A stretch of 64,000 nt of DNA from Candidatus Enterococcus ferrettii (GTDB lineage Bacteria; Bacillota; Bacilli; Lactobacillales; Enterococcaceae). The position numbers and the translations under genes were made by a program. The number at the start of each line of letters is the position of its first letter. Positions within the stretch are counted from its first letter, which is position 1. The notes under the pieces were generated by a model. It ran no database searches and was not told the origin of the DNA. It saw only the letters and a program-made list of their open reading frames with translations. Positions 1-64,000 of this stretch are shown piece after piece. The stretch lies in assembly GCF_017377655.1 (NCBI RefSeq), contig NZ_JAFREL010000020.1, positions 1 through 64,000 on the forward strand. The letters are read 5' to 3'.

Positions 1-217
1 TGTTTTCTTCTATAGAAGAAGTCTCAAAAGACATCGTTGATTCAATGGTTTCCTGGGCTACACAACTATTAGAACTAACCACCGTACTTGGCGTTGTTTC
101 TTGTTGTGAAGTTGAAGCAACGGACTCCTTCACCTCTGCTGATACGATTTGTGTCTGGTAGATAGTAAACAAACAAATGCTTACCTCAAAACAAGACAGT
201 AATAATCTACCGTTCAT
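1..217 (-). CDS. Secreted protein, N-terminal fragment (cut by window edge)
   Basis: The open frame starts with ATG at 217 on the minus strand and runs off the left edge, so only about 72 residues are visible. The N-terminus has a hydrophobic stretch (LLLSCFEVSICLFTIY) followed by a plausible Ala cleavage site (IVSAE). A Ser/Thr/Gln-rich segment rich in 'STSQQETTPST'-like sequence comes next. This is the look of a signal peptide leading into the stalk or linker of a wall-anchored surface protein, but no sorting signal can be seen. The start overlaps the end of the upstream two-TM gene by 11 bases, so the genes are probably co-transcribed. The nearby signal peptidase may process it. That is inference. 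Confidence 0.6.
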   Translation of the reverse strand, partial: MNGRLLLSCFEVSICLFTIYQTQIVSAEVKESVASTSQQETTPSTVVSSNSCVAQETIESTMSFETSSIEEN

Positions 218-521
218 TGGACTTCAGCCTTTCCTGAGGATGTGGTCGCGGTTGTCCTCTAGGTCTTCTCGTTTTGGCTGTCATCTGTTGCAGTTTCAAA
301 AGAACACCATGATAATGCAAAGCAGTTATTCGTAAATAAACAGCTAGCAGCATTAATAACAGTAGTAAGAAAAGCTGGCTAACCGTAACGACTTCTTGAA
401 AATCAGTAAAATAAAAGAAAATCCCTAATACAACGACTCCTAACAGAACTACTAAAGAGAAGAGCCAATAAATCCAGTACCAAAAGGTATACCATTCAAT
501 TTTTTCTTGTAATGACTTCAT
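207..521 (-). CDS. Small two-TM membrane protein, unknown function
   Basis: This 104-residue protein has two hydrophobic segments (about residues 15-38 and 46-66). They are followed by a basic, proline- and arginine-rich C-terminal tail (TRRPRGQPRPHPQERLK) that is probably cytoplasmic. I do not recognise the family. Its ATG overlaps the stop of the signal peptidase gene (ATGA), and its own end overlaps the start of the secreted protein gene. It is therefore in the middle of a translationally coupled minus-strand operon. A role as a membrane partner for export or assembly of the downstream surface protein is possible but rests only on position. Confidence 0.65.
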   Translation of the reverse strand: MKSLQEKIEWYTFWYWIYWLFSLVVLLGVVVLGIFFYFTDFQEVVTVSQLFLLLLLMLLAVYLRITALHYHGVLLKLQQMTAKTRRPRGQPRPHPQERLKSNER

Positions 522-1000
522 TCCCTATTGTTCCCCTCTTGGACAATGCCTAAAATTTGTTTTTCTGAGACCAGTCCAAAGATTCGACTATCTTTAGAAA
601 TGGTACGATTATCACCCAGAACAAAGTAGTATCCCTTGGGAATTGCTTTATTCGACAAGCTATCCCAACTAAACTCTTCCGTTCGATAGGCAAAATCGTC
701 AACTACTCGTTCATGGTTAACAAAGAGTTGTCCCTTTTGATAATCAATCCGTTCCCCTGGCAAACCAATTACTCGTTTCAAATACAACTCGCTTGGTGCA
801 TCTGGAGGATGTAACACAACTACATCGAAACGTTTCGGCTTATGATGAGCTTTTACTTGAACGATCTCTTGTTCCCAATAGGTAGGATTCATTGATTCGC
901 CACTGACAAAGTATTTAGGATATAGCCAGTAGTACATCCGGAAGCTGCCAAGAAAGAGGAAATAGCAAAGCACAAACAGTCCTGCCAATTTTGAAAACAC
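518..1000 (-). CDS. Type I signal peptidase
   Basis: Membrane serine protease that removes signal peptides from exported proteins. It has 160 residues with one N-terminal TM segment (about residues 5-20). The nucleophile motif is SGESMNPT with Ser36, and the general-base Lys75 lies in YLKRVIGLPGE. The C-terminal GDNR box follows. This is the short, single-TM Gram-positive form. The start is GTG at 1000. The gene lies 21 bases after an unknown gene and overlaps the next by four bases. A dedicated signal peptidase beside a surface-protein gene often marks a pilus or other surface-assembly locus, but no sortase is visible in the window. Confidence 0.9.
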   Translation of the reverse strand: MFSKLAGLFVLCYFLFLGSFRMYYWLYPKYFVSGESMNPTYWEQEIVQVKAHHKPKRFDVVVLHPPDAPSELYLKRVIGLPGERIDYQKGQLFVNHERVVDDFAYRTEEFSWDSLSNKAIPKGYYFVLGDNRTISKDSRIFGLVSEKQILGIVQEGNNRE

Positions 1001-1021
1001 TGACCACTGAAATCTTCGACC

Positions 1022-2176
1022 TCAGCCAACCTCCTGGGCTTCTTTGACTGGTGCATCCTGTTGTTCCCGAACCATTCGTTCCATCAATGAATTTTCTCCT
1101 TGTAAGAGATCAAAGTAAGCAGCTTTGCTTAGTAGGTTCTCATAATCCATTTTCATCAGCTTCACGAAAGGTTTTCTAAACCAAGGTCGCGCGTGAATCT
1201 TTGCACGGGATTCAATCACTTGGCATTCATATAGCACGAAATGAATATCTCGTGCGGAAAGATTCGCCTTAATCTGTTTCACCTGATCCCGTTCGTAAAC
1301 CAATTTATTACCGGTGACTGTCATCTTTTCAGATTTGTTAATCAGCTCTCCATTTAGATGCCACATCTGTTCTAAGAAGCGAGCCTTCTGAAGCAAATAG
1401 GTGTACTCTCGTAAACTGATCTTGATTCGCCTATCCCAATCACTTTCTTCTGTGCTTTTTTGATCAAAATATTGAATCCCGCTGTAAAGCATCGAAAGTT
1501 CCAGTTTTTCAATCACTAACTCTAGTTTTTGGTTAACTGCTCGCAGACGAGCTTTGCTTTGGCTTTCTTGACGTACTTCTTCTTTTTGTACACGATCTAT
1601 TGGTACCGCTGAGTTCTGAATCTTTTTCTCAGGATGCTCTAGCAACTTTTCGTTTTCCAACAATTTTTCTTGAACAATGCCTTCCGAAAAGTGCTGCTCA
1701 GCTAATTCCAGCAACAACTGCTCTGCTCGTTCCAAGGTGTTTTCGGTCGCTGTCGGAAACTGCTGGTTTAGGCTATCCTCTAAATGAATCGCAAAGGGAA
1801 AGCCTGTCTCTCTGAAAACCAATGGTACAAAATCAAAGCGATAAACTTGTCGACCATATTTTGGTTCTTCCGTCTGAGCCTTCAACCAAGCAAACTGAGG
1901 AAAGAACTGATGCAATGCTTGCCAAAAGGCTTTCCAATTTAAGGTTCCTGGAACAAGCAATAACTCAAGATGATAACTGCTGTTCATTAAGCGAAATAAT
2001 TGCTCAAAATGCTGGTAGATCTTTTCTCGTTGGTCGTCATTCAAGCTGCCATGTGGGGCATACAAGTATTCACAGGCTCTTTCGATTTCTTCTAATAGTG
2101 GTTGTGTGACTAGCTCTTCCTGCATAGTAGGAGCTGGTGTCGGATAAAGGGCGAGTTGATTCTGCGATTGCTTCAC
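1022..2176 (-). CDS. Hypothetical 384-residue protein in surface-protein operon
   Basis: I do not recognise this protein. It has no signal peptide or TM segment and should be cytoplasmic. Residues 1-150 look globular and are rich in aromatic residues (the stretch around FWQALHQFFPQFAW). The centre (about 150-230) is charged and likely helical or coiled coil, and the C-terminal part is also mostly helical. The start is a GTG preceded by GGGGGAG at good spacing. It sits 18 bases after the DivIVA-like gene and 21 bases before the signal peptidase, so it belongs to the same operon. A structural or adaptor role with the DivIVA-like protein is conceivable but unproven. Confidence 0.65.
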   Translation of the reverse strand: MKQSQNQLALYPTPAPTMQEELVTQPLLEEIERACEYLYAPHGSLNDDQREKIYQHFEQLFRLMNSSYHLELLLVPGTLNWKAFWQALHQFFPQFAWLKAQTEEPKYGRQVYRFDFVPLVFRETGFPFAIHLEDSLNQQFPTATENTLERAEQLLLELAEQHFSEGIVQEKLLENEKLLEHPEKKIQNSAVPIDRVQKEEVRQESQSKARLRAVNQKLELVIEKLELSMLYSGIQYFDQKSTEESDWDRRIKISLREYTYLLQKARFLEQMWHLNGELINKSEKMTVTGNKLVYERDQVKQIKANLSARDIHFVLYECQVIESRAKIHARPWFRKPFVKLMKMDYENLLSKAAYFDLLQGENSLMERMVREQQDAPVKEAQEVG

Positions 2177-2194
2177 CGTAAAGCTCCCCCTCTT

Positions 2195-3097
2195 CTATTC
2201 GTCTTCCAATAATGCATCGCTGTTGGCTAACAGACGGACGAAAAATTGGGTCGTTTCTTCTTGCACCGAACGCAGACGTTTTCGGTAGTTTTTAATTTCT
2301 TGTTTCATTACTCGTAGTTCAAGTGAAGCATCATGGATGACTTGATGCGCCTCCTGTTCGGCTTGGCTGCGGATTCCTTTGGCTTCGTACTCTGCCCGTT
2401 CTAAAATCGCTCGTTCTTGTTTTTTGGTTTCAATCAGGATCGTGGCCAGCTCTGCCTTCATCTCTTCGTTCTCTTTTTGCGTTTGTTTTAGCTCTTCGAC
2501 TTGTCGGCGAGCTTGAAGCAACGCTTCAGTTTGATTGGTTTGGCTGTCTTTCAAGTCAATTTTCAGCTGTTCCACTTGTCTCGATAACTCTTGAATTTCA
2601 CTGTTCTTTTCAGACGCCAGTTTTTCCAATGCTTCTTGTTTTTCCTTTTGTGACTGGACTTCTTTTTCTTGTTGCTGCTGAAGAGCTTGATCCTTCTCTG
2701 ACAAGGTAGTTGCCATCGAGCTCATTTCTGATTGTTTGACTTCTAACTGATGCTTCAACTGAGCTATCGTTTCTTCTAGTCGCTCAATCTCTTGGTATAG
2801 CGCTGATTCCTGTCGTTGGGGCTGCTCTTCTTCATGAGCGGGTGCTCGCATTGGTTCCGCTTCTCCACCCTGGCGGTCATCATAACGCTCATCCATTGGT
2901 GCTTCTGTTCTTCTGCGTGAGCGGCGTTCCCCACGATCATACTCCCGATAATTTTCTGCTGGACGTTCATATTCTTCTTCAGGATAAGCATCATACCCGT
3001 AATCTTCCTCATATCCTTCGTCATAATCATCGTAAAAATAGTCATCTTGAGTTGTTTCCTGATAGGCATCCTTCTTTTGTTTGCCGAAACCAAACAT
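2195..3097 (-). CDS. DivIVA-like coiled-coil protein
   Basis: This 300-residue protein starts with a short basic tip (MFGFGKQKK), then a highly acidic, Tyr-rich region (about 10-60) and a charged linker. A long coiled coil runs from about residue 95 to 285. The C-terminal part (AEYEAKGIRSQAEQEAHQVI) resembles the coiled-coil repeats of DivIVA/GpsB-type proteins. The N-terminal membrane-binding domain of true DivIVA is not evident. It is the first gene of a minus-strand operon (AGGAGG eight bases before the ATG) that leads to a signal peptidase and a secreted protein. It may act as a scaffold placing the surface structure at the pole or septum; that is inference. Confidence 0.6.
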   Translation of the reverse strand: MFGFGKQKKDAYQETTQDDYFYDDYDEGYEEDYGYDAYPEEEYERPAENYREYDRGERRSRRRTEAPMDERYDDRQGGEAEPMRAPAHEEEQPQRQESALYQEIERLEETIAQLKHQLEVKQSEMSSMATTLSEKDQALQQQQEKEVQSQKEKQEALEKLASEKNSEIQELSRQVEQLKIDLKDSQTNQTEALLQARRQVEELKQTQKENEEMKAELATILIETKKQERAILERAEYEAKGIRSQAEQEAHQVIHDASLELRVMKQEIKNYRKRLRSVQEETTQFFVRLLANSDALLEDE

Positions 3098-3466
3098 GTA
3101 AGCTTCCTCCTCTATCCACTAGTGCCTAAACACTGATTTTTGATAATTTACCTTATTTCATCTATACTTTTAGAGAGCATAAAAAAGAAGCTCTTCTTTC
3201 ATAGTCTTTAGAAGACTATGAAACCTCCCAAAATCCCCATCAAACCAACAAAAAAAGACCGTCGATTGACGACGGTTGACGGCATAAAAATTGTATTTTC
3301 TCAAACTAATAACTCAATTCAGGTAATTCTCTTATCAACGAAAGAAAACCAGTCGCAAAAACCTGAAAATTTGTACTTTAATAGTAGACCAAATAAGAAA
3401 GCGCTTACTTTTAAAAATATAAAAAAAGTCCTTCCCAAAACGAGTTATCCCTATTTTGAAAGCGTT
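3098..3466. other. Intergenic region between integrase and DivIVA-like gene
   Basis: The stretch holds the integrase terminator (3247-3275) and two stacked palindromes just left of it. One is a 9-bp inverted repeat with a three-base loop (CATAGTCTT/AAGACTATG, 3201-3221). The other is AAAGAAG/CTTCTTT with a two-base loop (about 3185-3200). They precede the DivIVA-like gene and could be a terminator, an operator or part of an attachment site. A 100-codon plus-strand open frame here is not convincing. Confidence 0.5.
3247..3275 (-). terminator. Rho-independent terminator of the integrase gene
   Basis: Read on the minus strand, CCGTCG and CGACGG pair around a five-base loop and are followed by TC and a run of seven T. 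It lies about 190 bases after the integrase stop codon. Confidence 0.75.
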
Positions 3467-4573
3467 TTATCTGATTTCCTTTTCCATTTGGCTGACTACT
3501 TGGAACCGTTGCTCCATTAAGGATCCAGCATATGTATCTAAGGTCATTTGAGTGGAGCTATGTCCCATTAGGGCACTGACACTCATGATGTCGCCTCGAC
3601 TCTCTAGGCAACGTGTCGCAAAGGTATGTCTCAACTGATGGAAATGAATGGTTGATAAGTTAGCTTTCTCGCGAATCCGGTGAAAATGATATGTTAACAG
3701 CCGGGGTTCTACTGGCTGCTCTTTGTTGGTAAGAACAAATTGCCCTTTTATCCGCTGTTTCTGCTGCAACAAGACGTTCTTCAACGTTTGACTCATAGGA
3801 ATTAAGCGAGTAGAGGAAGCTGTTTTCGAGCTCGTGTAAATTAACTCCGTTTTCTTTCCATTGAATACACCAACAATCCGCTGCACCGTTGAATGAACAT
3901 GAATTAGATTATTTTCAAAATCAATGTCCTTCCAAGTAAGGGCCGAAATCTCGCCAATTCTCAAGCCAGCATGTAATGCTAATAGCGTTGGAATCCCTTG
4001 ACCTTTTTTAGAGGTCAAAGCGGTAGTTTCCAAACGTTTTTGTTCCTGCTTCGTAAGAGCCTGATTCCTATTTTTTACTAATTTAGGCAGTTGTATCAAG
4101 GCAAATGGATTCTCATGGATCATTTTTTTCCGAATAGCTAGATTGATACATTGTTTGGTAATACGGAAGACAGCATGAATCGTCGAGGGTTTAAGGCCTC
4201 GTTTTTCTAAAGCTCTCAACAAACTTTCAGCTGACTCTTCATCTAGTTCATTTAATCCATATTCACCGAGTACATTTAACACATAGTGAATTAACTTATG
4301 TTCATAATTAGCATAGGTAGACTGCTTCACATTAGCTTGAATATCCTGCAGCCACCGATATCCCCACTCATTAAAGCTAATTGCGGCCTCTCCATAATTA
4401 TTTTGGATAAACTGATAATGCAGCTTCAAAGGATACAGCTTCTCACGAACTTCCTTGAGTGTTTTGCCATACACCGATCCATATTTAGTCTTACCATTCG
4501 CTTTTTTACCTTTAGGATAACGGCCTTCCCAGCGTTTGTCTTTGCGGCGATAGATGTTTTCACCTCTGCGCAT
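3467..4573 (-). CDS. Tyrosine site-specific integrase
   Basis: This 368-residue protein has the usual phage/ICE integrase layout: a basic N-terminal arm-type DNA-binding region (about 1-55), a SAM-like core-binding domain (about 65-165) and a C-terminal catalytic domain. The active-site residues are all present: Arg205 in HAGLRIGE, Lys250, His312 and Arg315 in HQLRH, His338 in LMGHSS, and Tyr348 in TLDTYAG. The ATG at 4573 is preceded by GGAAGTGAGG. No excisionase or replication gene adjoins it. Either it belongs to an element whose other end lies outside the window to the left, or it is a remnant. I could not identify attachment sites. Confidence 0.92.
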   Translation of the reverse strand: MRRGENIYRRKDKRWEGRYPKGKKANGKTKYGSVYGKTLKEVREKLYPLKLHYQFIQNNYGEAAISFNEWGYRWLQDIQANVKQSTYANYEHKLIHYVLNVLGEYGLNELDEESAESLLRALEKRGLKPSTIHAVFRITKQCINLAIRKKMIHENPFALIQLPKLVKNRNQALTKQEQKRLETTALTSKKGQGIPTLLALHAGLRIGEISALTWKDIDFENNLIHVHSTVQRIVGVFNGKKTELIYTSSKTASSTRLIPMSQTLKNVLLQQKQRIKGQFVLTNKEQPVEPRLLTYHFHRIREKANLSTIHFHQLRHTFATRCLESRGDIMSVSALMGHSSTQMTLDTYAGSLMEQRFQVVSQMEKEIR

Positions 4574-4839
4574 ATCCTCACTTCCTTTCTATTAGTAGCG
4601 ACGGGAGTTTTGACGGTAAATAGATTATCCGTCTTTTTCAAGGGATTCTCTTTCTATTAACTGTTGTAAAGAATTCCAAAGAAATAATTTTAATTATTTT
4701 TATAAAACATATTGCGTATTTCTAACTGCTAATCTATAATTAGAATAGTTAATAACCCGCAAATTTAAATAAACATAATTACTTAACGAAACATCTCATG
4801 GTCTTCTAAAAACTAAGAAATAATATCAACTTTTCTAGT

Positions 4840-4868
4840 CATTCATCATTATTGAATGGCTTTTTTTA
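4840..4868 (+). terminator. Orphan plus-strand terminator
   Basis: CATTCA and TGAATG pair around a seven-base loop and are followed by CTTTTTTTATTT. No plus-strand gene precedes it in the window, so it may be a leftover of a gene lost or displaced by integration. Confidence 0.5.
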
Positions 4869-5015
4869 TTTCCAAAGAATAATAACCCCTAGTACATTAT
4901 ATAGATTATTCGGAACAAAAAAACGATAATTTTTATTAGATACATAAAAAAATGATCATACCTATTTTTGATGTATCTATCTTCTCAGCTCGTGAGTCAT
5001 TGCTTCCCACAATAC

Positions 5016-5060
5016 AAAGAAGCATCTGCGATCGAGAACTCCTTTCGCAGATGCTTCTTT
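5016..5060 (-). terminator. Strong terminator of the NlpC/P60 gene
   Basis: A perfect 16-bp stem (5016-5031 with 5045-5060) encloses a 13-base loop. A/T tracts flank both sides, so it could act in both directions. It lies 12 bases after the NlpC/P60 stop codon. Confidence 0.85.
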
Positions 5061-5072
5061 TGATTATTCATT

Positions 5073-6107
5073 TTAATATAACACTCTTCCAGCACTTTCA
5101 AACGGGTACCAGCTGGTATGAGTGATCTTCACCACATCACCTGGCTGCGGCGCTTGAATAAAATACCCATCCCCAATATACAAAGCTACATGGTGGGCGG
5201 GTCTCCCCCAAAACACTAAATCGCCTGGCTGCACTTCACTAACAGGTATTTCCTTCACTGCCGCCTGTTGTGCTTGGCTGACTCGTGGAATCGAAACACC
5301 ATTTTGGGCAAAGACCCATTGCATTAACCCACTACAGTCAAAGCCGCTCGGTGTGGTACCTCCCCAAACATAAGGTACTCCAAGATATTGTTTGGCTGAC
5401 AAAATGATCGCCTGAGCTTTATCCGAAACTTCTTCACTGGTAGAAAAGTTCTGACCAAGAACAACCTGCTCTAACAAAGCCTCTTGTTGCGCCTTCGTTG
5501 CTTCTTCTTGTTTGCGCTCTTCTTCTTGTATTTGAGCCAACAATGCTTCATTATCCTTTAGCTCTTTTTCCAGTTGTTCTTTACTGGACTGTTGAGTTGC
5601 CATCGTAGTTTGTAATTGTTCTTGAACGGTTTTATATTCTTCTTGTTTTTTCTCCAGCTCTTTTTGCTGTTTCGTAAGATTCTCAGTCAATTCGGTATAT
5701 TCCTTGGCTTTTGCATCATCGGATTGTCGAACCGTTTCCACTCCCTTGATGGAGCTCAGCATCTTTGTCCAGCCTTCCAGTTGAAAGAAGTTCACTTTCC
5801 GATCAGCGTCCTTCAGTTGAATGGCTCGTACTCGCTCTTGAATTTCTTTTTCCAATTGCGTCAGCTTATCTGTCATATCCGTCACTTTCTTCTCTTGAAT
5901 AGTGAGTTCTTGAGTTAAGGCTTGGCTCTTCTTTTCTTGTTGTTCTTGCTCAACCACCGTTGTCGAAATTTCATCATTCAATTGGCTTAAACGTTCCTGC
6001 AATTCGGTAATCGTCTGTTGGGTTTCTTCTTTAGGCTCAGCATGAGCTGGCGTCATGAAGCAGAATAATCCCATACTTACGATGACCGCTATGTATAACT
6101 TTTTCAT
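5073..6107 (-). CDS. Secreted NlpC/P60 peptidoglycan hydrolase (SagA-like)
   Basis: This 344-residue secreted endopeptidase should cleave peptidoglycan stem peptides. It has a signal peptide (about residues 1-23, ending AHA), a long coiled-coil region (about 25-225, Gln/Glu/Lys-rich) and a C-terminal NlpC/P60 domain (about 230-344). The catalytic Cys258 is in FDCSGL and the His306 in HHVALYIG. The third polar position is Gln318 (FIQAPQPG), where many relatives have His or Glu. The coiled coil plus NlpC/P60 layout matches enterococcal SagA and streptococcal PcsB-type proteins. It is a single-gene unit with a GAGG-type ribosome site. Confidence 0.9.
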   Translation of the reverse strand: MKKLYIAVIVSMGLFCFMTPAHAEPKEETQQTITELQERLSQLNDEISTTVVEQEQQEKKSQALTQELTIQEKKVTDMTDKLTQLEKEIQERVRAIQLKDADRKVNFFQLEGWTKMLSSIKGVETVRQSDDAKAKEYTELTENLTKQQKELEKKQEEYKTVQEQLQTTMATQQSSKEQLEKELKDNEALLAQIQEEERKQEEATKAQQEALLEQVVLGQNFSTSEEVSDKAQAIILSAKQYLGVPYVWGGTTPSGFDCSGLMQWVFAQNGVSIPRVSQAQQAAVKEIPVSEVQPGDLVFWGRPAHHVALYIGDGYFIQAPQPGDVVKITHTSWYPFESAGRVLY

Positions 6108-6690
6108 TCACACACCTCTGTTCTTAACATTATTCGAACTATACTAACCTTTATTGTAAACAATCTCTCACTCTTGATCGGTTCATCATTCACTGCAAGC
6201 AGACGCTTCTCATCTTGTTTGACAAAATGAAGCTGACCATTTTTCTTTTTACAAATATAATGAAGAAAAATGTGTTCCCTTCATTATATTCATATTTGGT
6301 CGCGACTAGCAATACCTTATGCACAAATATTTTTGCTTTTTTTAATTTAAAAATAGCATAGACTAAATTTTTACTATTTGGAAGTTAGTCTTGCGGAACA
6401 ATTCGTACAATTAGCTACCTTTAAGTAGATTAGTTAGAACAACTCACCAAACGCAAAAGAGAGAAAATAACCTAGCCAATAGGCTGTCAGTTATTCTCTC
6501 TTGTCATTTTTTTACAGTTACTCGTTTGCACACTGCGTTTGAATTTTTCAGGCAACTTCTATTTTAGAATCTTTTTTTTAGGAGCTTTCTCAATTATCTC
6601 CGAATCATTCTTGAGGTTAGCAGCATAGAAATAGATGCTCCAAACAGTGAACCTGCTCAACTAATTACACAAACAGCTTTTAAGATTGAA
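6108..6690. other. Intergenic region between ara operon and NlpC/P60 gene
   Basis: The right-hand part holds the ara operon terminator (6455-6511) and the left-hand part the NlpC/P60 promoter region. A plus-strand open tail at about 6570-6715 has no start codon and overlaps the end of araA. I see no supported gene. Confidence 0.5.
6455..6511 (-). terminator. Terminator of the araBDA operon
   Basis: A long imperfect stem (AAGAGAGAAAATAAC with GTTATTCTCTCTT) carries an inner TAGCC/GGCTG pairing. T-rich sequence follows on both sides, so it may be bidirectional. Confidence 0.7.
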
Positions 6691-8115
6691 TTATTTAATC
6701 GTTACATATTCTAAATCAACCAGCTTCGCCCAAGCTTCAATTTGTTCAGTTGTCAGATTCAATGAAACCACGGTGTGATGCCCACCGCCTGTGCGAATCC
6801 AAGCACCGACTCCCTCATGGAAATTCGGTTTCACCTTCCATAATACTCGTGCCACTGGCAGGTTCGGAGCCTCCTCAGTTGGTTCGAAGGCTTCTACTTC
6901 ATTGATTAGCAGTTTGTAGTGAGTGCCAAAGTCGGCCATGGAAACCACGACGCCATCACCAGCTTTTCCATCAAAGACTAAGCGAGCAGGATCTTCACGA
7001 TCACCCATTGATAATGGAGAAACGACAATTTTTGGTTTGTTGACAGCTAAGGTAGGATCGACCTCCATCATGTGAGATTGCAAAATCGCTTCTTTCCCAG
7101 CAGCTAATTCATACGTATAGTCTTCCATAAAGCCAGTATTTTCATTGTTGGCCATCACCTTCAACAAACGATCCAAGGCAGCTGTTTTCCAGTCGCCTTC
7201 TCCAGCAAACCCATAGCCTTCAGCCATTAATCGCTGAACGGCTAAGCCTGGCAGCTGCTGCATACCATACAAATCTTCAAAATTAGAACTGAAGGCATTG
7301 TAATTCCCCGCCTCTAAAAAGCGTCGCAAGCCGATTTCCTGTTTTGCCTGTACCTTCACATGAGCTTCCCAAGTCTCATGATCGTAATCGCCGTAATCAA
7401 AATCATAAAGCTCTTTGTATTCGGCAAATAAGGCTTCCACTTCTTCTTCCTTCACTGCATCAATGAATTGAACCAAATCTCCAATCCCAAAATAATCGAC
7501 GACCCAACCAAATTGAATTTGAGCTTCTACCTTGTCACCTTCTGTTACCGCTACATTGCGCATATTATCACCAAAGCGAGCGACTTTAATATTGAAGCTT
7601 TCATTGTAGGCCACTGCCACATCCAGCCAATCAGCAATTTGGAACTGGACACTTTCTGTTTGCCAGTAGCCGACAACGATTTGGTTTTGCTTTTTCAGGC
7701 GTGCATTGATGAAGCCATATTCACGATCGCCATGAGCCGATTGGTTTAAATTCATGAAGTCCATATCAATCGTTTCCCAAGGGATGCTTTCATTAAACTG
7801 GGTCGCTAAATGCAGCAATGGCTTTTGCAGCAGCTTGGTTCCGCGAATCCACATTTTTGCTGGAGAAAATGTATGCATCCATGTAATTACGCCTGCTACC
7901 TTATCACGATAGTTAACTTCCTTCATGAGGTTTGTGATGGTATCTGCTGTTACTGCTAATTCTTTCAATACGATTGGATAGCGCATCTTGCCGCTTTCGT
8001 TTAAGCCCTTAACGATTGTTTCCGCATTGCTTTTCACGCTTTGTAATGCTTCTTCTCCATATAAATGTTGTGACCCTACAATAAACCAAAATTCTTTTTT
8101 ACTGATTTCTAACAT
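6691..8115 (-). CDS. araA: L-arabinose isomerase
   Basis: Cytoplasmic metal-dependent enzyme that converts L-arabinose to L-ribulose, the first step of the arabinose pathway. The 474 residues match the family length. The N-terminus [14 protein letters not shown] and the C-terminal GGGHHTVVS segment with its metal-binding His are typical, as are the central [12 protein letters not shown] and the acidic residues around it. The ATG at 8115 follows AGAGGAGC. It is the last gene of the araB-araD-araA operon, 38 bases after araD, with a terminator downstream. Regulation is by the AraR-type operators upstream of araB. Confidence 0.97.
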
Positions 8116-8153
8116 TGTATTCGCTCCTCTTAGTTAATAAGTTTTTTGATTGA

Positions 8154-8852
8154 CTACTTTGCTTGCCCATAATAGGCGTTTTTCCCATGTTTTCGTAAAT
8201 AATGTTTATCCAATACTCGCTGCGGTAATTCTTCTGCGTAGGTATTTAATTGACGAGTGAACAAATTCATTTTTGCTACCTCATCCAGCACCACCGCATT
8301 CATTACTGCACTTTTTGCATCCTTGCCCCAAGTAAAGGGCCCATGCCCATGCAGTAGAACACCAGGAATCTCCATAACATCGATTGCTCTTTCTTTAAAA
8401 GTCTCTATAATGACATTGCCCGTCTCATGTTCATACCCAGCATCAATTTCTTGTTGGGTTAAGAAGCGTGCACAAGGAACGCTGCCATAAAAAGTGTCGG
8501 CATGCGTGGTTCCCATCGCTGGCAAGTCTAAACCAGCTTGAGCCCAGATCGTTGCCCAAGTAGAATGCGTATGGCAAATCCCGCCAATTTCTGGAAAAGC
8601 CTTATACAAAACGGCATGTGTCGGTGTATCTGAAGAAGGATTCATTTCCCCCTCAATTACTTGGTTCTCTAAATCTACCACCACCATATCGGAAGCCTTC
8701 ATCTCTTCATAGCTGACTCCGCTTGGTTTGATAACAAAATAGCCTGTTTCGGGATCAAAGGCACTCACATTTCCCCAAGTGTACTTAATCAAGCCTTGCT
8801 TAGGTAATTCTAAATTTGCTTGAAAAACATCTTCTTTTAATTGTTCCAGCAT
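8154..8852 (-). CDS. araD: L-ribulose-5-phosphate 4-epimerase
   Basis: Cytoplasmic class II aldolase/epimerase-family enzyme that turns L-ribulose 5-phosphate into D-xylulose 5-phosphate and so feeds the pentose-phosphate pathway. The 232 residues match the usual length. The substrate and phosphate motifs ([28 protein letters not shown]) and the zinc-ligand motif ICHTHSTWA with a further His in LLHGHGPF are visible. AAGGAG precedes the ATG at 8852. The gene is 12 bases after araB and 38 bases before araA in one operon. Confidence 0.97.
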
Positions 8853-8864
8853 CTAATCCACTCC

Positions 8865-10454
8865 TTATTTCAACCCATCAATTGCGGCTTTTTCGATTGG
8901 CAAGCCTGTTAAATAGCGATCAGTAAATTCTGCATAGCCTTGCAGCTCTTCTTCAGTTGGAATAACCGTGATTCCTTCACTTCCTGCAAAAACTTTTTGT
9001 TCTAGAAATTCTGCTAACGATAGTTGTTCTTCAGATATCCGATAAGCAGCCAGTAAAGCAATTCCCCAAGCACCGCCTTCACCAGCTGTTTCCAGCACCG
9101 TCACCGGCGCTTCCATTGCTGCTGCTAAGATTCGCTGACCAACTTCAGGGGTTTTGAATATTCCTCCATGACCAACTAATTTGTCGATCTGAATCTGCTC
9201 TTTTTTTAGAATTTCCATACCGATTCGCATGGCGCCAAACGCACTAGACAGATGCAGGCGCATGAAATTGGCTAAGCTAAAATCACTTTCAGGTGTCCGA
9301 ACAAATAATGGTCGGCCTTCATTGAGTCCGGTAATATTTTCACCAGAGTAATAGCCGTACGACAACAAGCCGCCACAGTCAGGAGCACCCTCCAAGGCTT
9401 TAGTGAATAGTGTGTCATATAACTTTTCTCTACTAATCTCCAGTCCTAAGCTTTCGGCAAATTCTTTGAACAGCTTTACCCAGGCATTAATTTCAGAGGA
9501 GCAGTTATTGGTGTGAACCATCGCTACCAAATCGCCAGCGGGGGTGGTCACTAAATCAATTTCAGGATGAACCTCCTTTAATTCTTCCTCCAAAACGATC
9601 ATGGCAAATGCGGAGGTACCCGCCGAAACATTTCCAGTCCGTTGACCAACACTATTGGTGGCAACCATACCAGTTCCCGCATCCCCCTCTGGTGGACAAA
9701 GAGGAATTCCTGGCTGGAGTGTTCCAGTCGGATCAAGCAAATAGGCACCTTCTTGAGTCAGAATACCCGCACTTTCTCCAGCCAGCAGAACCTTTGGCAA
9801 AAGCTCCTGCAGCTCTTTAGTAAAGTCTTCCTTTTCAGCTAGGTCCTTAAAAATGTTCAACATAGTCTGATCGTAATTTTTCGTAGAGCTATTGATGGGA
9901 AACATGCCAGACGCATCGCCAACCCCTAATACTTTTTGTCCGGTCAACTGCCAATGAATATATCCTGCCAAGGTGGTTAAAAAAGTGATGTTCGCTATAT
10001 GCTCTTCTCCATTTAAAATCGCCTGATACAAATGAGCAATGCTCCAGCGTTGAGGAATATTGTAGTGAAAAGCCGCAGTCAGCTGTTCTTCTGCTTCACT
10101 GGTAATAGCGTTGCGCCAGGTTCTAAAAGGAACCAGCAGCTCATCCTGTTGATCGAAGACCATATAGCCATGCATCATTGCGCTAAAGCCGATTGAGCCA
10201 ATCTTAGTTAAGGTTTCACCGTACTTTTCAAACACTTCTGCGGCCATTTTTCGATAGCTGACACGTAAGCCCTTCCAAATATCCTCTAATGAATACGTCC
10301 AAATGCCCTCTTCCAGCTTGTTTTCCCACTCATAGCTTCCAGCTGCAACCGGTGTTAAATCTGATCCAATTAATACAGCCTTAATTCGTGTTGAACCAAA
10401 TTCAATGCCCAAGGCTGTTCGTCCATCCATAATATCCAACTTAGTCTGAACCAT
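8865..10454 (-). CDS. araB: L-ribulokinase
   Basis: ATP-dependent FGGY-family sugar kinase that phosphorylates L-ribulose. From the ATG at 10454 it has 529 residues and begins [16 protein letters not shown]. The N-terminal phosphate-binding loop is [13 protein letters not shown], and the C-terminal lobe has the [15 protein letters not shown] segment. The start is uncertain. The only strong ribosome-binding sequence (AAGGAGG) lies about 24 bases upstream of this ATG, and the frame stays open back to 10538 without another good start. The gene heads the araB-araD-araA operon and is driven by the AraR-controlled promoter at 10510-10538. Confidence 0.93.
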
Positions 10455-10509
10455 CTTTTCTTCGGTTTTGATAGGAATCGCCTCCTTATTTCCACTATTT
10501 GATAAGCCC

Positions 10510-10538
10510 AGTATATAATTTATGTACGTACATGTCAA
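10510..10538 (-). promoter_or_regulatory. araBDA promoter with embedded AraR operator
   Basis: On the minus strand TTGACA (10533-10538), a 17-base spacer and TATACT (10510-10515) form a near-consensus sigma-A promoter. The spacer contains the palindrome ATGTACGTACAT (10522-10533), which matches the core of AraR operators known from Bacillus (ATTTGTACGTACAAAT-like). AraR binding here would block RNA polymerase directly. Confidence 0.88.
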
Positions 10539-10552
10539 TTCGTTTTATTGAA

Positions 10553-10568
10553 TTTGTACGTACACAAA
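10553..10568. promoter_or_regulatory. Second AraR operator
   Basis: A second GTACGTAC core (10556-10563) lies in TTTGTACGTACACAAA, about 33 bases upstream of the first core. Paired operators are typical of cooperative AraR repression. Confidence 0.75.
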
Positions 10569-10571
10569 AGC

Positions 10572-10601
10572 AAAAAAATAAACAGCCAATAATAGGCTGT
10601 T
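10572..10601 (-). terminator. Terminator of araR
   Basis: On the minus strand AACAGCC and GGCTGTT pair around a seven-base loop, followed by TATTTTTTT. It separates araR from the araBDA promoter. Confidence 0.8.
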
Positions 10602-10609
10602 CTGAGTTC

Positions 10610-11683
10610 TTACTTTTCCAATACTGAATCTCTTTTTACCAATTCCGGTTCGTAAAGAATGCTTGCGCCTGGTTTTCCGGTTTCAACGGCTTGAACAATC
10701 CAATTAGCCGCATCATTTCCCATCTTTTCCTTTGGATGTATTAAGGTGGATAGTTTTACTGCGCCAACTTTACTTAACGAGGAATCGTCATTTCCAATAA
10801 TGGAAATCTGCTCGGGTACTTGATAACCCGCCTCTACTAGACGATCCAGCAGCAAGCTTGCAATCTGATCATTGTAGCAAACCACCCCGGTAATTTCAGG
10901 TGCTTCTTTTAAACGAGTTTTTACTAAATCAGGTACTTGCTTTCTAGTTTCCGTTGTATACGTCACAATATCCTCAGGTGCAAATTGAATGTCGTATTGC
11001 TCACAGGCCTGAATAAAGCCTTTCATTCGATATTTCCCCTGCAGATCGTCAATTTTTGTTACAAAAAGCAGCTTATCCTGCTGCTGATGGATCAAATACT
11101 CTGCGGCTAAAAAGCCTGCCTTCACATCATCCACACAGATTGATGCCGATTCCAGCTCTTCATAAACCGCATTAATCATTACCATCGGAATTCCTTGTTC
11201 TCTCAATCGTACATACAAAGCTAAGTTGGGATTATACTGGTTGCTTTTGGTGGGCTCGACAATTAGACCATCCACTCCGTAGCGAATCATCTTTTCCAGA
11301 CAAGCTTTTTCCTGCTGATAATCGTTGTTAGTACTGGCCAGTAATAAAGAATACCCATGCTCACTTAAGGTTTTCTCAATCCCGCGAATAATCGAAGGAA
11401 AGATATAATCCGACAGGTAAGTTGTAATGACTCCGATTGTTTTTGGCGTTGGACCTTTACTTCTTTTATAGGCATCATCGACATATGTACCTGAACCTTT
11501 TTCTTTTCTCAAGTAGCCTTCATTGACAAGCTGGGCAATGGATTGCCGAACGGTATGACGACTCACCTCGTAATCTTTTTGCAGCTGCAGTTCAGGAGGA
11601 ATCGTTGTGCCTACTGGATAATCACCAGAGAAGATCTTTTCTTTTAGTTCATCTGCAATAATTTGATACTTCGTTTTGCTCAT
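10610..11683 (-). CDS. araR: Arabinose repressor, GntR/LacI-type
   Basis: A 357-residue transcription repressor with an N-terminal GntR-type winged helix (SRHTVRQSIAQLVNEGYLRKEKGSGTY region, about residues 25-65). A LacI/periplasmic-binding-protein-like effector domain follows (TIGVITTYLSDYIFPSIIRG to the end). This chimeric layout is that of Bacillus AraR, whose inducer is L-arabinose. The start is ATG 11683 (MSKTKYQ), preceded by AGGAAGGA. Two AraR-like operators lie just downstream in front of araB. No GTACGTAC site was seen in front of araR itself. Confidence 0.93.
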   Translation of the reverse strand: MSKTKYQIIADELKEKIFSGDYPVGTTIPPELQLQKDYEVSRHTVRQSIAQLVNEGYLRKEKGSGTYVDDAYKRSKGPTPKTIGVITTYLSDYIFPSIIRGIEKTLSEHGYSLLLASTNNDYQQEKACLEKMIRYGVDGLIVEPTKSNQYNPNLALYVRLREQGIPMVMINAVYEELESASICVDDVKAGFLAAEYLIHQQQDKLLFVTKIDDLQGKYRMKGFIQACEQYDIQFAPEDIVTYTTETRKQVPDLVKTRLKEAPEITGVVCYNDQIASLLLDRLVEAGYQVPEQISIIGNDDSSLSKVGAVKLSTLIHPKEKMGNDAANWIVQAVETGKPGASILYEPELVKRDSVLEK

Positions 11684-11761
11684 GAGGTTAGTCCTTCCTA
11701 TCAATTTGTCCGAACATTTTTTTCATTGTAGCATACTTCATCGCTGGAAGGGAATGCTTAC

Positions 11762-11792
11762 AAAAAAAGAGAGTACAGCTTTCGCCGTACTC
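11762..11792 (-). terminator. Terminator of the GH127 gene
   Basis: On the minus strand a GAGTAC/GTACTC stem with inner GGC/GCT pairing is followed by TCTTTTTTTG. It lies just after the GH127 stop codon. Confidence 0.8.
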
Positions 11793-11805
11793 CTGCGTTA
11801 CCCTT

Positions 11806-13776
11806 CTAGTTTTTTTCCTGATCCAACCAAACCGCCATATTCCCTTCCTCCCGGTTGGCCCAAGCATAGTAAGGAATCAGTTTTATTTTCGCGTCCTTCC
11901 ATTTTTTCGGAATGTATTCATGATAAAGAGAAGGCTCCTTTTCTTCTTCTGGTGTTTTTGCTGCTGCATAAATTACCCCTAAGCCACCTAATAATTCAGA
12001 TTCAAAGCGATAATCCAGCGGTTCATCAGATGCTAGACTATATTTCCAAACGGATTTTTCTTGATCTGCCTCTTCAAGACAATAAACCAGTGGTCCTCTT
12101 TGAATAGCGACTTTGCCAAAATTATAAACCACATTGGTATTAGATTGATATTTCTTGATTGACATGTCTAGAAGCAATTCAATACTTGTTGTCCCAGGTA
12201 CTGCTTCTAAATAGATAAAGCCATCGTTTAATTGGTAGTCTTGCATTTCCCCATTGATTGATAGTCGGGCATTTTTTTGTGACCATTGAGGGATTCGAAT
12301 ACCCAAAATACAGGATTCATCAGAAGTATTTTCTACTTTATAGTTGATCGTACCCTCCCATGGAAAATTGCTCTCTTGCTGAATCGTCACCCCGTTCTCA
12401 AAGGTAGCTTGGTTAGAAATAAACTGATGAGAAAGAATCACATCTTCTTTTACTGCATAAATGTATTGATCCACTGAGGCTATAAGCCGTGCAACATTGC
12501 TAGGACAGCAGGCACAACCAAACCACTCAGCCCGATGAGTCAACACATGATTGCGGCTAGGATTGTGCGCTGAAATGTCTGGATCTGCCTGCAGCGGGTT
12601 CACATAGAAGAAATGCGTGCCATCCAAAGAAATGCCGCTAATAATCCCATTGAATAATTGCTTTTCTAACACATCGGCATATTCGCCTTTGGTTTCCAGC
12701 TTAAGCATTTCTCTGGCAAAAAAGACCATGCCTACAGAAGCACAGGTTTCGCCATACATGGTGTCGTTAGGCAAATCATAATTGCCGGTAAAGGATTCTC
12801 CAATATTCGTGGAGCCTATACCACCTGTAATGTACATTTTTTGATGTACGATATTGTTCCAGAATCGCCGACAGGTTTCCAGCAGGCTTTTGTCACCAGT
12901 TAGTCGCGCAACCTGAGCCATCCCAGCGCAAAGATAAACGACTCTTACCGCATGTCCTTCTGCAGTTTCTTGTTGGCGTACCGGTTCAGCCGCTTGATAA
13001 TAGGACAAAGGAAAATTTCTCATCCCATCAATGACATCTCGATCTAGTCCGTCTGCAGCGATTTGCCGATCAAAGAAATCGTCTTGCCCACGTTGATCAA
13101 TAAAGAAATGAGCCAAGTCTAAATAGTTTGATTCTTCGGTTAGTTCATAAAGTCTCGCCAGTGCCAGTTCGATTTCAGGATGTCCATCGTATCCAGGAAT
13201 TTGATCTGCACCCGGACCAAAATGCTTCAGCATGCAGTCAGCCATTTTAACGGCAATTGACAAAGCTTTTTGATTTCCCGTAACTTCAAAATAAGCGACT
13301 GCAGCTTCAATATAATGCCCCATTGTATATAACTCATGGGACTGCTTCAATCGAGCAAACTTACGGTCTGGTGCCTCAATTTGGAAAAAACTAACTAAAT
13401 ATCCGTCATCCTCCTGAGCTTGAGCAATTAGATCAATCAAACGGTCGGTAATTTTTCTTAACTCCTTATCTGGATGATAGGTCAACGAATACGCCGCAGC
13501 TTCAAGCCATTTATAAACATCGGTGTCTTGAAAGGTATAGCCATTATGGGCACCTTCCTTTAGTCCAGCTGCAATTTCTAAATTTTGGATCGCATGGCTA
13601 TGCTCCTGATGCTCTTCATTTCCGCCAGGTTCATGGGTAATGGAAATATCGGCCGAATCATTCATCACTTCCCACTGATATGGCAATACCTCCTTCACAA
13701 TTAATTCCCGGTATTGGTTCCAGAATTCAGAAGTAATTTGGATGTCTTTTAACTGATTTTTCTTTTTAGTGATCAT
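11806..13776 (-). CDS. GH127 beta-L-arabinofuranosidase
   Basis: This enzyme should release L-arabinose from beta-L-arabinofuranosyl oligosaccharides. The protein is 656 residues from the ATG at 13776, which has GGAAAGGAAG ahead of it; the open frame extends back to a TTG at 13830 without a better site. The GH127 (formerly DUF1680) fold is indicated by YGETCASVGM, which supplies metal ligands, and GCACCPSN near residue 420, which holds the nucleophile Cys by analogy with HypBA1. There is no signal peptide, so it should work in the cytoplasm on imported sugars. It is divergent from an AraC-type regulator and upstream of araR. Confidence 0.92.
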   Translation of the reverse strand: MITKKKNQLKDIQITSEFWNQYRELIVKEVLPYQWEVMNDSADISITHEPGGNEEHQEHSHAIQNLEIAAGLKEGAHNGYTFQDTDVYKWLEAAAYSLTYHPDKELRKITDRLIDLIAQAQEDDGYLVSFFQIEAPDRKFARLKQSHELYTMGHYIEAAVAYFEVTGNQKALSIAVKMADCMLKHFGPGADQIPGYDGHPEIELALARLYELTEESNYLDLAHFFIDQRGQDDFFDRQIAADGLDRDVIDGMRNFPLSYYQAAEPVRQQETAEGHAVRVVYLCAGMAQVARLTGDKSLLETCRRFWNNIVHQKMYITGGIGSTNIGESFTGNYDLPNDTMYGETCASVGMVFFAREMLKLETKGEYADVLEKQLFNGIISGISLDGTHFFYVNPLQADPDISAHNPSRNHVLTHRAEWFGCACCPSNVARLIASVDQYIYAVKEDVILSHQFISNQATFENGVTIQQESNFPWEGTINYKVENTSDESCILGIRIPQWSQKNARLSINGEMQDYQLNDGFIYLEAVPGTTSIELLLDMSIKKYQSNTNVVYNFGKVAIQRGPLVYCLEEADQEKSVWKYSLASDEPLDYRFESELLGGLGVIYAAAKTPEEEKEPSLYHEYIPKKWKDAKIKLIPYYAWANREEGNMAVWLDQEKN

Positions 13777-13993
13777 TTTTTTCTTCCTTTCCAGCATCGT
13801 TTGCTTGTACCTAAAAATATAAGCTTTCAAAACTCACTTGTAAGCGTATACTTCTGTATAAAAGGTGGACTTTTGCGAAACCATTCGTTTTCACTCGTTT
13901 TTTTCCGTAGAAAAAGTAGATAAACCCGGAAATTAAATCTATTTACGAATTTTTTCGTTATAATCAAGTCAAACTAGTCAAGGAGGAACTGCG

Positions 13994-14932
13994 ATGTTGG
14001 CGATTGATTTGCAGCAACCAGTGTTTTACTATAAAGCCGGTGAATTTTCTGCTGGTACTGGCTGGCAGCACAAGAAGATGTTCCATGACAAAGATTTTGA
14101 AATTATTTTTTGCTTGGAAAATCACTTGGCTTTAATGATTGACGGCCAGCCAATTCATTTGAAAAAAAACGACTGCTTAGTTTTACCACCCGAAACAACC
14201 ATTGAAGGTGCCCAGCTTTCAGCCCAACCGGTTCGTTTTTATTGGTTGCATTTTTACGCACAATGGCAGCTGTTGCCTGCTGAAGATCAGACGGTTAGTC
14301 AGCTGCAAAAGGCATTTAATCAGCACAAAACAGTGACAGCTTACAGCAATCAATGTGTGCTGCCCTGCTTGTTTACAATAAAGGAGCCCAATTTCTTAAT
14401 TATCTTGATGAATCAGTTATTAAATGTGTCCAATACTTATTACTATAGTTCCAAAATGGCAGATACCTTGACTCAAGCGATATTGCTTGAATTGTGCAAT
14501 CAATACTTGGCTGTTTCCTCCACCATCGGAGAAGAGTACGATGCCAAAATACATCAAGTAGCCGAATGGATTCGCGCAAACATGAGCGAGGAATTATCTA
14601 TTCAAGACATTGCTGATCATTTTGAAGTTTCTCAAGATTATTTGTCCCGCCAATTCAAAAAGGCGTTTGGCAAGAATCTACGAGACTATTTGATCAACTT
14701 AAAAATCTCTGTAGCAAAAGTATTGTTGGTGCAAACCACTTTACCAATCAAAGCGATTGCGGAATTGTCTTATTATGCCGATGAAAAATATTTTATTCGC
14801 ATGTTCAAAAAACGGACAGGCTTGACACCTAACAAGTACCGAAAAGCCTATTCCGGCAACCATCAAAACAATCCCTACATTGATCCAAAGCTGCCGATTC
14901 CTCAGGCGGTTGAAAAATTACTGGGACAATAG
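13994..14932 (+). CDS. AraC-family transcription regulator
   Basis: A 312-residue regulator with an N-terminal cupin-like ligand-binding region (about 1-160, e.g. HLKKNDCLVLPP) and a C-terminal double helix-turn-helix AraC domain (about 190-290, with LSIQDIADHFEVSQDYLSRQFKKAFG cut into two recognisable halves and RTGLTPNKYRKA). It is divergent from the GH127 gene and upstream of a sugar symporter, so it is likely their activator with an arabinoside-type inducer. AAGGAGG precedes the ATG at good spacing. Candidate shared target sequences are described under findings. Confidence 0.9.
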   Translation: MLAIDLQQPVFYYKAGEFSAGTGWQHKKMFHDKDFEIIFCLENHLALMIDGQPIHLKKNDCLVLPPETTIEGAQLSAQPVRFYWLHFYAQWQLLPAEDQTVSQLQKAFNQHKTVTAYSNQCVLPCLFTIKEPNFLIILMNQLLNVSNTYYYSSKMADTLTQAILLELCNQYLAVSSTIGEEYDAKIHQVAEWIRANMSEELSIQDIADHFEVSQDYLSRQFKKAFGKNLRDYLINLKISVAKVLLVQTTLPIKAIAELSYYADEKYFIRMFKKRTGLTPNKYRKAYSGNHQNNPYIDPKLPIPQAVEKLLGQ

Positions 14933-14943
14933 CAAACCGCCAG

Positions 14944-14971
14944 CCACTCAAAATTTGAGTGGTCTTTTTTT
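14944..14971 (+). terminator. Terminator of the AraC-type gene
   Basis: CCACTCA and TGAGTGG pair around a five-base loop and are followed by TCTTTTTTT, just after the stop codon. Confidence 0.88.
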
Positions 14972-15086
14972 ATCAAAAAACGGAAATGTATACTTTTACT
15001 ACGTTTAAATCCGTTTTATTCTCTTTTGTAACCTCTTACAATTATCCACATAGATATCTATTAAATTGAAAAGAAGGAGCAAAAAA

Positions 15087-16451
15087 ATGAAAGAAATTGT
15101 TGCGGCAAAGAAAAAAGCACACCCTCTAGTTAAGAAGCTGGCTTATGCTAGTACAGATGGTGCTGGAAATTTATTGTTTTGCATCATCAGCAGTTATATT
15201 CTCTATTTTTATACAGATGTTTATGGTTTAACCGTGGGAGCAGCAGGTATTTTACTGCTGATTGCGCGAATTGTTGATTCCTTCGATGCCCCATTTTGGG
15301 GATCTGTTATTGACCACACTAAGAGTAAATATGGACAAAGTAGGCCTTGGTTTCTGTGGTTGGCGATTCCCTTTGCAATAGCTACTGTGTTAGCCTTCTC
15401 CACACCTAACTTATCGGGAAGCGCAAAGGTAGTTTATGCAGGAATAACTTATGTCATTGCTGGTACGATTTACAGTGGGATTGCTACGCCGATTACCTCT
15501 ATTTTGCCGAATTTATCCAACGATCCGGATGAGCGTATTCACTTGAATTCTTTTAGAATGGTTGGAGGAAATATCGGAAACTTTGCAGCCGTTACTTTTG
15601 CATTGCCGTTAGTTGCACTCTTTGGTGGAGGTGATGATCGAAAGGGCTTCAGTCTAATGGTGGCTTTCTTCGGGGTTATTGCCGTTGGGCTGCTCTTCTT
15701 TGCCTTTTTCAACTTGGAAGAAATCAATACAAAAAAGGCGGTAAGTATTCCTTTCAAGGATAGTTTGAAAGCGGTTAAGGGGAATTGGCCTTGGATACTG
15801 CTGGTTTTGGCCAATTTAGCTTTTTGGATGGCTTTGACCGTACGAACTTCTGCTTTGCTCTATTATTTCGAATACAATCTAGGCAGTAAAAATCTAGTCC
15901 CTTTGATAAATGGGATTTCTCTGATTCAAGTTGGAGGAATGATGGCCATTCCGTTTATTTCTAAGCGACTTAAAAAGACGGGTACGATGATTGTTGGGTT
16001 AGGTTTGGCGGTAGTCGGGCAATTCCTGCTGTTTTTATCTGGAACCTCGATGACTTTCTTAGTGATTTCTTGGGCTATCGCCTGCATTGGTTCGGGGATT
16101 GCCTGCTCAATGCCCTTTGCGATGCTTTCAGATGCGGTGGATTTTGGCGAATGGAAAAGCGGCATTCGTTCCAGTGGATTTCTGTCAGCAATGGGCAGTT
16201 CTTTCTGTATCAAAGTTGGAGCTGGTCTAGGCAGCTATTTTTTATCTGTCATTATGGCAAAAACTGACTACGTTGCCAATCAAGTGCAAACTAGTCAGGC
16301 CTTAGCAGGAATTCAATTTGTTTTTCTATGGTTACCGGCCATTTTATTCGCACTATCGGCTGTTCCAATGCTGCGTTACTACAGATACGAAAAACAAGAA
16401 GGTGTTATTCGAGCTGAATTGTTAACTCGCCGAGAACAGTCAGAACAGTAA
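15087..16451 (+). CDS. GPH-family sugar:cation symporter
   Basis: A polytopic membrane transporter of 454 residues with about 12 TM segments. The family signature includes the N-terminal KKLAYASTDGAGNLLF, the loop DHTKSKYGQSRPWFLW after TM segment 2 and the DAVDFGEWKSGIRSSGF motif in the second half. This is the glycoside-pentoside-hexuronide family (MelB/XynB/YicJ type). Placed after the AraC regulator and beside GH127, it probably imports arabinose or arabino-oligosaccharides. The ATG at 15087 has GAAGGAGC ahead; the frame extends to a TTG at 15066. A hairpin terminator follows. Confidence 0.9.
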   Translation: MKEIVAAKKKAHPLVKKLAYASTDGAGNLLFCIISSYILYFYTDVYGLTVGAAGILLLIARIVDSFDAPFWGSVIDHTKSKYGQSRPWFLWLAIPFAIATVLAFSTPNLSGSAKVVYAGITYVIAGTIYSGIATPITSILPNLSNDPDERIHLNSFRMVGGNIGNFAAVTFALPLVALFGGGDDRKGFSLMVAFFGVIAVGLLFFAFFNLEEINTKKAVSIPFKDSLKAVKGNWPWILLVLANLAFWMALTVRTSALLYYFEYNLGSKNLVPLINGISLIQVGGMMAIPFISKRLKKTGTMIVGLGLAVVGQFLLFLSGTSMTFLVISWAIACIGSGIACSMPFAMLSDAVDFGEWKSGIRSSGFLSAMGSSFCIKVGAGLGSYFLSVIMAKTDYVANQVQTSQALAGIQFVFLWLPAILFALSAVPMLRYYRYEKQEGVIRAELLTRREQSEQ

Positions 16452-16495
16452 TAGAAGTGGTTCATTGCCGTTAACTTGAGAAAAAGAGATTTTTT

Positions 16496-16536
16496 AGAGC
16501 ATTCATTTGTAGCTTTTTACAGATGAGTGCTCTTTT
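16496..16536 (+). terminator. Terminator of the sugar symporter
   Basis: A 14-bp stem with two G-T pairs (GAGCATTCATTTGT with ACAGATGAGTGCTC) around a short loop is followed by TTTTCT. Confidence 0.75.
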
Positions 16537-16804
16537 CTATCCAATCCGTTTTTCGTTAATAAACTACTGACTAAAAATCGTAAGAACATCTAGATAAGCA
16601 AAATGAGGATGATCTTCGTTTTACTTGGAGTAATCACCATTGTCACGATTTGTACCAAACCTCCAAATAAAGTTTCTTCGTTATTTAAATTCCTGTTGAG
16701 AAGGCGAAGACAGCTTTTTTTCTGTCTGATTTTCTACCAAGTTACGAATACAAATGTTGCAATATCAACGAATCCAGCCATTCGCTTCACAAGTTTCCCT
16801 CTCC

Positions 16805-16852
16805 AATTTGGGACATGAAAAAATTTTCTTGTATGTCCCAAATTGACCCTTT
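16805..16852. repeat. 12-bp inverted repeat with T-tract
   Basis: AATTTGGGACAT (16805-16816) and its exact complement ATGTCCCAAATT (16833-16844) enclose a 16-base spacer; GACCC and a run of T follow. It could be a terminator, but the same TTTGGGACATGA recurs 118 bases downstream, which suggests a binding or recombination sequence instead. Confidence 0.6.
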
Positions 16853-17055
16853 TTTTGCTTTGAAAACGAGTGGAAATTTGCAAAAGCTTATTAAATCAAG
16901 ATTCTAAAAAAATCGGAGGGCTGTTTTGGGACATGACCAACCACTTTCGTCGTTTTTCAAATCTGTGTTATTGAAGTAGGCTTTAGTCACCGGCCGGGAA
17001 ACACAACAAGCACTACCAAATACAAACAAAAGCAGAAAACGGAGGAATAAAAACG

Positions 17056-17271
17056 ATGATGCAAAAGTTAGGTACAAAATTACAAGTACAGATCGAACAA
17101 GCAGGCGAAGACAAACAGAAGAAAGTGAATTTTTCAAATGTGATTGATAATCCATCAGAAGAAGATGTGGTGAAATTAGGGGAGATCATGGCGGAGCTAT
17201 CCCAACAAGGCAGTTCATTAGATAGTGTGATTATGACTGTTCAATCAAGAATTACGAAGGAGGTTGAATAA
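17056..17271 (+). CDS. DUF1659 family protein
   Basis: This 71-residue cytoplasmic protein has the DUF1659 look: a short N-terminal strand pair (GTKLQVQIE, KKVNFSNV) and a helical second half. Function is unknown in the family. DUF1659 genes usually sit directly before a DUF2922 gene in Firmicutes, as here. AAAACGGAGGA precedes the start. It is followed two bases later by a DUF2922-like gene. Confidence 0.8.
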   Translation: MMQKLGTKLQVQIEQAGEDKQKKVNFSNVIDNPSEEDVVKLGEIMAELSQQGSSLDSVIMTVQSRITKEVE

Positions 17272-17273
17272 GA

Positions 17274-17510
17274 ATGAATCGAGTCGTGAAGTTAGTTTCT
17301 ATTTTTAGAAATGGGGCAGGAAAATCGCAGACGTGGAGCTTGAGTAATCCAGATACTACTAAGACTCCTTCACAGATCAAAGGTTTATTAGGAGAATTGA
17401 AAAAACCAAGTCTCTTATCAAGTCACAAGTTGCTAAGCTATTCCATACAGAAGCTGACACTGAAGCCACCTGACATTAACACTTATTGTCTGTCGCACCT
17501 ACGCAAATAA
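17274..17510 (+). CDS. DUF2922-like protein, possibly frameshifted
   Basis: The first 45 residues (KLVSIFRNGAGKSQTWSL, NPDTTKTPSQIKG) match the start of the next gene's DUF2922 domain, including NPDTTK. After residue 46 the similarity stops and the tail becomes compositionally odd. A run of six A at the break and an open +1 frame for about 20 codons suggest a frameshift, but the shifted frame does not restore a clear DUF2922 ending. The start has AAGGAGG nine to ten bases ahead. It is probably a decayed paralogue; a genuine short variant cannot be excluded. Confidence 0.5.
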   Translation: MNRVVKLVSIFRNGAGKSQTWSLSNPDTTKTPSQIKGLLGELKKPSLLSSHKLLSYSIQKLTLKPPDINTYCLSHLRK

Positions 17511-17532
17511 ATCAAAGAAAGGAGTCAAATAA

Positions 17533-18108
17533 ATGATCAAACTAGTATCCACTTTCCTGAACAGCGAAGGCAAAACGCATAATTTTACTGTTAAAAATCC
17601 AGATACTACTAAAAGTCCGGAAGAAATCAAAGAATCACTGAAGCTATTAAGCAGTTTGAATCTGTTTGAAAAAGATGGCGTTGGCTTGTTCCAAGAAGTG
17701 GTCAAAGCCAAATTTTTAGAAACCATCGAACGACCAATTTTCGAGGGGGATGAATTGTTTGGTGAACCAGCACCAATTGAAGAAAGTCCTGAAGAAGAAG
17801 TTACCTTACCAGAAGAGGTTGATACTACTAGCCTTGAAGAGCTAAAGGCCAAAAGCTCTTGGCGTGAATTGCCGCAAGTACCGAAATTATCCTTATCTTC
17901 CTTGGCTAAAGAGGAAGTTTATATAGATGCACCAACTGAAACATCCGACAATCCCAAACAAATGGTTGAATTAACTGAAAAACCAAATGAAGAACATTCT
18001 GATCCGCCTGAAAAGCCCTACAACATTGTCAAAGAGATGTTTAGGCGAAGGCTACGAAGGAAGGCCAAGGAACAGCGGCGGGATATGCCTCCTGATGTTT
18101 CTACCTAA
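17533..18108 (+). CDS. DUF2922 protein with long charged C-terminal extension
   Basis: Residues 1-75 form a DUF2922 domain (KLVSTFLNSEGKTHNFTV, NPDTTKSPEEIKE, FLETIERPIF). The remaining 115 residues are an acidic, low-complexity tail rich in Glu, Pro and Ser that ends in a strongly basic stretch (FRRRLRRKAKEQRR). The family is usually about 70-80 residues, so the tail is unusual. AAAGGAG lies upstream of the ATG. The gene follows the damaged DUF2922 copy by 22 bases. Function is unknown; the basic end could bind nucleic acid or membrane. Confidence 0.7.
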   Translation: MIKLVSTFLNSEGKTHNFTVKNPDTTKSPEEIKESLKLLSSLNLFEKDGVGLFQEVVKAKFLETIERPIFEGDELFGEPAPIEESPEEEVTLPEEVDTTSLEELKAKSSWRELPQVPKLSLSSLAKEEVYIDAPTETSDNPKQMVELTEKPNEEHSDPPEKPYNIVKEMFRRRLRRKAKEQRRDMPPDVST

Positions 18109-18157
18109 AAACTAGTTTGATCCCAGCGTAGGGTAACTCATCGTCTAGATCATGTAC

Positions 18158-18198
18158 TGTACTTGAGAGGAGGTGATGTACTTGCAACCTCCTGTACA
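18158..18198 (+). promoter_or_regulatory. Hairpin sequestering the ribosome site of the Fst-like toxin
   Basis: AGGAGGT (18168-18174) can pair exactly with ACCTCCT (18187-18193), and outside it TGTAC (18158-18162) pairs with GTACA (18194-18198), leaving a five-base bulge. Both the Shine-Dalgarno sequence and the start region are inside the structure. In plasmid pAD1, a 5' stem-loop likewise hides the fst ribosome site. Confidence 0.75.
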
Positions 18199-18274
18199 AT
18201 ATATTCTAGCCCCAATCTTTGTTGGAATGGTTATCGCATTAGTTAACCATTGGCTAGACGATCATGATCCTTGA
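18176..18274 (+). CDS. Fst-like type I toxin (small membrane peptide)
   Basis: A 32-codon frame (ATG 18176) or, more likely from ribosome-site spacing, a 30-codon frame from TTG 18182. The peptide has a single TM segment with YILAPIFVGMVIALVNHWL and a short acidic tail DDHDP. The core API-VG-V---L--WL is the signature of Fst/par-family membrane toxins such as pAD1 Fst. In those systems an antisense RNA controls translation. Here AGGAGG lies only two bases before the ATG but eight before the TTG, and it is buried in a hairpin. A matching antisense-RNA promoter was not identified. Confidence 0.8.
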   Translation: MYLQPPVQYILAPIFVGMVIALVNHWLDDHDP

Positions 18275-18286
18275 CGAAGTCGTAGA

Positions 18287-18314
18287 CATCTGTGAATCGG
18301 GTCCGTTCACAGGT
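18287..18314. terminator. Stem-loop after the Fst-like toxin
   Basis: CATCTGTGAA (18287-18296) pairs with TTCACAGGTG (18305-18314) with one G-T pair. No T-tract follows, so termination is uncertain. It may be the 3' structure of the toxin mRNA and part of the antisense RNA interaction region. Confidence 0.45.
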
Positions 18315-18357
18315 GCTTCGCTTGGATGTTCTTTGAAAATTTCGTACATAGGAAAAG

Positions 18358-18381
18358 CCGCTCAACAGGATTGTTGAACGG
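18358..18381 (-). terminator. Terminator of the agu operon
   Basis: On the minus strand CCGTTCAACA and TGTTGAGCGG pair around four bases and are followed by CTTTTCC. It lies about 20 bases after the carbamate kinase stop. The T-tract is short. Confidence 0.6.
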
Positions 18382-18402
18382 ACTTCGGTCAATAGGTATT
18401 GT

Positions 18403-19335
18403 TTATTGTTGAACAGTTGTGCCACTTTTGCCAGTGATGGCTTCAGAGGCTTGCTCTAGAGAAGCAATAATGGCTTTGCGGCCGGCTTTTGATTCAGCAA
18501 AGTCAATGGCTGCTTCAACTTTTGGCAGCATACTGCCGGGAGCAAACTGGTCTTCTTTAATATACTCTTTCATTTTCTCCACTGTGGTATCAACTAGTGC
18601 TTCTTGATTATCTTTACCGAAGTTGACGAAGACATGGTCAACTGCTGTTAAGATAATAAAGACATCCGCATCGATTAAGGCTGCCATTTTAGAAGCAGCA
18701 AAATCTTTGTCAATCACTGCGTCCACGCCTTCATAGCGTTTGCCGTGATAAACGACCGGAATACCGCCTCCTCCGCAGGCAATAACTACCTGACCTGCAT
18801 CGACTAAGGTTTGCAGGCTGATTTTTTCATAGATATCCATCGGTTTTGGTGAAGGAACTACTCGACGCCACCCACGCCCAGCATCTTCTTTATAGATATC
18901 GCCGGTTTCATCCATAATTTTTTTGGCAGCAGCTTCCTCGTAATAGCCGCCAATTGGTTTGGTTGGATTCTTGAAGGCCGGATCTTCTGGATCAACGACT
19001 ACTTGAGTGAGCATTGAAACAACTGGTACATCATTTACTCCGCGCGCAACCAATTCTTCATCGATGGCTTGTTGTAAATGATAACCGATATAGCCTTGGC
19101 TCATAGCTGTACATTCAGGGAAAGGCATAACCTTCTCTGGATCGTCGTTGCCCATATTTTCAAAAGCTAACCGGATTTGACCAACTTGTGGACCGTTCCC
19201 GTGAGCAATGACTACATGGTGTCCGTCTAAAATTAAATCAGCAATGGATTTTGCTGCTAATTCGGCTTTCGTTAGTTGTTCATTGGCTGAGTTGCCTAAG
19301 GCGTTTCCACCTAGAGCAATAACAATTTTCGACAT
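18403..19335 (-). CDS. aguC: Carbamate kinase of the agmatine pathway
   Basis: Cytoplasmic kinase that transfers phosphate from carbamoyl phosphate to ADP, yielding ATP, CO2 and ammonia. It is 310 residues, the usual length. Typical motifs are IVIALGGNALG at the N-terminus, HGNGPQVG, and ACGGGGIPVV with VDAVIDKDFAA in the nucleotide-binding part. GAGGG precedes the ATG. It is the last gene of aguB-aguD-aguA-aguC and is separated from aguA by 87 bases holding a hairpin. The sequence alone does not distinguish it from arginine-deiminase ArcC; the operon context does. Confidence 0.95.
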   Translation of the reverse strand: MSKIVIALGGNALGNSANEQLTKAELAAKSIADLILDGHHVVIAHGNGPQVGQIRLAFENMGNDDPEKVMPFPECTAMSQGYIGYHLQQAIDEELVARGVNDVPVVSMLTQVVVDPEDPAFKNPTKPIGGYYEEAAAKKIMDETGDIYKEDAGRGWRRVVPSPKPMDIYEKISLQTLVDAGQVVIACGGGGIPVVYHGKRYEGVDAVIDKDFAASKMAALIDADVFIILTAVDHVFVNFGKDNQEALVDTTVEKMKEYIKEDQFAPGSMLPKVEAAIDFAESKAGRKAIIASLEQASEAITGKSGTTVQQ

Positions 19336-19384
19336 GTGAAACCCTCATTTCTGATTTCGTTAAAAATCTTTATTGGATAATTTT

Positions 19385-19413
19385 CCGGCTACCCTTCTTG
19401 GAAAGATAGCCGG
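19385..19413 (-). terminator. Intercistronic hairpin between aguA and aguC
   Basis: On the minus strand CCGGCTA and TAGCCGG pair around a 15-base loop, followed by AAAAT instead of T. It is therefore more likely an mRNA-processing or stabilising hairpin than a terminator. Confidence 0.55.
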
Positions 19414-19422
19414 AGTGACTGT

Positions 19423-20520
19423 TTAGCGTTTTGGTTGTTGTTGCGTGATACAGTGAACGTTTCCGCCGCCGTATACAACTTCGACCGTGTTTACACCTAC
19501 GATTTCTTTATTCGGGAACATTTCTTTCACTTGTTCCAAAGCTAGTGCATCATTTTCATCGCCGTATTGCGGTACGATGACACCGTCGTTAGTAATCAAG
19601 AAGTTCATGTAAGAAGCGATACAGATGTCGCCATCTTCACGAGGCATTGTGCCCTCTACATAGTCAATCTTAAAGTTGCCATCAATCGTTACTGTTTCAA
19701 CTGGGCAGCATAATTTGTGGACTTTTAGCTTACGGCCTTTAGCATCAGTCATTTCTGACAAGCGTTTGTACGCATCTTGAGCTGCTTCATAGAATGGGCT
19801 CTTTTCATCTTCTGTGTAGATACAAGCTACTTCACCTGGTGCTACGAAGCAGGCAACATCATCTACGTGTCCATTGGTTTCTTCAGGGTCAATTCCATCG
19901 CCTAACCATAAAACTTTTTCAACGTTTAGGTAGTCACCCAACATTTTTTCAATTTCTTCTTTGGACATATGTGGATTACGACCTTCACTTAACAGGCACA
20001 TTTCAGTTGTCAAAACAGTTCCTTCGCCATCCACGTGGAATGATCCGCCTTCTAATACGAATCCGCTAGTCCGGTAAGAATCCACATGTTCGATTTCACA
20101 AACCTTTTGTGCAATTAGGTCATCTTGATCCCATGGGAAGTACAAGCCATCAACTAGTCCGCCCCAAGCATTGAATTCCCAGTCTGCTGCGCGTAATTCG
20201 CCTTTATCATTGATTAAGAAAGTTGGTCCGCAGTCACGGATCCATGCATCGTTATTAGACATTTCATAAACCGTAATTTCAGGTGGTAATTGACGACGAC
20301 AGTTTTGGAATTGCTGCTGAGACACTACCACGTTCATTGGAGTAAATTTGATGATTGCTTTTGCTACATCAGCAAAAGCTTCTTGTACGGGTTTACCACC
20401 GTCGCGCCAGTTATCTGGACGCTCTGGCCAAATCATCCATACTTTTTCCTGTGGTGCATACTCTGCAGGCATTCTAAACCCGTCTTGTTTCGGTGTTGTC
20501 GCTTCGATTCTTTTCGCCAT
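19423..20520 (-). CDS. aguA: Agmatine deiminase
   Basis: Cytoplasmic enzyme that hydrolyses agmatine to N-carbamoylputrescine and ammonia. The 365 residues end with GGGNVHCITQQQPKR, which places the nucleophile at Cys357, the position known for the E. faecalis enzyme. NDAWIRDCGP and NGHVDD supply the other catalytic Asp and His residues. AAGGAGC lies ahead of the ATG. The start region overlaps the last 47 bases of aguD in another frame, so the two are probably translationally coupled. Confidence 0.97.
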   Translation of the reverse strand: MAKRIEATTPKQDGFRMPAEYAPQEKVWMIWPERPDNWRDGGKPVQEAFADVAKAIIKFTPMNVVVSQQQFQNCRRQLPPEITVYEMSNNDAWIRDCGPTFLINDKGELRAADWEFNAWGGLVDGLYFPWDQDDLIAQKVCEIEHVDSYRTSGFVLEGGSFHVDGEGTVLTTEMCLLSEGRNPHMSKEEIEKMLGDYLNVEKVLWLGDGIDPEETNGHVDDVACFVAPGEVACIYTEDEKSPFYEAAQDAYKRLSEMTDAKGRKLKVHKLCCPVETVTIDGNFKIDYVEGTMPREDGDICIASYMNFLITNDGVIVPQYGDENDALALEQVKEMFPNKEIVGVNTVEVVYGGGNVHCITQQQPKR

Positions 20521-21892
20521 TGTTATCGGCTCCTTCTTTAGTTATTTTTTTGAAAACAATAATCGCTTCGCCAAATAGGATAAAGATTACTGCCCCGATA
20601 GTAATCGGCAGCTGTTCAGTTAGTGATGCCGCATCAAACTGCAATGGAATCGCAGTAAAGATCAAAGAAACAACGATCATCAGCATCGGTGCAATTACTA
20701 ATAGCTTCAATACGCCATCTCCACCGCCGACTTTAAATGGCCGAGGGGTATCTGGATCAATTTGACGTAATTTGTAAAAGGCTGGGAAGACTGGTACATA
20801 AGACAACAGGAACATTACTAGGTTCAATGAGAAGAAAGCCCAGAATAGATCTTGGTTTGGCAAGATTGGGGCAATCACAACTACGACTGTGGCTACGATT
20901 CCGTTCATTAAAGCTGTTCCAATCGGCATTTCATTCTTTGAACTACGTTTTGCAAAGAATTTTGGCATGTCGCCATTTTCAGCTGCATAACAAGCGGTGT
21001 TGTTTACACCTAATGACCAAGAAATCATGTTTCCAAATAGGGTTAACAGGAAGAAGAAGGCCATCAAGATAATGAACCAACCTCCAGTTGATCCAGTTAA
21101 CAGCTTGAAGCTGTCCATCATTCCGCTGCCGGTACTGATTTGATCCGTTGGGATAGCTACCCCAATACCAAAGGCAGAGAAAATGTAAATAGCTGCAATG
21201 ACAATTCCGGCTGCTACAATTGCTTGCGGAATTTGTTTTTTAGGATTTTCCATATCATCCGCAAAGGTACAGATAACTTCAAATCCTAACAAATTGAAGA
21301 TAATAACTGAAATAAAGGAAAGACTGTTTAAATCAAAAGATGGTAACATTGATTGCACGGTAAATTCGTTCGCCATGCCTTTAGTGAAGGCTACGTATAG
21401 ACCTAAACCACCAATTAATACGGCTAAAATCATTTTGATTACCGCTGCACCATTCAAAATCCAAACACTGTCACTGACTGGATAAAAACTAATCCAGACA
21501 ACCAACCAGATAAATACAAGTTGAATGATGATCGAAGGAATGACTGGAAATTCAATTCCGGTCATGGTAGTCAGCAATTCTGGACACATTACCGCCAGTG
21601 AAGCCAACCATAATGGGAAGTTAATCCAATAATACCAAGAAACCCGTGATCCCCAGCGGTGACCGAAGGCTTTGGTTACCCAGTCGTAAATACCGCCGTC
21701 GCCGATATAAGTGGTTCCTAATTCTGAAGAAATGAGGCCATAGGGTAATAAAAAGGCAATCAGCAGGAAAATCCACCAGAAGAACTGGGAGTTTCCGATT
21801 GCGGCAACCGGTGCTGCAGCTTCTGCTACGAATACCACACAGATTACGGAAAGAATGGCACTCATCAAGCTAAATTTTTTCTTTTGTTCCAT
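20474..21892 (-). CDS. aguD: Agmatine/putrescine antiporter
   Basis: APC-superfamily membrane exchanger that brings in agmatine and exports putrescine. It has 472 residues from the ATG at 21892 (GAGGAAGAG ahead; the open frame extends to a TTG at 21946) and about 12 hydrophobic segments. The first segment region GNSQFFWWIFLLIAFLLPYGLISSELGTTY and the later DMENPKKQIPQAI loop fit the amino acid-polyamine family. The C-terminal 16 codons overlap aguA. The order after aguB matches the E. faecalis agu operon. Confidence 0.94.
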   Translation of the reverse strand: MEQKKKFSLMSAILSVICVVFVAEAAAPVAAIGNSQFFWWIFLLIAFLLPYGLISSELGTTYIGDGGIYDWVTKAFGHRWGSRVSWYYWINFPLWLASLAVMCPELLTTMTGIEFPVIPSIIIQLVFIWLVVWISFYPVSDSVWILNGAAVIKMILAVLIGGLGLYVAFTKGMANEFTVQSMLPSFDLNSLSFISVIIFNLLGFEVICTFADDMENPKKQIPQAIVAAGIVIAAIYIFSAFGIGVAIPTDQISTGSGMMDSFKLLTGSTGGWFIILMAFFFLLTLFGNMISWSLGVNNTACYAAENGDMPKFFAKRSSKNEMPIGTALMNGIVATVVVVIAPILPNQDLFWAFFSLNLVMFLLSYVPVFPAFYKLRQIDPDTPRPFKVGGGDGVLKLLVIAPMLMIVVSLIFTAIPLQFDAASLTEQLPITIGAVIFILFGEAIIVFKKITKEGADNNGEKNRSDNTETRRV

Positions 21893-22001
21893 TTTTCTCT
21901 TCCTCTCTATAATGGAAGGACTGGTTGAGGCAGGCGCCTCAACCATCTAATGAAAATAAGTCCTTAGCGAAAAGCAGAGTTATTTCCATTCCTACGCTGT
22001 T

Positions 22002-23021
22002 TTACAGTGGTTTCTTGATGAACATTTCTAGTTCTGCTTTTGCTTCAGCTGTTGCTGCTTCGTCAATTGGATTCTTTTCAGCATAATCGTCCATCAAATA
22101 AACTAACAATCCACGAATCGAAGTCAAACGGTTTTCCGCTTCATCGAAACAGATAGAGTTTGGTCCGTCCATTACTTCATCTGTTACTTCTTCGCCGCGA
22201 GAAGCTGGTAAGCAATGCATGAATTTAGCATCTTTGCCGGCTTTATTCATTAATTCGTCATTGACTTGGTATTTAGGATAGAAAGTACTCATCCGTTCTT
22301 CTTCAGATAATTCTGCTTCATACAAGCCATACCATACATCGGTGTAAACGAAGTCAGCTCCTACGATTGCTTCAACATCATCCGTTACAGTGTAAGTTCC
22401 GCCAGATACTTTGCAGTTTGCTTCTAATTTTGCTTTGTGATCGTCGTTTAATTGGAAACCTTCTGGCCCGAATTGTACAAAATCCATTCCCATCTTAGTA
22501 GTAACTAAACCTAATGAGAAGCATACTTGTGTTGCATCACCGATAAAGGCTACTTTACAGTCTTCTAATTTTTTGCCTGCTGGTAAATGTTCTACCATTG
22601 TAGTCAAGTCGCCAACCTCTTGTGTTGGATGATTATAATCAGACATTCCGTTGATTACTGGAATAGTTGCGTGTGTTGCTAAGTCGTTTACACTGTGGTG
22701 ACGTTCTACCCGCGCCATTAAGATATCTACTAAACGAGATAGTACGCGGCTAGTATCTTCAATTGTTTCGTGTCCGCCTAATTGGATTTGGCCTGGTGCT
22801 AAATATTGCGCATGTCCACCTAGTTGAGTCATCGCTGTTTCAAAGGATACTCGGGTTCTAGTAGAAGATTGTTGGAAGATCATTCCCAATGTTTTGTTTT
22901 TTAATAGAGGTGGATAGAAACCATTTTTGATCGCCTTTTTAATTTTTAATGATAAGTCAACGATGTATAAAATTTCCTCCTTCGTATAATTCTCCGTTGT
23001 AATGAAATCGCGTTTTGCCAT
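22002..23021 (-). CDS. aguB: Putrescine carbamoyltransferase
   Basis: Cytoplasmic transcarbamylase that phosphorolyses N-carbamoylputrescine to putrescine and carbamoyl phosphate. The protein is 339 residues from the ATG at 23021, with AGGAGG eight bases ahead. The carbamoyl-phosphate motif STRTR, the HPTQE motif and the [11 protein letters not shown] motif are present. The long C-terminal helix ([15 protein letters not shown]) is characteristic of putrescine carbamoyltransferases rather than ornithine enzymes. It is the first gene of the operon. A perfect cre site lies about 90 bases upstream. Confidence 0.95.
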
Positions 23022-23107
23022 GATGATTCCTCCTATAAGATAGTTTTTCGTTTGCTTTGCATCCACAATGTATCAATTTATGAAAGGGTTTACGATAATC
23101 TTTTAGT

Positions 23108-23121
23108 TGTAAACGCTAACA
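23108..23121. promoter_or_regulatory. cre (CcpA) site in the aguR-aguB intergenic region
   Basis: TGTAAACGCTAACA fits the consensus TGWAANCGNTNWCA at every position. A weaker related sequence (TGTAAACCGCTTTC) lies about 50 bases further right. Catabolite repression of agu genes by CcpA is known in E. faecalis. Confidence 0.88.
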
Positions 23122-23309
23122 TCTTTAAAAACGGTGAATAACCAGGGTTTATTTATAGTTGTAAACCGCTTTCTCAAAAAGGTTTAGATAAGTTTAGGGA
23201 CTAGTTTAGACGAATGACGCAAAAATTCCTGGAAAAAAATGTTATAATTATTCCATGGAAAAATTGTAGCATGATTTTAGTAAATGGTTCGTCGAAAGGG
23301 GTTACAAAT

Positions 23310-24263
23310 ATGATCGCCATTTTCATATACAATATTGTTTTGATCGTTTTATATACAATTACGATGTCTACCTCCCTCATTTTCTATCTTAGAGAAAAGC
23401 GTAAAATTTTTCTCGCGTTCTCAGTCTATTTATCCTTCTTTATTCTTGATAATGTTATTATTTACATGACTGAATTCTTCAATACCTTTGCACACCAGTA
23501 CAACCAAACGTTTATGAGCGTACCGGCTGCCAAAACCATTATTTTCGTAGTAAATGCCTTTTGTTCCTTATGGATTGTGAACTTATTAGCTAAATCTAAG
23601 ATCAAACCTTATCAGAATGCTTTACTCATTGTTCTAGCGGTCTGGATGCTGCTGACGCCATTGCTGGCTAATTCGGCCTTCAAGGTTTGGCTCTATTATC
23701 TGCCAAATCAGCTATTTCTTTTCTATGTCGGGACCTATGCCTGGAATCGCTATAAAAAGACCGAGGGGTTATCCCCTACGGAAGCAACCTATTTGAAACG
23801 ATTCGCTATTTTAGCAATTGTTTTCAGCTTAGCCATCCTCTTAGAGGATACCTTTGTCATCTTCAATATTGATCAGTACACGTCACTGACAATTAAAATC
23901 TATAATCGGAATATTTGTGAAGATATCTTCTCTATTTTGGTTTGTGTACTTGGACTAAACTATTTCTTGCGAGGAAATTCTCAGCAGGTTGCCGAGGATG
24001 AGGAAGAGGTGCAGGAGGAGCGGCTGTTTGAACAATTTTGTACAGCGTATCAATTTACTCAACGGGAAATGGAAATTTTCCGCTTGCTTTTAGAGCATAA
24101 GCAAAATCAAGAGATTGCTGATGAACTGTTTTTATCAGTGGGAACCGTGAAAACCCACGTCCATAATATCTTTATCAAGCTCGATATTAAGAAACGAACG
24201 CAGATTCAAGGCCTCTATGAGAAATATAAGCTGGATTTGGATGCTAAGCTGCTGGGAAACTGA
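23310..24263 (+). CDS. aguR: LuxR-type membrane regulator of the agmatine operon
   Basis: This 317-residue protein has about seven N-terminal TM segments (residues 1-215) followed by a C-terminal LuxR helix-turn-helix (about 250-310, FTQREMEIFRLLLEH, IADELFLSVGTVKTHVHNIFIKL). It is the divergent activator of aguBDAC, thought in E. faecalis to respond to agmatine at the membrane. The start is ATG 23310 with GAAAGGGG eight bases ahead; an open extension to 23214 lacks a ribosome site. The cre site lies between it and aguB. Confidence 0.93.
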   Translation: MIAIFIYNIVLIVLYTITMSTSLIFYLREKRKIFLAFSVYLSFFILDNVIIYMTEFFNTFAHQYNQTFMSVPAAKTIIFVVNAFCSLWIVNLLAKSKIKPYQNALLIVLAVWMLLTPLLANSAFKVWLYYLPNQLFLFYVGTYAWNRYKKTEGLSPTEATYLKRFAILAIVFSLAILLEDTFVIFNIDQYTSLTIKIYNRNICEDIFSILVCVLGLNYFLRGNSQQVAEDEEEVQEERLFEQFCTAYQFTQREMEIFRLLLEHKQNQEIADELFLSVGTVKTHVHNIFIKLDIKKRTQIQGLYEKYKLDLDAKLLGN

Positions 24264-24312
24264 TGAAAGAAAGACCGCGATTGTGACAGAAGCTGGCAGC
24301 TCCGGCAAATAA

Positions 24313-24362
24313 GAGGAATCATCTACGAGTAGCTTCTTATATTTTTGATTCCCCTTTTTATT
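24313..24362 (+). terminator. Terminator of aguR
   Basis: AGGAATCA and TGATTCC pair across a 24-base loop and are followed by CCTTTTTATTT. Confidence 0.65.
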
Positions 24363-24381
24363 TCCACAAAACTCCGAGAAA

Positions 24382-24412
24382 GGGCCTATGACTTTTCATG
24401 TCACAGGCCCCT
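24382..24412 (-). terminator. Terminator of the winged-helix regulator gene
   Basis: On the minus strand GGGCCTGTGAC pairs with GTCATAGGCCC with one G-T pair, followed by TTTCTC. It lies about 20 bases after the gene. Confidence 0.75.
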
Positions 24413-24432
24413 CTTTAGCTATGGCTGTTCCC

Positions 24433-25155
24433 TTAGAAGGTAACTGGCATCTTCATTTTTTCAGCATAGCATTCGTAAACTTCATTGGATAAGGAATAGC
24501 CTTTGCCCCAATGAGTTTCGATGGTTGCCCCCTTGGCACCATCCTTTTCAAAAGCAGTTCGGATACGTTTCATAAGCCAGGAGATTTGCGATAAGTGAGA
24601 ACTGCTGGCACCGTCTCCCCATATGTACTCGCACAGCTCTTCACGAGAAATAATTTCGCCGCGAGTCTGATACAGCTTGCTTAATACACGAGCTTCCATT
24701 TTGGTTAACTGCAGCGAGCTCAGCAAGCGTACTTCTCGTTGAGCGATTTTATTTCTTGGGTCAAAGGAATAAACGGACCCTTCACTGGAAACTGACTCTT
24801 CCCATTTGTACAAACTTTCACGAAGCTCTTCAAGGTTCATGGCATCAGTAATTACTCCGTTAATCCCTTCTATTGATCCCTCTGCTTCGCTATCGAAATA
24901 TTGATCCACCTTACGCAGAATGATCTTAGGAGACTTTCGTAAACTTGGCATAATCCACTGGAGTTCCTCATTGGTGACTGTCTCACTAACGATGATACAA
25001 TCGAAATAGCTGGCCAACATAATTTCATTAGGGCGTTCAATCAGTAGGCTCAACGTTTTCGGAGAAGAAAATACTTCACAATTCAATCGTTGCAGTCGCG
25101 TCTGGAGCTTTTGCTCCACTAAAATGTTTTTCGTCAAAATCAATACAGAACTCAT
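24433..25155 (-). CDS. OmpR-type winged-helix regulator with degenerate receiver
   Basis: A 240-residue protein with an N-terminal receiver-like domain (about 1-115) and a C-terminal OmpR/PhoB winged helix (about 140-230, SLQLTKMEARVLSKLYQ, SREELCEYIWGD, SQISWLMKRIRTAF, GKGYSL). The receiver lacks the phosphorylation site: the first strand reads VLILTKN instead of a di-Asp segment, and the expected Asp strand reads FDCIIVSETV. No histidine kinase adjoins it. It is probably an orphan, phosphorylation-independent regulator. AAAAGGTGG precedes the ATG. The target is unknown. Confidence 0.85.
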   Translation of the reverse strand: MSSVLILTKNILVEQKLQTRLQRLNCEVFSSPKTLSLLIERPNEIMLASYFDCIIVSETVTNEELQWIMPSLRKSPKIILRKVDQYFDSEAEGSIEGINGVITDAMNLEELRESLYKWEESVSSEGSVYSFDPRNKIAQREVRLLSSLQLTKMEARVLSKLYQTRGEIISREELCEYIWGDGASSSHLSQISWLMKRIRTAFEKDGAKGATIETHWGKGYSLSNEVYECYAEKMKMPVTF

Positions 25156-25504
25156 TTTTCCACCTTTTCTTTACTAGTAATAATCGCAGGATATTTTTAT
25201 CATCTCTCCACCAACACTTTTTATGGTTCTAAACTTAACCATCCAAAACATAACAATAAAAACATTTAAATAATAACAAAAAATCACTAATATGTAAAGC
25301 TGAAAAATTTATTTCAGTCATATCAAAATTAGAATAAATACAATTTAAGAAAACGAATAAACTGTTTGTCTAAACTTATAAAAAAACGCCTATTCTTTTC
25401 ATAATTTATCAATCAACGTAATTTATTTTTAGTTTTCTGATTTTTTCTGCTAAACCTTTCTCATTCCCTTATAATAAGATTAACTAACAAAAGAGGATCT
25501 GCTT
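25156..25504. other. AT-rich divergent intergenic region
   Basis: No gene seen. It holds promoters for the winged-helix regulator (left) and the LysR gene (right). A TATAAT-like -10 (CTTATAATAAG) lies about 35 bases before the LysR ATG, with no clear -35. Runs of A and T dominate the rest. Confidence 0.5.
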
Positions 25505-26371
25505 ATGGATATTCAAAAACTAGAAACCTTTATTCAGTTGGCTGAGCATCTAAATTACTCTAAGGCCGCTGAGGAAACCTACACTACACAAGGTAATGTT
25601 TCCAAGCATATTTTGGCATTGGAAAAGGAATTGACTGTCAATCTGTTTAATCGCTCCAAGCGTCAAGTAACTTTAACTGCATCTGGGCACGAACTGTTGC
25701 CTTATGCTCAGGAAATTGTCCATCAGGCTCACTTGATGCAGGAAAAAGCTGCCCAAGTGAAACAAAGGCAGCAGCACTCACTAACTATCTATACCATTCC
25801 AACCTTAATTAACTATCCTGCCTTGGAAAAAATCGCGACATTTCGCAATCAGCATCCAGAGGTCAATTTGTTGTTGAAAGAGACTGAGAATGAGCCCTTG
25901 TCAGCCATTCGCTTTTTTGATGAGAATACCCTGTTCTTCACCCGATTATTCCAGCTGCCAGAGCATTCCTTTGACTACAAAATTGTTGATCAGGATTGTT
26001 TCGTGGCGGTGCTGCCAGCTGACCATCCTTTGGCTGAAGAAAAAGAATTGTCCTTGGAGCGTTTGGAAAGAGAAGCCTTCCTGCTGCTGGGAAAAGAAAC
26101 CGGTCTTTTGGCACCGATTCTTCAGCTGTGCCAGCAGTCTGGGTTTACACCTGAAAATAATTACGGCGGCTCCCGCATAGATCTAATTTTGAACATGATT
26201 GCCAGTGGTCTGGGTATTTCTTTATTAATGGAAAAAACGATTCTAGGAAAATTGCCGGAACAGATCGTTTACATTCCGATTGTACCTAACAAGCTCAGCC
26301 ATCTATGCTTCGTTCGCAAGAAAGGGCCGCATAGTACCGCCAACGATCTCTTTTGGCAATCCATTGAATAG
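25505..26371 (+). CDS. LysR-family regulator
   Basis: A 288-residue LysR-type regulator with an N-terminal winged helix (about 1-60, LETFIQLAEHLNYSKAAEETYTTQ cut as LNYSKAAEETY then TQGNVSKHI) and a substrate-binding domain (about 90-285). It is transcribed in the same direction as the UbiD/UbiX/LpdD genes downstream but ends in its own terminator. It probably activates them in response to an aromatic acid, as LysR proteins do for gallate and phenolic acid decarboxylases. The effector is inferred. Confidence 0.88.
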   Translation: MDIQKLETFIQLAEHLNYSKAAEETYTTQGNVSKHILALEKELTVNLFNRSKRQVTLTASGHELLPYAQEIVHQAHLMQEKAAQVKQRQQHSLTIYTIPTLINYPALEKIATFRNQHPEVNLLLKETENEPLSAIRFFDENTLFFTRLFQLPEHSFDYKIVDQDCFVAVLPADHPLAEEKELSLERLEREAFLLLGKETGLLAPILQLCQQSGFTPENNYGGSRIDLILNMIASGLGISLLMEKTILGKLPEQIVYIPIVPNKLSHLCFVRKKGPHSTANDLFWQSIE

Positions 26372-26378
26372 GCTCCAT

Positions 26379-26413
26379 AAAAAGAAGTATTCCAAAACGG
26401 AATACTTCTTTTT
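26379..26413 (+). terminator. Terminator of the LysR gene
   Basis: A perfect 15-bp stem (AAAAAGAAGTATTCC with its complement) around a five-base loop ends in TTTTT. Confidence 0.88.
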
Positions 26414-26432
26414 AAAATGCGATTTGTTTTCT

Positions 26433-26477
26433 TCCTAATAAGGCGAATACAATAAAGAAGAAGGATTTTTATTAGGA
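26433..26477 (+). promoter_or_regulatory. Inverted repeat covering the UbiD ribosome site
   Basis: TCCTAATAA (26433-26441) is exactly complementary to TTATTAGGA (26469-26477), whose right end overlaps the AGGAGG ribosome site of the UbiD-family gene. It could act as an operator or as an mRNA hairpin that limits translation. Confidence 0.5.
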
Positions 26478-26486
26478 GGAAAACAA

Positions 26487-27965
26487 ATGAGCCAAGAAGA
26501 ACTATACGATTTACGCAAAGTCTTAGAAGAATTAAAGCAAGAGTCTGGTGCTTACCATGAAACCGATGTCGAAGTGGACCCTGATTCCGAGCTGGCTGGC
26601 GCCTACCGCTACATTGGTTCCGGCGGCACCGTGATGCGTCCTACTCAGGAAGGTCCAACCATGATGTTCAACAACATCAAAGGCTTCCCCGGTACGCGAG
26701 TAACTATTGGGATTATGGCCAGTCGTAAACGGGTTGGAAAAATTTTGAACTATGATTATCGGTACCTTGGTCGATTGTTGAAGGAATCAGTAGCAAATCC
26801 TATTAAGCCAGTGAAGGTTTCTAAAGAAGAAGCCCCTGCACAGGAAGTGGTACATTTAGCCACGGATGATGGTTTTGATATTCGCAAGATTTTACCGGCG
26901 CCGACTAACACGCCTCAGGATGCTGGTCCTTATATTACGATGGGCGTCGTTTTAGGTTCTGATCCTGACAAAACGATGAGTGATGTTACTATTCACCGAA
27001 TGGTATTAGAAGACGAAGACACGATTGGAATGTATGTCATGCCTGGTGGACGTCACATTGGTCATTTCCAAGAACAATATGAAAAATTGAATAAACCTAT
27101 GCCGATTACCATCAATATTGGACTTGATCCAGCAATTTCTATCGGAACGACCTTTGAACCGCCAACCACCCCTCTTGGCTACAACGAACTTTGGATTGCT
27201 GGAGCGCTACGTAATCAGCCAGTTCAATTAGTCGACTGCCTTACTGTGGATGAAGTGGGGATTGCCCGCTCAGAATTTATTATTGAAGCTGAAATTTTGC
27301 CCAACGAACGTATGCAGGAAGATCTTCACACGAATACGGGTCATGCTATGCCTGAGTTTCCTGGCTATAATGGCGATGCAAATCCGGCGGTAAATGTCGT
27401 AAAGGTTAAAGCGATTACTCATCGTAAAGACAATCCGATCATGCAAACCACCATTGGACCAAGTGAAGAGCATGTTTCTATGGCAGGAATCCCTACCGAA
27501 GCCAGCATTCTAGATTTAGTAGAAAAGGCCATTCCCGGCAAAGTAGTGAATGTTTACAATCCTCCAGCTGGCGGCGGCAAATTAATGAGTATTCTGCAGA
27601 TTCACAAGGAACGGGAAGCCGATGAAGGCATCCAGCGTCAGGCAGCGATTTTGGCACTGTCGGCCTTCAAAGAATTGAAGACAGTCATTTTAGTAGATGA
27701 TGATGTGGATATTTTTGATATGAATGATGTGATGTGGACCTTGAATACACGTTTCCAAGGGGACAAGGATATTATCGTTCTGCCCGGCATGCGGAATCAC
27801 CCATTAGACCCATCAGAAATCCCTGAATACAATCCGGGCGTCATTCGCTTTCGTGGAATGAGTGCCAAGACGATTTTAGATGGCACGGTACCTTTTGATT
27901 TGAAGGATAAATTTATTCGAGCACAATTTAAGGATGTATCTGACTGGGAAAAATACTTGAGATAA
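26487..27965 (+). CDS. lpdC: UbiD-family decarboxylase, gallate decarboxylase-like
   Basis: A 492-residue prenylated-FMN-dependent decarboxylase. Family features include the MASRKRVGKILN segment, MYVMPGGRHIGHF, the substrate/cofactor stretch EFIIEAEILPNER with its Glu residues, and a C-terminal PFDLKDKF segment. The combination with a UbiX-type flavin prenyltransferase and an LpdD-like protein directly downstream is that of lactic-acid-bacterial gallate/protocatechuate decarboxylase. It should release CO2 from hydroxybenzoic acids such as gallate in the cytoplasm. AGGAGG precedes the ATG. Substrate choice is inferred from context only. Confidence 0.87.
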   Translation: MSQEELYDLRKVLEELKQESGAYHETDVEVDPDSELAGAYRYIGSGGTVMRPTQEGPTMMFNNIKGFPGTRVTIGIMASRKRVGKILNYDYRYLGRLLKESVANPIKPVKVSKEEAPAQEVVHLATDDGFDIRKILPAPTNTPQDAGPYITMGVVLGSDPDKTMSDVTIHRMVLEDEDTIGMYVMPGGRHIGHFQEQYEKLNKPMPITINIGLDPAISIGTTFEPPTTPLGYNELWIAGALRNQPVQLVDCLTVDEVGIARSEFIIEAEILPNERMQEDLHTNTGHAMPEFPGYNGDANPAVNVVKVKAITHRKDNPIMQTTIGPSEEHVSMAGIPTEASILDLVEKAIPGKVVNVYNPPAGGGKLMSILQIHKEREADEGIQRQAAILALSAFKELKTVILVDDDVDIFDMNDVMWTLNTRFQGDKDIIVLPGMRNHPLDPSEIPEYNPGVIRFRGMSAKTILDGTVPFDLKDKFIRAQFKDVSDWEKYLR

Positions 27966-27981
27966 GAAAGTAGTGAATTAG

Positions 27982-28551
27982 ATGAAAAAAAGACGGATCG
28001 TCATCGGCATCACCGGCGCTTCAGGCACCATTTATGCATTGGATCTGTTGAAGGCCTTGAAAAACTATCCGGAAATTGAAACCCACGGCGTCATTAGTGA
28101 CTGGGCCAAAGAAAATTTGAAAATCGAAACCGATATGACCTTGACTGAGGTTTATGATTTACTGGATTATCACTACTCAGTTAAAGATTTAGGTGCTTCT
28201 ATTGCCAGTGGTTCTTTTCTAGTGGATGCAATGGTGATAGTGCCTACCAGCATGCGAACGGTTGGGGCAATTGCAATGGGCCTAGCAGATAACTTGATTA
28301 CACGGGCCGCTGATGTGACTCTAAAGGAACAGCGGAAGCTGATTTTAGTTCCCAGAGAAACACCCTTGCATGCCATTCATTTAGAAAATCTGACTAAGTT
28401 AGCCAAAATGGGGGTACAAATCATTCCACCTATTCCAGCTTTTTACAACCAGCCCCAAACCATCCAGGACTTGGTGCATCATCAAACCATGAAGCTGTTG
28501 GATGCCCTGCAGATTGATAACGAGTTATCTGGTCGTTGGAAGGATGCTTAA
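27982..28551 (+). CDS. lpdB: UbiX-family flavin prenyltransferase
   Basis: A 189-residue enzyme that attaches a dimethylallyl unit to FMN to make the prenylated FMN cofactor of UbiD enzymes. The N-terminal GITGASGTIYALDLL, the VPTSMRTVGAIAMGLADNLITRAADV segment and LVPRETPLHAIHLENL are the family's FMN- and prenyl-phosphate-binding motifs. It follows the decarboxylase by 16 bases and precedes the LpdD-like gene by one base, so it supplies cofactor to that enzyme. Confidence 0.92.
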   Translation: MKKRRIVIGITGASGTIYALDLLKALKNYPEIETHGVISDWAKENLKIETDMTLTEVYDLLDYHYSVKDLGASIASGSFLVDAMVIVPTSMRTVGAIAMGLADNLITRAADVTLKEQRKLILVPRETPLHAIHLENLTKLAKMGVQIIPPIPAFYNQPQTIQDLVHHQTMKLLDALQIDNELSGRWKDA

Positions 28552-28552
28552 G

Positions 28553-28969
28553 ATGAATCAAACAGTCGTAAAAACGCAAGCCGCAGGTTTTACAATGTCT
28601 GCTGAGGCCAAACAAATCGGTGGAGATCTGCTGATCACTTTAACTGGTGGAGACACACCGCATATTGGTACGGTGACGACTTTCTCACGTAATCAGAAGA
28701 GAGAGTCCCTTCGTTTCGAGAGCCACAGCGGACGGTTCCATAAAGATGATGTTTTAGCTGAGAAGCTGTTGGAAACCCTGGCGCCCTTTATTCCGGGAAA
28801 CTGTGTGATTACTTCAGGAGTCCATGTTAACGGAATTACGCAGGAACAAATTGCCGCTTCCTTTGATATGGCTGCCCAATTGAGTCAGCAGCTAGCTGAC
28901 TGGCTGAAAAAAACTCCTTTTACCTCGAAAGCCCCTATCTACAAAAAGAATCACGATGTAAATGACTGA
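28553..28969 (+). CDS. lpdD: LpdD-like small protein of the decarboxylase operon
   Basis: A 138-residue protein starting at ATG 28553, one base after the UbiX-type stop. It contains LLITLTGGDTPHIGTVTTFS and a C-terminal VITSGVHVNGITQEQIA segment, and lacks TM segments. It resembles LpdD of gallate decarboxylase systems, whose role is unclear but which accompanies the catalytic subunit. Its short length and compact alpha/beta look suggest a cofactor-handling or assembly partner. A very strong terminator follows, so it ends the operon. Confidence 0.78.
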   Translation: MNQTVVKTQAAGFTMSAEAKQIGGDLLITLTGGDTPHIGTVTTFSRNQKRESLRFESHSGRFHKDDVLAEKLLETLAPFIPGNCVITSGVHVNGITQEQIAASFDMAAQLSQQLADWLKKTPFTSKAPIYKKNHDVND

Positions 28970-29022
28970 AAAATAGACACCCCTCGAAAATCTGCTGAAG
29001 ATTTTTGAGGGGTGTCTATTTT
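28970..29022. terminator. Strong bidirectional terminator after the lpd operon
   Basis: A 24-bp stem with one G-T pair (28970-28993 with 28999-29022) around a five-base loop is flanked by A/T tracts. Confidence 0.88.
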
Positions 29023-29193
29023 GTATATGAGAATTTTCAACACTAGCAGAACTTCCCCATTGAAGCGCAAGGTAAGCATACTTATTTTCTGCTTCATCCT
29101 TGATTACGTTGTTCTGAAGCTATTCAATGGATAGTCTAAAAGATGTTTATTGTATGAATCTTAGCACTAGTTTAGAAGAAATGACGGTCTAAA

Positions 29194-29219
29194 AGACAAC
29201 TACATTTTTTAACTTGTCT
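29194..29219 (-). terminator. Weak terminator of the LRR protein gene
   Basis: On the minus strand AGACAA and TTGTCT pair across 14 bases and are followed by TTTAGACC, just after the stop codon. Confidence 0.4.
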
Positions 29220-29229
29220 CGTGCTCAGC

Positions 29230-31626
29230 TTATATCTTTTTCTTATCCTTTTTCATCCAGATAAATAATCCAGCTGACAAAGCTACTACAATTATCCCTA
29301 CAGTTGCAAATAGATTGTTTAACTGCTCACCTGTTTTCGGTAAAGCTTTATTAGAAGTTACCGTACTTGGTGTACTAGTAGACGGAATTGTAGTGGAATT
29401 ACCTGTCTTTATTGTGCTTGTTGGCGTATTTGGATCCTCTGCAGTTGGCGTACCTGTAGTCGAATCTTCTGTATCTGATTTTTGTTTATCTAGCACCGTT
29501 AAAGTAATTGTCTTTTCTGCTACATGGGATTGGCTGTTTGGTGTCTTTCCTTCGACATAATAAGTAATTTTATACTTTCCAGCCTGTGTCAGCGTATCAT
29601 TGATTGTAGAAACAGGTATTCCCTCTCCTTCGACATCAAATCCCGTAACGTAGTCTTCTGCATTTATGAATTTAGCCCAAGATAGGACTTCTTCTTCGGT
29701 TAATTTATCACCAACATGCATCGTTTTATCCGCCGCTTCGATGGTTGGTGCGGACTGATCTTTTTTAGGTAAAACAATGAGTTTTACCTCTTTCACTTGG
29801 CCATCTGCACTTTTTAAGCTCACTTCATATTCACCAGCTTTAGACACGTCAGCTTTACTCAAGTCAACACTAACCTCAGAAGGTTTGCCATCCTTGTCTG
29901 TTGCACTAGCTTTGAAGTCAGCGGCAGTAGGTTTTGGATCCCCAACATGCATAGTGAAGTTTTCTCCCGTGATCTTTTGTTTATTATCATTAGCTAAAAC
30001 AGTAATCGTCGAGATACTTGTGGTTGTTAGTCCATAAGCGTTAGTTACACCATATTTTATTGTATAGGTGCCAGGTTTATTGGTGTCCACACTATTATTC
30101 AATACTTCAATTTTATCAGTTAAATCTGTTTTGGCAGAACCATCTCGCTGTTGATCAAAGGCAGATACATTTTTTAATGCGTCAAAGGATTCTCCTACAT
30201 GGATCGTCTGATTACCTGCCTCGATAACTGGCGCCACCGGCTCTACCCAATCAACACTAATTTTCCCGCTGCCACTGTATTGTCCTTGAGCTCCTTGCCA
30301 AGTAAAGCCTACCTGTGATGGTAGATTGGTTGGACTTGCTTCAATAATGAAACTCTGAACACTATTTGAACTACCTTCAGCTGGCTTAACCGTCCCATCT
30401 GTTAATTTTAACGCCGAAATCCCTTCGAAATACCCTAACGTTAATGTTTGAGCTGTCGGGTCTGGTGTTCCCGCATAGTATCCTGTTGAACTATCGTATT
30501 GATAATCTAACGAAGTAATCGGCACAGCAATTTCATATTGCTTCGTATTATTTCCTGTTGGTTTAATCAGTGAAATCTTTTTTTCGTAGGTTTGATTGAT
30601 TGCTGAAGTATTTGAATTCAGTTGGTACCCTTCCATAAATTCAATACTATAAATTTGGTTATTGTCCACCTTATAGACATGTAAATTCGGATATCTGTCT
30701 TTTAAATTCTTCATGACAGAAATATCTTTAATTTGATTATTGTTAACGATTAAGTATTCCAAATTAGTGAATGTTGCGTTTGCAAACGCATCGATCTCAG
30801 TAATCTTGTTATAGCTGGCATCAAGAGTCACCAAACTAGTTAAGGTCGACTTAGCAATTGGTGAAATATCTGTAATTTGATTGTGTGAGGCCAATAAGGT
30901 ATTTAGCTTAGGCACATCAACATTCTCAATAATCGAAATGTCGGTTAATAGATTGTTAGAGACATCCAATCGTTCAATATTCGGCAAATTTATGCCTGCA
31001 ATACTATTTAAATTAGTCAATACATTGTTGGAAAGATCGGCAGATGTTAATGAAGTTAATTGGTTACTTTTTACAAAGGAGATATCTGATAAATTATCCC
31101 CTGATGCAATGATTGTTTCCAGCTTTGACAATGTACCGATTTCAGATAGATTGCTTGTCTTTGATAGATCTGTATTCGTTACAGATAAGTAGGTTAGGTT
31201 CTTTGCATAAGACAAGCCTTTTGCATCAGAAATTTCTTTGCTATCAACAGAAGCACTTGTGATACTAAGCATATCTTGTTGCGTGAAGTCAGTTTTGCCC
31301 AAAATTTCGGCTACAATTGCTTGCAGGTTTTTATCTGGCATCCATGAATCGATAGACTCATCTCCAGCAGCAAGCACTTCCACTTTTCCACTATCCGTAT
31401 TCTTATTATTAGTTGTGTCTTCGGTTGCCTTTGTATCCTTTTGGCTTTGATTTTCAGCAGCTTTTGAATTGTCTCCACCCTTACTCGTTGTGTCTTTTGT
31501 GTCCTCTGATACTAATTCTTGGCGACTGCCTGAAGAATCAGTTGTTGTCTCAGCAAAGCTTGTCAAAGGAACCAATGCTTGTGAGCAAAGTACTAAAGCT
31601 GTCATAAAAATATGTGTTTTTTTCAT
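29230..31626 (-). CDS. Internalin-like LRR surface protein with LPXTG anchor
   Basis: This 798-residue wall-anchored protein has a signal peptide (about 1-26) and an acidic Ser/Thr-rich linker. A block of eight or more internalin-type leucine-rich repeats (about 100-320, repeated LxxLxxLDxSxNxLTDIS patterns) follows. Three Ig-like modules, each opening with a variant of '(N/D)-x-T-x-HVG', lie at about 465-730. A Thr/Pro/Ser linker leads to LPKTGE at residue 762, a TM helix and a KKDKKK tail. Sortase A should link it to the wall. The ATG at 31626 has GGAGGGAAA ahead. An adhesin role is likely, and a Fur-like box lies upstream. Confidence 0.92.
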   Translation of the reverse strand: MKKTHIFMTALVLCSQALVPLTSFAETTTDSSGSRQELVSEDTKDTTSKGGDNSKAAENQSQKDTKATEDTTNNKNTDSGKVEVLAAGDESIDSWMPDKNLQAIVAEILGKTDFTQQDMLSITSASVDSKEISDAKGLSYAKNLTYLSVTNTDLSKTSNLSEIGTLSKLETIIASGDNLSDISFVKSNQLTSLTSADLSNNVLTNLNSIAGINLPNIERLDVSNNLLTDISIIENVDVPKLNTLLASHNQITDISPIAKSTLTSLVTLDASYNKITEIDAFANATFTNLEYLIVNNNQIKDISVMKNLKDRYPNLHVYKVDNNQIYSIEFMEGYQLNSNTSAINQTYEKKISLIKPTGNNTKQYEIAVPITSLDYQYDSSTGYYAGTPDPTAQTLTLGYFEGISALKLTDGTVKPAEGSSNSVQSFIIEASPTNLPSQVGFTWQGAQGQYSGSGKISVDWVEPVAPVIEAGNQTIHVGESFDALKNVSAFDQQRDGSAKTDLTDKIEVLNNSVDTNKPGTYTIKYGVTNAYGLTTTSISTITVLANDNKQKITGENFTMHVGDPKPTAADFKASATDKDGKPSEVSVDLSKADVSKAGEYEVSLKSADGQVKEVKLIVLPKKDQSAPTIEAADKTMHVGDKLTEEEVLSWAKFINAEDYVTGFDVEGEGIPVSTINDTLTQAGKYKITYYVEGKTPNSQSHVAEKTITLTVLDKQKSDTEDSTTGTPTAEDPNTPTSTIKTGNSTTIPSTSTPSTVTSNKALPKTGEQLNNLFATVGIIVVALSAGLFIWMKKDKKKI

Positions 31627-31748
31627 ATTACTTTCCCTCCGCCTTTTCATCAAAAAAGTTACAAACATACCACCTTACTCAAAAAACAAGTTTAAGATCT
31701 ATGAATAGGTATCTTTTTCTAAAGAAAATAACTCAAAATTAATTTTCT

Positions 31749-31767
31749 TACAATGATTATCATAATA
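31749..31767 (-). promoter_or_regulatory. Fur-like box upstream of the LRR surface protein
   Basis: Read on the minus strand, TATTATGATAATCATTGTA agrees with the 19-base Fur consensus GATAATGATAATCATTATC at 15 positions, including the central core TGATAATCATT. It lies about 120 bases before the start codon. Confidence 0.65.
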
Positions 31768-31940
31768 GAATGAAAAAGAAATGGCAAGATGATTTTTTTA
31801 GCACTAATGGAGAATGGAGAGTGGCAGTAAAAATGTTTCGGAGTATTACGTAGGGTAGTCGCTGCTTAGCTCTTCCTAAAGCTATCTTTATGACAGGAAA
31901 AATAAAAAAGTTAATACCTTCATATTTTTTTACTCGTGAA

Positions 31941-31993
31941 AAATAGGTACCTTTTAGAAATACTGCCGAAGCGTTTCTAAAAGGTACCTATTT
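31941..31993. terminator. 20-bp inverted repeat terminator after the YciI genes
   Basis: A perfect 20-bp stem (31941-31960 with 31974-31993) with a 13-base loop. A tracts and T tracts flank it, and it follows the minus-strand YciI operon. Confidence 0.75.
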
Positions 31994-32029
31994 GATTGAA
32001 TTTATTCAACTACTTACCGTAACATTATT

Positions 32030-32335
32030 TTACTTATCTGCCGCTGGAAAAACCATTAAATTCCAACATTGAAGCTCATAACGATAGAACCCGCCTTTAA
32101 TAATAGGATCTTCATCAGAAATTCGTTGAGCATCGGCCAAATCGTTGGCTTCGAAAAGAATCATCGCACCATCGACTTCCTCTGTTTCCATATTCCCAAA
32201 TACTCCTGCTAATAAATAGCGTTCACTAGCTAATTGTTGAAGATACTCCATCGAAGCCATCGCTTCTTCTTCACCAACCTCTCGTTCATCAAGCTTGTAA
32301 TCTGTTCTCACATACAACATTTTTTGTTCATTCAT
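32030..32335 (-). CDS. YciI-family protein (second copy)
   Basis: A 101-residue ferredoxin-like alpha-beta protein of the YciI family, a dimeric fold of uncertain function. Visible features are MLYVRTDYK at the N-terminus, LAGVFGN in the middle and the family-type ISDEDPIIKGGFYRYELQCW ending. AAGGAGG is upstream. It lies 18 bases after the first YciI gene and ends the operon headed by the WYL regulator. No fused domain gives a substrate. Confidence 0.82.
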   Translation of the reverse strand: MNEQKMLYVRTDYKLDEREVGEEEAMASMEYLQQLASERYLLAGVFGNMETEEVDGAMILFEANDLADAQRISDEDPIIKGGFYRYELQCWNLMVFPAADK

Positions 32336-32353
32336 CTGCTTCCAACTCCTCCT

Positions 32354-32659
32354 TTAATTCCCAAACAAATAATTGTTTTCCTTATCGGCTACCTGTACCG
32401 CCTTCAGCTTGTAAGTAGCGTACCCGCCAACTACTAACGGCTCTTGCTTACAAAGCATCTCCGCTTCTTCATAGCTGGCAGTTTTAAGCAGCAGCATACC
32501 GGCGACACCAGGATACCCTTTAAAGACACCGCAAAAATCTAACTTGCCAGCTTCGTCCAGCTTTCTCAAATGCTCAACGTGCTTTTCCACCTCCGCCTTC
32601 GTCAAACGATTGTAGGTTTTGGTTTTTTCAATAAACATAGCATAGACCCATTTTTCCAT
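32354..32659 (-). CDS. YciI-family protein (first copy)
   Basis: A 101-residue YciI-like protein with WVYAMFIEKT at the start, the FCGVFKGYPGVAGMLLL middle strand and MLCKQEPLVVGGYATYKL at the end. It diverges from its neighbour, so the two may form a heterodimer. AAAGGAG lies ahead of the ATG. It follows the WYL regulator gene by 15 bases and is likely controlled by it. Confidence 0.82.
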   Translation of the reverse strand: MEKWVYAMFIEKTKTYNRLTKAEVEKHVEHLRKLDEAGKLDFCGVFKGYPGVAGMLLLKTASYEEAEMLCKQEPLVVGGYATYKLKAVQVADKENNYLFGN

Positions 32660-32674
32660 TTACTTTTCACTCCT

Positions 32675-33583
32675 TTACTCTTCATACATCTGAACAATCA
32701 TTAACGCTTGCTCCTTTAACATTGTTTGGACTTTTTTTGGTGACAAAACCTGCACCTGCCTGCCAAAAGAAAGCAAGTAATGAATCATCCAATGATTCAA
32801 TTCCGCTTCAAACTCAACCAAATAACTGCCGTCCGCTTCAACTGTCAATTGGTCTTCAGCGAATTCATCGTACAATCGATGGATTGCCTCTGGTGAAAAC
32901 CTCAGCTGCAGCTTGCATAACCTTTCTACTGCTTTTGGTGATTTCATTGAATAGTCTTGCGGTAATTCTCTTGCAAAGGTTTCCGTTTGTACCCTTAATC
33001 GTTTCATTCTGGACAGTCGAAAAACTCTTGTTTCCAGCTTTTCTTGGCAGTAGCCGACAATATACCAGGCATGGGACTTGAAGACTAAACGTAAGGGTTC
33101 AATTTTCCGATGGGATTTTTGTAATTCAGAATTTGCATACTCAAAAGTAATCACATGCTTATTTAGAATGGCATACTGCAAATCCGACAATTTTATCCTT
33201 TCGGTGTCATCGCTTCCCCAATAAGAAAAATCTACCTCTAACCATTGCGGCTGCAGCACATTATGAAAGACTGCTCCAATCTTACTAATTGCTATTTCCG
33301 CATTTGGATAGTCGGTTGCCTGTAGAAGCTGCAATCCATGGTAAATATTCTGCTGCTCCTCTTTAGTCAACAAGGATTTATCCAGCGTGTAGCCCTCTAA
33401 TAAGGATATCCCACCTCCAGTACCTTTGGCGGACAAAATAGGAATTCCTGCTAAGGTCAGTGTATTGACATCTCGATAAATGGTTCTTGTTGAAACATTG
33501 AACTGTTCCGCCAGTTCCTGTGCCGTCACTTGTCCATGATCAATTAAATAGAAGATCATTTGTACCAGACGTTCGATTTGCAT
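32675..33583 (-). CDS. WYL-domain HTH regulator (YafY/DeoR-like)
   Basis: A 302-residue regulator. The N-terminal helix-turn-helix (about 1-60, TAQELAEQFNVSTRTIYRD) is followed by a GTGGGISLLEGY wing and a WYL sensor domain (about 130-215, with WYIVGYCQEKLETRVFRLSRM). A C-terminal WCX-type extension ends the protein. AGGAAG precedes the ATG. The gene heads a three-gene minus-strand operon with two YciI proteins, which it probably regulates. The ligand is unknown. Confidence 0.88.
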   Translation of the reverse strand: MQIERLVQMIFYLIDHGQVTAQELAEQFNVSTRTIYRDVNTLTLAGIPILSAKGTGGGISLLEGYTLDKSLLTKEEQQNIYHGLQLLQATDYPNAEIAISKIGAVFHNVLQPQWLEVDFSYWGSDDTERIKLSDLQYAILNKHVITFEYANSELQKSHRKIEPLRLVFKSHAWYIVGYCQEKLETRVFRLSRMKRLRVQTETFARELPQDYSMKSPKAVERLCKLQLRFSPEAIHRLYDEFAEDQLTVEADGSYLVEFEAELNHWMIHYLLSFGRQVQVLSPKKVQTMLKEQALMIVQMYEE

Positions 33584-33668
33584 GAGTCTTCTTCCTTTTC
33601 TATAAAAATCATAGCATACCTAATATGACAACTAGCTGTCGCATTTGGTTCATTTATTCTTAAAACCA

Positions 33669-33701
33669 GCAAAGAGGAAATAAGGTCTTCCCTATTCCCT
33701 C
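33669..33701 (-). terminator. Terminator of the peptide transporter operon
   Basis: On the minus strand CAAAGAGGGAATAGGG pairs imperfectly with CCTTATTTCCTCTTTG around a short loop. T-rich sequence follows. Confidence 0.7.
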
Positions 33702-33706
33702 TTTGT

Positions 33707-34531
33707 TTATTTATTTTTCAGTTTTGGATCTAGATAATCCCGCATGCCATCACCAACAAAATTTGCGCCAATGGACATGGAGAAAATGGCCAAGCCTGGG
33801 AAGGTGGACATCCACCAGTAATTCATGTTGTTGACCCCATCAGACACCATCGAGCCCCATTCTGGTGTTGGGGGTTGTGTTCCCAACCCCAGAAAACTTA
33901 AGCCAGAGAAGGTTACGATGGCATTGCCGATATCTAAGGTAGCCATAACCAGCAACGATCCTAGTGCGTTAGGAACAATTTCCTTCACCAAGATACGCAG
34001 ATGACTGGCTCCTAATACACGGGAGGCGACAATGTATTCATTTTCCTTCAAGGTAATAACCAAACTACGCATCAGCCTGGCGTAGTTCGGCCACCAAATA
34101 ATAGTCATGGCAAAAACTGAATTTGAAATGCTGGGTCCTAAGGCAGAAGCGATTACCATTGCCAATATCAACGGCGGAAAAGCATTGATCAGCTCAGCGA
34201 TCCGCATCATAACATCGTCAACAAATCCACCCACATACCCGGCAATTCCGCCATAGATTGTTCCCACAACAATCGTAATACAAACGGTCACCAGTCCTGC
34301 TGCAATCGACACGCGACTGCCGACTAAAACTCGCGAAAATACGTCCCGCCCTAACTCATCGGTTCCCAGCAGATGACCGGAGCCCGGTGCTTGGAAACGC
34401 GCAGTCATATCTTGGGCAATTGGGTCTTGAGGAACTAGATAGGGTGAAAGCAGTGCTGCTAAAATCCAGCCCACACAAATGACAATCCCTAATTTAAATA
34501 AAAAGTTTTTTTGCTTTAGAAATCGTTTCAT
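33707..34531 (-). CDS. Peptide ABC transporter permease, DppC/OppC type
   Basis: A 274-residue inner permease with about six TM segments and the binding-protein-dependent transport signature (EYIVASRVLGASHLRILVKEIVPNALG region, the EAA-type loop). An N-terminal OppC segment (PYLVPQDPIAQDMTARFQ, LGTDELGRDVFSR) is typical. Its ATG overlaps the stop of the DppB-type gene by one base (TGATG), indicating translational coupling. It is the last gene of the operon. Confidence 0.93.
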   Translation of the reverse strand: MKRFLKQKNFLFKLGIVICVGWILAALLSPYLVPQDPIAQDMTARFQAPGSGHLLGTDELGRDVFSRVLVGSRVSIAAGLVTVCITIVVGTIYGGIAGYVGGFVDDVMMRIAELINAFPPLILAMVIASALGPSISNSVFAMTIIWWPNYARLMRSLVITLKENEYIVASRVLGASHLRILVKEIVPNALGSLLVMATLDIGNAIVTFSGLSFLGLGTQPPTPEWGSMVSDGVNNMNYWWMSTFPGLAIFSMSIGANFVGDGMRDYLDPKLKNK

Positions 34532-35553
34532 CAGCTGTACCTCACTCTCGGATCAATCACTCCATACAGAATATCGATCAATAGATTGAGGATTACATTG
34601 ATTAATGCGATTAACAATGACACCCCGCAAATAGCTGGGAAATCAAGAGTCGTTGCAGACAAATAAGCATATTGACCAATTCCTGGCCAAGAGAAGATTT
34701 TCTCAACAAAAACCATTCCGCCCAACAAATTACTAAAGCCCATCCCCATAACTGTAATTACCGGGATCAAGGCATTGCCTAACGCATGACGCATAATGAT
34801 TCGTCCACGAGACAAGCCCTTGGCCTTAGCTGTTCGAATATAATCCAATGAGGTTACTTCCAGTAGGTTGGAACGCGTCTGCCGGGAGATTAACCCCATA
34901 GTGAAGAATCCTAACACAATTGCTGGAAGGATCAGGTGAGATAGGGCGTCATTTACCAGCGCCCAATCTCCCTTCAATAATCCATCCAAAACATATAATC
35001 CTGTTCCACCTGTTGGTGCCGTCATCCTGGAATTAATTCGGCCGCCACCTGGGAACAAGTGCCACTTCGAATAAAAGAGCAACAGCATCACCAGAGCAAA
35101 CCAAAAGTTAGGAATGGATACACCGCTGATGGAAATTGTTCGAACCGCATAATCCAAAGGTTTGTTGCGATAAACGGCCGACAACACCCCAAAGGTAATT
35201 CCAAAGATAATCGCAATGATCATCGCTACAATGGACAGCTCCAAGGTAGCTGGGAAAAACTGCTTCAAATCACTTAGCACTGGATTACCAGTACGGATCG
35301 AAATGCCCAAATCTCCCCGCAGCAAATTGCCTAGATAGATAAAGTATTGCTGCATCAACGGTTTATCAAGTCCCCATCTTGCGCGGTAAGCAGCAACGGC
35401 TTCAGGATCACTCATTGCGTGGGGACTCATGTTTGATGCAATTGGATCACTAGGAACCAAGTGAGAGATCATGAAAACCAAAAAAGAGATTCCGATGACC
35501 AGAAAGCAGACAAACACTAAGCGCCGCAATAAAAACCTTGCCATATTCCTCAT
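34531..35553 (-). CDS. Peptide ABC transporter permease, DppB/OppB type
   Basis: A 340-residue permease with about six TM segments. The OppB N-terminus (RFLLRRLVFVCFLVIGISFLVF) and the EAA-type loop (DYIRTAKAKGLSRGRIIMRHALGNALIP) are visible. It pairs with the DppC-type permease to form the membrane channel for short peptides or a similar ligand. AAGGAG lies nine bases ahead of the ATG. Confidence 0.94.
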   Translation of the reverse strand: MRNMARFLLRRLVFVCFLVIGISFLVFMISHLVPSDPIASNMSPHAMSDPEAVAAYRARWGLDKPLMQQYFIYLGNLLRGDLGISIRTGNPVLSDLKQFFPATLELSIVAMIIAIIFGITFGVLSAVYRNKPLDYAVRTISISGVSIPNFWFALVMLLLFYSKWHLFPGGGRINSRMTAPTGGTGLYVLDGLLKGDWALVNDALSHLILPAIVLGFFTMGLISRQTRSNLLEVTSLDYIRTAKAKGLSRGRIIMRHALGNALIPVITVMGMGFSNLLGGMVFVEKIFSWPGIGQYAYLSATTLDFPAICGVSLLIALINVILNLLIDILYGVIDPRVRYS

Positions 35554-35577
35554 GTGATTTTGCTCCTTGCATCTAGA

Positions 35578-37188
35578 TTATTTGATAGCTACATCCTGGA
35601 AGTTGATTTTTTGTACTTCATAGTAGTTCACGCCATCTAAATTACTGCGGTAAGCCAATACCTTCGGATGCTGCACTAACATAGCATAAGGCATGTCTTT
35701 ATCAAGCAATTCTTGAAGCTCTTTAGAAGCAGCCGCTCGTTTGTCTTCATCTGATTCAGTTTCAATTGTTTTTTGCAGTTCGCTAATTTTCCCATCGGAT
35801 GGATCTGTTGTCCATTTCGCACGTTCACCGACAGTTTCACCTGGCAGGAAGGCTAATTGATTGTTGATATCCATGTAATCTGGATGCCAGTGCATCATTA
35901 AGAATTGTTCTTTCCCTTCACGGTAAGAATCAATCACAACCCCGATTTCAGAGGTTTCAATTTTAGCATTGATTCCAATTTTACTTAAATCGTCTTTGAT
36001 TTTTTGGCCAATCGTTGTCCAAGACATTCCTTCTGTGTCAAAGTTTGCTACAGTAAATTTCACATCAAAACCGTCTTTGTAGCCAGCTTCGTCCATTAAT
36101 TTTTTCGCTTTGTCTAAATCCATATAGTCAGTTTCTTTTTCCAAAGCCCCAGTGAAGCCTTCCGGTACAATGTTTAATGGTAAAACTGATTTGTCGCCGC
36201 AGATTTCCAACAGCTCTTTGTAATTAATTGCTAAACGAACCGCTTCTTGCACCTTAGCATCCGCCATCGGTCCGCCGATTTCCGGATCATCATTCATCAA
36301 TAGGAAGGTAGTAGTTGTTCCAGTGTAGTTCTTCAATTCTACGCCTTCTTGGTCTTTCAGCTGAGACGCATTGTCTACCCCTACACCTAAAGCGATATCA
36401 ATATCTCCTTGCTTCAAGTTTTGAATCTGTGTGTTCACATCTGGAATTTCTTTACAGATGACTTTGTCGTTCTTCACATCGCCCCAGTATTCTTCGTTGC
36501 GATCAAGCACCACTTCTACATTTTGTTTCCATTCGCTGAGAACATAAGCTCCTGATCCTGCTGAGTTTTGGTTTAACCATTCTTCTGCAGTATCTTTAGT
36601 TGCCGCATCTTCAGCGTCTGTTCCGCCATGTTCTTTGACTACTTCAGAATCCATAACTGCGAATGAGTTGTTCGCCAGTTTTACTAGGAATGCTGCATCC
36701 GGTTCATTTAAAGTAATCACTACCGTTTGATCATCTGGTGTTTCCACACTTTTCACATTTTCGGTATGATGACTTGTATTACTCTTTAAATTTTTCGTCC
36801 GATTAATACTGAAGGCTACGTCTTTTGATGTCAGTTTGTTCCCGCTAGAGAACTTCACGTCTTTTTTCAGCTTGAAGGTATGAACCGTTTGAGAATCATC
36901 TAGTTCATGTTCTTCCGCTAATGATGGTTCAGGTGTTGATGAATCATAGGTCCGATACAAGTTATCGTAAAGTGCATAGTAAACCATGTTGCCATAAACT
37001 TCGTAACCATGAGCTGGATCCAAGGTCTTCAAGTCAGAGTCCATTCCTACGACCAACGTATTTTCCCCATTTGCGCTGCCTCCAGAGCTTCCCCCTGAAT
37101 CATCTGTATCTCCGCCACCGCCACAAGCAGTTAACAGCAATACTAACGTGCTTAACAAACCCAATGCGACTTTTTGATGTTTTTTCAT
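35578..37188 (-). CDS. Peptide-binding lipoprotein, OppA/DppA type
   Basis: A 536-residue extracellular solute-binding lipoprotein (SBP family 5). The signal peptide ends with a lipobox LLLTACGGG, with Cys22 as the lipidated residue. A Gly/Ser/Asp-rich flexible linker follows. The body has the family's NTLVVGMDSDLKTLDPAHG start and VKFSSGNKLTSKDVAFSI segment. It captures the substrate for the permease pair. GGGAGG precedes the ATG, which overlaps the OppF-type stop by four bases. Substrate specificity (oligopeptide or dipeptide) cannot be read from sequence. Confidence 0.93.
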   Translation of the reverse strand: MKKHQKVALGLLSTLVLLLTACGGGGDTDDSGGSSGGSANGENTLVVGMDSDLKTLDPAHGYEVYGNMVYYALYDNLYRTYDSSTPEPSLAEEHELDDSQTVHTFKLKKDVKFSSGNKLTSKDVAFSINRTKNLKSNTSHHTENVKSVETPDDQTVVITLNEPDAAFLVKLANNSFAVMDSEVVKEHGGTDAEDAATKDTAEEWLNQNSAGSGAYVLSEWKQNVEVVLDRNEEYWGDVKNDKVICKEIPDVNTQIQNLKQGDIDIALGVGVDNASQLKDQEGVELKNYTGTTTTFLLMNDDPEIGGPMADAKVQEAVRLAINYKELLEICGDKSVLPLNIVPEGFTGALEKETDYMDLDKAKKLMDEAGYKDGFDVKFTVANFDTEGMSWTTIGQKIKDDLSKIGINAKIETSEIGVVIDSYREGKEQFLMMHWHPDYMDINNQLAFLPGETVGERAKWTTDPSDGKISELQKTIETESDEDKRAAASKELQELLDKDMPYAMLVQHPKVLAYRSNLDGVNYYEVQKINFQDVAIK

Positions 37189-38186
37189 TTTCTAATTTCC
37201 TCCCTCAGTGTTTTTTTACATAAATGACAAGCCACAAAGTGATTGTCTTTTACTTCAAGTAATTCCGGATTCTCTGTTTCGCAAACCGGCATAGCATATG
37301 GACAGCGTGTATGGAACTTGCAGCCCTTTGGTGGATTGGAAGGACTTGGAACATCCCCTTTTAAAACGACACGATCCGTTTTTTCCAAATCGATCGTTGG
37401 TGCCGCAGAAATCAGTGCTTGAGTGTAAGGATGCAAGGTATCTTCATAGAGTGCCTTTTTATCCGCCAGCTCCACAATATTTCCTAAATACATCACGGCA
37501 ATCCGATCACACATATGGTAAACAACCCCTAGATCATGGGAAATAAACAAGTAAGTTAGTTCCATCTTTTCCTGCAGGTCTTCCAGCAGGTTAATCACTT
37601 GTGCCTGAATCGACACATCTAAGGCCGATACTGGTTCATCACAAATGATGATCTCAGGATTCAAAGCCAAAGCTCGAGCAATACCAATCCGCTGCTTTTG
37701 TCCTCCAGACATTTCATGGGGATAGCGATGCTTATACTCCGGTGCTAATCCTACCATGGTTAAAAGCTCATCAATCTTTTGATCAATCTCCTGTTTAGAC
37801 ATACTACTTTTATGGTGAATCTTAAAAGGTTCCGCTAAGATAGCCCCGATCCGATTTCGCGGATTCAGACAAGCGGAAGGGTCTTGGAACACTAACTGAA
37901 CCTTGGAACCAAAGGCCACCTTTTCTTTACGACTTTTTAATTGATTCACTTCTTGTCCATCAATACAAATTGACCCCTCAGTGATTGGGAACAAATTCAA
38001 AAGAGTCTTTCCAAGCGTACTTTTCCCGCAGCCGCTTTCACCTACCAACCCAAATGTTTCACCCTTTTTTATTTGAAAAGAGACGCCATCCACAGCTTTC
38101 AGTGTGCCCTTTTTCCCTTTGCTGTCTCGAATATCAAAATATTTTTTTACATTTTCTAATACGACTATCGATTCTTGTGCTTCCAT
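37185..38186 (-). CDS. Peptide ABC transporter ATPase, OppF/DppF type
   Basis: A 333-residue cytoplasmic ATPase. It has Walker A GLVGESGCGKSTLGK, the signature MSGGQKQRIGIARAL, Walker B EIIICDEPVSALD and an H-loop in YLFISHDLGVV. The C-terminal oligopeptide-transporter extension with Cys residues (GCKFHTRCPYAMPVC) suggests the iron-sulphur-type motif seen in Opp ATPases. It lies three bases after the OppD-type gene. Confidence 0.95.
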   Translation of the reverse strand: MEAQESIVVLENVKKYFDIRDSKGKKGTLKAVDGVSFQIKKGETFGLVGESGCGKSTLGKTLLNLFPITEGSICIDGQEVNQLKSRKEKVAFGSKVQLVFQDPSACLNPRNRIGAILAEPFKIHHKSSMSKQEIDQKIDELLTMVGLAPEYKHRYPHEMSGGQKQRIGIARALALNPEIIICDEPVSALDVSIQAQVINLLEDLQEKMELTYLFISHDLGVVYHMCDRIAVMYLGNIVELADKKALYEDTLHPYTQALISAAPTIDLEKTDRVVLKGDVPSPSNPPKGCKFHTRCPYAMPVCETENPELLEVKDNHFVACHLCKKTLREEIRK

Positions 38187-38188
38187 TG

Positions 38189-39181
38189 TTATGGGCTCAC
38201 CTCGACTTCCTCGGCTGAAGAGTATTTAAAGCAGCGTACCTTTCGTCCTTCAGCAGTTTCTGATAAAGCAGGTCGTTTCTCCTTGCAGATATCCATTGCA
38301 TAAGGACATCTTGGATGGAAGCTGCAGCCTTTAGGCATATCATCCAAACGCGGAACAACACCATCGATACTGTTTAATGGTTCCTTTTGATCCTGCATTT
38401 TAGGAATTGCTGCAATTAAGCCCTCGGTATAAGGGTGCATTGGTTCATCGAGAATATCGCGAATACTGCCTTGTTCAACGATTTTCCCTGTATACATCAC
38501 TACCACTCGATCACAAACCTCAGAAACTACGCCTAAGTCATGAGTGATCATGATAATCCCCATTTTCAGCTTTTCCTTCAGATCCTTCAGCAGCTCTAAT
38601 ATTTGTGCCTGGATCGTAACATCCAGTGCAGTTGTCGGCTCATCGGCAATTAAGAGTTGAGGATCACAGGCTAAAGCCATCGCAATCATGATCCGCTGCC
38701 GCATACCACCAGACATTTGATGAGGATACTCATTGAAGCGCTGCTCCGGCGCCGGAATTCCAACCAGCTTCAAAAGATCAATTGCTTTAGCTTTAGCCTC
38801 TTCTTTACTGATCTTCTCATGAATCAGCATCGATTCCATGATCTGCTTGCCGCATTTATGGAGTGGATTTAAAGAAGTCATAGGCTCCTGGAAAATCATC
38901 GCCAGTTGGTTTCCACGATAATGCTGCTTCTCTTTTTCTGGCATAGTGATCAAATCTTTTCCCTTGAAAAAGGCATGTCCAGTAACGGAAGAGGTATCTT
39001 CATCCAATAGTCCCATAATGCTTAATGAAGTAACGCTCTTGCCGCTTCCGCTTTCACCAACGATTCCTAAGGTTTCATTTGTATTCAATTGAAGGTCCAA
39101 ATTGTCGATTGCTGTGACTGTCCCATTGTACGTTCGGAATTTCACAGTCAGATGATCGACGCGTAACAATTCTTCATCCAT
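38189..39181 (-). CDS. Peptide ABC transporter ATPase, OppD/DppD type
   Basis: A 330-residue ATPase from the ATG at 39181. It has Walker A GIVGESGSGKSVTS, the signature MSGGMRQRIMIAMAL, Walker B QLLIADEPTTALD and H-loop MIMITHDLGVV. The C-terminal GCSFHPRCPYAMDIC motif is present. It is the first gene of the five-gene operon and lies directly behind a strong promoter. The ribosome site GGGGAG is about 11 bases away. A GTG at 39202 is an alternative start. Confidence 0.94.
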   Translation of the reverse strand: MDEELLRVDHLTVKFRTYNGTVTAIDNLDLQLNTNETLGIVGESGSGKSVTSLSIMGLLDEDTSSVTGHAFFKGKDLITMPEKEKQHYRGNQLAMIFQEPMTSLNPLHKCGKQIMESMLIHEKISKEEAKAKAIDLLKLVGIPAPEQRFNEYPHQMSGGMRQRIMIAMALACDPQLLIADEPTTALDVTIQAQILELLKDLKEKLKMGIIMITHDLGVVSEVCDRVVVMYTGKIVEQGSIRDILDEPMHPYTEGLIAAIPKMQDQKEPLNSIDGVVPRLDDMPKGCSFHPRCPYAMDICKEKRPALSETAEGRKVRCFKYSSAEEVEVSP

Positions 39182-39296
39182 AAAATAATTATCTCCCCAC
39201 ACGATTCTTTCTTTAACGATCCATTAGAATACCTATCATTTTCTAATCTTAGGAAAAATACATTGTCAGAAATTTCACATAATACTATATCTATTT

Positions 39297-39324
39297 ATTA
39301 TAACAGCACTGGAAACGTTGTCAA
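39297..39324 (-). promoter_or_regulatory. Promoter of the opp operon with overlapping cre site
   Basis: On the minus strand TTGACA (39319-39324), 16 bases and TATAAT (39297-39302) form a consensus promoter. The plus-strand sequence TGGAAACGTTGTCA (39310-39323) matches the cre consensus at 13 of 14 positions and overlaps the -35 element, a position suited to CcpA repression. Confidence 0.8.
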
Positions 39325-39531
39325 GACGGCATCGTTTGCGAATATAGCTATGTGATTCTCATTGATAACATACAAATTGATCCCCCTAAATACTTAGTTT
39401 ACAATGAGAAATTTTATTTTTTTCCAATTTACAAGCGATTTATTCTTTAGATAAAATTCATTTGGTGTTGCTTTTTTTCTTTCAAATAACAAATTTCGAA
39501 ATTTATTCGATTGAATCATTCGTACCGAGAC

Positions 39532-39562
39532 ACTTCCTTTGATAGTGATGGAAGTATTTTTT
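39532..39562 (+). terminator. Weak orphan hairpin with T-tract
   Basis: ACTTCC and GGAAGT pair across 12 bases and are followed by ATTTTTT. No plus-strand gene precedes it. Confidence 0.4.
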
Positions 39563-39867
39563 CACTCACTGTCAGGAAGCTGCATAAAAATAATCTAATT
39601 ATTCGGATGCTTGTGCAGAGAATACCCGTTTATGGAAAAGCTCAGTATTAGTCAAGTAAAGACCAGGAAAGTATCGGATTTACAGACGGTCCTAACGATT
39701 CAATGTAGCGACTTGTTGAAGTTTGAGAGATTAGAGACAAGCTGCCGATTCACATTCTTGTTAGAAGAAACATGTACACGGCTGAATAGCAACAATCGAT
39801 TTGAAGTCTATTGACATTTCTTTCCCCCCTTGTTACTTTAATACTAGTTAAATTATGTGATTAGTTT

Positions 39868-39935
39868 AAGGCGTTTAGAGGTTACCCCTAGTGTACAAAT
39901 CGTACATCTGCGTAACCTCTAAGCGCCTTTTTTAT
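39868..39935 (+). terminator. Long hairpin in the leader of the MATE gene (terminator or attenuator)
   Basis: An 18-bp stem with one G-T pair (39868-39885 with 39912-39929) is followed by T residues. The 26-base loop carries a second 5-bp stem (TGTAC/GTACA). It ends about 40 bases before the MATE start, and no other plus-strand gene lies upstream. It may therefore control read-through into the transporter gene. Confidence 0.7.
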
Positions 39936-39975
39936 CAGCTAAGCAGGTTTTAAAATCAGAAGGGATGGGGTTGCG

Positions 39976-41319
39976 TTGGGGAAAGACATGACTCAAGGTG
40001 GAATTGTCAAAATGCTGCTTCTTTTTACTATTCCTTTAGTATTGAGTGGCGTATTTCAACAGCTGTTCAATTGGGTGGATGCGTTCATTGTTGGAAATGT
40101 TGAAGGAGAGTTCGCACTAGCTTCGATTGGTGCAACCTCAGCTGTGTATAATCTGTGTATTACTACGATTGTAGGCTTTACTTCTGGAATTTCGATTTTG
40201 TCTGCACAGCAGCAAGGTAGAAAAGAGCTGGACAAGGCGAGAAATACCCTAATATCCTTTACCCTGATCTTAGGGGTGTTTTTCTTATTGGTTGCAATGC
40301 TGGGGATCTTTTTCACTACGCCGATCATTGATACGTTGGGTACCCCGGAAAATTTAATGGCCGTTGCAAGACAATATCTCAGAATCATGTTCATCGGTGT
40401 CCCGTTTTTAGCTATTTATAATGTGTACGCAGCTATTTTACGGGGATGCGGAGACAGCCGAGCTCCGTTTGTCGCGATTATCGTCTCTTCGCTGATCAAT
40501 GTGGCACTAGACCTTCTACTCGTAGCTGTCTTGAAGAAAGGTGCTGAGGGAGCAGCTATCGCGACTGTGTTTGCGCAGATTGTTATGACTATATTTATTG
40601 TTCTGTACACGGAGAGAAACTATTTTTATTTGAAGTTTCGCTGGAATAAAAAGTTTTTTACTCGTACAGCAATTACTCAAGGTTTCAGTTTTGGCTTGCC
40701 GCCGACGATTCAAGCGAGTACTAGTTCAGTCGGGAACCTGATTCTCCAGCGGTTTATGAATGGCTTCGGAGAGCGAGCAATTGCCGCGTTTAGCACGGCT
40801 TATCGCATTGACTCCGTAATCCTTTTGCCTATCGTGAACTTTGGATCGGGAATCGCAACCGTCGTGGCACAAAATATTGGGGCAGGTAATCCTGAACGAG
40901 CAAAAAAGGTGTTAAAAATCGGCTTGATTATGATGTCTATTATCTCAATCGGTTTGACAGGATTGGTTCTTGTGACTGGGGAATATTTACTGACCATCTT
41001 TGGTCTTACGTCCCAGTCGGTGGCAATTGGCAAATCGTTCTTTCAAGTATTGGCAAATTTCTATATTGTCTTTGGGTTGGCCATGGCAATTAGAGGCTAT
41101 TTGGAAGGCAGAGGCGACATGCTGTTTTCCAGTGTTGCTGGGATTGCTGCGTTGCTCGTTCGGATTGTCGTATCTTACGGATTTGTTGATCAGTTTGATA
41201 GTATGATTGTTGCGTATGCGGAAACTTTTTCATGGGTGGTCCTTCTGGGAATCTATCTTGCTCGTTATTGGCAAACGCAGTTAAAAAAAGCGGTGTTTGC
41301 GAAATTTCCTGACCAATAA
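39976..41319 (+). CDS. MATE-family efflux transporter
   Basis: A 447-residue membrane exporter with about 12 TM segments. The N-terminus GKDMTQGGIVKMLLLFTIPLVLSGVFQQL is typical of the MATE family (DinF/NorM relatives), which exports cationic drugs or metabolites in exchange for sodium or protons. The start is TTG 39976, chosen because the (N/K)DMTxG motif normally lies at residues 3-7; an ATG at 39988 is possible. It is a single-gene unit behind a structured leader and shares a bidirectional terminator with lacD. Confidence 0.9.
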   Translation: MGKDMTQGGIVKMLLLFTIPLVLSGVFQQLFNWVDAFIVGNVEGEFALASIGATSAVYNLCITTIVGFTSGISILSAQQQGRKELDKARNTLISFTLILGVFFLLVAMLGIFFTTPIIDTLGTPENLMAVARQYLRIMFIGVPFLAIYNVYAAILRGCGDSRAPFVAIIVSSLINVALDLLLVAVLKKGAEGAAIATVFAQIVMTIFIVLYTERNYFYLKFRWNKKFFTRTAITQGFSFGLPPTIQASTSSVGNLILQRFMNGFGERAIAAFSTAYRIDSVILLPIVNFGSGIATVVAQNIGAGNPERAKKVLKIGLIMMSIISIGLTGLVLVTGEYLLTIFGLTSQSVAIGKSFFQVLANFYIVFGLAMAIRGYLEGRGDMLFSSVAGIAALLVRIVVSYGFVDQFDSMIVAYAETFSWVVLLGIYLARYWQTQLKKAVFAKFPDQ

Positions 41320-41349
41320 AGTAAAGTAACTTCTTATTAAACAGATAAA

Positions 41350-41390
41350 AAATTCGACAAACATACTAGTTAGCTGTGTTTGTCGAATTT
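41350..41390. terminator. Bidirectional terminator between MATE gene and lacD
   Basis: A 14-bp stem (AAATTCGACAAACA with its complement) around a 13-base loop lies between the convergent ends, with A/T tracts on both sides. Confidence 0.85.
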
Positions 41391-41393
41391 AAG

Positions 41394-42365
41394 TTAATCA
41401 AGTTTTATTGGTGTCGCAGTTTCGTTAAGTACCTGATTCAACGCTTCAATATTGCTTCGTCCCTGAGTTTGCAGCCATTCTTTGGCGGCTGCTGTTCCTT
41501 GAATGACATAGGGATCTACACCATTTGCCCAAGTTGCTCTTCCACATAGCACTCCATTAAAGGTAGAGCCGGCTTCTTTGGCAAAATGCAAGGTTTCTTG
41601 GAACAACGCAGCACTGACACCCGCACTTAAAAAGATAAATGGTAGATTGGTTGCTTCAGCTTGTTCCTTGAAGAAGCCTGCAGCCTGCTCTTTAGTATAG
41701 ACAGGTTCTTCCCCTCCATAGCCTGCCACAAAGTTCATATTAACTGGCACTTCTACCTTTAATACATCTACTCCATAGCGAGGGGCTGAAAATTCTTTCA
41801 TCATTTCAATTACCTTATGAGGCTTTACCTTGGCGTATTCCAATGAAGAGCTGTCAGCATTCGTGGCATCATAAGAAACTAATTCGAGAAAGAAGGGAAG
41901 TTCTTCTGCTTCACATTCCGATCCAATTCGTTCCATAAATACTTTCTTTTGTTTATTGATTGCTTCGTCTTCATCTACATCGTAGTAGAGCAAGAATTTA
42001 CACGCATCTGCTCCAGCTTCCTTCAAACGCTTCACCGACCATTCAGAAAGAATATCTGGCAAGCGTCCAGGAGTAGTCGCATCGTATCCGGTCTTCTCAT
42101 AGGCCAGCAATAAACCCGCAGTATCCGCTCGTTCGTCAGCCGCCGGCAAGCCATATTCTGGATCAAGCAGAATAGAACTAGCGTAAGGCGTCAGCTCTTT
42201 TGAAACTAATTGCTTGAACTCAACAATTTCTTCATCGGTGGCTTCGCTGCCTTTAAACTTAGCGATCATTTTTTTTAAGGCACCTCGTTGATCAATTGCT
42301 AATGCGCCAATGATTTGCCGCTCATTGATTAACTGCTTCAAGTAATTTCTTTTTGCTTCCTTCAT
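41394..42365 (-). CDS. lacD: Tagatose-1,6-bisphosphate aldolase
   Basis: Cytoplasmic class I aldolase that splits tagatose 1,6-bisphosphate into dihydroxyacetone phosphate and glyceraldehyde 3-phosphate. The 323 residues match the family. Visible segments are [29 protein letters not shown], and [11 protein letters not shown], which supplies the Schiff-base Lys region. It ends the lacA-lacB-lacC-lacD operon, 14 bases after lacC. Confidence 0.95.
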
Positions 42366-42379
42366 TTTTTCCCTGCTTT

Positions 42380-43309
42380 CTAAAATGTAGTTACTTCAAT
42401 CTGATCAAAAAGCTGCTGATAATTGGCTAAATTGACTGCTCCTGTGACTGCTTCCTGAGCATTTAACATGCCAAGCACATTCCCTCTTTTCAACAAAGCT
42501 TTTGCATCTTTTCCCTCAGCAATCGCTGCTGCAAAACCAGCAACGGTTGCATCACCTGAACCGACTGGATTCTCAACGTCAATTTTAGGAATCGTTACTC
42601 GATAAAAGGTGTCTTGATGCTTGGCAACGGCTCCCTGTGCCCCTAAAGAAATCACTACCCACTGAATCCCAGTAAATAAGTCATTCATCAGGGCGTTTTT
42701 AATACTTGCCGGATCTTCCAGCGAAATTCCCAGCAGCTCTGACAATTCCTCCTGGTTTGGTTTGATTAAACAAGGCTTATACGGACTGCTTAATACTTGC
42801 TGCAAAGCTTTGCCTGAGCAATCCAGCACAACCGGCTTTTCAAAGTCGTTGCAGCGTTTGATTACTTCTACGTAAAAATCCTCTGGAACCCCCTGAGGCA
42901 GACTGCCGGAAATTGTCAGCACCTCAGCGGTCGGAATCAGATCATCCAGCTGAGTTAAAAAGCTTTGGACTTCTTCTGCTTGAATGATTGGACCACTCTC
43001 AAGAATTTCTGTTTGTTTTCCTTCATGCAGGATGGCAATACAGTTTCGGGTATTGCCAGAAATTTCAGCAAACTGATGAGAAATACTGGCTGCATTTAAT
43101 TCAGCCTTAATCCCTTCGCCAACATAGCCTCCTAGCAATCCGCTGGCAATCACTTCATGATTCAGCTGTTTTAAGACACGCGTCACATTTAATCCTTTGC
43201 CGCCAGCAGTTTTCCTTGTGTTGCTTAAACGATTAACGGTATTTAGTTGAAAGCTTTCCAGCGGATAAGAGATATCTATGGAAGGATTCATAGTGATCGT
43301 TACAATCAT
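42380..43309 (-). CDS. lacC: Tagatose-6-phosphate kinase
   Basis: A PfkB-family kinase of 309 residues that phosphorylates tagatose 6-phosphate. Motifs are the N-terminal [26 protein letters not shown], and the C-terminal [16 protein letters not shown] with the catalytic Asp. The ATG at 43309 has AAGGAG eight bases ahead. The upstream GTG at 43318 is too close to the ribosome site. Confidence 0.94.
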
Positions 43310-43321
43310 TGGGCTCACTCC

Positions 43322-43837
43322 TTAGTCATGGTATTCGCCGCGATCCCACTTTTCGATAAATTCATCAAAGAAATTGACTGCGAATTGCTTTTCTGACGCT
43401 TGTTCAATGTGATCAATTTTGGCGATCCATTCTTTGTTGGCTGCATCTTCTTTGTACTCCGCTTTAATAAAAGCTTCAATGATATCACAAATTAGAAATT
43501 CACCAGTAATACGGGCACCAAAGCCGATGACATTGGCATTAAGTTGTTCCTTTGCATAGATTGCCGTTGTCATATCCCGGACCAAAGCACCTCGAACACC
43601 CGGAACTTTGTTCACCGCATTATTGATTCCTACTCCGGTTCCACACAGGCAAACCCCTAAATCGGCTTCGCCATTTACAACGGCTTCTCCTACCTTCTTG
43701 CCAAAAATAGGGTAATGAGTTCTAGTAAAATCATACGTTCCTACATCTACTACTTCGTATCCTTTAGATTTCAAAAAATCAGATACTGCGATTTTAGTAT
43801 CCGTTACAATATGGTCGCATCCTAGTGCAATTTTCAT
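43322..43837 (-). CDS. lacB: Galactose-6-phosphate isomerase, subunit LacB
   Basis: A 171-residue RpiB-fold subunit that, with LacA, converts galactose 6-phosphate to tagatose 6-phosphate. Visible are [14 protein letters not shown] and the [20 protein letters not shown] loop with the catalytic Cys. The start is ATG 43837 because AGAGAGG is nine bases ahead of it; the ATG at 43846 directly abuts that site. The length then equals the family standard. Confidence 0.95.
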
Positions 43838-43852
43838 CTTTTCCATCCTCTC

Positions 43853-44281
43853 TTAAGCCATTTTATTTAGCATATCCACCCGAACCTGATGACGTCCGCC
43901 ATCATAATCCGCTGATAGAAATTCACGTGCAATATTCATCGCCAGTTCTGGTCCTACAATCTTTGCTCCCAAAGTAATCATGCGGGAATTATTGTGCTCT
44001 CTCGTCATATAGGCTGTCCGTTCATCCGATACTTCTGCTGCCACCATGCCCTTTACCTTCGTTGCTGTCATGAAGCTTCCAGCACCATACCCATCAAATG
44101 CTATACCTAAACTTTGTTCATTTTTTAAAAGATCTTCTGCAATTGCCAAGGTAGATTCTACGAAATCCTTTGCTGGGCTCTCGCTTTTGTCCACTACCTC
44201 GTGACCTTCCTGAATTAAATTTTCCTTGATGTAATCCTTTAATTTCATGCCATCCTGATCTGAACCTAGTACTACACGCAT
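43853..44281 (-). CDS. lacA: Galactose-6-phosphate isomerase, subunit LacA
   Basis: A 142-residue RpiB-fold partner of LacB. It has the [18 protein letters not shown]-terminus and [21 protein letters not shown] loop. The loop lacks the active-site Cys present in LacB, as usual for LacA. It is the first gene of lacABCD and follows the promoter at 44419-44447. GGAGG lies ahead of the ATG. Confidence 0.95.
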
Positions 44282-44418
44282 GCTTTTTCCTCCTTAAATA
44301 GTGATTGCCTTAACTTTACGATCACTCTTAGCCGGGCAGTCATTTTTCATGCTAATTTCATCAGCATTCTCCGATTAAAGAAAATCGCTTTGAATCAGTT
44401 ACCATTCTCCTTACAATC

Positions 44419-44447
44419 ATAATAAAACATCTTCAAACATTATTCAA
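44419..44447 (-). promoter_or_regulatory. Promoter of lacABCD
   Basis: On the minus strand TTGAAT (44442-44447), 17 bases and TATTAT (44419-44424). TGTTTG, reminiscent of LacR half-sites (TGTTT-rich), lies within the spacer. Confidence 0.65.
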
Positions 44448-44473
44448 CCATTTTCTGTTTGTTTTGGTTCGTT

Positions 44474-44513
44474 ATGAGCGTTTCTGATCAAAACAACAAA
44501 CACAAACGCTCAT
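44474..44513. promoter_or_regulatory. Inverted repeat upstream of lacA, candidate LacR operator
   Basis: ATGAGCGTTT (44474-44483) and its exact complement AAACGCTCAT (44504-44513) enclose 20 bases rich in AACAA. A second overlapping pair TTCTGAT/ATCAGAA allows an alternative structure. It lies upstream of the lac promoter and just after lacR. Confidence 0.5.
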
Positions 44514-44530
44514 CAGAAGCTAAAAAAAAG

Positions 44531-44561
44531 CAAGAACCAGATTATATCGTTCTGGTTCTTG
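44531..44561 (-). terminator. Terminator of lacR
   Basis: CAAGAACCAG and CTGGTTCTTG pair around an 11-base loop; on the minus strand CTTTTTTTT follows. The stem begins five bases past the lacR stop. Confidence 0.88.
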
Positions 44562-44565
44562 ACTG

Positions 44566-45321
44566 CTAGTCTGCTACTATTTTCTGATCTTTTTCGATCC
44601 GAGTATAGCTCTCATCTTTGTCCTTGTTGGTAATTACGGTTGTTATATCTTTTAAATGGTAATAGGTGTAAAAATCCTTCTGCCCAATCTTCGTATGATC
44701 TACTAATAGATACTTCTCAGAAGAATTGTTTAGTGCAATGGCTTGTGTCTGTCCTTCTTCAAACGTTGAAGTCATTATATCCTGCTCATTTAAAGCATTG
44801 CAGCTAAAGAAAGCTTTGTGAAAATGGATGTCCATCAAATTCTTATTAGTAATCTCACCAAAAAAAGATTGGGTCGTATCCCGCATCTCTCCACCTAGCA
44901 AATAGACCTTCCGCTGATTGCTTGACTCCTTCAGCTTTTGAAACACGGGCAAACAATTCGTTACAACTTGAATCGATTGCATCGTAATTACTTCTGCTAA
45001 TAGTTCAATCGTTGTTCCCGGCCCTAGAAAGATGGTCTCATTTTCTTGAATAAGCTGGACTGCCTGACGAGCAATTGCTTGCTTTTCTTCAATATTCATG
45101 ACTTGTTTCTCACCATGAGACAGCTCCTGACTGCGAATAAAATTCTTCAGTCGTGCACCGCCATGGACTCGTTCCAACAGCCCTTGGCCCTCCAGCTCGT
45201 CTAAGTCACGGCGAACCGTCATATCAGAAATATTTAACTGTTTGATAATATCACTCACCTTGACCGTTCCACTGATCTGCAGCAGCTGCATAATCGCTTT
45301 TTGCCTTTCATCTTTTAACAA
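44566..45321 (-). CDS. lacR: DeoR-family repressor of the lac operon
   Basis: A 251-residue DeoR regulator with an N-terminal helix-turn-helix (about 5-55, KDERQKAIMQLL, VSDIIKQLNISDMTVRRDLDELEGQGLLERVHGGA). A C-terminal sugar-phosphate sensor domain follows (about 75-230, IFLGPGTTIELLAE). LacR repressors of lactococci and streptococci respond to tagatose 6-phosphate. The start is TTG 45321 (MLKDERQK), with GAGGGG seven bases ahead; the frame continues to a GTG at 45336. It is transcribed towards lacABCD but has its own terminator. Confidence 0.9.
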   Translation of the reverse strand: MLKDERQKAIMQLLQISGTVKVSDIIKQLNISDMTVRRDLDELEGQGLLERVHGGARLKNFIRSQELSHGEKQVMNIEEKQAIARQAVQLIQENETIFLGPGTTIELLAEVITMQSIQVVTNCLPVFQKLKESSNQRKVYLLGGEMRDTTQSFFGEITNKNLMDIHFHKAFFSCNALNEQDIMTSTFEEGQTQAIALNNSSEKYLLVDHTKIGQKDFYTYYHLKDITTVITNKDKDESYTRIEKDQKIVAD

Positions 45322-45496
45322 AAGTCCACCCCTCACCTTGTTTAATCGTTTTTCTTTTCTTCTATAATAACAGGTATTTGCTGTTTAGGCAGTATTCGTT
45401 CGTCAGCATAATCAATTCGCTGGAACAATGCTTCTCATTTCTACTAAAAAGGTATACAATGAAGCGAACTTTCTAGTGTAGAAATGAGGGGATACC

Positions 45497-46405
45497 ATGC
45501 TGACAAAGCAAACATTTAACCATAATCAGAATACTTGGATCAACCTGACAACTGAAAGCAAAGAAGAAGTCGCACAGCTTTACAACGAATACAAAATCGA
45601 TGAAGAAGTCGTTGAGTATTCCTTAGATAAAAACGAAAGAGCGCATCTGGATTTTGACAAAGCCGCTCAAACCTTCGTCTTAATCTATAATGTGCCCAAT
45701 CGTTTAAAAATCGATAATCACTATGAGACGATTCCTATGTCCTTCATTATCAAGGATCGCCTGCTTATCACTGTTACAAATAAGAGAAACCAATATTTAT
45801 TTTTCGAAATGCAGAATTATTTGGAGAAGTTTCCTACTGTTTCGATCTTCCAATTTTTATTTGCCAGTCTTTTCCTAATTAGTGAAGCTTTCTTTCCTTT
45901 TGTCGAAGAGATGAACCAAGATAGAACCAAGGTCAGCAGTAAGCTGAAGGATAAAACTACTAAACGTAACTTATTGGAATTATCAGACTTAGAAACCGGG
46001 ATTGTCTTCTTCATTTCTGCTTCCAAGCAGAATGTCGTGCTGCTGGAACAAATCAAAGCACATGCCATCTACAAGCAGCTAAGTGATCCCGAAAAAGAAG
46101 AGCTGGAAGATGCTATGATTGAAGCGAAGCAATTAGTCGAAATGACCAAGCTCTCTTCTGAAATCTTACAGCAGCTCTCCAGCACCTATAATAATGTCTT
46201 AAACAATAATCTAAATGATACCATGCGTATTTTGACCATTCTCTCCGTTTTACTAACCATTCCAACAATTATCACTGGTTTTTTCGGTATGAACATGCCC
46301 TTACCTTTGGAACATAATACTTCTGGTTGGATTATCACCATAGTGATTAGTACAGTTCTCTGGTTTGGTCTTTCACTGATTTTTAGAAAACTACTAAAGC
46401 GATAA
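45497..46405 (+). CDS. CorA-family divalent cation transporter
   Basis: A 302-residue protein with a large cytoplasmic N-terminal domain (about 1-235, largely helical) and two C-terminal TM segments. The diagnostic GMNMPLP motif follows the first TM segment at about residue 270. It should form a pentameric Mg2+ (or Co2+/Ni2+) channel. GAGGGG precedes the ATG and a TATACA -10 lies upstream. The usual residues after GMN (often PE) differ here (MP), so ion preference is uncertain. Confidence 0.92.
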   Translation: MLTKQTFNHNQNTWINLTTESKEEVAQLYNEYKIDEEVVEYSLDKNERAHLDFDKAAQTFVLIYNVPNRLKIDNHYETIPMSFIIKDRLLITVTNKRNQYLFFEMQNYLEKFPTVSIFQFLFASLFLISEAFFPFVEEMNQDRTKVSSKLKDKTTKRNLLELSDLETGIVFFISASKQNVVLLEQIKAHAIYKQLSDPEKEELEDAMIEAKQLVEMTKLSSEILQQLSSTYNNVLNNNLNDTMRILTILSVLLTIPTIITGFFGMNMPLPLEHNTSGWIITIVISTVLWFGLSLIFRKLLKR

Positions 46406-46977
46406 TATGAAGCGACGAGCTGCTCTCCTAAAGCAGCTCGTCGCTTTTCTCATGGGAATGATTATGTATAAATTTTTTCAAAATGAATAAAACAGGGGAA
46501 TTTAATATATGTAATTTAGTTATTCACATTTTAAAGCTAAACAACCCTAATTAGGCAATGTAATTTTATAAGTTGACGCAGCATTGCTAACTATAAAAAA
46601 AGACAGAATTGAATCCTCTTACTTTTTTCAGATATTCCTTTTTTAAGTGAATAATCGTGAGAAAATCATTTAAATCAGTTTTTTCGATTCTTAAGAATTT
46701 TTTGATTGTTCTTTGTGTTTTTAAATCATCTTGTTACCCATATTCTCTCCGAAAGTATACAAATGTTTATATATCAGCCTTTACAACTCCTATATTTTCT
46801 TGTTCAAAGAAAACTCTTGTTTTTTTAACCTATATTTCAAATTAGAATCACTATCTTTTAGAGATTTCTTTAATTCAAAAATTTCACAAACGATTAAATT
46901 TCCTGTAACTTAATATGTGTAAGATATGTCTAGTTATTTATATAATCTTTTTTATTTTCAGAAGGGTAGGATGTTAA
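46406..46977. other. Very AT-rich intergenic region
   Basis: After the CorA terminator this stretch is distinctly richer in A and T than its surroundings. It has only short open frames (at 46657-46913) without ribosome sites. The right end contains the promoter region of the Spx-family gene. No RNA or repeat is evident. Confidence 0.5.
46410..46446 (+). terminator. Terminator of the CorA gene
   Basis: A perfect 15-bp GC-rich stem (AAGCGACGAGCTGCT with its complement) around a seven-base loop is followed by TTCTC. Confidence 0.85.
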
Positions 46978-47403
46978 ATGATTAAATTGTATATTTCTCC
47001 AAGTTGTACTTCATGTAGAAAAGCGAGAGCGTGGTTAAACGAAAAAGGGTTGGAATTTGAAGAAAGAAATATTTTCTCTGATCCCCTAAATTCAGATGAA
47101 ATTAGAGAAATTCTTTCACTAACTGAAACAGGTACTGAAGAAATTATTTCAACACGTTCAAAAATCTACGAAAAATTAAATATTGATTTTGATAAATTAT
47201 CTACAAATGAATTGATTGCTCTGATTGAGAAATACCCAGGGTTATTACGACGACCAATTATCTTGGATTCCCTGCGCTTACAAGTGGGCTACAATGAGGA
47301 TGAAATCCATCAATTCATCCCTCGTAAAATTCGTCGTACTGCAGCCAAAGAGATGGCTAAGATGTTGGTATTTATGGAATTAGAGAAAAAAAGTTTAGCT
47401 TAA
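46978..47403 (+). CDS. Spx/ArsC-family regulator
   Basis: A 141-residue thioredoxin-like protein with the Spx redox motif Cys10-x-x-Cys13 ([14 protein letters not shown]) and the family's LLRRPIILD segment at about residue 90. Spx proteins bind the RNA polymerase alpha subunit and switch on thiol-stress genes. The length fits Spx better than arsenate reductases. It is monocistronic and lies near the ahpCF peroxidase genes. It is more AT-rich than the neighbouring genes, so it may be an additional, acquired Spx copy. Confidence 0.9.
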
Positions 47404-47431
47404 CCCCTAAAATTTAACTATATATTAAAGT

Positions 47432-47460
47432 AAAAAAGCTGCAAATTCGCAGCTTTTTTT
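47432..47460 (+). terminator. Terminator of the Spx-family gene
   Basis: AAAAAAGCTGC and GCAGCTTTTTT pair around a six-base loop with a T-tract. Confidence 0.88.
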
Positions 47461-47480
47461 GTGGTTAATAGTACATTTCA

Positions 47481-47517
47481 AAAAAGCCCGAACACAATCA
47501 AATGTGCTCGGGCTTTT
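47481..47517 (-). terminator. Terminator of ahpCF
   Basis: AGCCCGAACACA pairs with TGTGCTCGGGCT with one G-T pair; on the minus strand a T-tract follows. It lies just after the ahpF stop. Confidence 0.85.
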
Positions 47518-47543
47518 CATCAACTGTCTTTTCTTACATGCGT

Positions 47544-49088
47544 TTATACTTCTGGAAACTCGTTACGAATCGTATAATCAAAAGCTCCTAATGCGGCAGT
47601 AGCACCAGATCCCATGGAAATAATAATTTGCTTGTAGGCACTGTCTGTGCAGTCTCCTGCAGCAAAAACCCCCTCCACATTAGTCGCTCCCTGTTTATCT
47701 ACCGGAATTTCTCCCCGATCAGTTAAAGCAATCGAACCTTGCAGCCACTCTGTATTTGGCATTAAGCCAATCAGAATGAAGACACCCTCAACTGCTAAGG
47801 TATGTTCCTCACTGGTTACTCGATCAGTGTAAGTAATTGCTTCAACGTGGCTTGAGCCAGTAATTTCTTTTGTTGCAGCATTAGTAATCACGGTAACGTT
47901 AGTTAATTGATGCAATTTATCCTGCAGAACTTTATCTGCTTTTAGCTCAGGCAGAAACTCTAAGACATAGACATGCTTAGATAAACCAGCTAGATCAATT
48001 GCCGCTTCAATTCCTGAATTTCCCCCACCTACAACTGCAACGTCTTTGCCTTTAAACAAAGGTCCATCACAGTGTGGGCAATAAGCAATCCCTTTGTTCT
48101 TAAACTCTTTTTCGCCGGGAACGTTAATTGCACGCCAGCGAGCACCAGTAGCTAAGATCGCCGTTTTAGACCGCAATTGAGCCCCATTTTCCAGTTCCAC
48201 TTCAATCCATTCATTTTTACGAATCGATTTAGCACGTTGGCCCTTCATAATATCAACACCGTATTGATTTACGTGTTCTTCAACCTGACGCATTAATTGA
48301 GGTCCTTCGACGTAAGGAGTTCCAATGACGTTCTCAATTCCTAAGGTTTCAAGGACTTGACCGCCAAAGGTTTCAACTACCATTCCGGTTTTGATACCCT
48401 TGCGAGCAGCATAAATTGCTGAACTGGCTCCGGCTGGCCCCCCACCGATTACTAATACATCGAAGGGTTCCTTCTCCGCGAATTCTTCGGCACCAAGAGG
48501 TCCGGCAATCTTCTCTATCAATTGTTCAATCGTGGTACGACCGCTGCTGAACTCTTCATCGTTCAAGAAAACAGTTGGTACTGCCATTACTTCTTTTGCG
48601 TCGATTTCTGATTGATACATGCCGCCTTCGATCATAGTGTGAGAAATTTTAGGATTCAACACAGACAGAATGTTCAAGGCCTGAACTACATCCGGACAAT
48701 TGTGGCAAGTCAAACTGACATAGGTTTCAAAATGAAGCTCTTTGTCGATCGCCTTGATTTGCTGAGCTACCTGATCTTCAATCTTCGGTGCACGTCCGCT
48801 TACTTGAAGCAAAGCTAAAATGAAAGAAGTGAATTCGTGACCCATTGGCAGTCCGGCAAAAGCGATACCGCTCTTCTCGGTGCTGGAACGATTGATTTCA
48901 AAGCTGGGAGTACGAGACAAGACTGCCTCCTGAACGGTAATTCGAGGAGTCATTTCTGCTACTTCGGATAAAAATTCTGCTACTTTTTTCGAATTTTCAT
49001 CCTCAGCTAAGCTAGCGGTCAGCACTACATCCGATTCTAATAATTCAAGGTATTGCTTTAACTGCGCTTTCGTTTCGTTATCTAACAT
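47544..49088 (-). CDS. ahpF: Alkyl hydroperoxide reductase subunit F (NADH:peroxiredoxin reductase)
   Basis: A 514-residue flavoprotein that passes electrons from NADH to AhpC. The N-terminal tandem thioredoxin-like domain carries Cys128-His-Asn-Cys131. The FAD-binding GGGPAG (about residue 215) is followed by the redox pair Cys337-Pro-His-Cys340 and a NADH-binding GGGNSGIEAA. The C-terminal FAD motif GVFAAGDCTD completes the thioredoxin-reductase-like part. It lies 10 bases after ahpC and is controlled from the same PerR-type promoter. Confidence 0.96.
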   Translation of the reverse strand: MLDNETKAQLKQYLELLESDVVLTASLAEDENSKKVAEFLSEVAEMTPRITVQEAVLSRTPSFEINRSSTEKSGIAFAGLPMGHEFTSFILALLQVSGRAPKIEDQVAQQIKAIDKELHFETYVSLTCHNCPDVVQALNILSVLNPKISHTMIEGGMYQSEIDAKEVMAVPTVFLNDEEFSSGRTTIEQLIEKIAGPLGAEEFAEKEPFDVLVIGGGPAGASSAIYAARKGIKTGMVVETFGGQVLETLGIENVIGTPYVEGPQLMRQVEEHVNQYGVDIMKGQRAKSIRKNEWIEVELENGAQLRSKTAILATGARWRAINVPGEKEFKNKGIAYCPHCDGPLFKGKDVAVVGGGNSGIEAAIDLAGLSKHVYVLEFLPELKADKVLQDKLHQLTNVTVITNAATKEITGSSHVEAITYTDRVTSEEHTLAVEGVFILIGLMPNTEWLQGSIALTDRGEIPVDKQGATNVEGVFAAGDCTDSAYKQIIISMGSGATAALGAFDYTIRNEFPEV

Positions 49089-49098
49089 TGTGCACTCC

Positions 49099-49662
49099 TT
49101 AAATTTTGCCTACTAAGTCAAAACTTGGCTTCAATGTTTCGCCATCTTCTTTCCATTTAGCTGGGCAAACTTCGCCTGGATGTGTACGTACGTATTGTGC
49201 AGCACGAATTTTATCTACTAAAGTGCTTGCATCCCGACCAATGCCATCTGCATTAATTTCCATTGCTTGAACGATACCATCTGGGTCAATAATGAAGGTA
49301 CCACGTTGTGCCAAACCAGATTCTTCATCCAAAACATCAAAAATACGTGAAATATGATGTGAAGGATCGCCAATCATTGTATAGTTAATTTTACCGATTG
49401 CATCAGAAGTGTCATGCCAAGCTTTATGAGTGAAATGAGTATCCGTTGAGCAAGAGTAGACTTCCACGCCTAATTCTTTTAATTTTGCATATTGTTCTTG
49501 TAAATCTTCTAACTCAGTTGGACATACAAAAGTAAAATCAGCGGGGTAAAAACAGACAACATTCCATTTGCCGGCAAAAGTCTCTTGAGAAACCTCAACA
49601 AATTCTCCTTGATGATACGCTTGTGCTTGAAACTCTTCTACTTGCTTTCCAATTAATGACAT
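49099..49662 (-). CDS. ahpC: Alkyl hydroperoxide reductase subunit C (peroxiredoxin)
   Basis: A 187-residue two-Cys peroxiredoxin that reduces H2O2 and organic peroxides. The peroxidatic Cys47 is in FTFVCPTE and the resolving Cys166 in [10 protein letters not shown]. The length and sequence are standard. AGGAGG precedes the ATG. It is the first gene of ahpC-ahpF and sits behind a promoter overlapped by a perfect PerR box. Confidence 0.97.
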
Positions 49663-49761
49663 GGGTAAATCCCTCCTGTTTAATAGTGAGAATAAGATTC
49701 TCTAATTGAAAAAGTACGAACAAAAAAATCTGAAAAAATCAATTCATACTCTTCCACCAAT

Positions 49762-49776
49762 TTATAATTATTATAA
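49762..49776. promoter_or_regulatory. PerR box in the ahpC promoter
   Basis: TTATAATTATTATAA agrees with the PerR consensus TTATAATNATTATAA at every position. On the minus strand the -10 (TATAAT, 49770-49775) lies within it, and a -35-like TTTACA (49794-49799) lies 18 bases upstream. Peroxide should relieve repression. Confidence 0.9.
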
Positions 49777-49961
49777 ACAGAAGTTCATTCTATTGTAAAC
49801 ACTTTTTTGCATTTTTTTGACAAAAGATTTGATTTGACTACCGTTTATGGTTCCAGCATTCACTGATCTTTTACTTCTTGCCCTATGATATAGTGCCAAT
49901 GTAACTTCAAGCTTTTGGTTCAAATAGCTCCATAATCCTTATGTAACTTTTGGAAAATAAA

Positions 49962-50008
49962 ACCGGAGGACTTTCATCCCTCCTAAGAGTGAACTTAAAT
50001 CCTCCGGT
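49962..50008 (-). terminator. Terminator of the permuted GH3 gene
   Basis: ACCGGAGGA and TCCTCCGGT pair exactly across a 29-base loop; on the minus strand TTTTATTTT follows. Confidence 0.7.
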
Positions 50009-50035
50009 CATTTGTTTTCTATTTTGGTTCTGCTT

Positions 50036-52948
50036 TTATTGATGACTACTGCGTGATTTTTTTCTATATAAGTAGATAATCAACCCTTGTATTGCTAGGA
50101 TAACTACGCCTACGGCAATATCAATTTTAATTGCTTTTTGCTGCCAAGGCATCCATTGAGATGCAGAATCATAATTCTCATATTCACGACTGTTAACAAC
50201 AGTATACAAAATGTTATGAGCTGCTGTTCTCATTGCTTTAACCGTTGTTGCACTTTCGATGTCGTCAAGTCCTGCACCCGTTTCGCCAGTGGTTGATAAC
50301 ATCATATCGTTTCCGTTTCGAATTGCTTTATCAGCATCCATGTAGCCATAACCACCAAAGTAATCCGTTAAAACAAATCCATCAAATCCCCACTCGTCTC
50401 GCAATACCGTATTTAATAAGGTTGAACATCCGCCTGCCCATTGATTCCCAATATAGTTGAAGGCTGACATAGCAGCATTTGCACCGCCATCCTTAACCGC
50501 CATTTCGAATGGTTTTAAGTAAACTTCCCGAATCGCTTGTTCGGTAGACCAAGTCAATAGCAAATCAGTCCGATTCGTTTCTTGATCATTCAAGGCAAAA
50601 TGTTTCATGTATGAATAGACACCTTTTGATTTTGCTCCAGCGATTTCATTAGCTGCCATTACACCTGAAAGTACTCCATCCTCTGAATAATATTCAAAGT
50701 TCCGACCAGAAAAGGCGCTTCTATGAATATTCATTGCGGGACCATACCAGCCAGAAATTCCAATTTCGGCTGCTTCTTCACCCACAGCTTCGCCGCGATC
50801 CTCAGCTAATTTTTCATTCCAAGTTGCAGCAATCATTGTTGCAGTAGGAAAAGCTGTTCCCTTGGCTTGAACAAAGAAGCTGCTGATTCCGGCTGGGCCA
50901 TCAAAGTCGTAGGTTTGCAATTTACCAACAGATTTTGCTGCAACCGTTTGATACCCACCATAGGTAATTAAGTTGCTCATGTCTTTCACAGTCATTTGAT
51001 CCAGCAGCTTGTCCCATTTCTTGTCTTCATAATCCAAGCCGGCTAAATCATTTAATTCCATGCCATTCGATACACCTGTTTTAGGCATTTTGTCTTTGGC
51101 ATCATTCTCAATTTTATAATCTTCTGCGTTCGTTAAACCATCTTTTTCTAAGTCAGTCAATGGACGGCTCTTAGGTTCAGCAATAGTTGCTTCGTAGTTT
51201 GTAAAATTGTCTTTACGACTCAGATATTCTACTTCACCTGTAGCAAAATCCGTAAATTGATTTTCCGCTGTTACTTCATCAGTACTACGTTTATTCTCAC
51301 CATTGTAAGTGATCGTTCGTCCCAACGTGTAGGGTTTGCTATCCAATGTGTCATGAGAATTAGCTTTTAGAGCAATTGTGTATTCTCCTTCTTCCAAAAC
51401 ATAAGATTTAGCCGTTTGATTATCAAATGAAGCCATATCCTCCTGATTAAAGGACACTTTTAATGTTTGGCTTTCTCCGGGTTTCAATTCTTTTGTTTTT
51501 TCAAACACTAACAGATTCGCTGCAGCTTTTTCGATCCCCCCGTTTTTATAGGGTGGCGTAAAGTAAGCTTGAACAACATCTTTTCCCGCTACATCCCCAG
51601 TATTTCGGACAGTTACATCAAATTCAATGGTTCCATCACTTTTTGTTTGTAAATCTCCCATCGTTTGTTCAAAGTTGGTGTAACTCAGACCATAACCTAA
51701 TGGATACTGAACGGCTTTTGAATACCCTTCTTGATTGTCTTGGTAGTAGGTTTCGTAAAACTTGTAGCCTACATAAATATTCTCCACATAATCTACAAAT
51801 TTATATTTACTATCATCGTAAGAGAAATCACCAAAGTTGTTCCAAGTTGGTGTCTCCTTAAGATCGTATACAAAGGTATCGACTGTCTTTCCGGATGGAT
51901 TAACCGATCCATTTAAAACATTTCCTAATGCTGAAAACCCAGTAGCACCAGGTCCAGCCATCCATAAAGCACTCTTGATGTTTTCATAATCATTCAACCA
52001 GCCAAGTTCCATAGCATTCGATGAATTAATTAATACGACAACATCTTTGAAATTCTCAGTGACTAAATCCACCATATCTTTTTCAGTTTTCGTTAACTCT
52101 AGATAATGATCGCCAGCATCGAAATCTCCTTCATTTCCTTTGTAAGTAATGTCCTTAGACTTCATATCAGTTGGCAAATCAGCCCCTTCTCCACCTACAC
52201 GAGAAATGACAATCAATGCTGTGTCTGAGAATTCTTTGGCATCATCAACTAATTGATCAGAATAATCACTTCTCTTAGGTTCAACTAAGGTCCAGTCCTG
52301 CTCCCACATACCAACTACCGGGCGATCCTTACGATAATCCGTGTAAAAATCAGACAGCTGATCATTCAAAGCAAAACCTGCATCCTGCAGACCACTCAAA
52401 ATAGTGGTAGCATTACTCGTGTCAACATTTCCAGAGCCAGTACCACCGTATACAGGATTGGTAGATGCCCAGCCAAAAACATTTAGTTTTTTATTTCCTT
52501 CAGCCAAGGGAAGATAATTATCCGTATTTTTTAACAGGACCGTTCCCTCATTGGCAATTTCTTCTGTTAGTTCGCCATTTTTCTTCAAAGTAGCTGCACT
52601 AACGTTTTCTAAACTCGCATAATTCAAGTTAAACAAGTTAGACATTGGACCAAAAACAATCGTGTTTACAGTAATCATAATTGCGATTAGCATGACTACG
52701 ATCGATTCACCTTTGAGCCAGAATTTAAATTTCCACTCTTTATTTCTAAAGACAATTAAAGCGATAATTATAAGTACTAATAAAACAACAGCAGGAATGA
52801 AGTAGACAGAAACTTTTTTAATAGTGGCATAAACATCCTCCATGTTCAGCACACCGTCTTGACTCAATTTGTTTAAATAAAATGCAGCAAAACCTGCAAT
52901 TGCTAAAACAACCACCACAGGTATTAGTATTTTACGATACTTTTTCAA
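50036..52948 (-). CDS. Membrane-anchored GH3 glycosidase with permuted domain order
   Basis: A 970-residue protein with three N-terminal TM segments (about 8-25, 48-68, 82-100) and one C-terminal TM segment (about 942-960). The catalytic part lies between them, probably outside the cell. The usual GH3 order is reversed. The alpha/beta-sandwich domain (from about 130, ANEGTVLLKN) comes first, then a fibronectin III-like domain (about 430-530). The barrel comes last, with KHFALNDQETNR and the nucleophile region VLTDYFGG (Asp862). Its own LytTR-type operator lies 150-185 bases upstream. The substrate is unknown; a beta-linked surface sugar is likely. Confidence 0.9.
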   Translation of the reverse strand: MKKYRKILIPVVVVLAIAGFAAFYLNKLSQDGVLNMEDVYATIKKVSVYFIPAVVLLVLIIIALIVFRNKEWKFKFWLKGESIVVMLIAIMITVNTIVFGPMSNLFNLNYASLENVSAATLKKNGELTEEIANEGTVLLKNTDNYLPLAEGNKKLNVFGWASTNPVYGGTGSGNVDTSNATTILSGLQDAGFALNDQLSDFYTDYRKDRPVVGMWEQDWTLVEPKRSDYSDQLVDDAKEFSDTALIVISRVGGEGADLPTDMKSKDITYKGNEGDFDAGDHYLELTKTEKDMVDLVTENFKDVVVLINSSNAMELGWLNDYENIKSALWMAGPGATGFSALGNVLNGSVNPSGKTVDTFVYDLKETPTWNNFGDFSYDDSKYKFVDYVENIYVGYKFYETYYQDNQEGYSKAVQYPLGYGLSYTNFEQTMGDLQTKSDGTIEFDVTVRNTGDVAGKDVVQAYFTPPYKNGGIEKAAANLLVFEKTKELKPGESQTLKVSFNQEDMASFDNQTAKSYVLEEGEYTIALKANSHDTLDSKPYTLGRTITYNGENKRSTDEVTAENQFTDFATGEVEYLSRKDNFTNYEATIAEPKSRPLTDLEKDGLTNAEDYKIENDAKDKMPKTGVSNGMELNDLAGLDYEDKKWDKLLDQMTVKDMSNLITYGGYQTVAAKSVGKLQTYDFDGPAGISSFFVQAKGTAFPTATMIAATWNEKLAEDRGEAVGEEAAEIGISGWYGPAMNIHRSAFSGRNFEYYSEDGVLSGVMAANEIAGAKSKGVYSYMKHFALNDQETNRTDLLLTWSTEQAIREVYLKPFEMAVKDGGANAAMSAFNYIGNQWAGGCSTLLNTVLRDEWGFDGFVLTDYFGGYGYMDADKAIRNGNDMMLSTTGETGAGLDDIESATTVKAMRTAAHNILYTVVNSREYENYDSASQWMPWQQKAIKIDIAVGVVILAIQGLIIYLYRKKSRSSHQ

Positions 52949-53068
52949 TTTGTATCCCCTTCCATATTGTGAAAATTAGCTTGCAAAGCCGATACCCATT
53001 CGCTTTTCCCACCAAGACACACCGGTTTGTCTCAGTAGAAAAAGCACATGTAACCCTTTACAAGGCAT

Positions 53069-53135
53069 AGTATAGCAACGGAATTGAACAATAAAACAGC
53101 TCATTCATATCTTGTTGCTATTTATTCATAACTTG
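53069..53135 (-). promoter_or_regulatory. LytTR-type operator and -10 of the permuted GH3 gene
   Basis: ATTCATA occurs at 53103-53109 and 53124-53130, a 21-bp period, inside a longer sequence (53097-53135) shared with the other GH3 promoter. A TATACT -10 (minus strand, 53069-53074) lies 28 bases from the proximal repeat, with no good -35, as expected for an activator-dependent promoter. Confidence 0.75.
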
Positions 53136-53176
53136 CGTTCACCCACTGGCAAGCAACTGAAAACAAGTAGCGAATC

Positions 53177-54190
53177 TTAATTAAAACCGTAAAATCGTTT
53201 GGCAATTTGATAGGCTCCAATCGCTGTTTTCCTTCCCAGCTTTCCTGGAAGATTTACACCCAGACCAAACAATCCTCTTCGCAATCTTCTGTATAGAACT
53301 GGATCGCTTTTTCTAATAAATTCCCATAATTCTTGCTTTTTATGCATACTGTCTGATGATCCCTCTTTGATTAAAAAAATCGAGGAAACCGTTGTGATAA
53401 TTTCGACATACCGTTGCATATATTTCAATAGACTTTCGTCTTCTACCTGTACATCTGAATAGAAAGTGACCATTCGCTTATTGACAGCTAATTGCTGATC
53501 AATTCGTTTAATCATTACTTGTTCATTAACGGATTGATCCTCTCTGCCGATAAAATAGCGATATAAATTCACATTTAAATAATGCATATTCTTTACTAAT
53601 GGCAATGGCTGAAAAATATACAGGTTATCAACATAGAAAGTATGCTGAGGCAAATTCAAAGACAATTCCTTTAAAATACTCGAACGATAAATGACCGAAT
53701 GCATCAGTAAATATTTCCCCAGCGGAAAACGAACATCTTCCCAAGAAAAAACTTGATCGACTGGTAGAAAAGATTCATAAGAGATAATTTTCTTGTTCTT
53801 TGCTCCTTGCTTTTCGTAAACATAATTACTGATAAGCATGTCAATCGGCGAATTATTTTGAATGGTGTCTGTTAGCTTTTGCAAAACTTGTTGATAAGCA
53901 TTGGCTTCTAGCCAATCATCACTGTCCACTACCTTCACATAGTGACCTGTTACATATTCCATTCCCGTATTGATCGCTTGACCGTGCCCACCATTTTCCT
54001 GATGAATCGTCTTGATGATTTCTGGGAAGTAATTGGCATAATGATCAGCAATTTCTGCTGTACGGTCTTTAGACCCGTCGTCGACAATGATAATCTCAAC
54101 CGCTTCTTTTCCTAGTAATAAAGAATTAATGCAGCGTTCCATATAATCTGCTGAATTGTAGCAGGGAACAATTAGACTAAGTATTTTCAT
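53177..54190 (-). CDS. GT2-family glycosyltransferase
   Basis: A 337-residue GT-A fold glycosyltransferase starting at ATG 54190. The N-terminal LSLIVPCYNSADYMERCINSLL, VEIIIVDDGSKDRT, and the VDSDDWLEANAY (DxD-type) segment are typical of GT2 enzymes. The C-terminal basic region (RRLRRGLFGLGVNLPGKLGRK) may bind membrane, but no TM segment is evident, unlike CsbB-type enzymes. Its start overlaps the GtrA stop by four bases. It likely transfers a sugar to undecaprenyl phosphate or a surface polymer in concert with GtrA. Confidence 0.9.
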   Translation of the reverse strand: MKILSLIVPCYNSADYMERCINSLLLGKEAVEIIIVDDGSKDRTAEIADHYANYFPEIIKTIHQENGGHGQAINTGMEYVTGHYVKVVDSDDWLEANAYQQVLQKLTDTIQNNSPIDMLISNYVYEKQGAKNKKIISYESFLPVDQVFSWEDVRFPLGKYLLMHSVIYRSSILKELSLNLPQHTFYVDNLYIFQPLPLVKNMHYLNVNLYRYFIGREDQSVNEQVMIKRIDQQLAVNKRMVTFYSDVQVEDESLLKYMQRYVEIITTVSSIFLIKEGSSDSMHKKQELWEFIRKSDPVLYRRLRRGLFGLGVNLPGKLGRKTAIGAYQIAKRFYGFN

Positions 54191-54714
54191 GATTCGTTTT
54201 CTTTCTTCATTATTTTGAATTTCATCATTGGATAGTTTATCAGAACTTGAATGACGATGTTCACAATATTTGCGACAGTCGGTGCAAAGTTTCCGATATA
54301 AGGTGACAGCCGAGCGATAATATATGGCGGCAGCCATACTGAGATAAGTCCAGCTACTGTAACTGTGGCGATATACCAAGGCAATACCTTTTTCACATCC
54401 ACAGTGGCGGAAAATACTACCTTTCGTTGAACGATAAAATTAACAATTTGCGCACAGATGTAGGCAACTAGAAAACTTAGAAAGCCTCCCAAGCCTCCTT
54501 GTTCGGTTCCGTAATTAAAGATAAACCAATTAAATGGGATAGTGCTTAATCCTGAGAAAACAATCCCTGTACCAATCCATAACACTAAGAAATTGGTTAT
54601 CGTCGCTACATTACTCATAATATTGAACAAAATAAATTCATAAACATCTGGATGTTCATATTTAAAATGCTTGATAATTTGTACCAGTTTGTTGCCTGAT
54701 TGACTTTGCTTCAT
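54187..54714 (-). CDS. GtrA-family membrane protein (putative flippase)
   Basis: A 175-residue protein with four TM segments (about 25-50, 68-92, 107-130, 145-165) typical of the GtrA/GtcA family, which is thought to flip undecaprenyl-phosphate sugars across the membrane. It lies 12 bases after the GH3 gene and overlaps the GT2 gene (ATGA). The GtrA + GT2 pair is a known module for decorating teichoic acids or O-antigen-like glycans. Confidence 0.88.
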   Translation of the reverse strand: MKQSQSGNKLVQIIKHFKYEHPDVYEFILFNIMSNVATITNFLVLWIGTGIVFSGLSTIPFNWFIFNYGTEQGGLGGFLSFLVAYICAQIVNFIVQRKVVFSATVDVKKVLPWYIATVTVAGLISVWLPPYIIARLSPYIGNFAPTVANIVNIVIQVLINYPMMKFKIMKKENES

Positions 54715-54726
54715 GCGCTTCCTCCT

Positions 54727-57120
54727 CTACTTTGCTTTTTGAAGCTTACGATTTTGAAAAAATTGCTTAGTTAAACCAGCAAAGCCCTTGAAAAAGTGAC
54801 CATTTACCATAACCAGCATTTCATCAACCATGGCTAAACTAACCATTCCGTTTGTCATTTTAGCAATTGCTCTAAAAGGCATATTAGAAATAAATAGTAA
54901 ATTCAGATCCGGTTTGCCCTTTCTTTCGCTTCTTTTAAGCAGAGCACGGATAATCCGATGAACAAAACGAGCCAATGGATTCTTCGCTTGATTCATCTCG
55001 TCAATAATACTTGTCCGATTCAACAGATGCTGACCGCTGGTTTCTTCCTGAGGAACCTTTTGTCCATATAATTTCTCAAAATCAGCCAAAGTAATCTCTT
55101 CAAGTTTCGCTGCTTGATAATTTGGCAACACGACATAATCTTCAGGTTCTGTTCCTGTGATCAGTAGTTTTCCTTCTAAGCGGATATCTTTGACTGAACT
55201 CGCTAACATAATGTTGTATTCACCAGATTCTGTTTTCCAAGATCTACTCTCAACGTCATAATAGCGAAAACTCTTATCATCAAATGCGAGTTCAATCATT
55301 TTACTTTCTCCAGGCTGTAGAAATACTTTGACAAATCCCTTTAACTCCTTCGTGGGTCTCACTAAAGGTGAAGAAGACTTGCCGATATATAATTGAACAA
55401 TTTCTGAACCAGCCTGCTCACCAACATTAGTTATCACTGCCTTAACACCTGAGTTGGTAATAATTAGTTCACTGTATTGAAAACTCGAGTAGCTTAAACC
55501 ATAGCCAAAAGGATAACGAACAGCTTTTTGAGCCTTATCATAATAACGATACCCAACATACAGTCCTTCTTTGTAGTAGACGTATCGCCCCTTAGCTGGA
55601 AACTCCTTACCAAAAGGCACATCCTGGTAGGAAATTGGATACGTTTCATTGAGTTTTCCGCTAGGATTGTGATGTCCGCAGATGACTTCCAACATTGCAC
55701 TGGCCCCAGCCTCGCCACCAAGATACCCATGCAAAATACCTTGTACTTCTTTTTCCCATGAGCATTCAACAACAGAGCCGGCTGACAAAACTACTACAAT
55801 TGGTTTTTTTGCCGCTGCTAATTCTTGAATTAATGCCAGTTGGTTTTTTGGCATGTCAATCGTTGTCCGATCCATTCCTTCGCTTTCTAAAATTTCATCC
55901 AGTCCTGCATAAAGCAAAATTACATCACTCTTTTTTGCTAATTCAAGGGCTTCATTCACTAATTGGTCATTGCTTTTTCCACCGCGTTCATACCCTTTTG
56001 CAAAACCGACGACAGTCAGAGGATACTCTCCAATAACGTCTAAGGTCGTTTCCAAATTCTTTGCGTTCACTACTGATGAACCTGCCCCTTGATAGCGGGG
56101 AGTTTGAGCGAAGTCTCCAATGACAGCAACTTTTTTTTCTGAAGTCAATGGCAAGATGTTCGCTTCATTTTTCAGCATAACAATGCTCTCCATTGCTGCT
56201 TTCTTTGCTACTTCGTGATGCTTCTGCCAATCGATCGTTCCATTAGCTGATGAAAAATCAACTGCTTGAACAACCGATAAAAACTCATCTACTCGTTGAT
56301 CCAATACAGCTTCTTCAAGTTCTCCATTTTCCACTGCGTTAACCAGCTCTAAGGTACCGTTTTTACCTAAGGTCGGCATTGCTAAATGGCTGCCATTTTT
56401 GACACCAGCTGTATGATCGTTGTCCCCACCCCAGTCAGAAACAACGAAGCCTTCGAATCCCCATTCCTCCTTCAAAAGGTCTCTAAGCAGGTAAGAATCT
56501 TCATTGGCATAGTTCCCATTTACTAAGTTGTAGGCAGACATAATCGATTTAGGCTGACCTTCTTTTACAGCGATTTCAAAATTGGTTGTGTAGATTTCTC
56601 TCAACGTTCGTTCATCCACAATCGAATCCGAAGCCATCCGCCGGTATTCCTGGCTGTTAACTGCAAAATGTTTTGGGCTTGCGATTGTTCCATTAGCTTG
56701 AATCCCTCTAATGCTTGATGCAGCAAGTTTTCCGGCTAAATAAGGATCTTCACTATAGTATTCAAAGTTTCTGCCGCATTTGGGGTTTCGCTTAATATTT
56801 AATCCAGGTCCCAGAACGACATTGACATCTAGAGCCTTCGCTTCTTCACCGATACATGTACCTACTTGATAAACTAAATCTTCATCCCAGCTGTTGGCCA
56901 AGGTGGCTGCTGTTGGAAAACACGTGGCAGGCAGACTTGCATTTAACCCTAGATGATCCGCTTCACCGACTTGTTTTCTCAAGCCATGAGGACCATCAGA
57001 CATGAATATTGCTGGTATCTTCTCTGGAATATCTTGGGATTCCCACGTATTCTTGCCTGACATTAGCGAAGCTTTTTGCTCTAACGTGAGCTTTTCAATA
57101 ATTTTTTTATTCTTCAGCAT
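54727..57120 (-). CDS. GH3 beta-glucosidase-like enzyme
   Basis: A 797-residue glycosidase with the usual GH3 order: barrel (about 1-290), alpha/beta sandwich (about 300-520) and fibronectin III-like domain (about 560-640), then a C-terminal extension of about 130 residues. Typical residues are MSDGPHGLR, GRNFEYYSEDPYL, SPKHFAVNSQE and FVVSDWGGD with the nucleophile Asp at about 229. There is no signal peptide, so it should act in the cytoplasm. The ATG at 57120 is preceded by AAGGTGAG; a GTG at 57129 is possible. It is the first gene of an operon with GtrA and GT2, behind the LytTR-type operator. Confidence 0.9.
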   Translation of the reverse strand: MLKNKKIIEKLTLEQKASLMSGKNTWESQDIPEKIPAIFMSDGPHGLRKQVGEADHLGLNASLPATCFPTAATLANSWDEDLVYQVGTCIGEEAKALDVNVVLGPGLNIKRNPKCGRNFEYYSEDPYLAGKLAASSIRGIQANGTIASPKHFAVNSQEYRRMASDSIVDERTLREIYTTNFEIAVKEGQPKSIMSAYNLVNGNYANEDSYLLRDLLKEEWGFEGFVVSDWGGDNDHTAGVKNGSHLAMPTLGKNGTLELVNAVENGELEEAVLDQRVDEFLSVVQAVDFSSANGTIDWQKHHEVAKKAAMESIVMLKNEANILPLTSEKKVAVIGDFAQTPRYQGAGSSVVNAKNLETTLDVIGEYPLTVVGFAKGYERGGKSNDQLVNEALELAKKSDVILLYAGLDEILESEGMDRTTIDMPKNQLALIQELAAAKKPIVVVLSAGSVVECSWEKEVQGILHGYLGGEAGASAMLEVICGHHNPSGKLNETYPISYQDVPFGKEFPAKGRYVYYKEGLYVGYRYYDKAQKAVRYPFGYGLSYSSFQYSELIITNSGVKAVITNVGEQAGSEIVQLYIGKSSSPLVRPTKELKGFVKVFLQPGESKMIELAFDDKSFRYYDVESRSWKTESGEYNIMLASSVKDIRLEGKLLITGTEPEDYVVLPNYQAAKLEEITLADFEKLYGQKVPQEETSGQHLLNRTSIIDEMNQAKNPLARFVHRIIRALLKRSERKGKPDLNLLFISNMPFRAIAKMTNGMVSLAMVDEMLVMVNGHFFKGFAGLTKQFFQNRKLQKAK

Positions 57121-57152
57121 CTTACTCACCTTTTTTCAATTTATGAAATCAA

Positions 57153-57218
57153 TTTATCATCAAAGTAAACGGTAACAAACAGTTCATTCATACTTTGACA
57201 ATTTTTATTCATAACCTG
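57153..57218 (-). promoter_or_regulatory. LytTR-type operator, cre-like site and -10 of the GH3-GtrA-GT2 operon
   Basis: ATTCATA occurs at 57186-57192 and 57207-57213 with a 21-bp period, inside 57180-57218, which closely matches the sequence at 53097-53135. A GATAAA -10 (minus strand, 57153-57158) lies 27 bases from the proximal repeat. Between them AGTAAACGGTAACA (57164-57177) matches the cre consensus at 13 of 14 positions, suggesting activation by the LytTR regulator and repression by CcpA. Confidence 0.75.
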
Positions 57219-57258
57219 TTTTTTCAAAGCCTAAAACGATGGGTTCACAAAAACAACC

Positions 57259-57286
57259 TTGCTTTAGAATCAACATTAATTATAAT
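57259..57286 (+). promoter_or_regulatory. Promoter of the LytTR two-component operon
   Basis: TTGCTT (57259-57264), 16 bases and TATAAT (57281-57286), about 40 bases before the response-regulator ATG. Confidence 0.65.
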
Positions 57287-57326
57287 AAATGAGAGTAGAT
57301 TGAATTTTTTGGGGAGGTTCGTTCTT

Positions 57327-58034
57327 ATGAAAATTGCCATCGTAGAAGATGACATTCAGCAACAGAATTGCTTTATATCGCTGGTTAATCGATACACAGC
57401 TGAAAACAGCTTGCCAGTTAGTATCACATCTTTTAATGACGGAATTGATATTGTTGAAAAATATAAGGGGGATTTTGATGTTATTTATTTTGATGTAGAA
57501 ATGCCAATAATGGATGGTATGACTTCCGCTAAAAAAATTCGAGCAATGGATCCTAATGTCATCATCGTATTTCTGACAAATTATGTACAATTTGCCATTG
57601 ATGGTTACGCAGTGAATGCGGATGACTTTTTATTAAAACCCTTAACTTATTTTAATTTCAGTGAACATTTCAAAAAAATAGTCAAAAAATTATCGAATAC
57701 TACCGATCAGACCATAACTATTAAAACAAATTCTGGTATTCGAAAAATTTTGCTAGAGGATTTAATATATGTGGAATGTGAGGGGCACTATTTATATTTT
57801 TACACCAATGATCAAGTCTATTCCTTTCTTGGCTCCATGAAGAATATTGAAAGCGAATTAAAACCGAAACATTTCTTCCGTTGTAATAATTGTTATTTAG
57901 TCAATTTAAAGCATGTCAAAGCGGTTGATGGAAGTACTGTCCATGTCGGCAGGTTTGATTTGCGGATCAGCCGCCCTCGAAAGAAGGATTTCATGGCTGC
58001 TTTAACGAATTATTTGGGAAGTGGGGGAGTCTAG
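57327..58034 (+). CDS. LytTR-family response regulator
   Basis: A 235-residue regulator with a receiver domain (about 1-120; acidic pair in IVEDD, phospho-acceptor Asp56 in IYFDVEMP, Lys in LLKPL). A C-terminal LytTR DNA-binding domain follows (about 135-230, IYVECEGHYLYFYT, FFRCNNCYLVNLKHV). GGGGAGG lies nine bases before the ATG at 57327; a long open extension to 57195 is not supported. Its kinase starts directly after its stop. The divergent GH3 operon and the second GH3 gene both carry paired repeats suited to LytTR binding. Confidence 0.93.
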   Translation: MKIAIVEDDIQQQNCFISLVNRYTAENSLPVSITSFNDGIDIVEKYKGDFDVIYFDVEMPIMDGMTSAKKIRAMDPNVIIVFLTNYVQFAIDGYAVNADDFLLKPLTYFNFSEHFKKIVKKLSNTTDQTITIKTNSGIRKILLEDLIYVECEGHYLYFYTNDQVYSFLGSMKNIESELKPKHFFRCNNCYLVNLKHVKAVDGSTVHVGRFDLRISRPRKKDFMAALTNYLGSGGV

Positions 58035-59339
58035 TTGAACGAACTGCTGCCGAATATTCCTCGTTTTTACACAGCCCTCGCTGAGTGGATCGCTTGCATA
58101 TTTGTGATACTTCAATTTGATAAACAAACCTGGAAAAGCAGCGCATTGATTGTTCTGCCGTTCATGGGAATTGGTCAAATTATCTTACAGTTATTGGTCG
58201 GCACTTGGCCGTTGCTGTTTTGGATCCCTGGAATGATTTTAAATGTATTGTGGATGCTTTTGACTCTCTATCTTGCTGTGGACATTTCACAATTCAGCTA
58301 TCTTTATAATTTGTGCAAAGCCTTCATCTTTGCTGAATTTATCGCCTCTGTCTCTTGGCAGTTGTTTTGCGTTCTCTTTTTGAGGTCAACGAAGCATTTT
58401 GCTGTTCCGTTAGTATTTATGCTTATGATGTACATAATTTTTTCCTTGCTCTATTACATCTTTGAAAAACGCAGTCCTCACCAGGTTGTCTTAAAGAATA
58501 TTAAAAAAAGAGAGGTTGTTATCGCAGCTCTTTCCGCAATTATCATCTTTACTGTAAGCAATATGGGGTTTATGTTTTCACAAACATTTTTAGTTGCTGG
58601 TGATGGTCAGTCCATTTTCATCTTTCGGACCTTCATTAACTTATGTGGATTACTGATTCTCTATATTCAGGAAGGAATGCGATATGACATCTATTTACGA
58701 AGCGAGCTTTCCTCCATTAACAATGTCCTGCAGTCGCAATATGAACAATACGAAGCGTTTAAAGAGAGTAATGCTTTGGTCAGTCAGAAATTTCATGATC
58801 TAAAACATCAGCTGGATATTATTGAAATGGAATCAGAGCCTGCTAAGAGAAAAGAATATGTTAATCAATTAAAAAAAGACATCACTCAATACCAAGCTAC
58901 CGTAAAAACGGGAAATGCTATCATGGATGTCATCTTAACTCGAAAAAACAGCTTTTGCATTCAAAACAAAATTACCTTTACTTGTATCGTAGATGGAAAA
59001 TTAATGGATTTTATCGAAGTTATGGATCTATGCAGCTTACTGGGGAATGCTTTAGACAACGCAATTGAATCCACCTTAAAAAATAGTGATACCGACAAAC
59101 GATTGATCAACCTGCGAGTGGAAAAAAAGGCTGGCTTCGTGCTGTTTTTACTAAACAATTACAGTGAAGATCGGTTGTCTTTCGAAGATGGCCTGCCCCA
59201 AACAACAAAGGATGATAAAGAGTCCCACGGATATGGCTTGAAGAGTATTTCCTATATCGTTAATAAATACGATGGAACAATGACCATTAGCCATGAAAAC
59301 AATTGGTTCTCCTTGAAAGTATTGTTACCAATCTCCTAA
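58035..59339 (+). CDS. GHKL sensor histidine kinase of the LytTR system
   Basis: A 434-residue kinase of the AgrC/ComD-like class with six N-terminal TM segments (about 1-215) as sensor. The dimerisation helix follows (about 250, KFHDLKHQLD with the phospho-accepting His), then a GHKL ATPase domain (N-box LLGNALDNAIES, GYGLKSISYIV). The start is TTG 58035, directly after the regulator's stop, with GGGGAG five bases ahead. Kinases of this class often sense peptides or envelope signals. No pheromone precursor gene is visible nearby. Confidence 0.92.
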   Translation: MNELLPNIPRFYTALAEWIACIFVILQFDKQTWKSSALIVLPFMGIGQIILQLLVGTWPLLFWIPGMILNVLWMLLTLYLAVDISQFSYLYNLCKAFIFAEFIASVSWQLFCVLFLRSTKHFAVPLVFMLMMYIIFSLLYYIFEKRSPHQVVLKNIKKREVVIAALSAIIIFTVSNMGFMFSQTFLVAGDGQSIFIFRTFINLCGLLILYIQEGMRYDIYLRSELSSINNVLQSQYEQYEAFKESNALVSQKFHDLKHQLDIIEMESEPAKRKEYVNQLKKDITQYQATVKTGNAIMDVILTRKNSFCIQNKITFTCIVDGKLMDFIEVMDLCSLLGNALDNAIESTLKNSDTDKRLINLRVEKKAGFVLFLLNNYSEDRLSFEDGLPQTTKDDKESHGYGLKSISYIVNKYDGTMTISHENNWFSLKVLLPIS

Positions 59340-59384
59340 TAATAAGAGCAGTCAGCAGGAAAAATCTGCTGACTGCTCTTATTA
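59340..59384. terminator. Bidirectional terminator between kinase and glf
   Basis: A perfect 19-bp stem (59340-59358 with 59366-59384) around a seven-base loop lies between the convergent genes. Confidence 0.88.
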
Positions 59385-59395
59385 ATGCATTTCTT

Positions 59396-60496
59396 TTAGG
59401 ACTCTTTCGAGGCAAGGCTGAGTGCTTCATCAATTACCTGATGCATATCAAAATAGCGGTACATCCCCAAACGTCCGCCAAAAATCACCTGTTCATCCTG
59501 ATCTGCTAATCGTTCGTAGCGTTGATAAGTTTGCTGATTTTTGTCATTGTTCACAGGATAATAGGGTTCATAGCCTTTTTTCCAAGTTTTTGGATACTCC
59601 TTGGTAATAATCGTTCGTTCCTGTGTGCCAAACTCAAAATGTTTATGCTCAATGATACGGGTGTATGGTACTGTCTTATCAATATAATTCACTACAGCGT
59701 TCCCCTGAAAATTGTCTGTTTCCAGTATTTCATGTTCAAAAGTTAGAGAACGATACTCTAGTTCCCCATAACAATAATTGTAATACTCATCAATCATGCC
59801 TGTATAAATAATCTTTTCGTAACCTGCCAACCATTTTTCTTTGTTTTCCATAAAGTCGGTACTTAGGTGCAGTTGGATATTCGGATGATCCAGCATTTTT
59901 TCAACAATCTGAGTATATCCACCTATAGGAATTCCTTGATACAAATCATTGAAATAATTATTGTCGAAGGTCAAACGCACAGGAAGGCGCCGAATAATAA
60001 AAGCGGGCAGCTCTGAACAGGGTTTCCCCCATTGTTTTTCCGTATATTCCTTAATCAAGGTTTCATATATGTCGCTGCCAACCAACGAAATAGCCTGTTC
60101 CTCAAGGTTTTCCGGCTCCTTGTTATGAGGAAGGCGACTTTGCTGAGCAATTTTTTCTTTTACTTCCTTTGGTGTTTTTAATCCCCATAAAGCATAGAAG
60201 GTGTTCATATTGAAGGGGAGATTGTACAGCTTACCTTTGCTCAATGCAACGGGTGCATTGGTAAATCGATTAAATTCTGCGTACTGATTAACGAACTCCC
60301 AAATTCTTTTATTGGATGTATGGAAGATATGCGCGCCATATTGATGAACCTGCACACCCTCTGTTTCCTTGGTGTAAATATTTCCAGCAATATGTTCGCG
60401 CTTTTCCAGCACGGTTATCTTGTGACCCTTGGCTGCCATTTGACTGGCAAAAACCGCACCGAACAAACCGCTGCCAACGACTAAATAATGTGTCAT
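59396..60496 (-). CDS. glf: UDP-galactopyranose mutase
   Basis: A 366-residue FAD enzyme that interconverts UDP-galactopyranose and UDP-galactofuranose for galactofuranose-containing surface polymers. The N-terminal FAD motif VVGSGLFGAVFASQMA is followed by QYGAHIFHTSNKRIWEFVN and GGYTQIVEKML, and ends with RYFDMHQVI, typical of bacterial Glf. GGAGG lies seven to eight bases ahead of the ATG at 60496. It is a single gene, convergent with the LytTR kinase, and may feed surface glycans handled by the neighbouring cluster. Confidence 0.95.
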   Translation of the reverse strand: MTHYLVVGSGLFGAVFASQMAAKGHKITVLEKREHIAGNIYTKETEGVQVHQYGAHIFHTSNKRIWEFVNQYAEFNRFTNAPVALSKGKLYNLPFNMNTFYALWGLKTPKEVKEKIAQQSRLPHNKEPENLEEQAISLVGSDIYETLIKEYTEKQWGKPCSELPAFIIRRLPVRLTFDNNYFNDLYQGIPIGGYTQIVEKMLDHPNIQLHLSTDFMENKEKWLAGYEKIIYTGMIDEYYNYCYGELEYRSLTFEHEILETDNFQGNAVVNYIDKTVPYTRIIEHKHFEFGTQERTIITKEYPKTWKKGYEPYYPVNNDKNQQTYQRYERLADQDEQVIFGGRLGMYRYFDMHQVIDEALSLASKES

Positions 60497-60563
60497 CACT
60501 TTTCCTCCCCAAATCATAATCACTAAACAACCTATCACAATTCAGGGTGATTTTCTATAGTTT

Positions 60564-62027
60564 TTATCCAAAGTGATGATTGATGTACAACTGCACACGT
60601 TGCATGGATTTTTTTGTGGGGAAAATTTCCCAATAGAGAATTTTATCCGAATCAAAGTTCATGTTTTCATAAATTCGGTCGGCAATTACCAAGCAAGTGT
60701 CCTTTCCAACCGTATTGGTGACCACTAATTCGACCGCCAATTGCTGAGTTAAATTACGCTTGATAACTTCTATGTACTCATCTCCGAAAACCGAAAGAAT
60801 ACACACGGAAATCTGCTGGTTTTCTCTTTCCACTTCAATATACTGACTAATCAAAAATTTATAGCTCATCAACAAAAAAGTCTTATTCTTTAGCAGCGAG
60901 GGTTCTTTAGCTGCCAACTCATCAAACATCTGCTGAACCTTATAATCAAAACTCGAATTGGTGAATAAAGCAGCACTGAGATCCATTTCCATCAATACTC
61001 CTGCACCATGAAAGGTTAGAGCCTTGACATGCTTGTGCACCAGATTAGCATACAGCAAACCGTAATCCTTGGCTGATGGATAAACTGAGAACTGTTTATA
61101 AAACTCTGATAACCATTGATTTGTCAGAGTTCCAGCACGCAGCTGATGTGTTTGACAATAAAAAAGCATGTCGCCAATATTGTTATTATCAGAAAGATGA
61201 TATTCCTGAGAAAAAAGGAATAGGTAAGCATAAGCCAGTTCTGCTTTGATTTGCGTTTGGTCATTTATCCGGAAAAACAATTGGAATAACGGTTTGATTT
61301 TTTTGTATAATTGCTGAAAATGCCAACTGTCCTGCAGCATTTCATGCTCTAAAATGACTGGGTCGACGTAATTCTTTTGCATAATTCTAGTAATGATTAC
61401 ACCTAAATCATTGGCTACCTTCTGCTTTTCTACGATTCCCAGTTGCCGACCGCGAACCTTTTCTACATATTTGATGGAGCGTTCAATAATTTTTTTGTTC
61501 ACCTTGGGAAATGGCCAAGAGACCCCACTGCTGGAATGCCAGAAAAATTCTGAGTAGAAGAATCGAATTTGATGCTCGCTGCCATAAAGCTGGCCGCTGC
61601 TATTCGTACTGAAGTTCAAATCGAAGGCTTGAAGCGTCGGATTTAATGCTTGTATTTTTTTGTAAAGCGAATTATAAGAAATGAATTGTCTCTCTGCGAA
61701 ATCCTTTAAACGAATTTCGCCATTGTGAAAGAGCACCACCATCGCCTGATACTGAACACTTTCATCTAAATAATTCAACAGAATACGATGGAGAGAAAAA
61801 TTCTCCTTTGCCTGTAAGTAAACATCGGCACGTTCTTTGATTATAGCCGGTTCTTTTAGCTGCCAGTCATTAAAATCTTCTTGAATGGATTCAATCGAAT
61901 GCAGGACAGTTCCCCTAGCTACTTGCAACAATTGGCTCAATTCATCAATCGTAACCTTTTCTCTATCATTTAACAGCGTCAATATCGCTACTTTCCGCCT
62001 AACACTTACATCTAAAAACTTTTTCAA
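60564..62027 (-). CDS. Mga-family transcription regulator
   Basis: A 487-residue stand-alone regulator. It has an N-terminal helix-turn-helix (about 10-60, RKVAILTLLNDREKVTIDELSQLLQVARGTVL in two halves), a second Mga HTH (about 90-130) and a long helical, PRD-like middle. The C-terminus is EIIB-like. This is the layout of Mga/AtxA/MafR virulence-type regulators. The start is TTG 62027 with AAGGAG seven bases ahead. An exact 16-bp palindrome lies upstream. The target genes are unknown; glf follows on the same strand 67 bases later. Confidence 0.85.
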   Translation of the reverse strand: MKKFLDVSVRRKVAILTLLNDREKVTIDELSQLLQVARGTVLHSIESIQEDFNDWQLKEPAIIKERADVYLQAKENFSLHRILLNYLDESVQYQAMVVLFHNGEIRLKDFAERQFISYNSLYKKIQALNPTLQAFDLNFSTNSSGQLYGSEHQIRFFYSEFFWHSSSGVSWPFPKVNKKIIERSIKYVEKVRGRQLGIVEKQKVANDLGVIITRIMQKNYVDPVILEHEMLQDSWHFQQLYKKIKPLFQLFFRINDQTQIKAELAYAYLFLFSQEYHLSDNNNIGDMLFYCQTHQLRAGTLTNQWLSEFYKQFSVYPSAKDYGLLYANLVHKHVKALTFHGAGVLMEMDLSAALFTNSSFDYKVQQMFDELAAKEPSLLKNKTFLLMSYKFLISQYIEVERENQQISVCILSVFGDEYIEVIKRNLTQQLAVELVVTNTVGKDTCLVIADRIYENMNFDSDKILYWEIFPTKKSMQRVQLYINHHFG

Positions 62028-62098
62028 TTTTTAACTCCTTTCCATTCGTTCAGGTTGTTAAGGCCTTAGTATAGAGAACAACGCATCAATCCAAAAAT

Positions 62099-62114
62099 TA
62101 TAACGATCGTTATA
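62099..62114. promoter_or_regulatory. Perfect 16-bp palindrome, putative operator
   Basis: TATAACGATCGTTATA is exactly self-complementary. It lies about 70 bases before the Mga-type start and just upstream of where the -35 would be, a position suited to an activator or autoregulator. Confidence 0.55.
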
Positions 62115-62429
62115 TTTCAATATTTAGAAAAAATATAGGTTTATCTGATAAAAAGATAAAATAATAGCAAAAATGATAGGGGTCCCACTATTTTTTCATA
62201 ATTGTGGAGAAACATTCTTATCTATTAACTACAGTAATCACCTTTCTCTCTTTCTTAAGACTAGTCGAAAATCATTTTTAGTCAATCCACAGAAAATCGC
62301 TTTGAAGGAAAATGAATGAGTGGATTTTGCTTAGCAGCAGCTTCTTTATTCTTTCAATCTCTTTACTTTTATTTATTTAAAAGTTATTTTACAAAAAAAT
62401 ATGAGTAGATTTTTATTGAGATAAAAAAA

Positions 62430-62450
62430 CGACTGGATCATCTCCAGCCG
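62430..62450 (-). terminator. Terminator of the ABC exporter
   Basis: On the minus strand CGGCTGG and CCAGTCG pair (one G-T) around seven bases, followed by seven T residues. Confidence 0.75.
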
Positions 62451-62463
62451 CTTTCCTGCTTAA

Positions 62464-63210
62464 CTATTCTTGTTCAAATCCGTTTTTGCGATAATTTAAA
62501 ACGAACAATACTGAAATGATCAGCAGCTCACCAATTAAGACCAGCCAGCTTTGAGAGGTCAATCCTTGATTGGTCCCTTCAGCAAAGGCTGAAACTAAGT
62601 TCCCTACAATTCCAGTATATAAAAATCCGCTAATCTTCTGAAAATTCTCAGCGACATTACCAAAAACCGGAACCATCATTAACACTAGTACAAAAATCGT
62701 ACAAATGTTGCTGGAGGACATTTGATTTTTAGCAAACAATCCGATCAGCATACCTAATACACAGCTGGTTAACCCAGCAATAGCTGTCACCAGTAAATAA
62801 AGGCCTACATTAACTTCCCTTAAATTTATACCGCTCAGCAGCAGCACCAAAAGATTTATCAGAAAAGAGACTACAAAGGATGGCAGTACAGAACTGATAA
62901 AATATTCTGCTCCATTAACAGAAGAGGTCATCAGTGTCCGCAGAGTGTTTTTTTCCTTATCCTTAGCCAGCATCGTTGCCGGCATCATCATGGAAACACT
63001 GGTTAAATTCATTAGCAGACCGAGATTCAATACCAGCGCAATCATAAACGGCGGCATCGCGGCTCCCTCTAAAATATTTTGATAGACAAAGCGCATAATT
63101 AAGGTTAATAAAGGAACCATACTGCTTGTGATAAGAAAGGTTTTGTTGCGGAACAGCTCCTTAAATTTGAAACGAGTTAATACCCTAATTTTTTTAATGG
63201 ACAACCTCAT
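62464..63210 (-). CDS. ABC-2 type exporter permease
   Basis: A 248-residue membrane protein with six TM segments and the N-terminal RFKFKELFRNKTFLITS segment common to ABC-2 permeases (NatB/YhaP-like). The conserved loop KDKEKNTLRTLMTSSVNGAEYFISS is typical. Its ATG overlaps the ATPase stop, so the pair is translationally coupled. It should form an exporter with the ATPase; the cargo (ion, lipid or peptide) is unknown. Confidence 0.88.
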   Translation of the reverse strand: MRLSIKKIRVLTRFKFKELFRNKTFLITSSMVPLLTLIMRFVYQNILEGAAMPPFMIALVLNLGLLMNLTSVSMMMPATMLAKDKEKNTLRTLMTSSVNGAEYFISSVLPSFVVSFLINLLVLLLSGINLREVNVGLYLLVTAIAGLTSCVLGMLIGLFAKNQMSSSNICTIFVLVLMMVPVFGNVAENFQKISGFLYTGIVGNLVSAFAEGTNQGLTSQSWLVLIGELLIISVLFVLNYRKNGFEQE

Positions 63211-64000
63211 CAGCTCAACTCCCTTCCTGTAACGGTTAAGAAGACATTTTCCAGCGTTGGTTCACAGGAATGAATCGATTCGACTAAATCGTCCGTCATC
63301 CATTCTGTTAATTTCTTCGTATTTTCAACCGTATGAGCTAAAGTAATTTTTTCCCTTGTATTCAGCAAAATGCGGTACTGTTTCTTAGAATTATAGCGCA
63401 GACAAATCTCTTGGGGCGTGCCAAACTCAACGATTTTGCCATCATTTAACAGCGCAACATGGTCACACAGCTTAGAGGCTTCTTCCATATTGTGTGTCGT
63501 CAAGAAAATACCCATACCGTCTTTCTTAAGCTCCAGCAGCAGGCGATGAATTTCAAGAGCTGTAGTCGGATCAAGTCCCGAGGTCGGTTCATCTAAGAAC
63601 AATACCTTAGGCTGATGCATTACTGCTCGCGCCAATATTAACCGCTGACCTTGTCCTTTAGAAAGCTTCCCAGCCAATTGCTTTTTCTGTTCCACCAAAC
63701 CAACCCGTTTCAGCAAATGATCAATCCGCTCCTTAGGCACATTCAGCAGCTGGGCAAACAACAGCAGATTTTCATAAACAGTAAATTCTTCGTATACTCC
63801 GCTGGCATCGGTCACTATTCCGATTTTTTCATAAATTTGTTCATTAATTCTTCGCGTATCGCTGCCTAATATCGTTGCTTCCCCCGAGCTTTGAACCATT
63901 TGTCCGGTCACAATTTTAATTGTCGTAGTTTTTCCGGCACCAGATGGCCCTAAAAAACCAAGAATTTCACCAGCAGAAAGAGTCATATTAATGTCTTTTA
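63210..64000 (-). CDS. ABC transporter ATPase (cut by window edge)
   Basis: The ATPase partner of the ABC-2 permease. Walker A is GPSGAGKTTTIK, the signature LSKGQGQR, Walker B KVLFLDEPTSGLD and the H-loop TTHNMEEA. The frame continues past an internal ATG at 63986 through KDIN to the window edge. In this family the strand 'xxDINxxLxxGEI' precedes Walker A, so the true start is outside. About 263 residues are visible. Confidence 0.92.
   Translation of the reverse strand, partial: KDINMTLSAGEILGFLGPSGAGKTTTIKIVTGQMVQSSGEATILGSDTRRINEQIYEKIGIVTDASGVYEEFTVYENLLLFAQLLNVPKERIDHLLKRVGLVEQKKQLAGKLSKGQGQRLILARAVMHQPKVLFLDEPTSGLDPTTALEIHRLLLELKKDGMGIFLTTHNMEEASKLCDHVALLNDGKIVEFGTPQEICLRYNSKKQYRILLNTREKITLAHTVENTKKLTEWMTDDLVESIHSCEPTLENVFLTVTGRELS

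Follow-up and report, generated by a model that had tools for sequence, protein, structure and literature searches.

Pairs of a GHKL kinase and a LytTR response regulator are typical of peptide quorum sensing, and the operator of the regulator AgrA consists of 9-bp direct repeats with 12-bp spacing. Enzymes of the GtrB/CsbB type carry C-terminal transmembrane (TM) helices, and the dolichyl-phosphate mannose synthase (DPMS) 5mlz, which we take to be archaeal, joins a GT2 domain to a GtrA-like TM domain. Among GH3 enzymes, the β-glucosidases 5wug and 5k6l are permuted, GH3_C preceding GH3_N in the chain. For three-component GtrA/GtrB/GT-C glycosylation, two reports propose in their available text that sugar is added outside the cytoplasm from a polyprenyl-phosphate donor (PMC11127046, PMC7117936). 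In the genome of Butyrivibrio proteoclasticus B316, LytTR response regulators were noted three times near a secreted GH3 carrying a TM helix at its C terminus; a single sentence in the accessible part of that 2010 report assigns the three pairs to polysaccharide-utilisation loci (PULs) (PMC2914790).

Here we analyse a locus of Candidatus Enterococcus ferrettii that lies in a stretch of 64,000 nucleotides (the window). It resembles the B316 pairs in having a LytTR gene beside a membrane GH3, whereas an operator, a soluble GH3 partner, a GT2 and a mutase are all missing from the accessible text of the B316 report, as is the term GtrA (PMC2914790). The initial annotation knew of no described system with this combination, which overlooks this precedent in one Butyrivibrio. 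Our literature search found no functional description of the module, and the parts of PMC5320581 and PMC5945754 available to us contained nothing on it. GtrA-family genes were raised in B. breve co-culture according to the available text of PMC11418510, which does not establish their identity with the GtrA of the module. Much the same gene set, hardly described, recurs in distantly related gut bacteria. We propose that it forms a LytTR two-component regulon dedicated to the remodelling of a membrane-linked envelope glycan containing galactofuranose (Galf), an explanation to which we give roughly even prospects of being right.

Gene content of the locus

The open reading frame (ORF) list and a profile scan of the window establish the gene set computationally: all six genes of the initial annotation are in place, with a divergent LytTR/GHKL pair (RR and HK) beside GH3sol-GtrA-GT2 and GH3tm alongside (Table 1). 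The set had been called self-contained, but as listed it is incomplete without the UDP-galactopyranose mutase (GLF). Two starts were corrected: RR begins at ATG 57327 instead of 57195, with an SD-like GGGGAGG at 57311-57317, and the GT2 start codon is ATG 54190, which overlaps the stop of GtrA (ATGA). ATG 57120 is the probable start of GH3sol. A structured RNA was also considered and rejected, as the whole window gave 0 Rfam matches at gathering thresholds.

Table 1. Features of the locus, in window coordinates
Feature	Coordinates	Strand	Description
GH3tm	50036..52948	-	Permuted GH3 (GH3_C - Fn3-like - GH3_N); 3 N-terminal + 1 C-terminal predicted TM helices; catalytic domains predicted extracytoplasmic
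Operator 2 (candidate)	53106..53135	-	CAAGTTATG-N12-CAAGATATG, upstream of GH3tm
GT2 glycosyltransferase	53177..54190	-	337 aa, no predicted TM; mutase partner in other genomes
GtrA-family membrane protein	54187..54714	-	175 aa; AlphaFold model nearest DPMS TM domain
GH3sol	54727..57120	-	GH3_N - GH3_C - Fn3-like; no predicted TM; conserved ~140-aa C-terminal extension
Operator 1 (candidate)	57189..57218	-	CAGGTTATG-N12-CAAAGTATG, divergent promoter region GH3sol/RR
RR	57327..58034	+	Receiver + LytTR response regulator, 235 aa
HK	58035..59339	+	Multi-TM sensor with AgrC-like GHKL kinase domain
GLF	59396..60538	-	UDP-galactopyranose mutase, convergent with HK; single one found in the genome

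Profile scans found GH3 N- and C-terminal domains in both glycosidases. GH3tm is truly permuted (GH3_C 135-422, Fn3 456-530, GH3_N 691-889), like 5wug and 5k6l, from which it differs by its four predicted TM helices and its two-component neighbours; the domain order of GH3sol is the ordinary one. A simple hydropathy scan, combined for GH3tm with loop charges read by eye, predicts one GH3 outside the membrane and one inside, as the initial annotation had supposed. The TDY/SDW and C-domain Glu motifs are present and conserved in the GH3 alignments; their Asp and Glu are presumably the catalytic residues. The C-terminal extension of GH3sol (residues ~661-800) is conserved as well. The structure nearest to GH3sol has the PDB codes 8J9F and 9LQL. 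Its nearest solved relatives are called β-glucosidases, and its best NCBIfam model, alpha-L-arabinopyranosidase, falls far below cut-off (718.8 versus 1300 bits); none of these matches bears the name of a furanosidase.

GtrA matches PF04138 (34 bits; cut-off 26.1). The top three PDB matches of its AlphaFold model are DPMS structures (5mlz, 9ep0 and 5mm1; Foldseek probability 0.92-0.99), a weak fold match (E 0.2-0.4, TM-score 0.45-0.52) that suggests a resemblance to the TM domain of 5mlz; unlike in 5mlz, GT2 and GtrA are two separate proteins, encoded by overlapping genes. The hydropathy scan predicted no TM helices in GT2, and no GT-C transferase was seen among the eight locus proteins scanned or as a conserved cluster in 80 loci. 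Since GT2 lacks the TM helices of GtrB/CsbB and no GT-C was seen, the classic GtrA-GT2 route, which the initial annotation had invoked, is incomplete there. The likeness to the systems described in the available text of PMC11127046 and PMC7117936 is a GtrA-family protein beside a GT2; the differences are the missing TM tail and GT-C, the usual partners, which here are GH3 glycosidases and a two-component system, and the donor, which is probably UDP-Galf.

Alternatively, GT2 and GtrA might make and flip a polyprenyl-phosphate sugar, GH3tm, as a retaining glycosidase at the membrane face, might replace GT-C as an extracytoplasmic transglycosidase onto an envelope glycan, and GH3sol might hydrolyse excess lipid-linked sugar inside. 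We give this alternative only a slim chance. If true, it would amount to a glycosidase-based, two-component-controlled glycosylation pathway, in which surface glycans are both built and trimmed by glycosidases.

A conserved sensor kinase

RR matches LytTR (PF04397, 63.2 bits; cut-off 22.6) and REC (PF00072, 50.8 bits; cut-off 30.2). HK is a multi-TM sensor by hydropathy scan and matches the GHKL model HATPase_c_5 (PF14501, 97.3 bits; cut-off 22), and its kinase core shares the fold of Staphylococcus aureus AgrC (6e52, Foldseek probability 1.00). Together with the GHKL/LytTR pairing, this fold would suit cell-cell signalling, with the kinase reading a secreted peptide or a glycosylated signal whose maturation or destruction would fall to the GH3 enzymes. 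That explanation appears distinctly improbable to us, as the sensor is conserved, with nine residues invariant over 45 aligned module kinases, in contrast to a hypervariable pheromone receptor. Moreover, no constant peptide, AgrB-like or exporter family appeared when ORFs of at least 60 aa from 80 loci were clustered, nor was an Agr-type precursor or processing gene found in these clusters or among the listed locus ORFs. A peptide-signal gene was likewise not evident by eye among the ORFs of 20-104 aa overlapping both intergenic regions, the RR frame aside. The module differs from AgrC/AgrA-type systems in its conserved sensor, in having no peptide gene seen and in its targets, which are glycosidases. 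Fold comparison of the sensor domain gave nothing on a ligand among the 50 Foldseek matches listed.

A candidate operator at both GH3 promoters

Both GH3 promoters carry the pattern CARRNTATG-N12-CARRNTATG, two 9-bp direct repeats with a 21-bp period, and hence paired candidate operators with the repeat layout given above for AgrA. As the initial annotation had noted, the membrane-anchored GH3 has the same operator as the GH3-GtrA-GT2 operon, and this sharing would tie the regulator pair to both promoters. The pattern was derived from the two window sites themselves, so their exact fit is by construction; the informative point for this candidate is the absence of a third exact site from the 5.4-Mb genome in an exact pattern search, against a chance expectation of 0.05 from base composition. 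Allowing at most two mismatches, 77 matches were found versus 42 for a backwards-pattern control, and 11 versus 6 in another search, the control being reported solely for this total and not by mismatch level. Given this modest excess and the unsplit control, a wider regulon was rejected and no third target is claimed.

In other loci, 22 of 170 regions upstream of GH3 genes scored at least 14/16 at period 21, with 0 in both the reversed and the other-strand controls, and periods between 12 and 30 other than 21 reached 5 regions at most; the remaining 148 regions fell below the operator score. At a weaker score of at least 13, the forward strand beat the controls at numerous periods besides 21 (for example, 16 versus 1 and 1 at period 12), and we therefore rely only on the peak at 21 for scores of at least 14. 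At least two of the 22 matches (GH3sol of L067 and L106) are probably false, apparently lying inside the preceding GH3tm coding sequence. With a recognisable operator, the regulon can be predicted from sequence, which opens signal and glycan to direct tests.

Conservation of the module

Gene company was counted in loci with at least 6.5 kb on both sides (45 named loci and 17 of a family sample). RR and HK accompany GH3tm in 40/45 and 13/17 of these, respectively, GH3sol does so in 37/45 and 12/17, and GtrA in 38/45 and 13/17. With 13 LytTR genes in 5.4 Mb, simple arithmetic gives ~0.05 expected per stretch of that size, and the company of RR and HK exceeds chance. The idea that the genes are conserved as a unit holds up in these counts: the GH3 homologues mostly lie together with LytTR genes and not consistently away from them. 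The predicted co-occurrence was seen for GH3, GtrA and LytTR, whereas GT2 is inconstant (7/80 named loci). GH3sol and GtrA lie on the same strand less than 300 nt apart in 66 of the 68 loci having both. Exceptions are L108 and L109, with GH3tm without any partner, and L149, L151 and L152, with HK without either GH3; L151 and L152 are cut off by contig ends. The five-gene core is conserved in Bacillota and Bifidobacterium, and many of its carriers are gut bacteria.

Such carriers would also fit a small Gram-positive PUL, in which HK senses plant or host glycosides and GH3tm and GH3sol cut outside and inside for carbon. This is how the available text of the 2010 Butyrivibrio report reads its pairs (PMC2914790). 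The named carriers include many gut and rumen bacteria, the nearest solved GH3 relatives bear β-glucosidase names, and 13/80 loci have an ATPase family of peptide-type ABC transporters, identified by eye from its sequence. However, this ATPase is the commonest non-module family and no carbohydrate transporter is among the module genes; since clustering found no family besides GH3, HK, RR and GtrA in more than 13/80 loci, transporters are not among the constant parts. GtrA, GT2 and the mutase are, moreover, synthesis-type genes, and we consider carbon acquisition possible but rather unlikely.

The mutase and a probable role for galactofuranose

GLF exceeds the cut-off of the equivalog model TIGR00031 (433.7 versus 303.75 bits) and indicates that the sugar is likely Galf. 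The envelope-glycan theme of the initial annotation is supported. For the binding of RR, the sign of regulation, the GH3 substrates, the acceptor, the direction of GtrA and the kinase signal, we infer the following course. HK would sense a conserved cue and phosphorylate RR, which would bind the paired 9-bp repeats, sharing one face of the DNA at their 21-bp period, upstream of both promoters and change GH3sol-GtrA-GT2 and GH3tm together. GLF would supply UDP-Galf, and GT2, a soluble enzyme kept at the membrane by its DPMS-like partner GtrA, would add Galf to a lipid or glycolipid, which GtrA may carry over the membrane, unless it anchors the enzymes there. GH3tm would trim glycan residues outside, and GH3sol, whose gene neighbours that of GtrA in nearly all loci, would act inside on glycosyl lipids or oligosaccharides. 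The module thus points to sensor-driven editing of a surface Galf glycan in its carriers.

GLF and GT2 are both absent from most of the named loci, GLF being beside the module in 2/80. Among the 59 loci with both GH3sol and GtrA but no GT2 in the fetched stretch, 57 have the two genes adjacent on one strand. This would agree with plain glycolipid salvage, in which GtrA flips inwards, both GH3s release the lipid carrier by removing sugars, and GT2 and GLF are neighbours that play no direct role. Against this explanation, which we judge improbable, several Lactobacillales genera have GLF and GT2 in one locus, and the position of GLF within the module varies. Of 19 Lactobacillales HK loci, 9 have GLF within the module or next to it, and L080 and L122 also have it in or near the module.

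In Lachnospiraceae, GLF was rejected as a module marker: it is near-universal (181 of 200 genomes sampled) and its presence there therefore says little about the module, so that solely its adjacency to and co-occurrence with GT2 were used. Computation shows a link between the two: the GT2 and mutase frames are adjacent (-48 to +4 nt, stop-to-stop frames) in 5/20 Lachnospiraceae-type genomes, three of these five adjacencies being verified, and GT2 co-occurs with GLF (160/181 versus 5/19; Fisher p=1.3e-8, uncorrected for relatedness). In one family sample, every module genome (18/18, hand tally) encodes the same GT2 at some position.

Gene organization and the two GH3 proteins

The host is an enterococcus near E. 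pallens, and its permuted, membrane-anchored GH3 protein (GH3tm) is 92% identical to the counterpart at L011 (L-numbers denote homologous loci in other genomes). On the minus strand, read from right to left, the gene for a second GH3 protein (GH3sol) is followed by those for GtrA, the glycosyltransferase GT2 and, after a 228-bp gap, GH3tm. The response regulator (RR) and kinase (HK) genes diverge from this row on the plus strand, and the UDP-galactopyranose mutase gene (GLF) converges on HK. The GtrA and GT2 genes overlap via ATGA, which suggests translational coupling.

Features of the locus and its surroundings (positions in the whole stretch)
Feature	Position	Strand	Description
ahpF	47544-49088		
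ahpC	49099-49662		ahpC-ahpF adjoin GH3tm
GH3tm	50036-52948	-	permuted, membrane-anchored GH3
Operator	53106-53135		upstream of GH3tm
GT2	53177-54190	-	glycosyltransferase
GtrA	54187-54714	-	GtrA/DPMS family
GH3sol	54727-57120	-	GH3 without predicted TM segment
Operator	57189-57218		divergent GH3sol/RR region
RR	57327-58034	+	receiver and LytTR response regulator
HK	58035-59339	+	multi-TM GHKL kinase
GLF	59396-60538	-	UDP-galactopyranose mutase
Regulator	60564-62027		AcpB/EbpR/MafR-type (Mga-like), adjoins GLF; 155.8 bits, cut-off 130
Second LytTR gene	65513-65788		same contig, just right of the window; about 6 kb from HK; outside the conserved set

The domains of GH3tm occur in the order GH3_C, Fn3-like, GH3_N, and a hydropathy scan gave four TM segments, three of them N-terminal and the fourth C-terminal. 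Because the N-terminus, the second loop and the C-terminus read as positively charged, the catalytic part is predicted to lie outside. GH3sol has no TM segment, and its nearest structures are, by name, beta-glucosidases. Its top NCBIfam model, exo-alpha-(1->6)-L-arabinopyranosidase, scored 718.8 bits, below the cut-off of 1300. Beyond its Fn3-like domain, residues 661-800 form a conserved extension without a Pfam match, in which residues 741-760 are strongly conserved (mean entropy 0.55). This C-terminal extension may serve as a docking site for GtrA or the membrane.

Conservation of the gene set

We examined the best 80 of 588 GH3tm relatives from named genomes, ranked by similarity, for the module of GH3tm, GH3sol, GtrA, RR and HK. 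Profile searches placed RR and HK within 8 kb of GH3tm in 56 of these 80 loci. Among the 45 flanked by 6.5 kb or more on either side, the pair was present in 40, GH3sol in 37, GtrA in 38 and all five genes in 32. The five exceptions comprised three loci with neither gene within 8 kb (L031, L061 and L066, the last with a pair about 9 kb away) and two with RR only (L038, L083). When ORFs of at least 60 aa from the 80 loci were clustered, no further family occurred in more than 13; the commonest (13/80) looks like a peptide-type ABC-transporter ATPase.

As this set was similarity-ranked, a second sample was taken, made up of 200 genomes from the family centred on L024, a Roseburia inulinivorans locus. 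GH3tm was found at E<=1e-250 in 18 genomes, the centre genome counted, at 23 places, of which we analysed the 22 other than L024 itself. The 17 full-flank loci contained RR and HK in 13 cases, GH3sol in 12, GtrA in 13 and all five genes in 10. GH3tm lacked all four partners at L108 and L109, and the RR-HK pair at L110 and L115. The two samples overlap (L103 with L062, L104 with L035). Of the 68 loci with both GH3sol and GtrA, 66 had the two genes on the same strand with under 300 nt between them, including 57 of 59 where GT2 was absent. Carriage was patchy: 3/20 genomes of the genus and 4/398 of the tool-defined phylum, our own genome being included in each count.

In the order Lactobacillales, an HK alignment search yielded 20 places in 19 of 345 genomes, our own included. 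At the 19 other places, GH3sol, GtrA, GH3tm and GT2 were each present in 15, though in different 15s (the GT2 of L151 is a weaker match). L149, L151 and L152 carry a module-type kinase without either GH3 gene, and a DUF2207 membrane protein adjoins the kinase at L144 and L151. Two modules are decaying: GH3tm of L123 has two internal stops, and the HK, GH3sol and GtrA frames of L150 are split. An MprF-like lysylphosphatidylglycerol synthase gene (Pfam) adjoins GH3tm at L139 (13752-16403); its counterpart at L150 (15027-17714) is MprF-like only by N-terminal similarity to the L139 gene. At L140, in another family, sequences reading as ahpC-ahpF (10776-12969) lie at the HK end of the module.

A shared operator

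Both promoters, that of the GH3sol row and that of GH3tm, carry CARRNTATG-N12-CARRNTATG (21-bp period) on the coding strand. The pattern was derived from these two sites themselves, and the 5.4-Mb genome contained no third exact match (0.05 expected from base composition). Nine distinct upstream regions, from the window, L011, L124, L009 and L026, scored 16/16 (L125 repeats L011); these helped to define the motif and hence are not an independent test.

The test set consisted of a further 170 distinct regions upstream of GH3tm or GH3sol genes, almost wholly non-Lactobacillales, L122 being kept out with the defining group. At period 21, 22 of the 170 scored at least 14/16. Neither the reversed motif nor the opposite strand gave a single match at this score, and no other period between 12 and 30 gave more than five. 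The matches include Bifidobacterium (L039, L044, L052, L055, L058, L059, L073, L075, L077) and clostridial loci (L027, L029, L030, L062). Several are closely related, so that the 22 represent fewer independent events, and at least two probably fall in coding sequence. L123, a Lactobacillales member of the set, had no match at this score. The remaining 148 regions fell below it, indicating that the operator has drifted or is placed elsewhere in most loci. We consider it very likely that RR controls both GH3 transcription units.

The GT2-mutase link and the sugar

GLF was present at nine of the 19 Lactobacillales HK loci (L134, L136, L137, L139, L141, L142, L147, L148, L150), among which L141 and L142, L139 and L150, and L134 and the window are close relatives. 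At L137 and L141/L142 it lies within the gene row, and at L139, L147, L148 and L150 it closes the row; these varied positions argue for more than a shared flank. GT2 and GLF jointly adjoin the module in L080 (Gemmiger) and L122 (another Bacillota). The window GLF is the sole mutase found in its genome, and within the genus GLF occurred in 3/3 module genomes versus 5/17 others (p=0.049).

Beyond the module, GT2 is near-core and mostly single-copy in Lachnospiraceae-type genomes, being present in 165 of 200. We inspected 20 hand-picked surroundings, mainly of high scorers and three of them shortened by contig ends. In five, a mutase frame neighboured that of GT2 at a distance of -48 to +4 nt, and the three of these that we checked all exceeded the UDP-galactopyranose mutase cut-off. 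What we take to be a MutY-like gene was close to GT2 in 12 of the 20. Across the 200 genomes, GT2 occurred in 160 of 181 with GLF versus 5 of 19 without (Fisher p=1.3e-8; hand tally, kinship ignored), and in 18/18 module genomes versus 147/182 others (p=0.047). From this adjacency and co-occurrence we infer that GT2 uses UDP-galactofuranose (UDP-Galf), and Galf is likely to be the sugar that it handles.

Structure models and proposed function

The top three PDB matches of the GtrA AlphaFold model (pLDDT 80.6) were all DPMS (5mlz, 9ep0 and 5mm1; prob 0.99, 0.99 and 0.92). These matches are weak (E 0.2-0.4, TM-score 0.45-0.52) and agree with the Pfam family name GtrA/DPMS. A soluble GT2 and a separate DPMS-like membrane domain would together form a split polyprenyl-phosphate-sugar synthase. 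Three-component glycosylation is treated in PMC11127046 and PMC7117936. No GT-C enzyme was found at the locus; the boldest reading, in which GH3tm performs the extracytoplasmic transfer step, is improbable.

We lean towards envelope-glycan remodelling rather than nutrition as the role of the locus. For the whole scheme, in which an RR/HK regulon remodels a Galf-containing envelope glycan, we judge the chances to be even. Among the titles listed in searches of the open-licence literature, none concerned the set of LytTR/GHKL, GH3 and GtrA genes. According to a review (PMC12413058), the surface of B. bifidum PRI1 carries beta-glucan/galactan and phosphoglycero-beta-galactofuran. Surface polymers of this kind could plausibly serve as the acceptor in one of the genera that carry the module.

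The HK model (pLDDT 80.5) matched kinase cores, including that of AgrC (6e52). In an alignment of 45 full-length module kinases, that of the window included, nine sensor residues were invariant (P9, W63, E101, W108, F172, S175, N176, R198 and G205), which favours a single conserved cue over variable pheromones.
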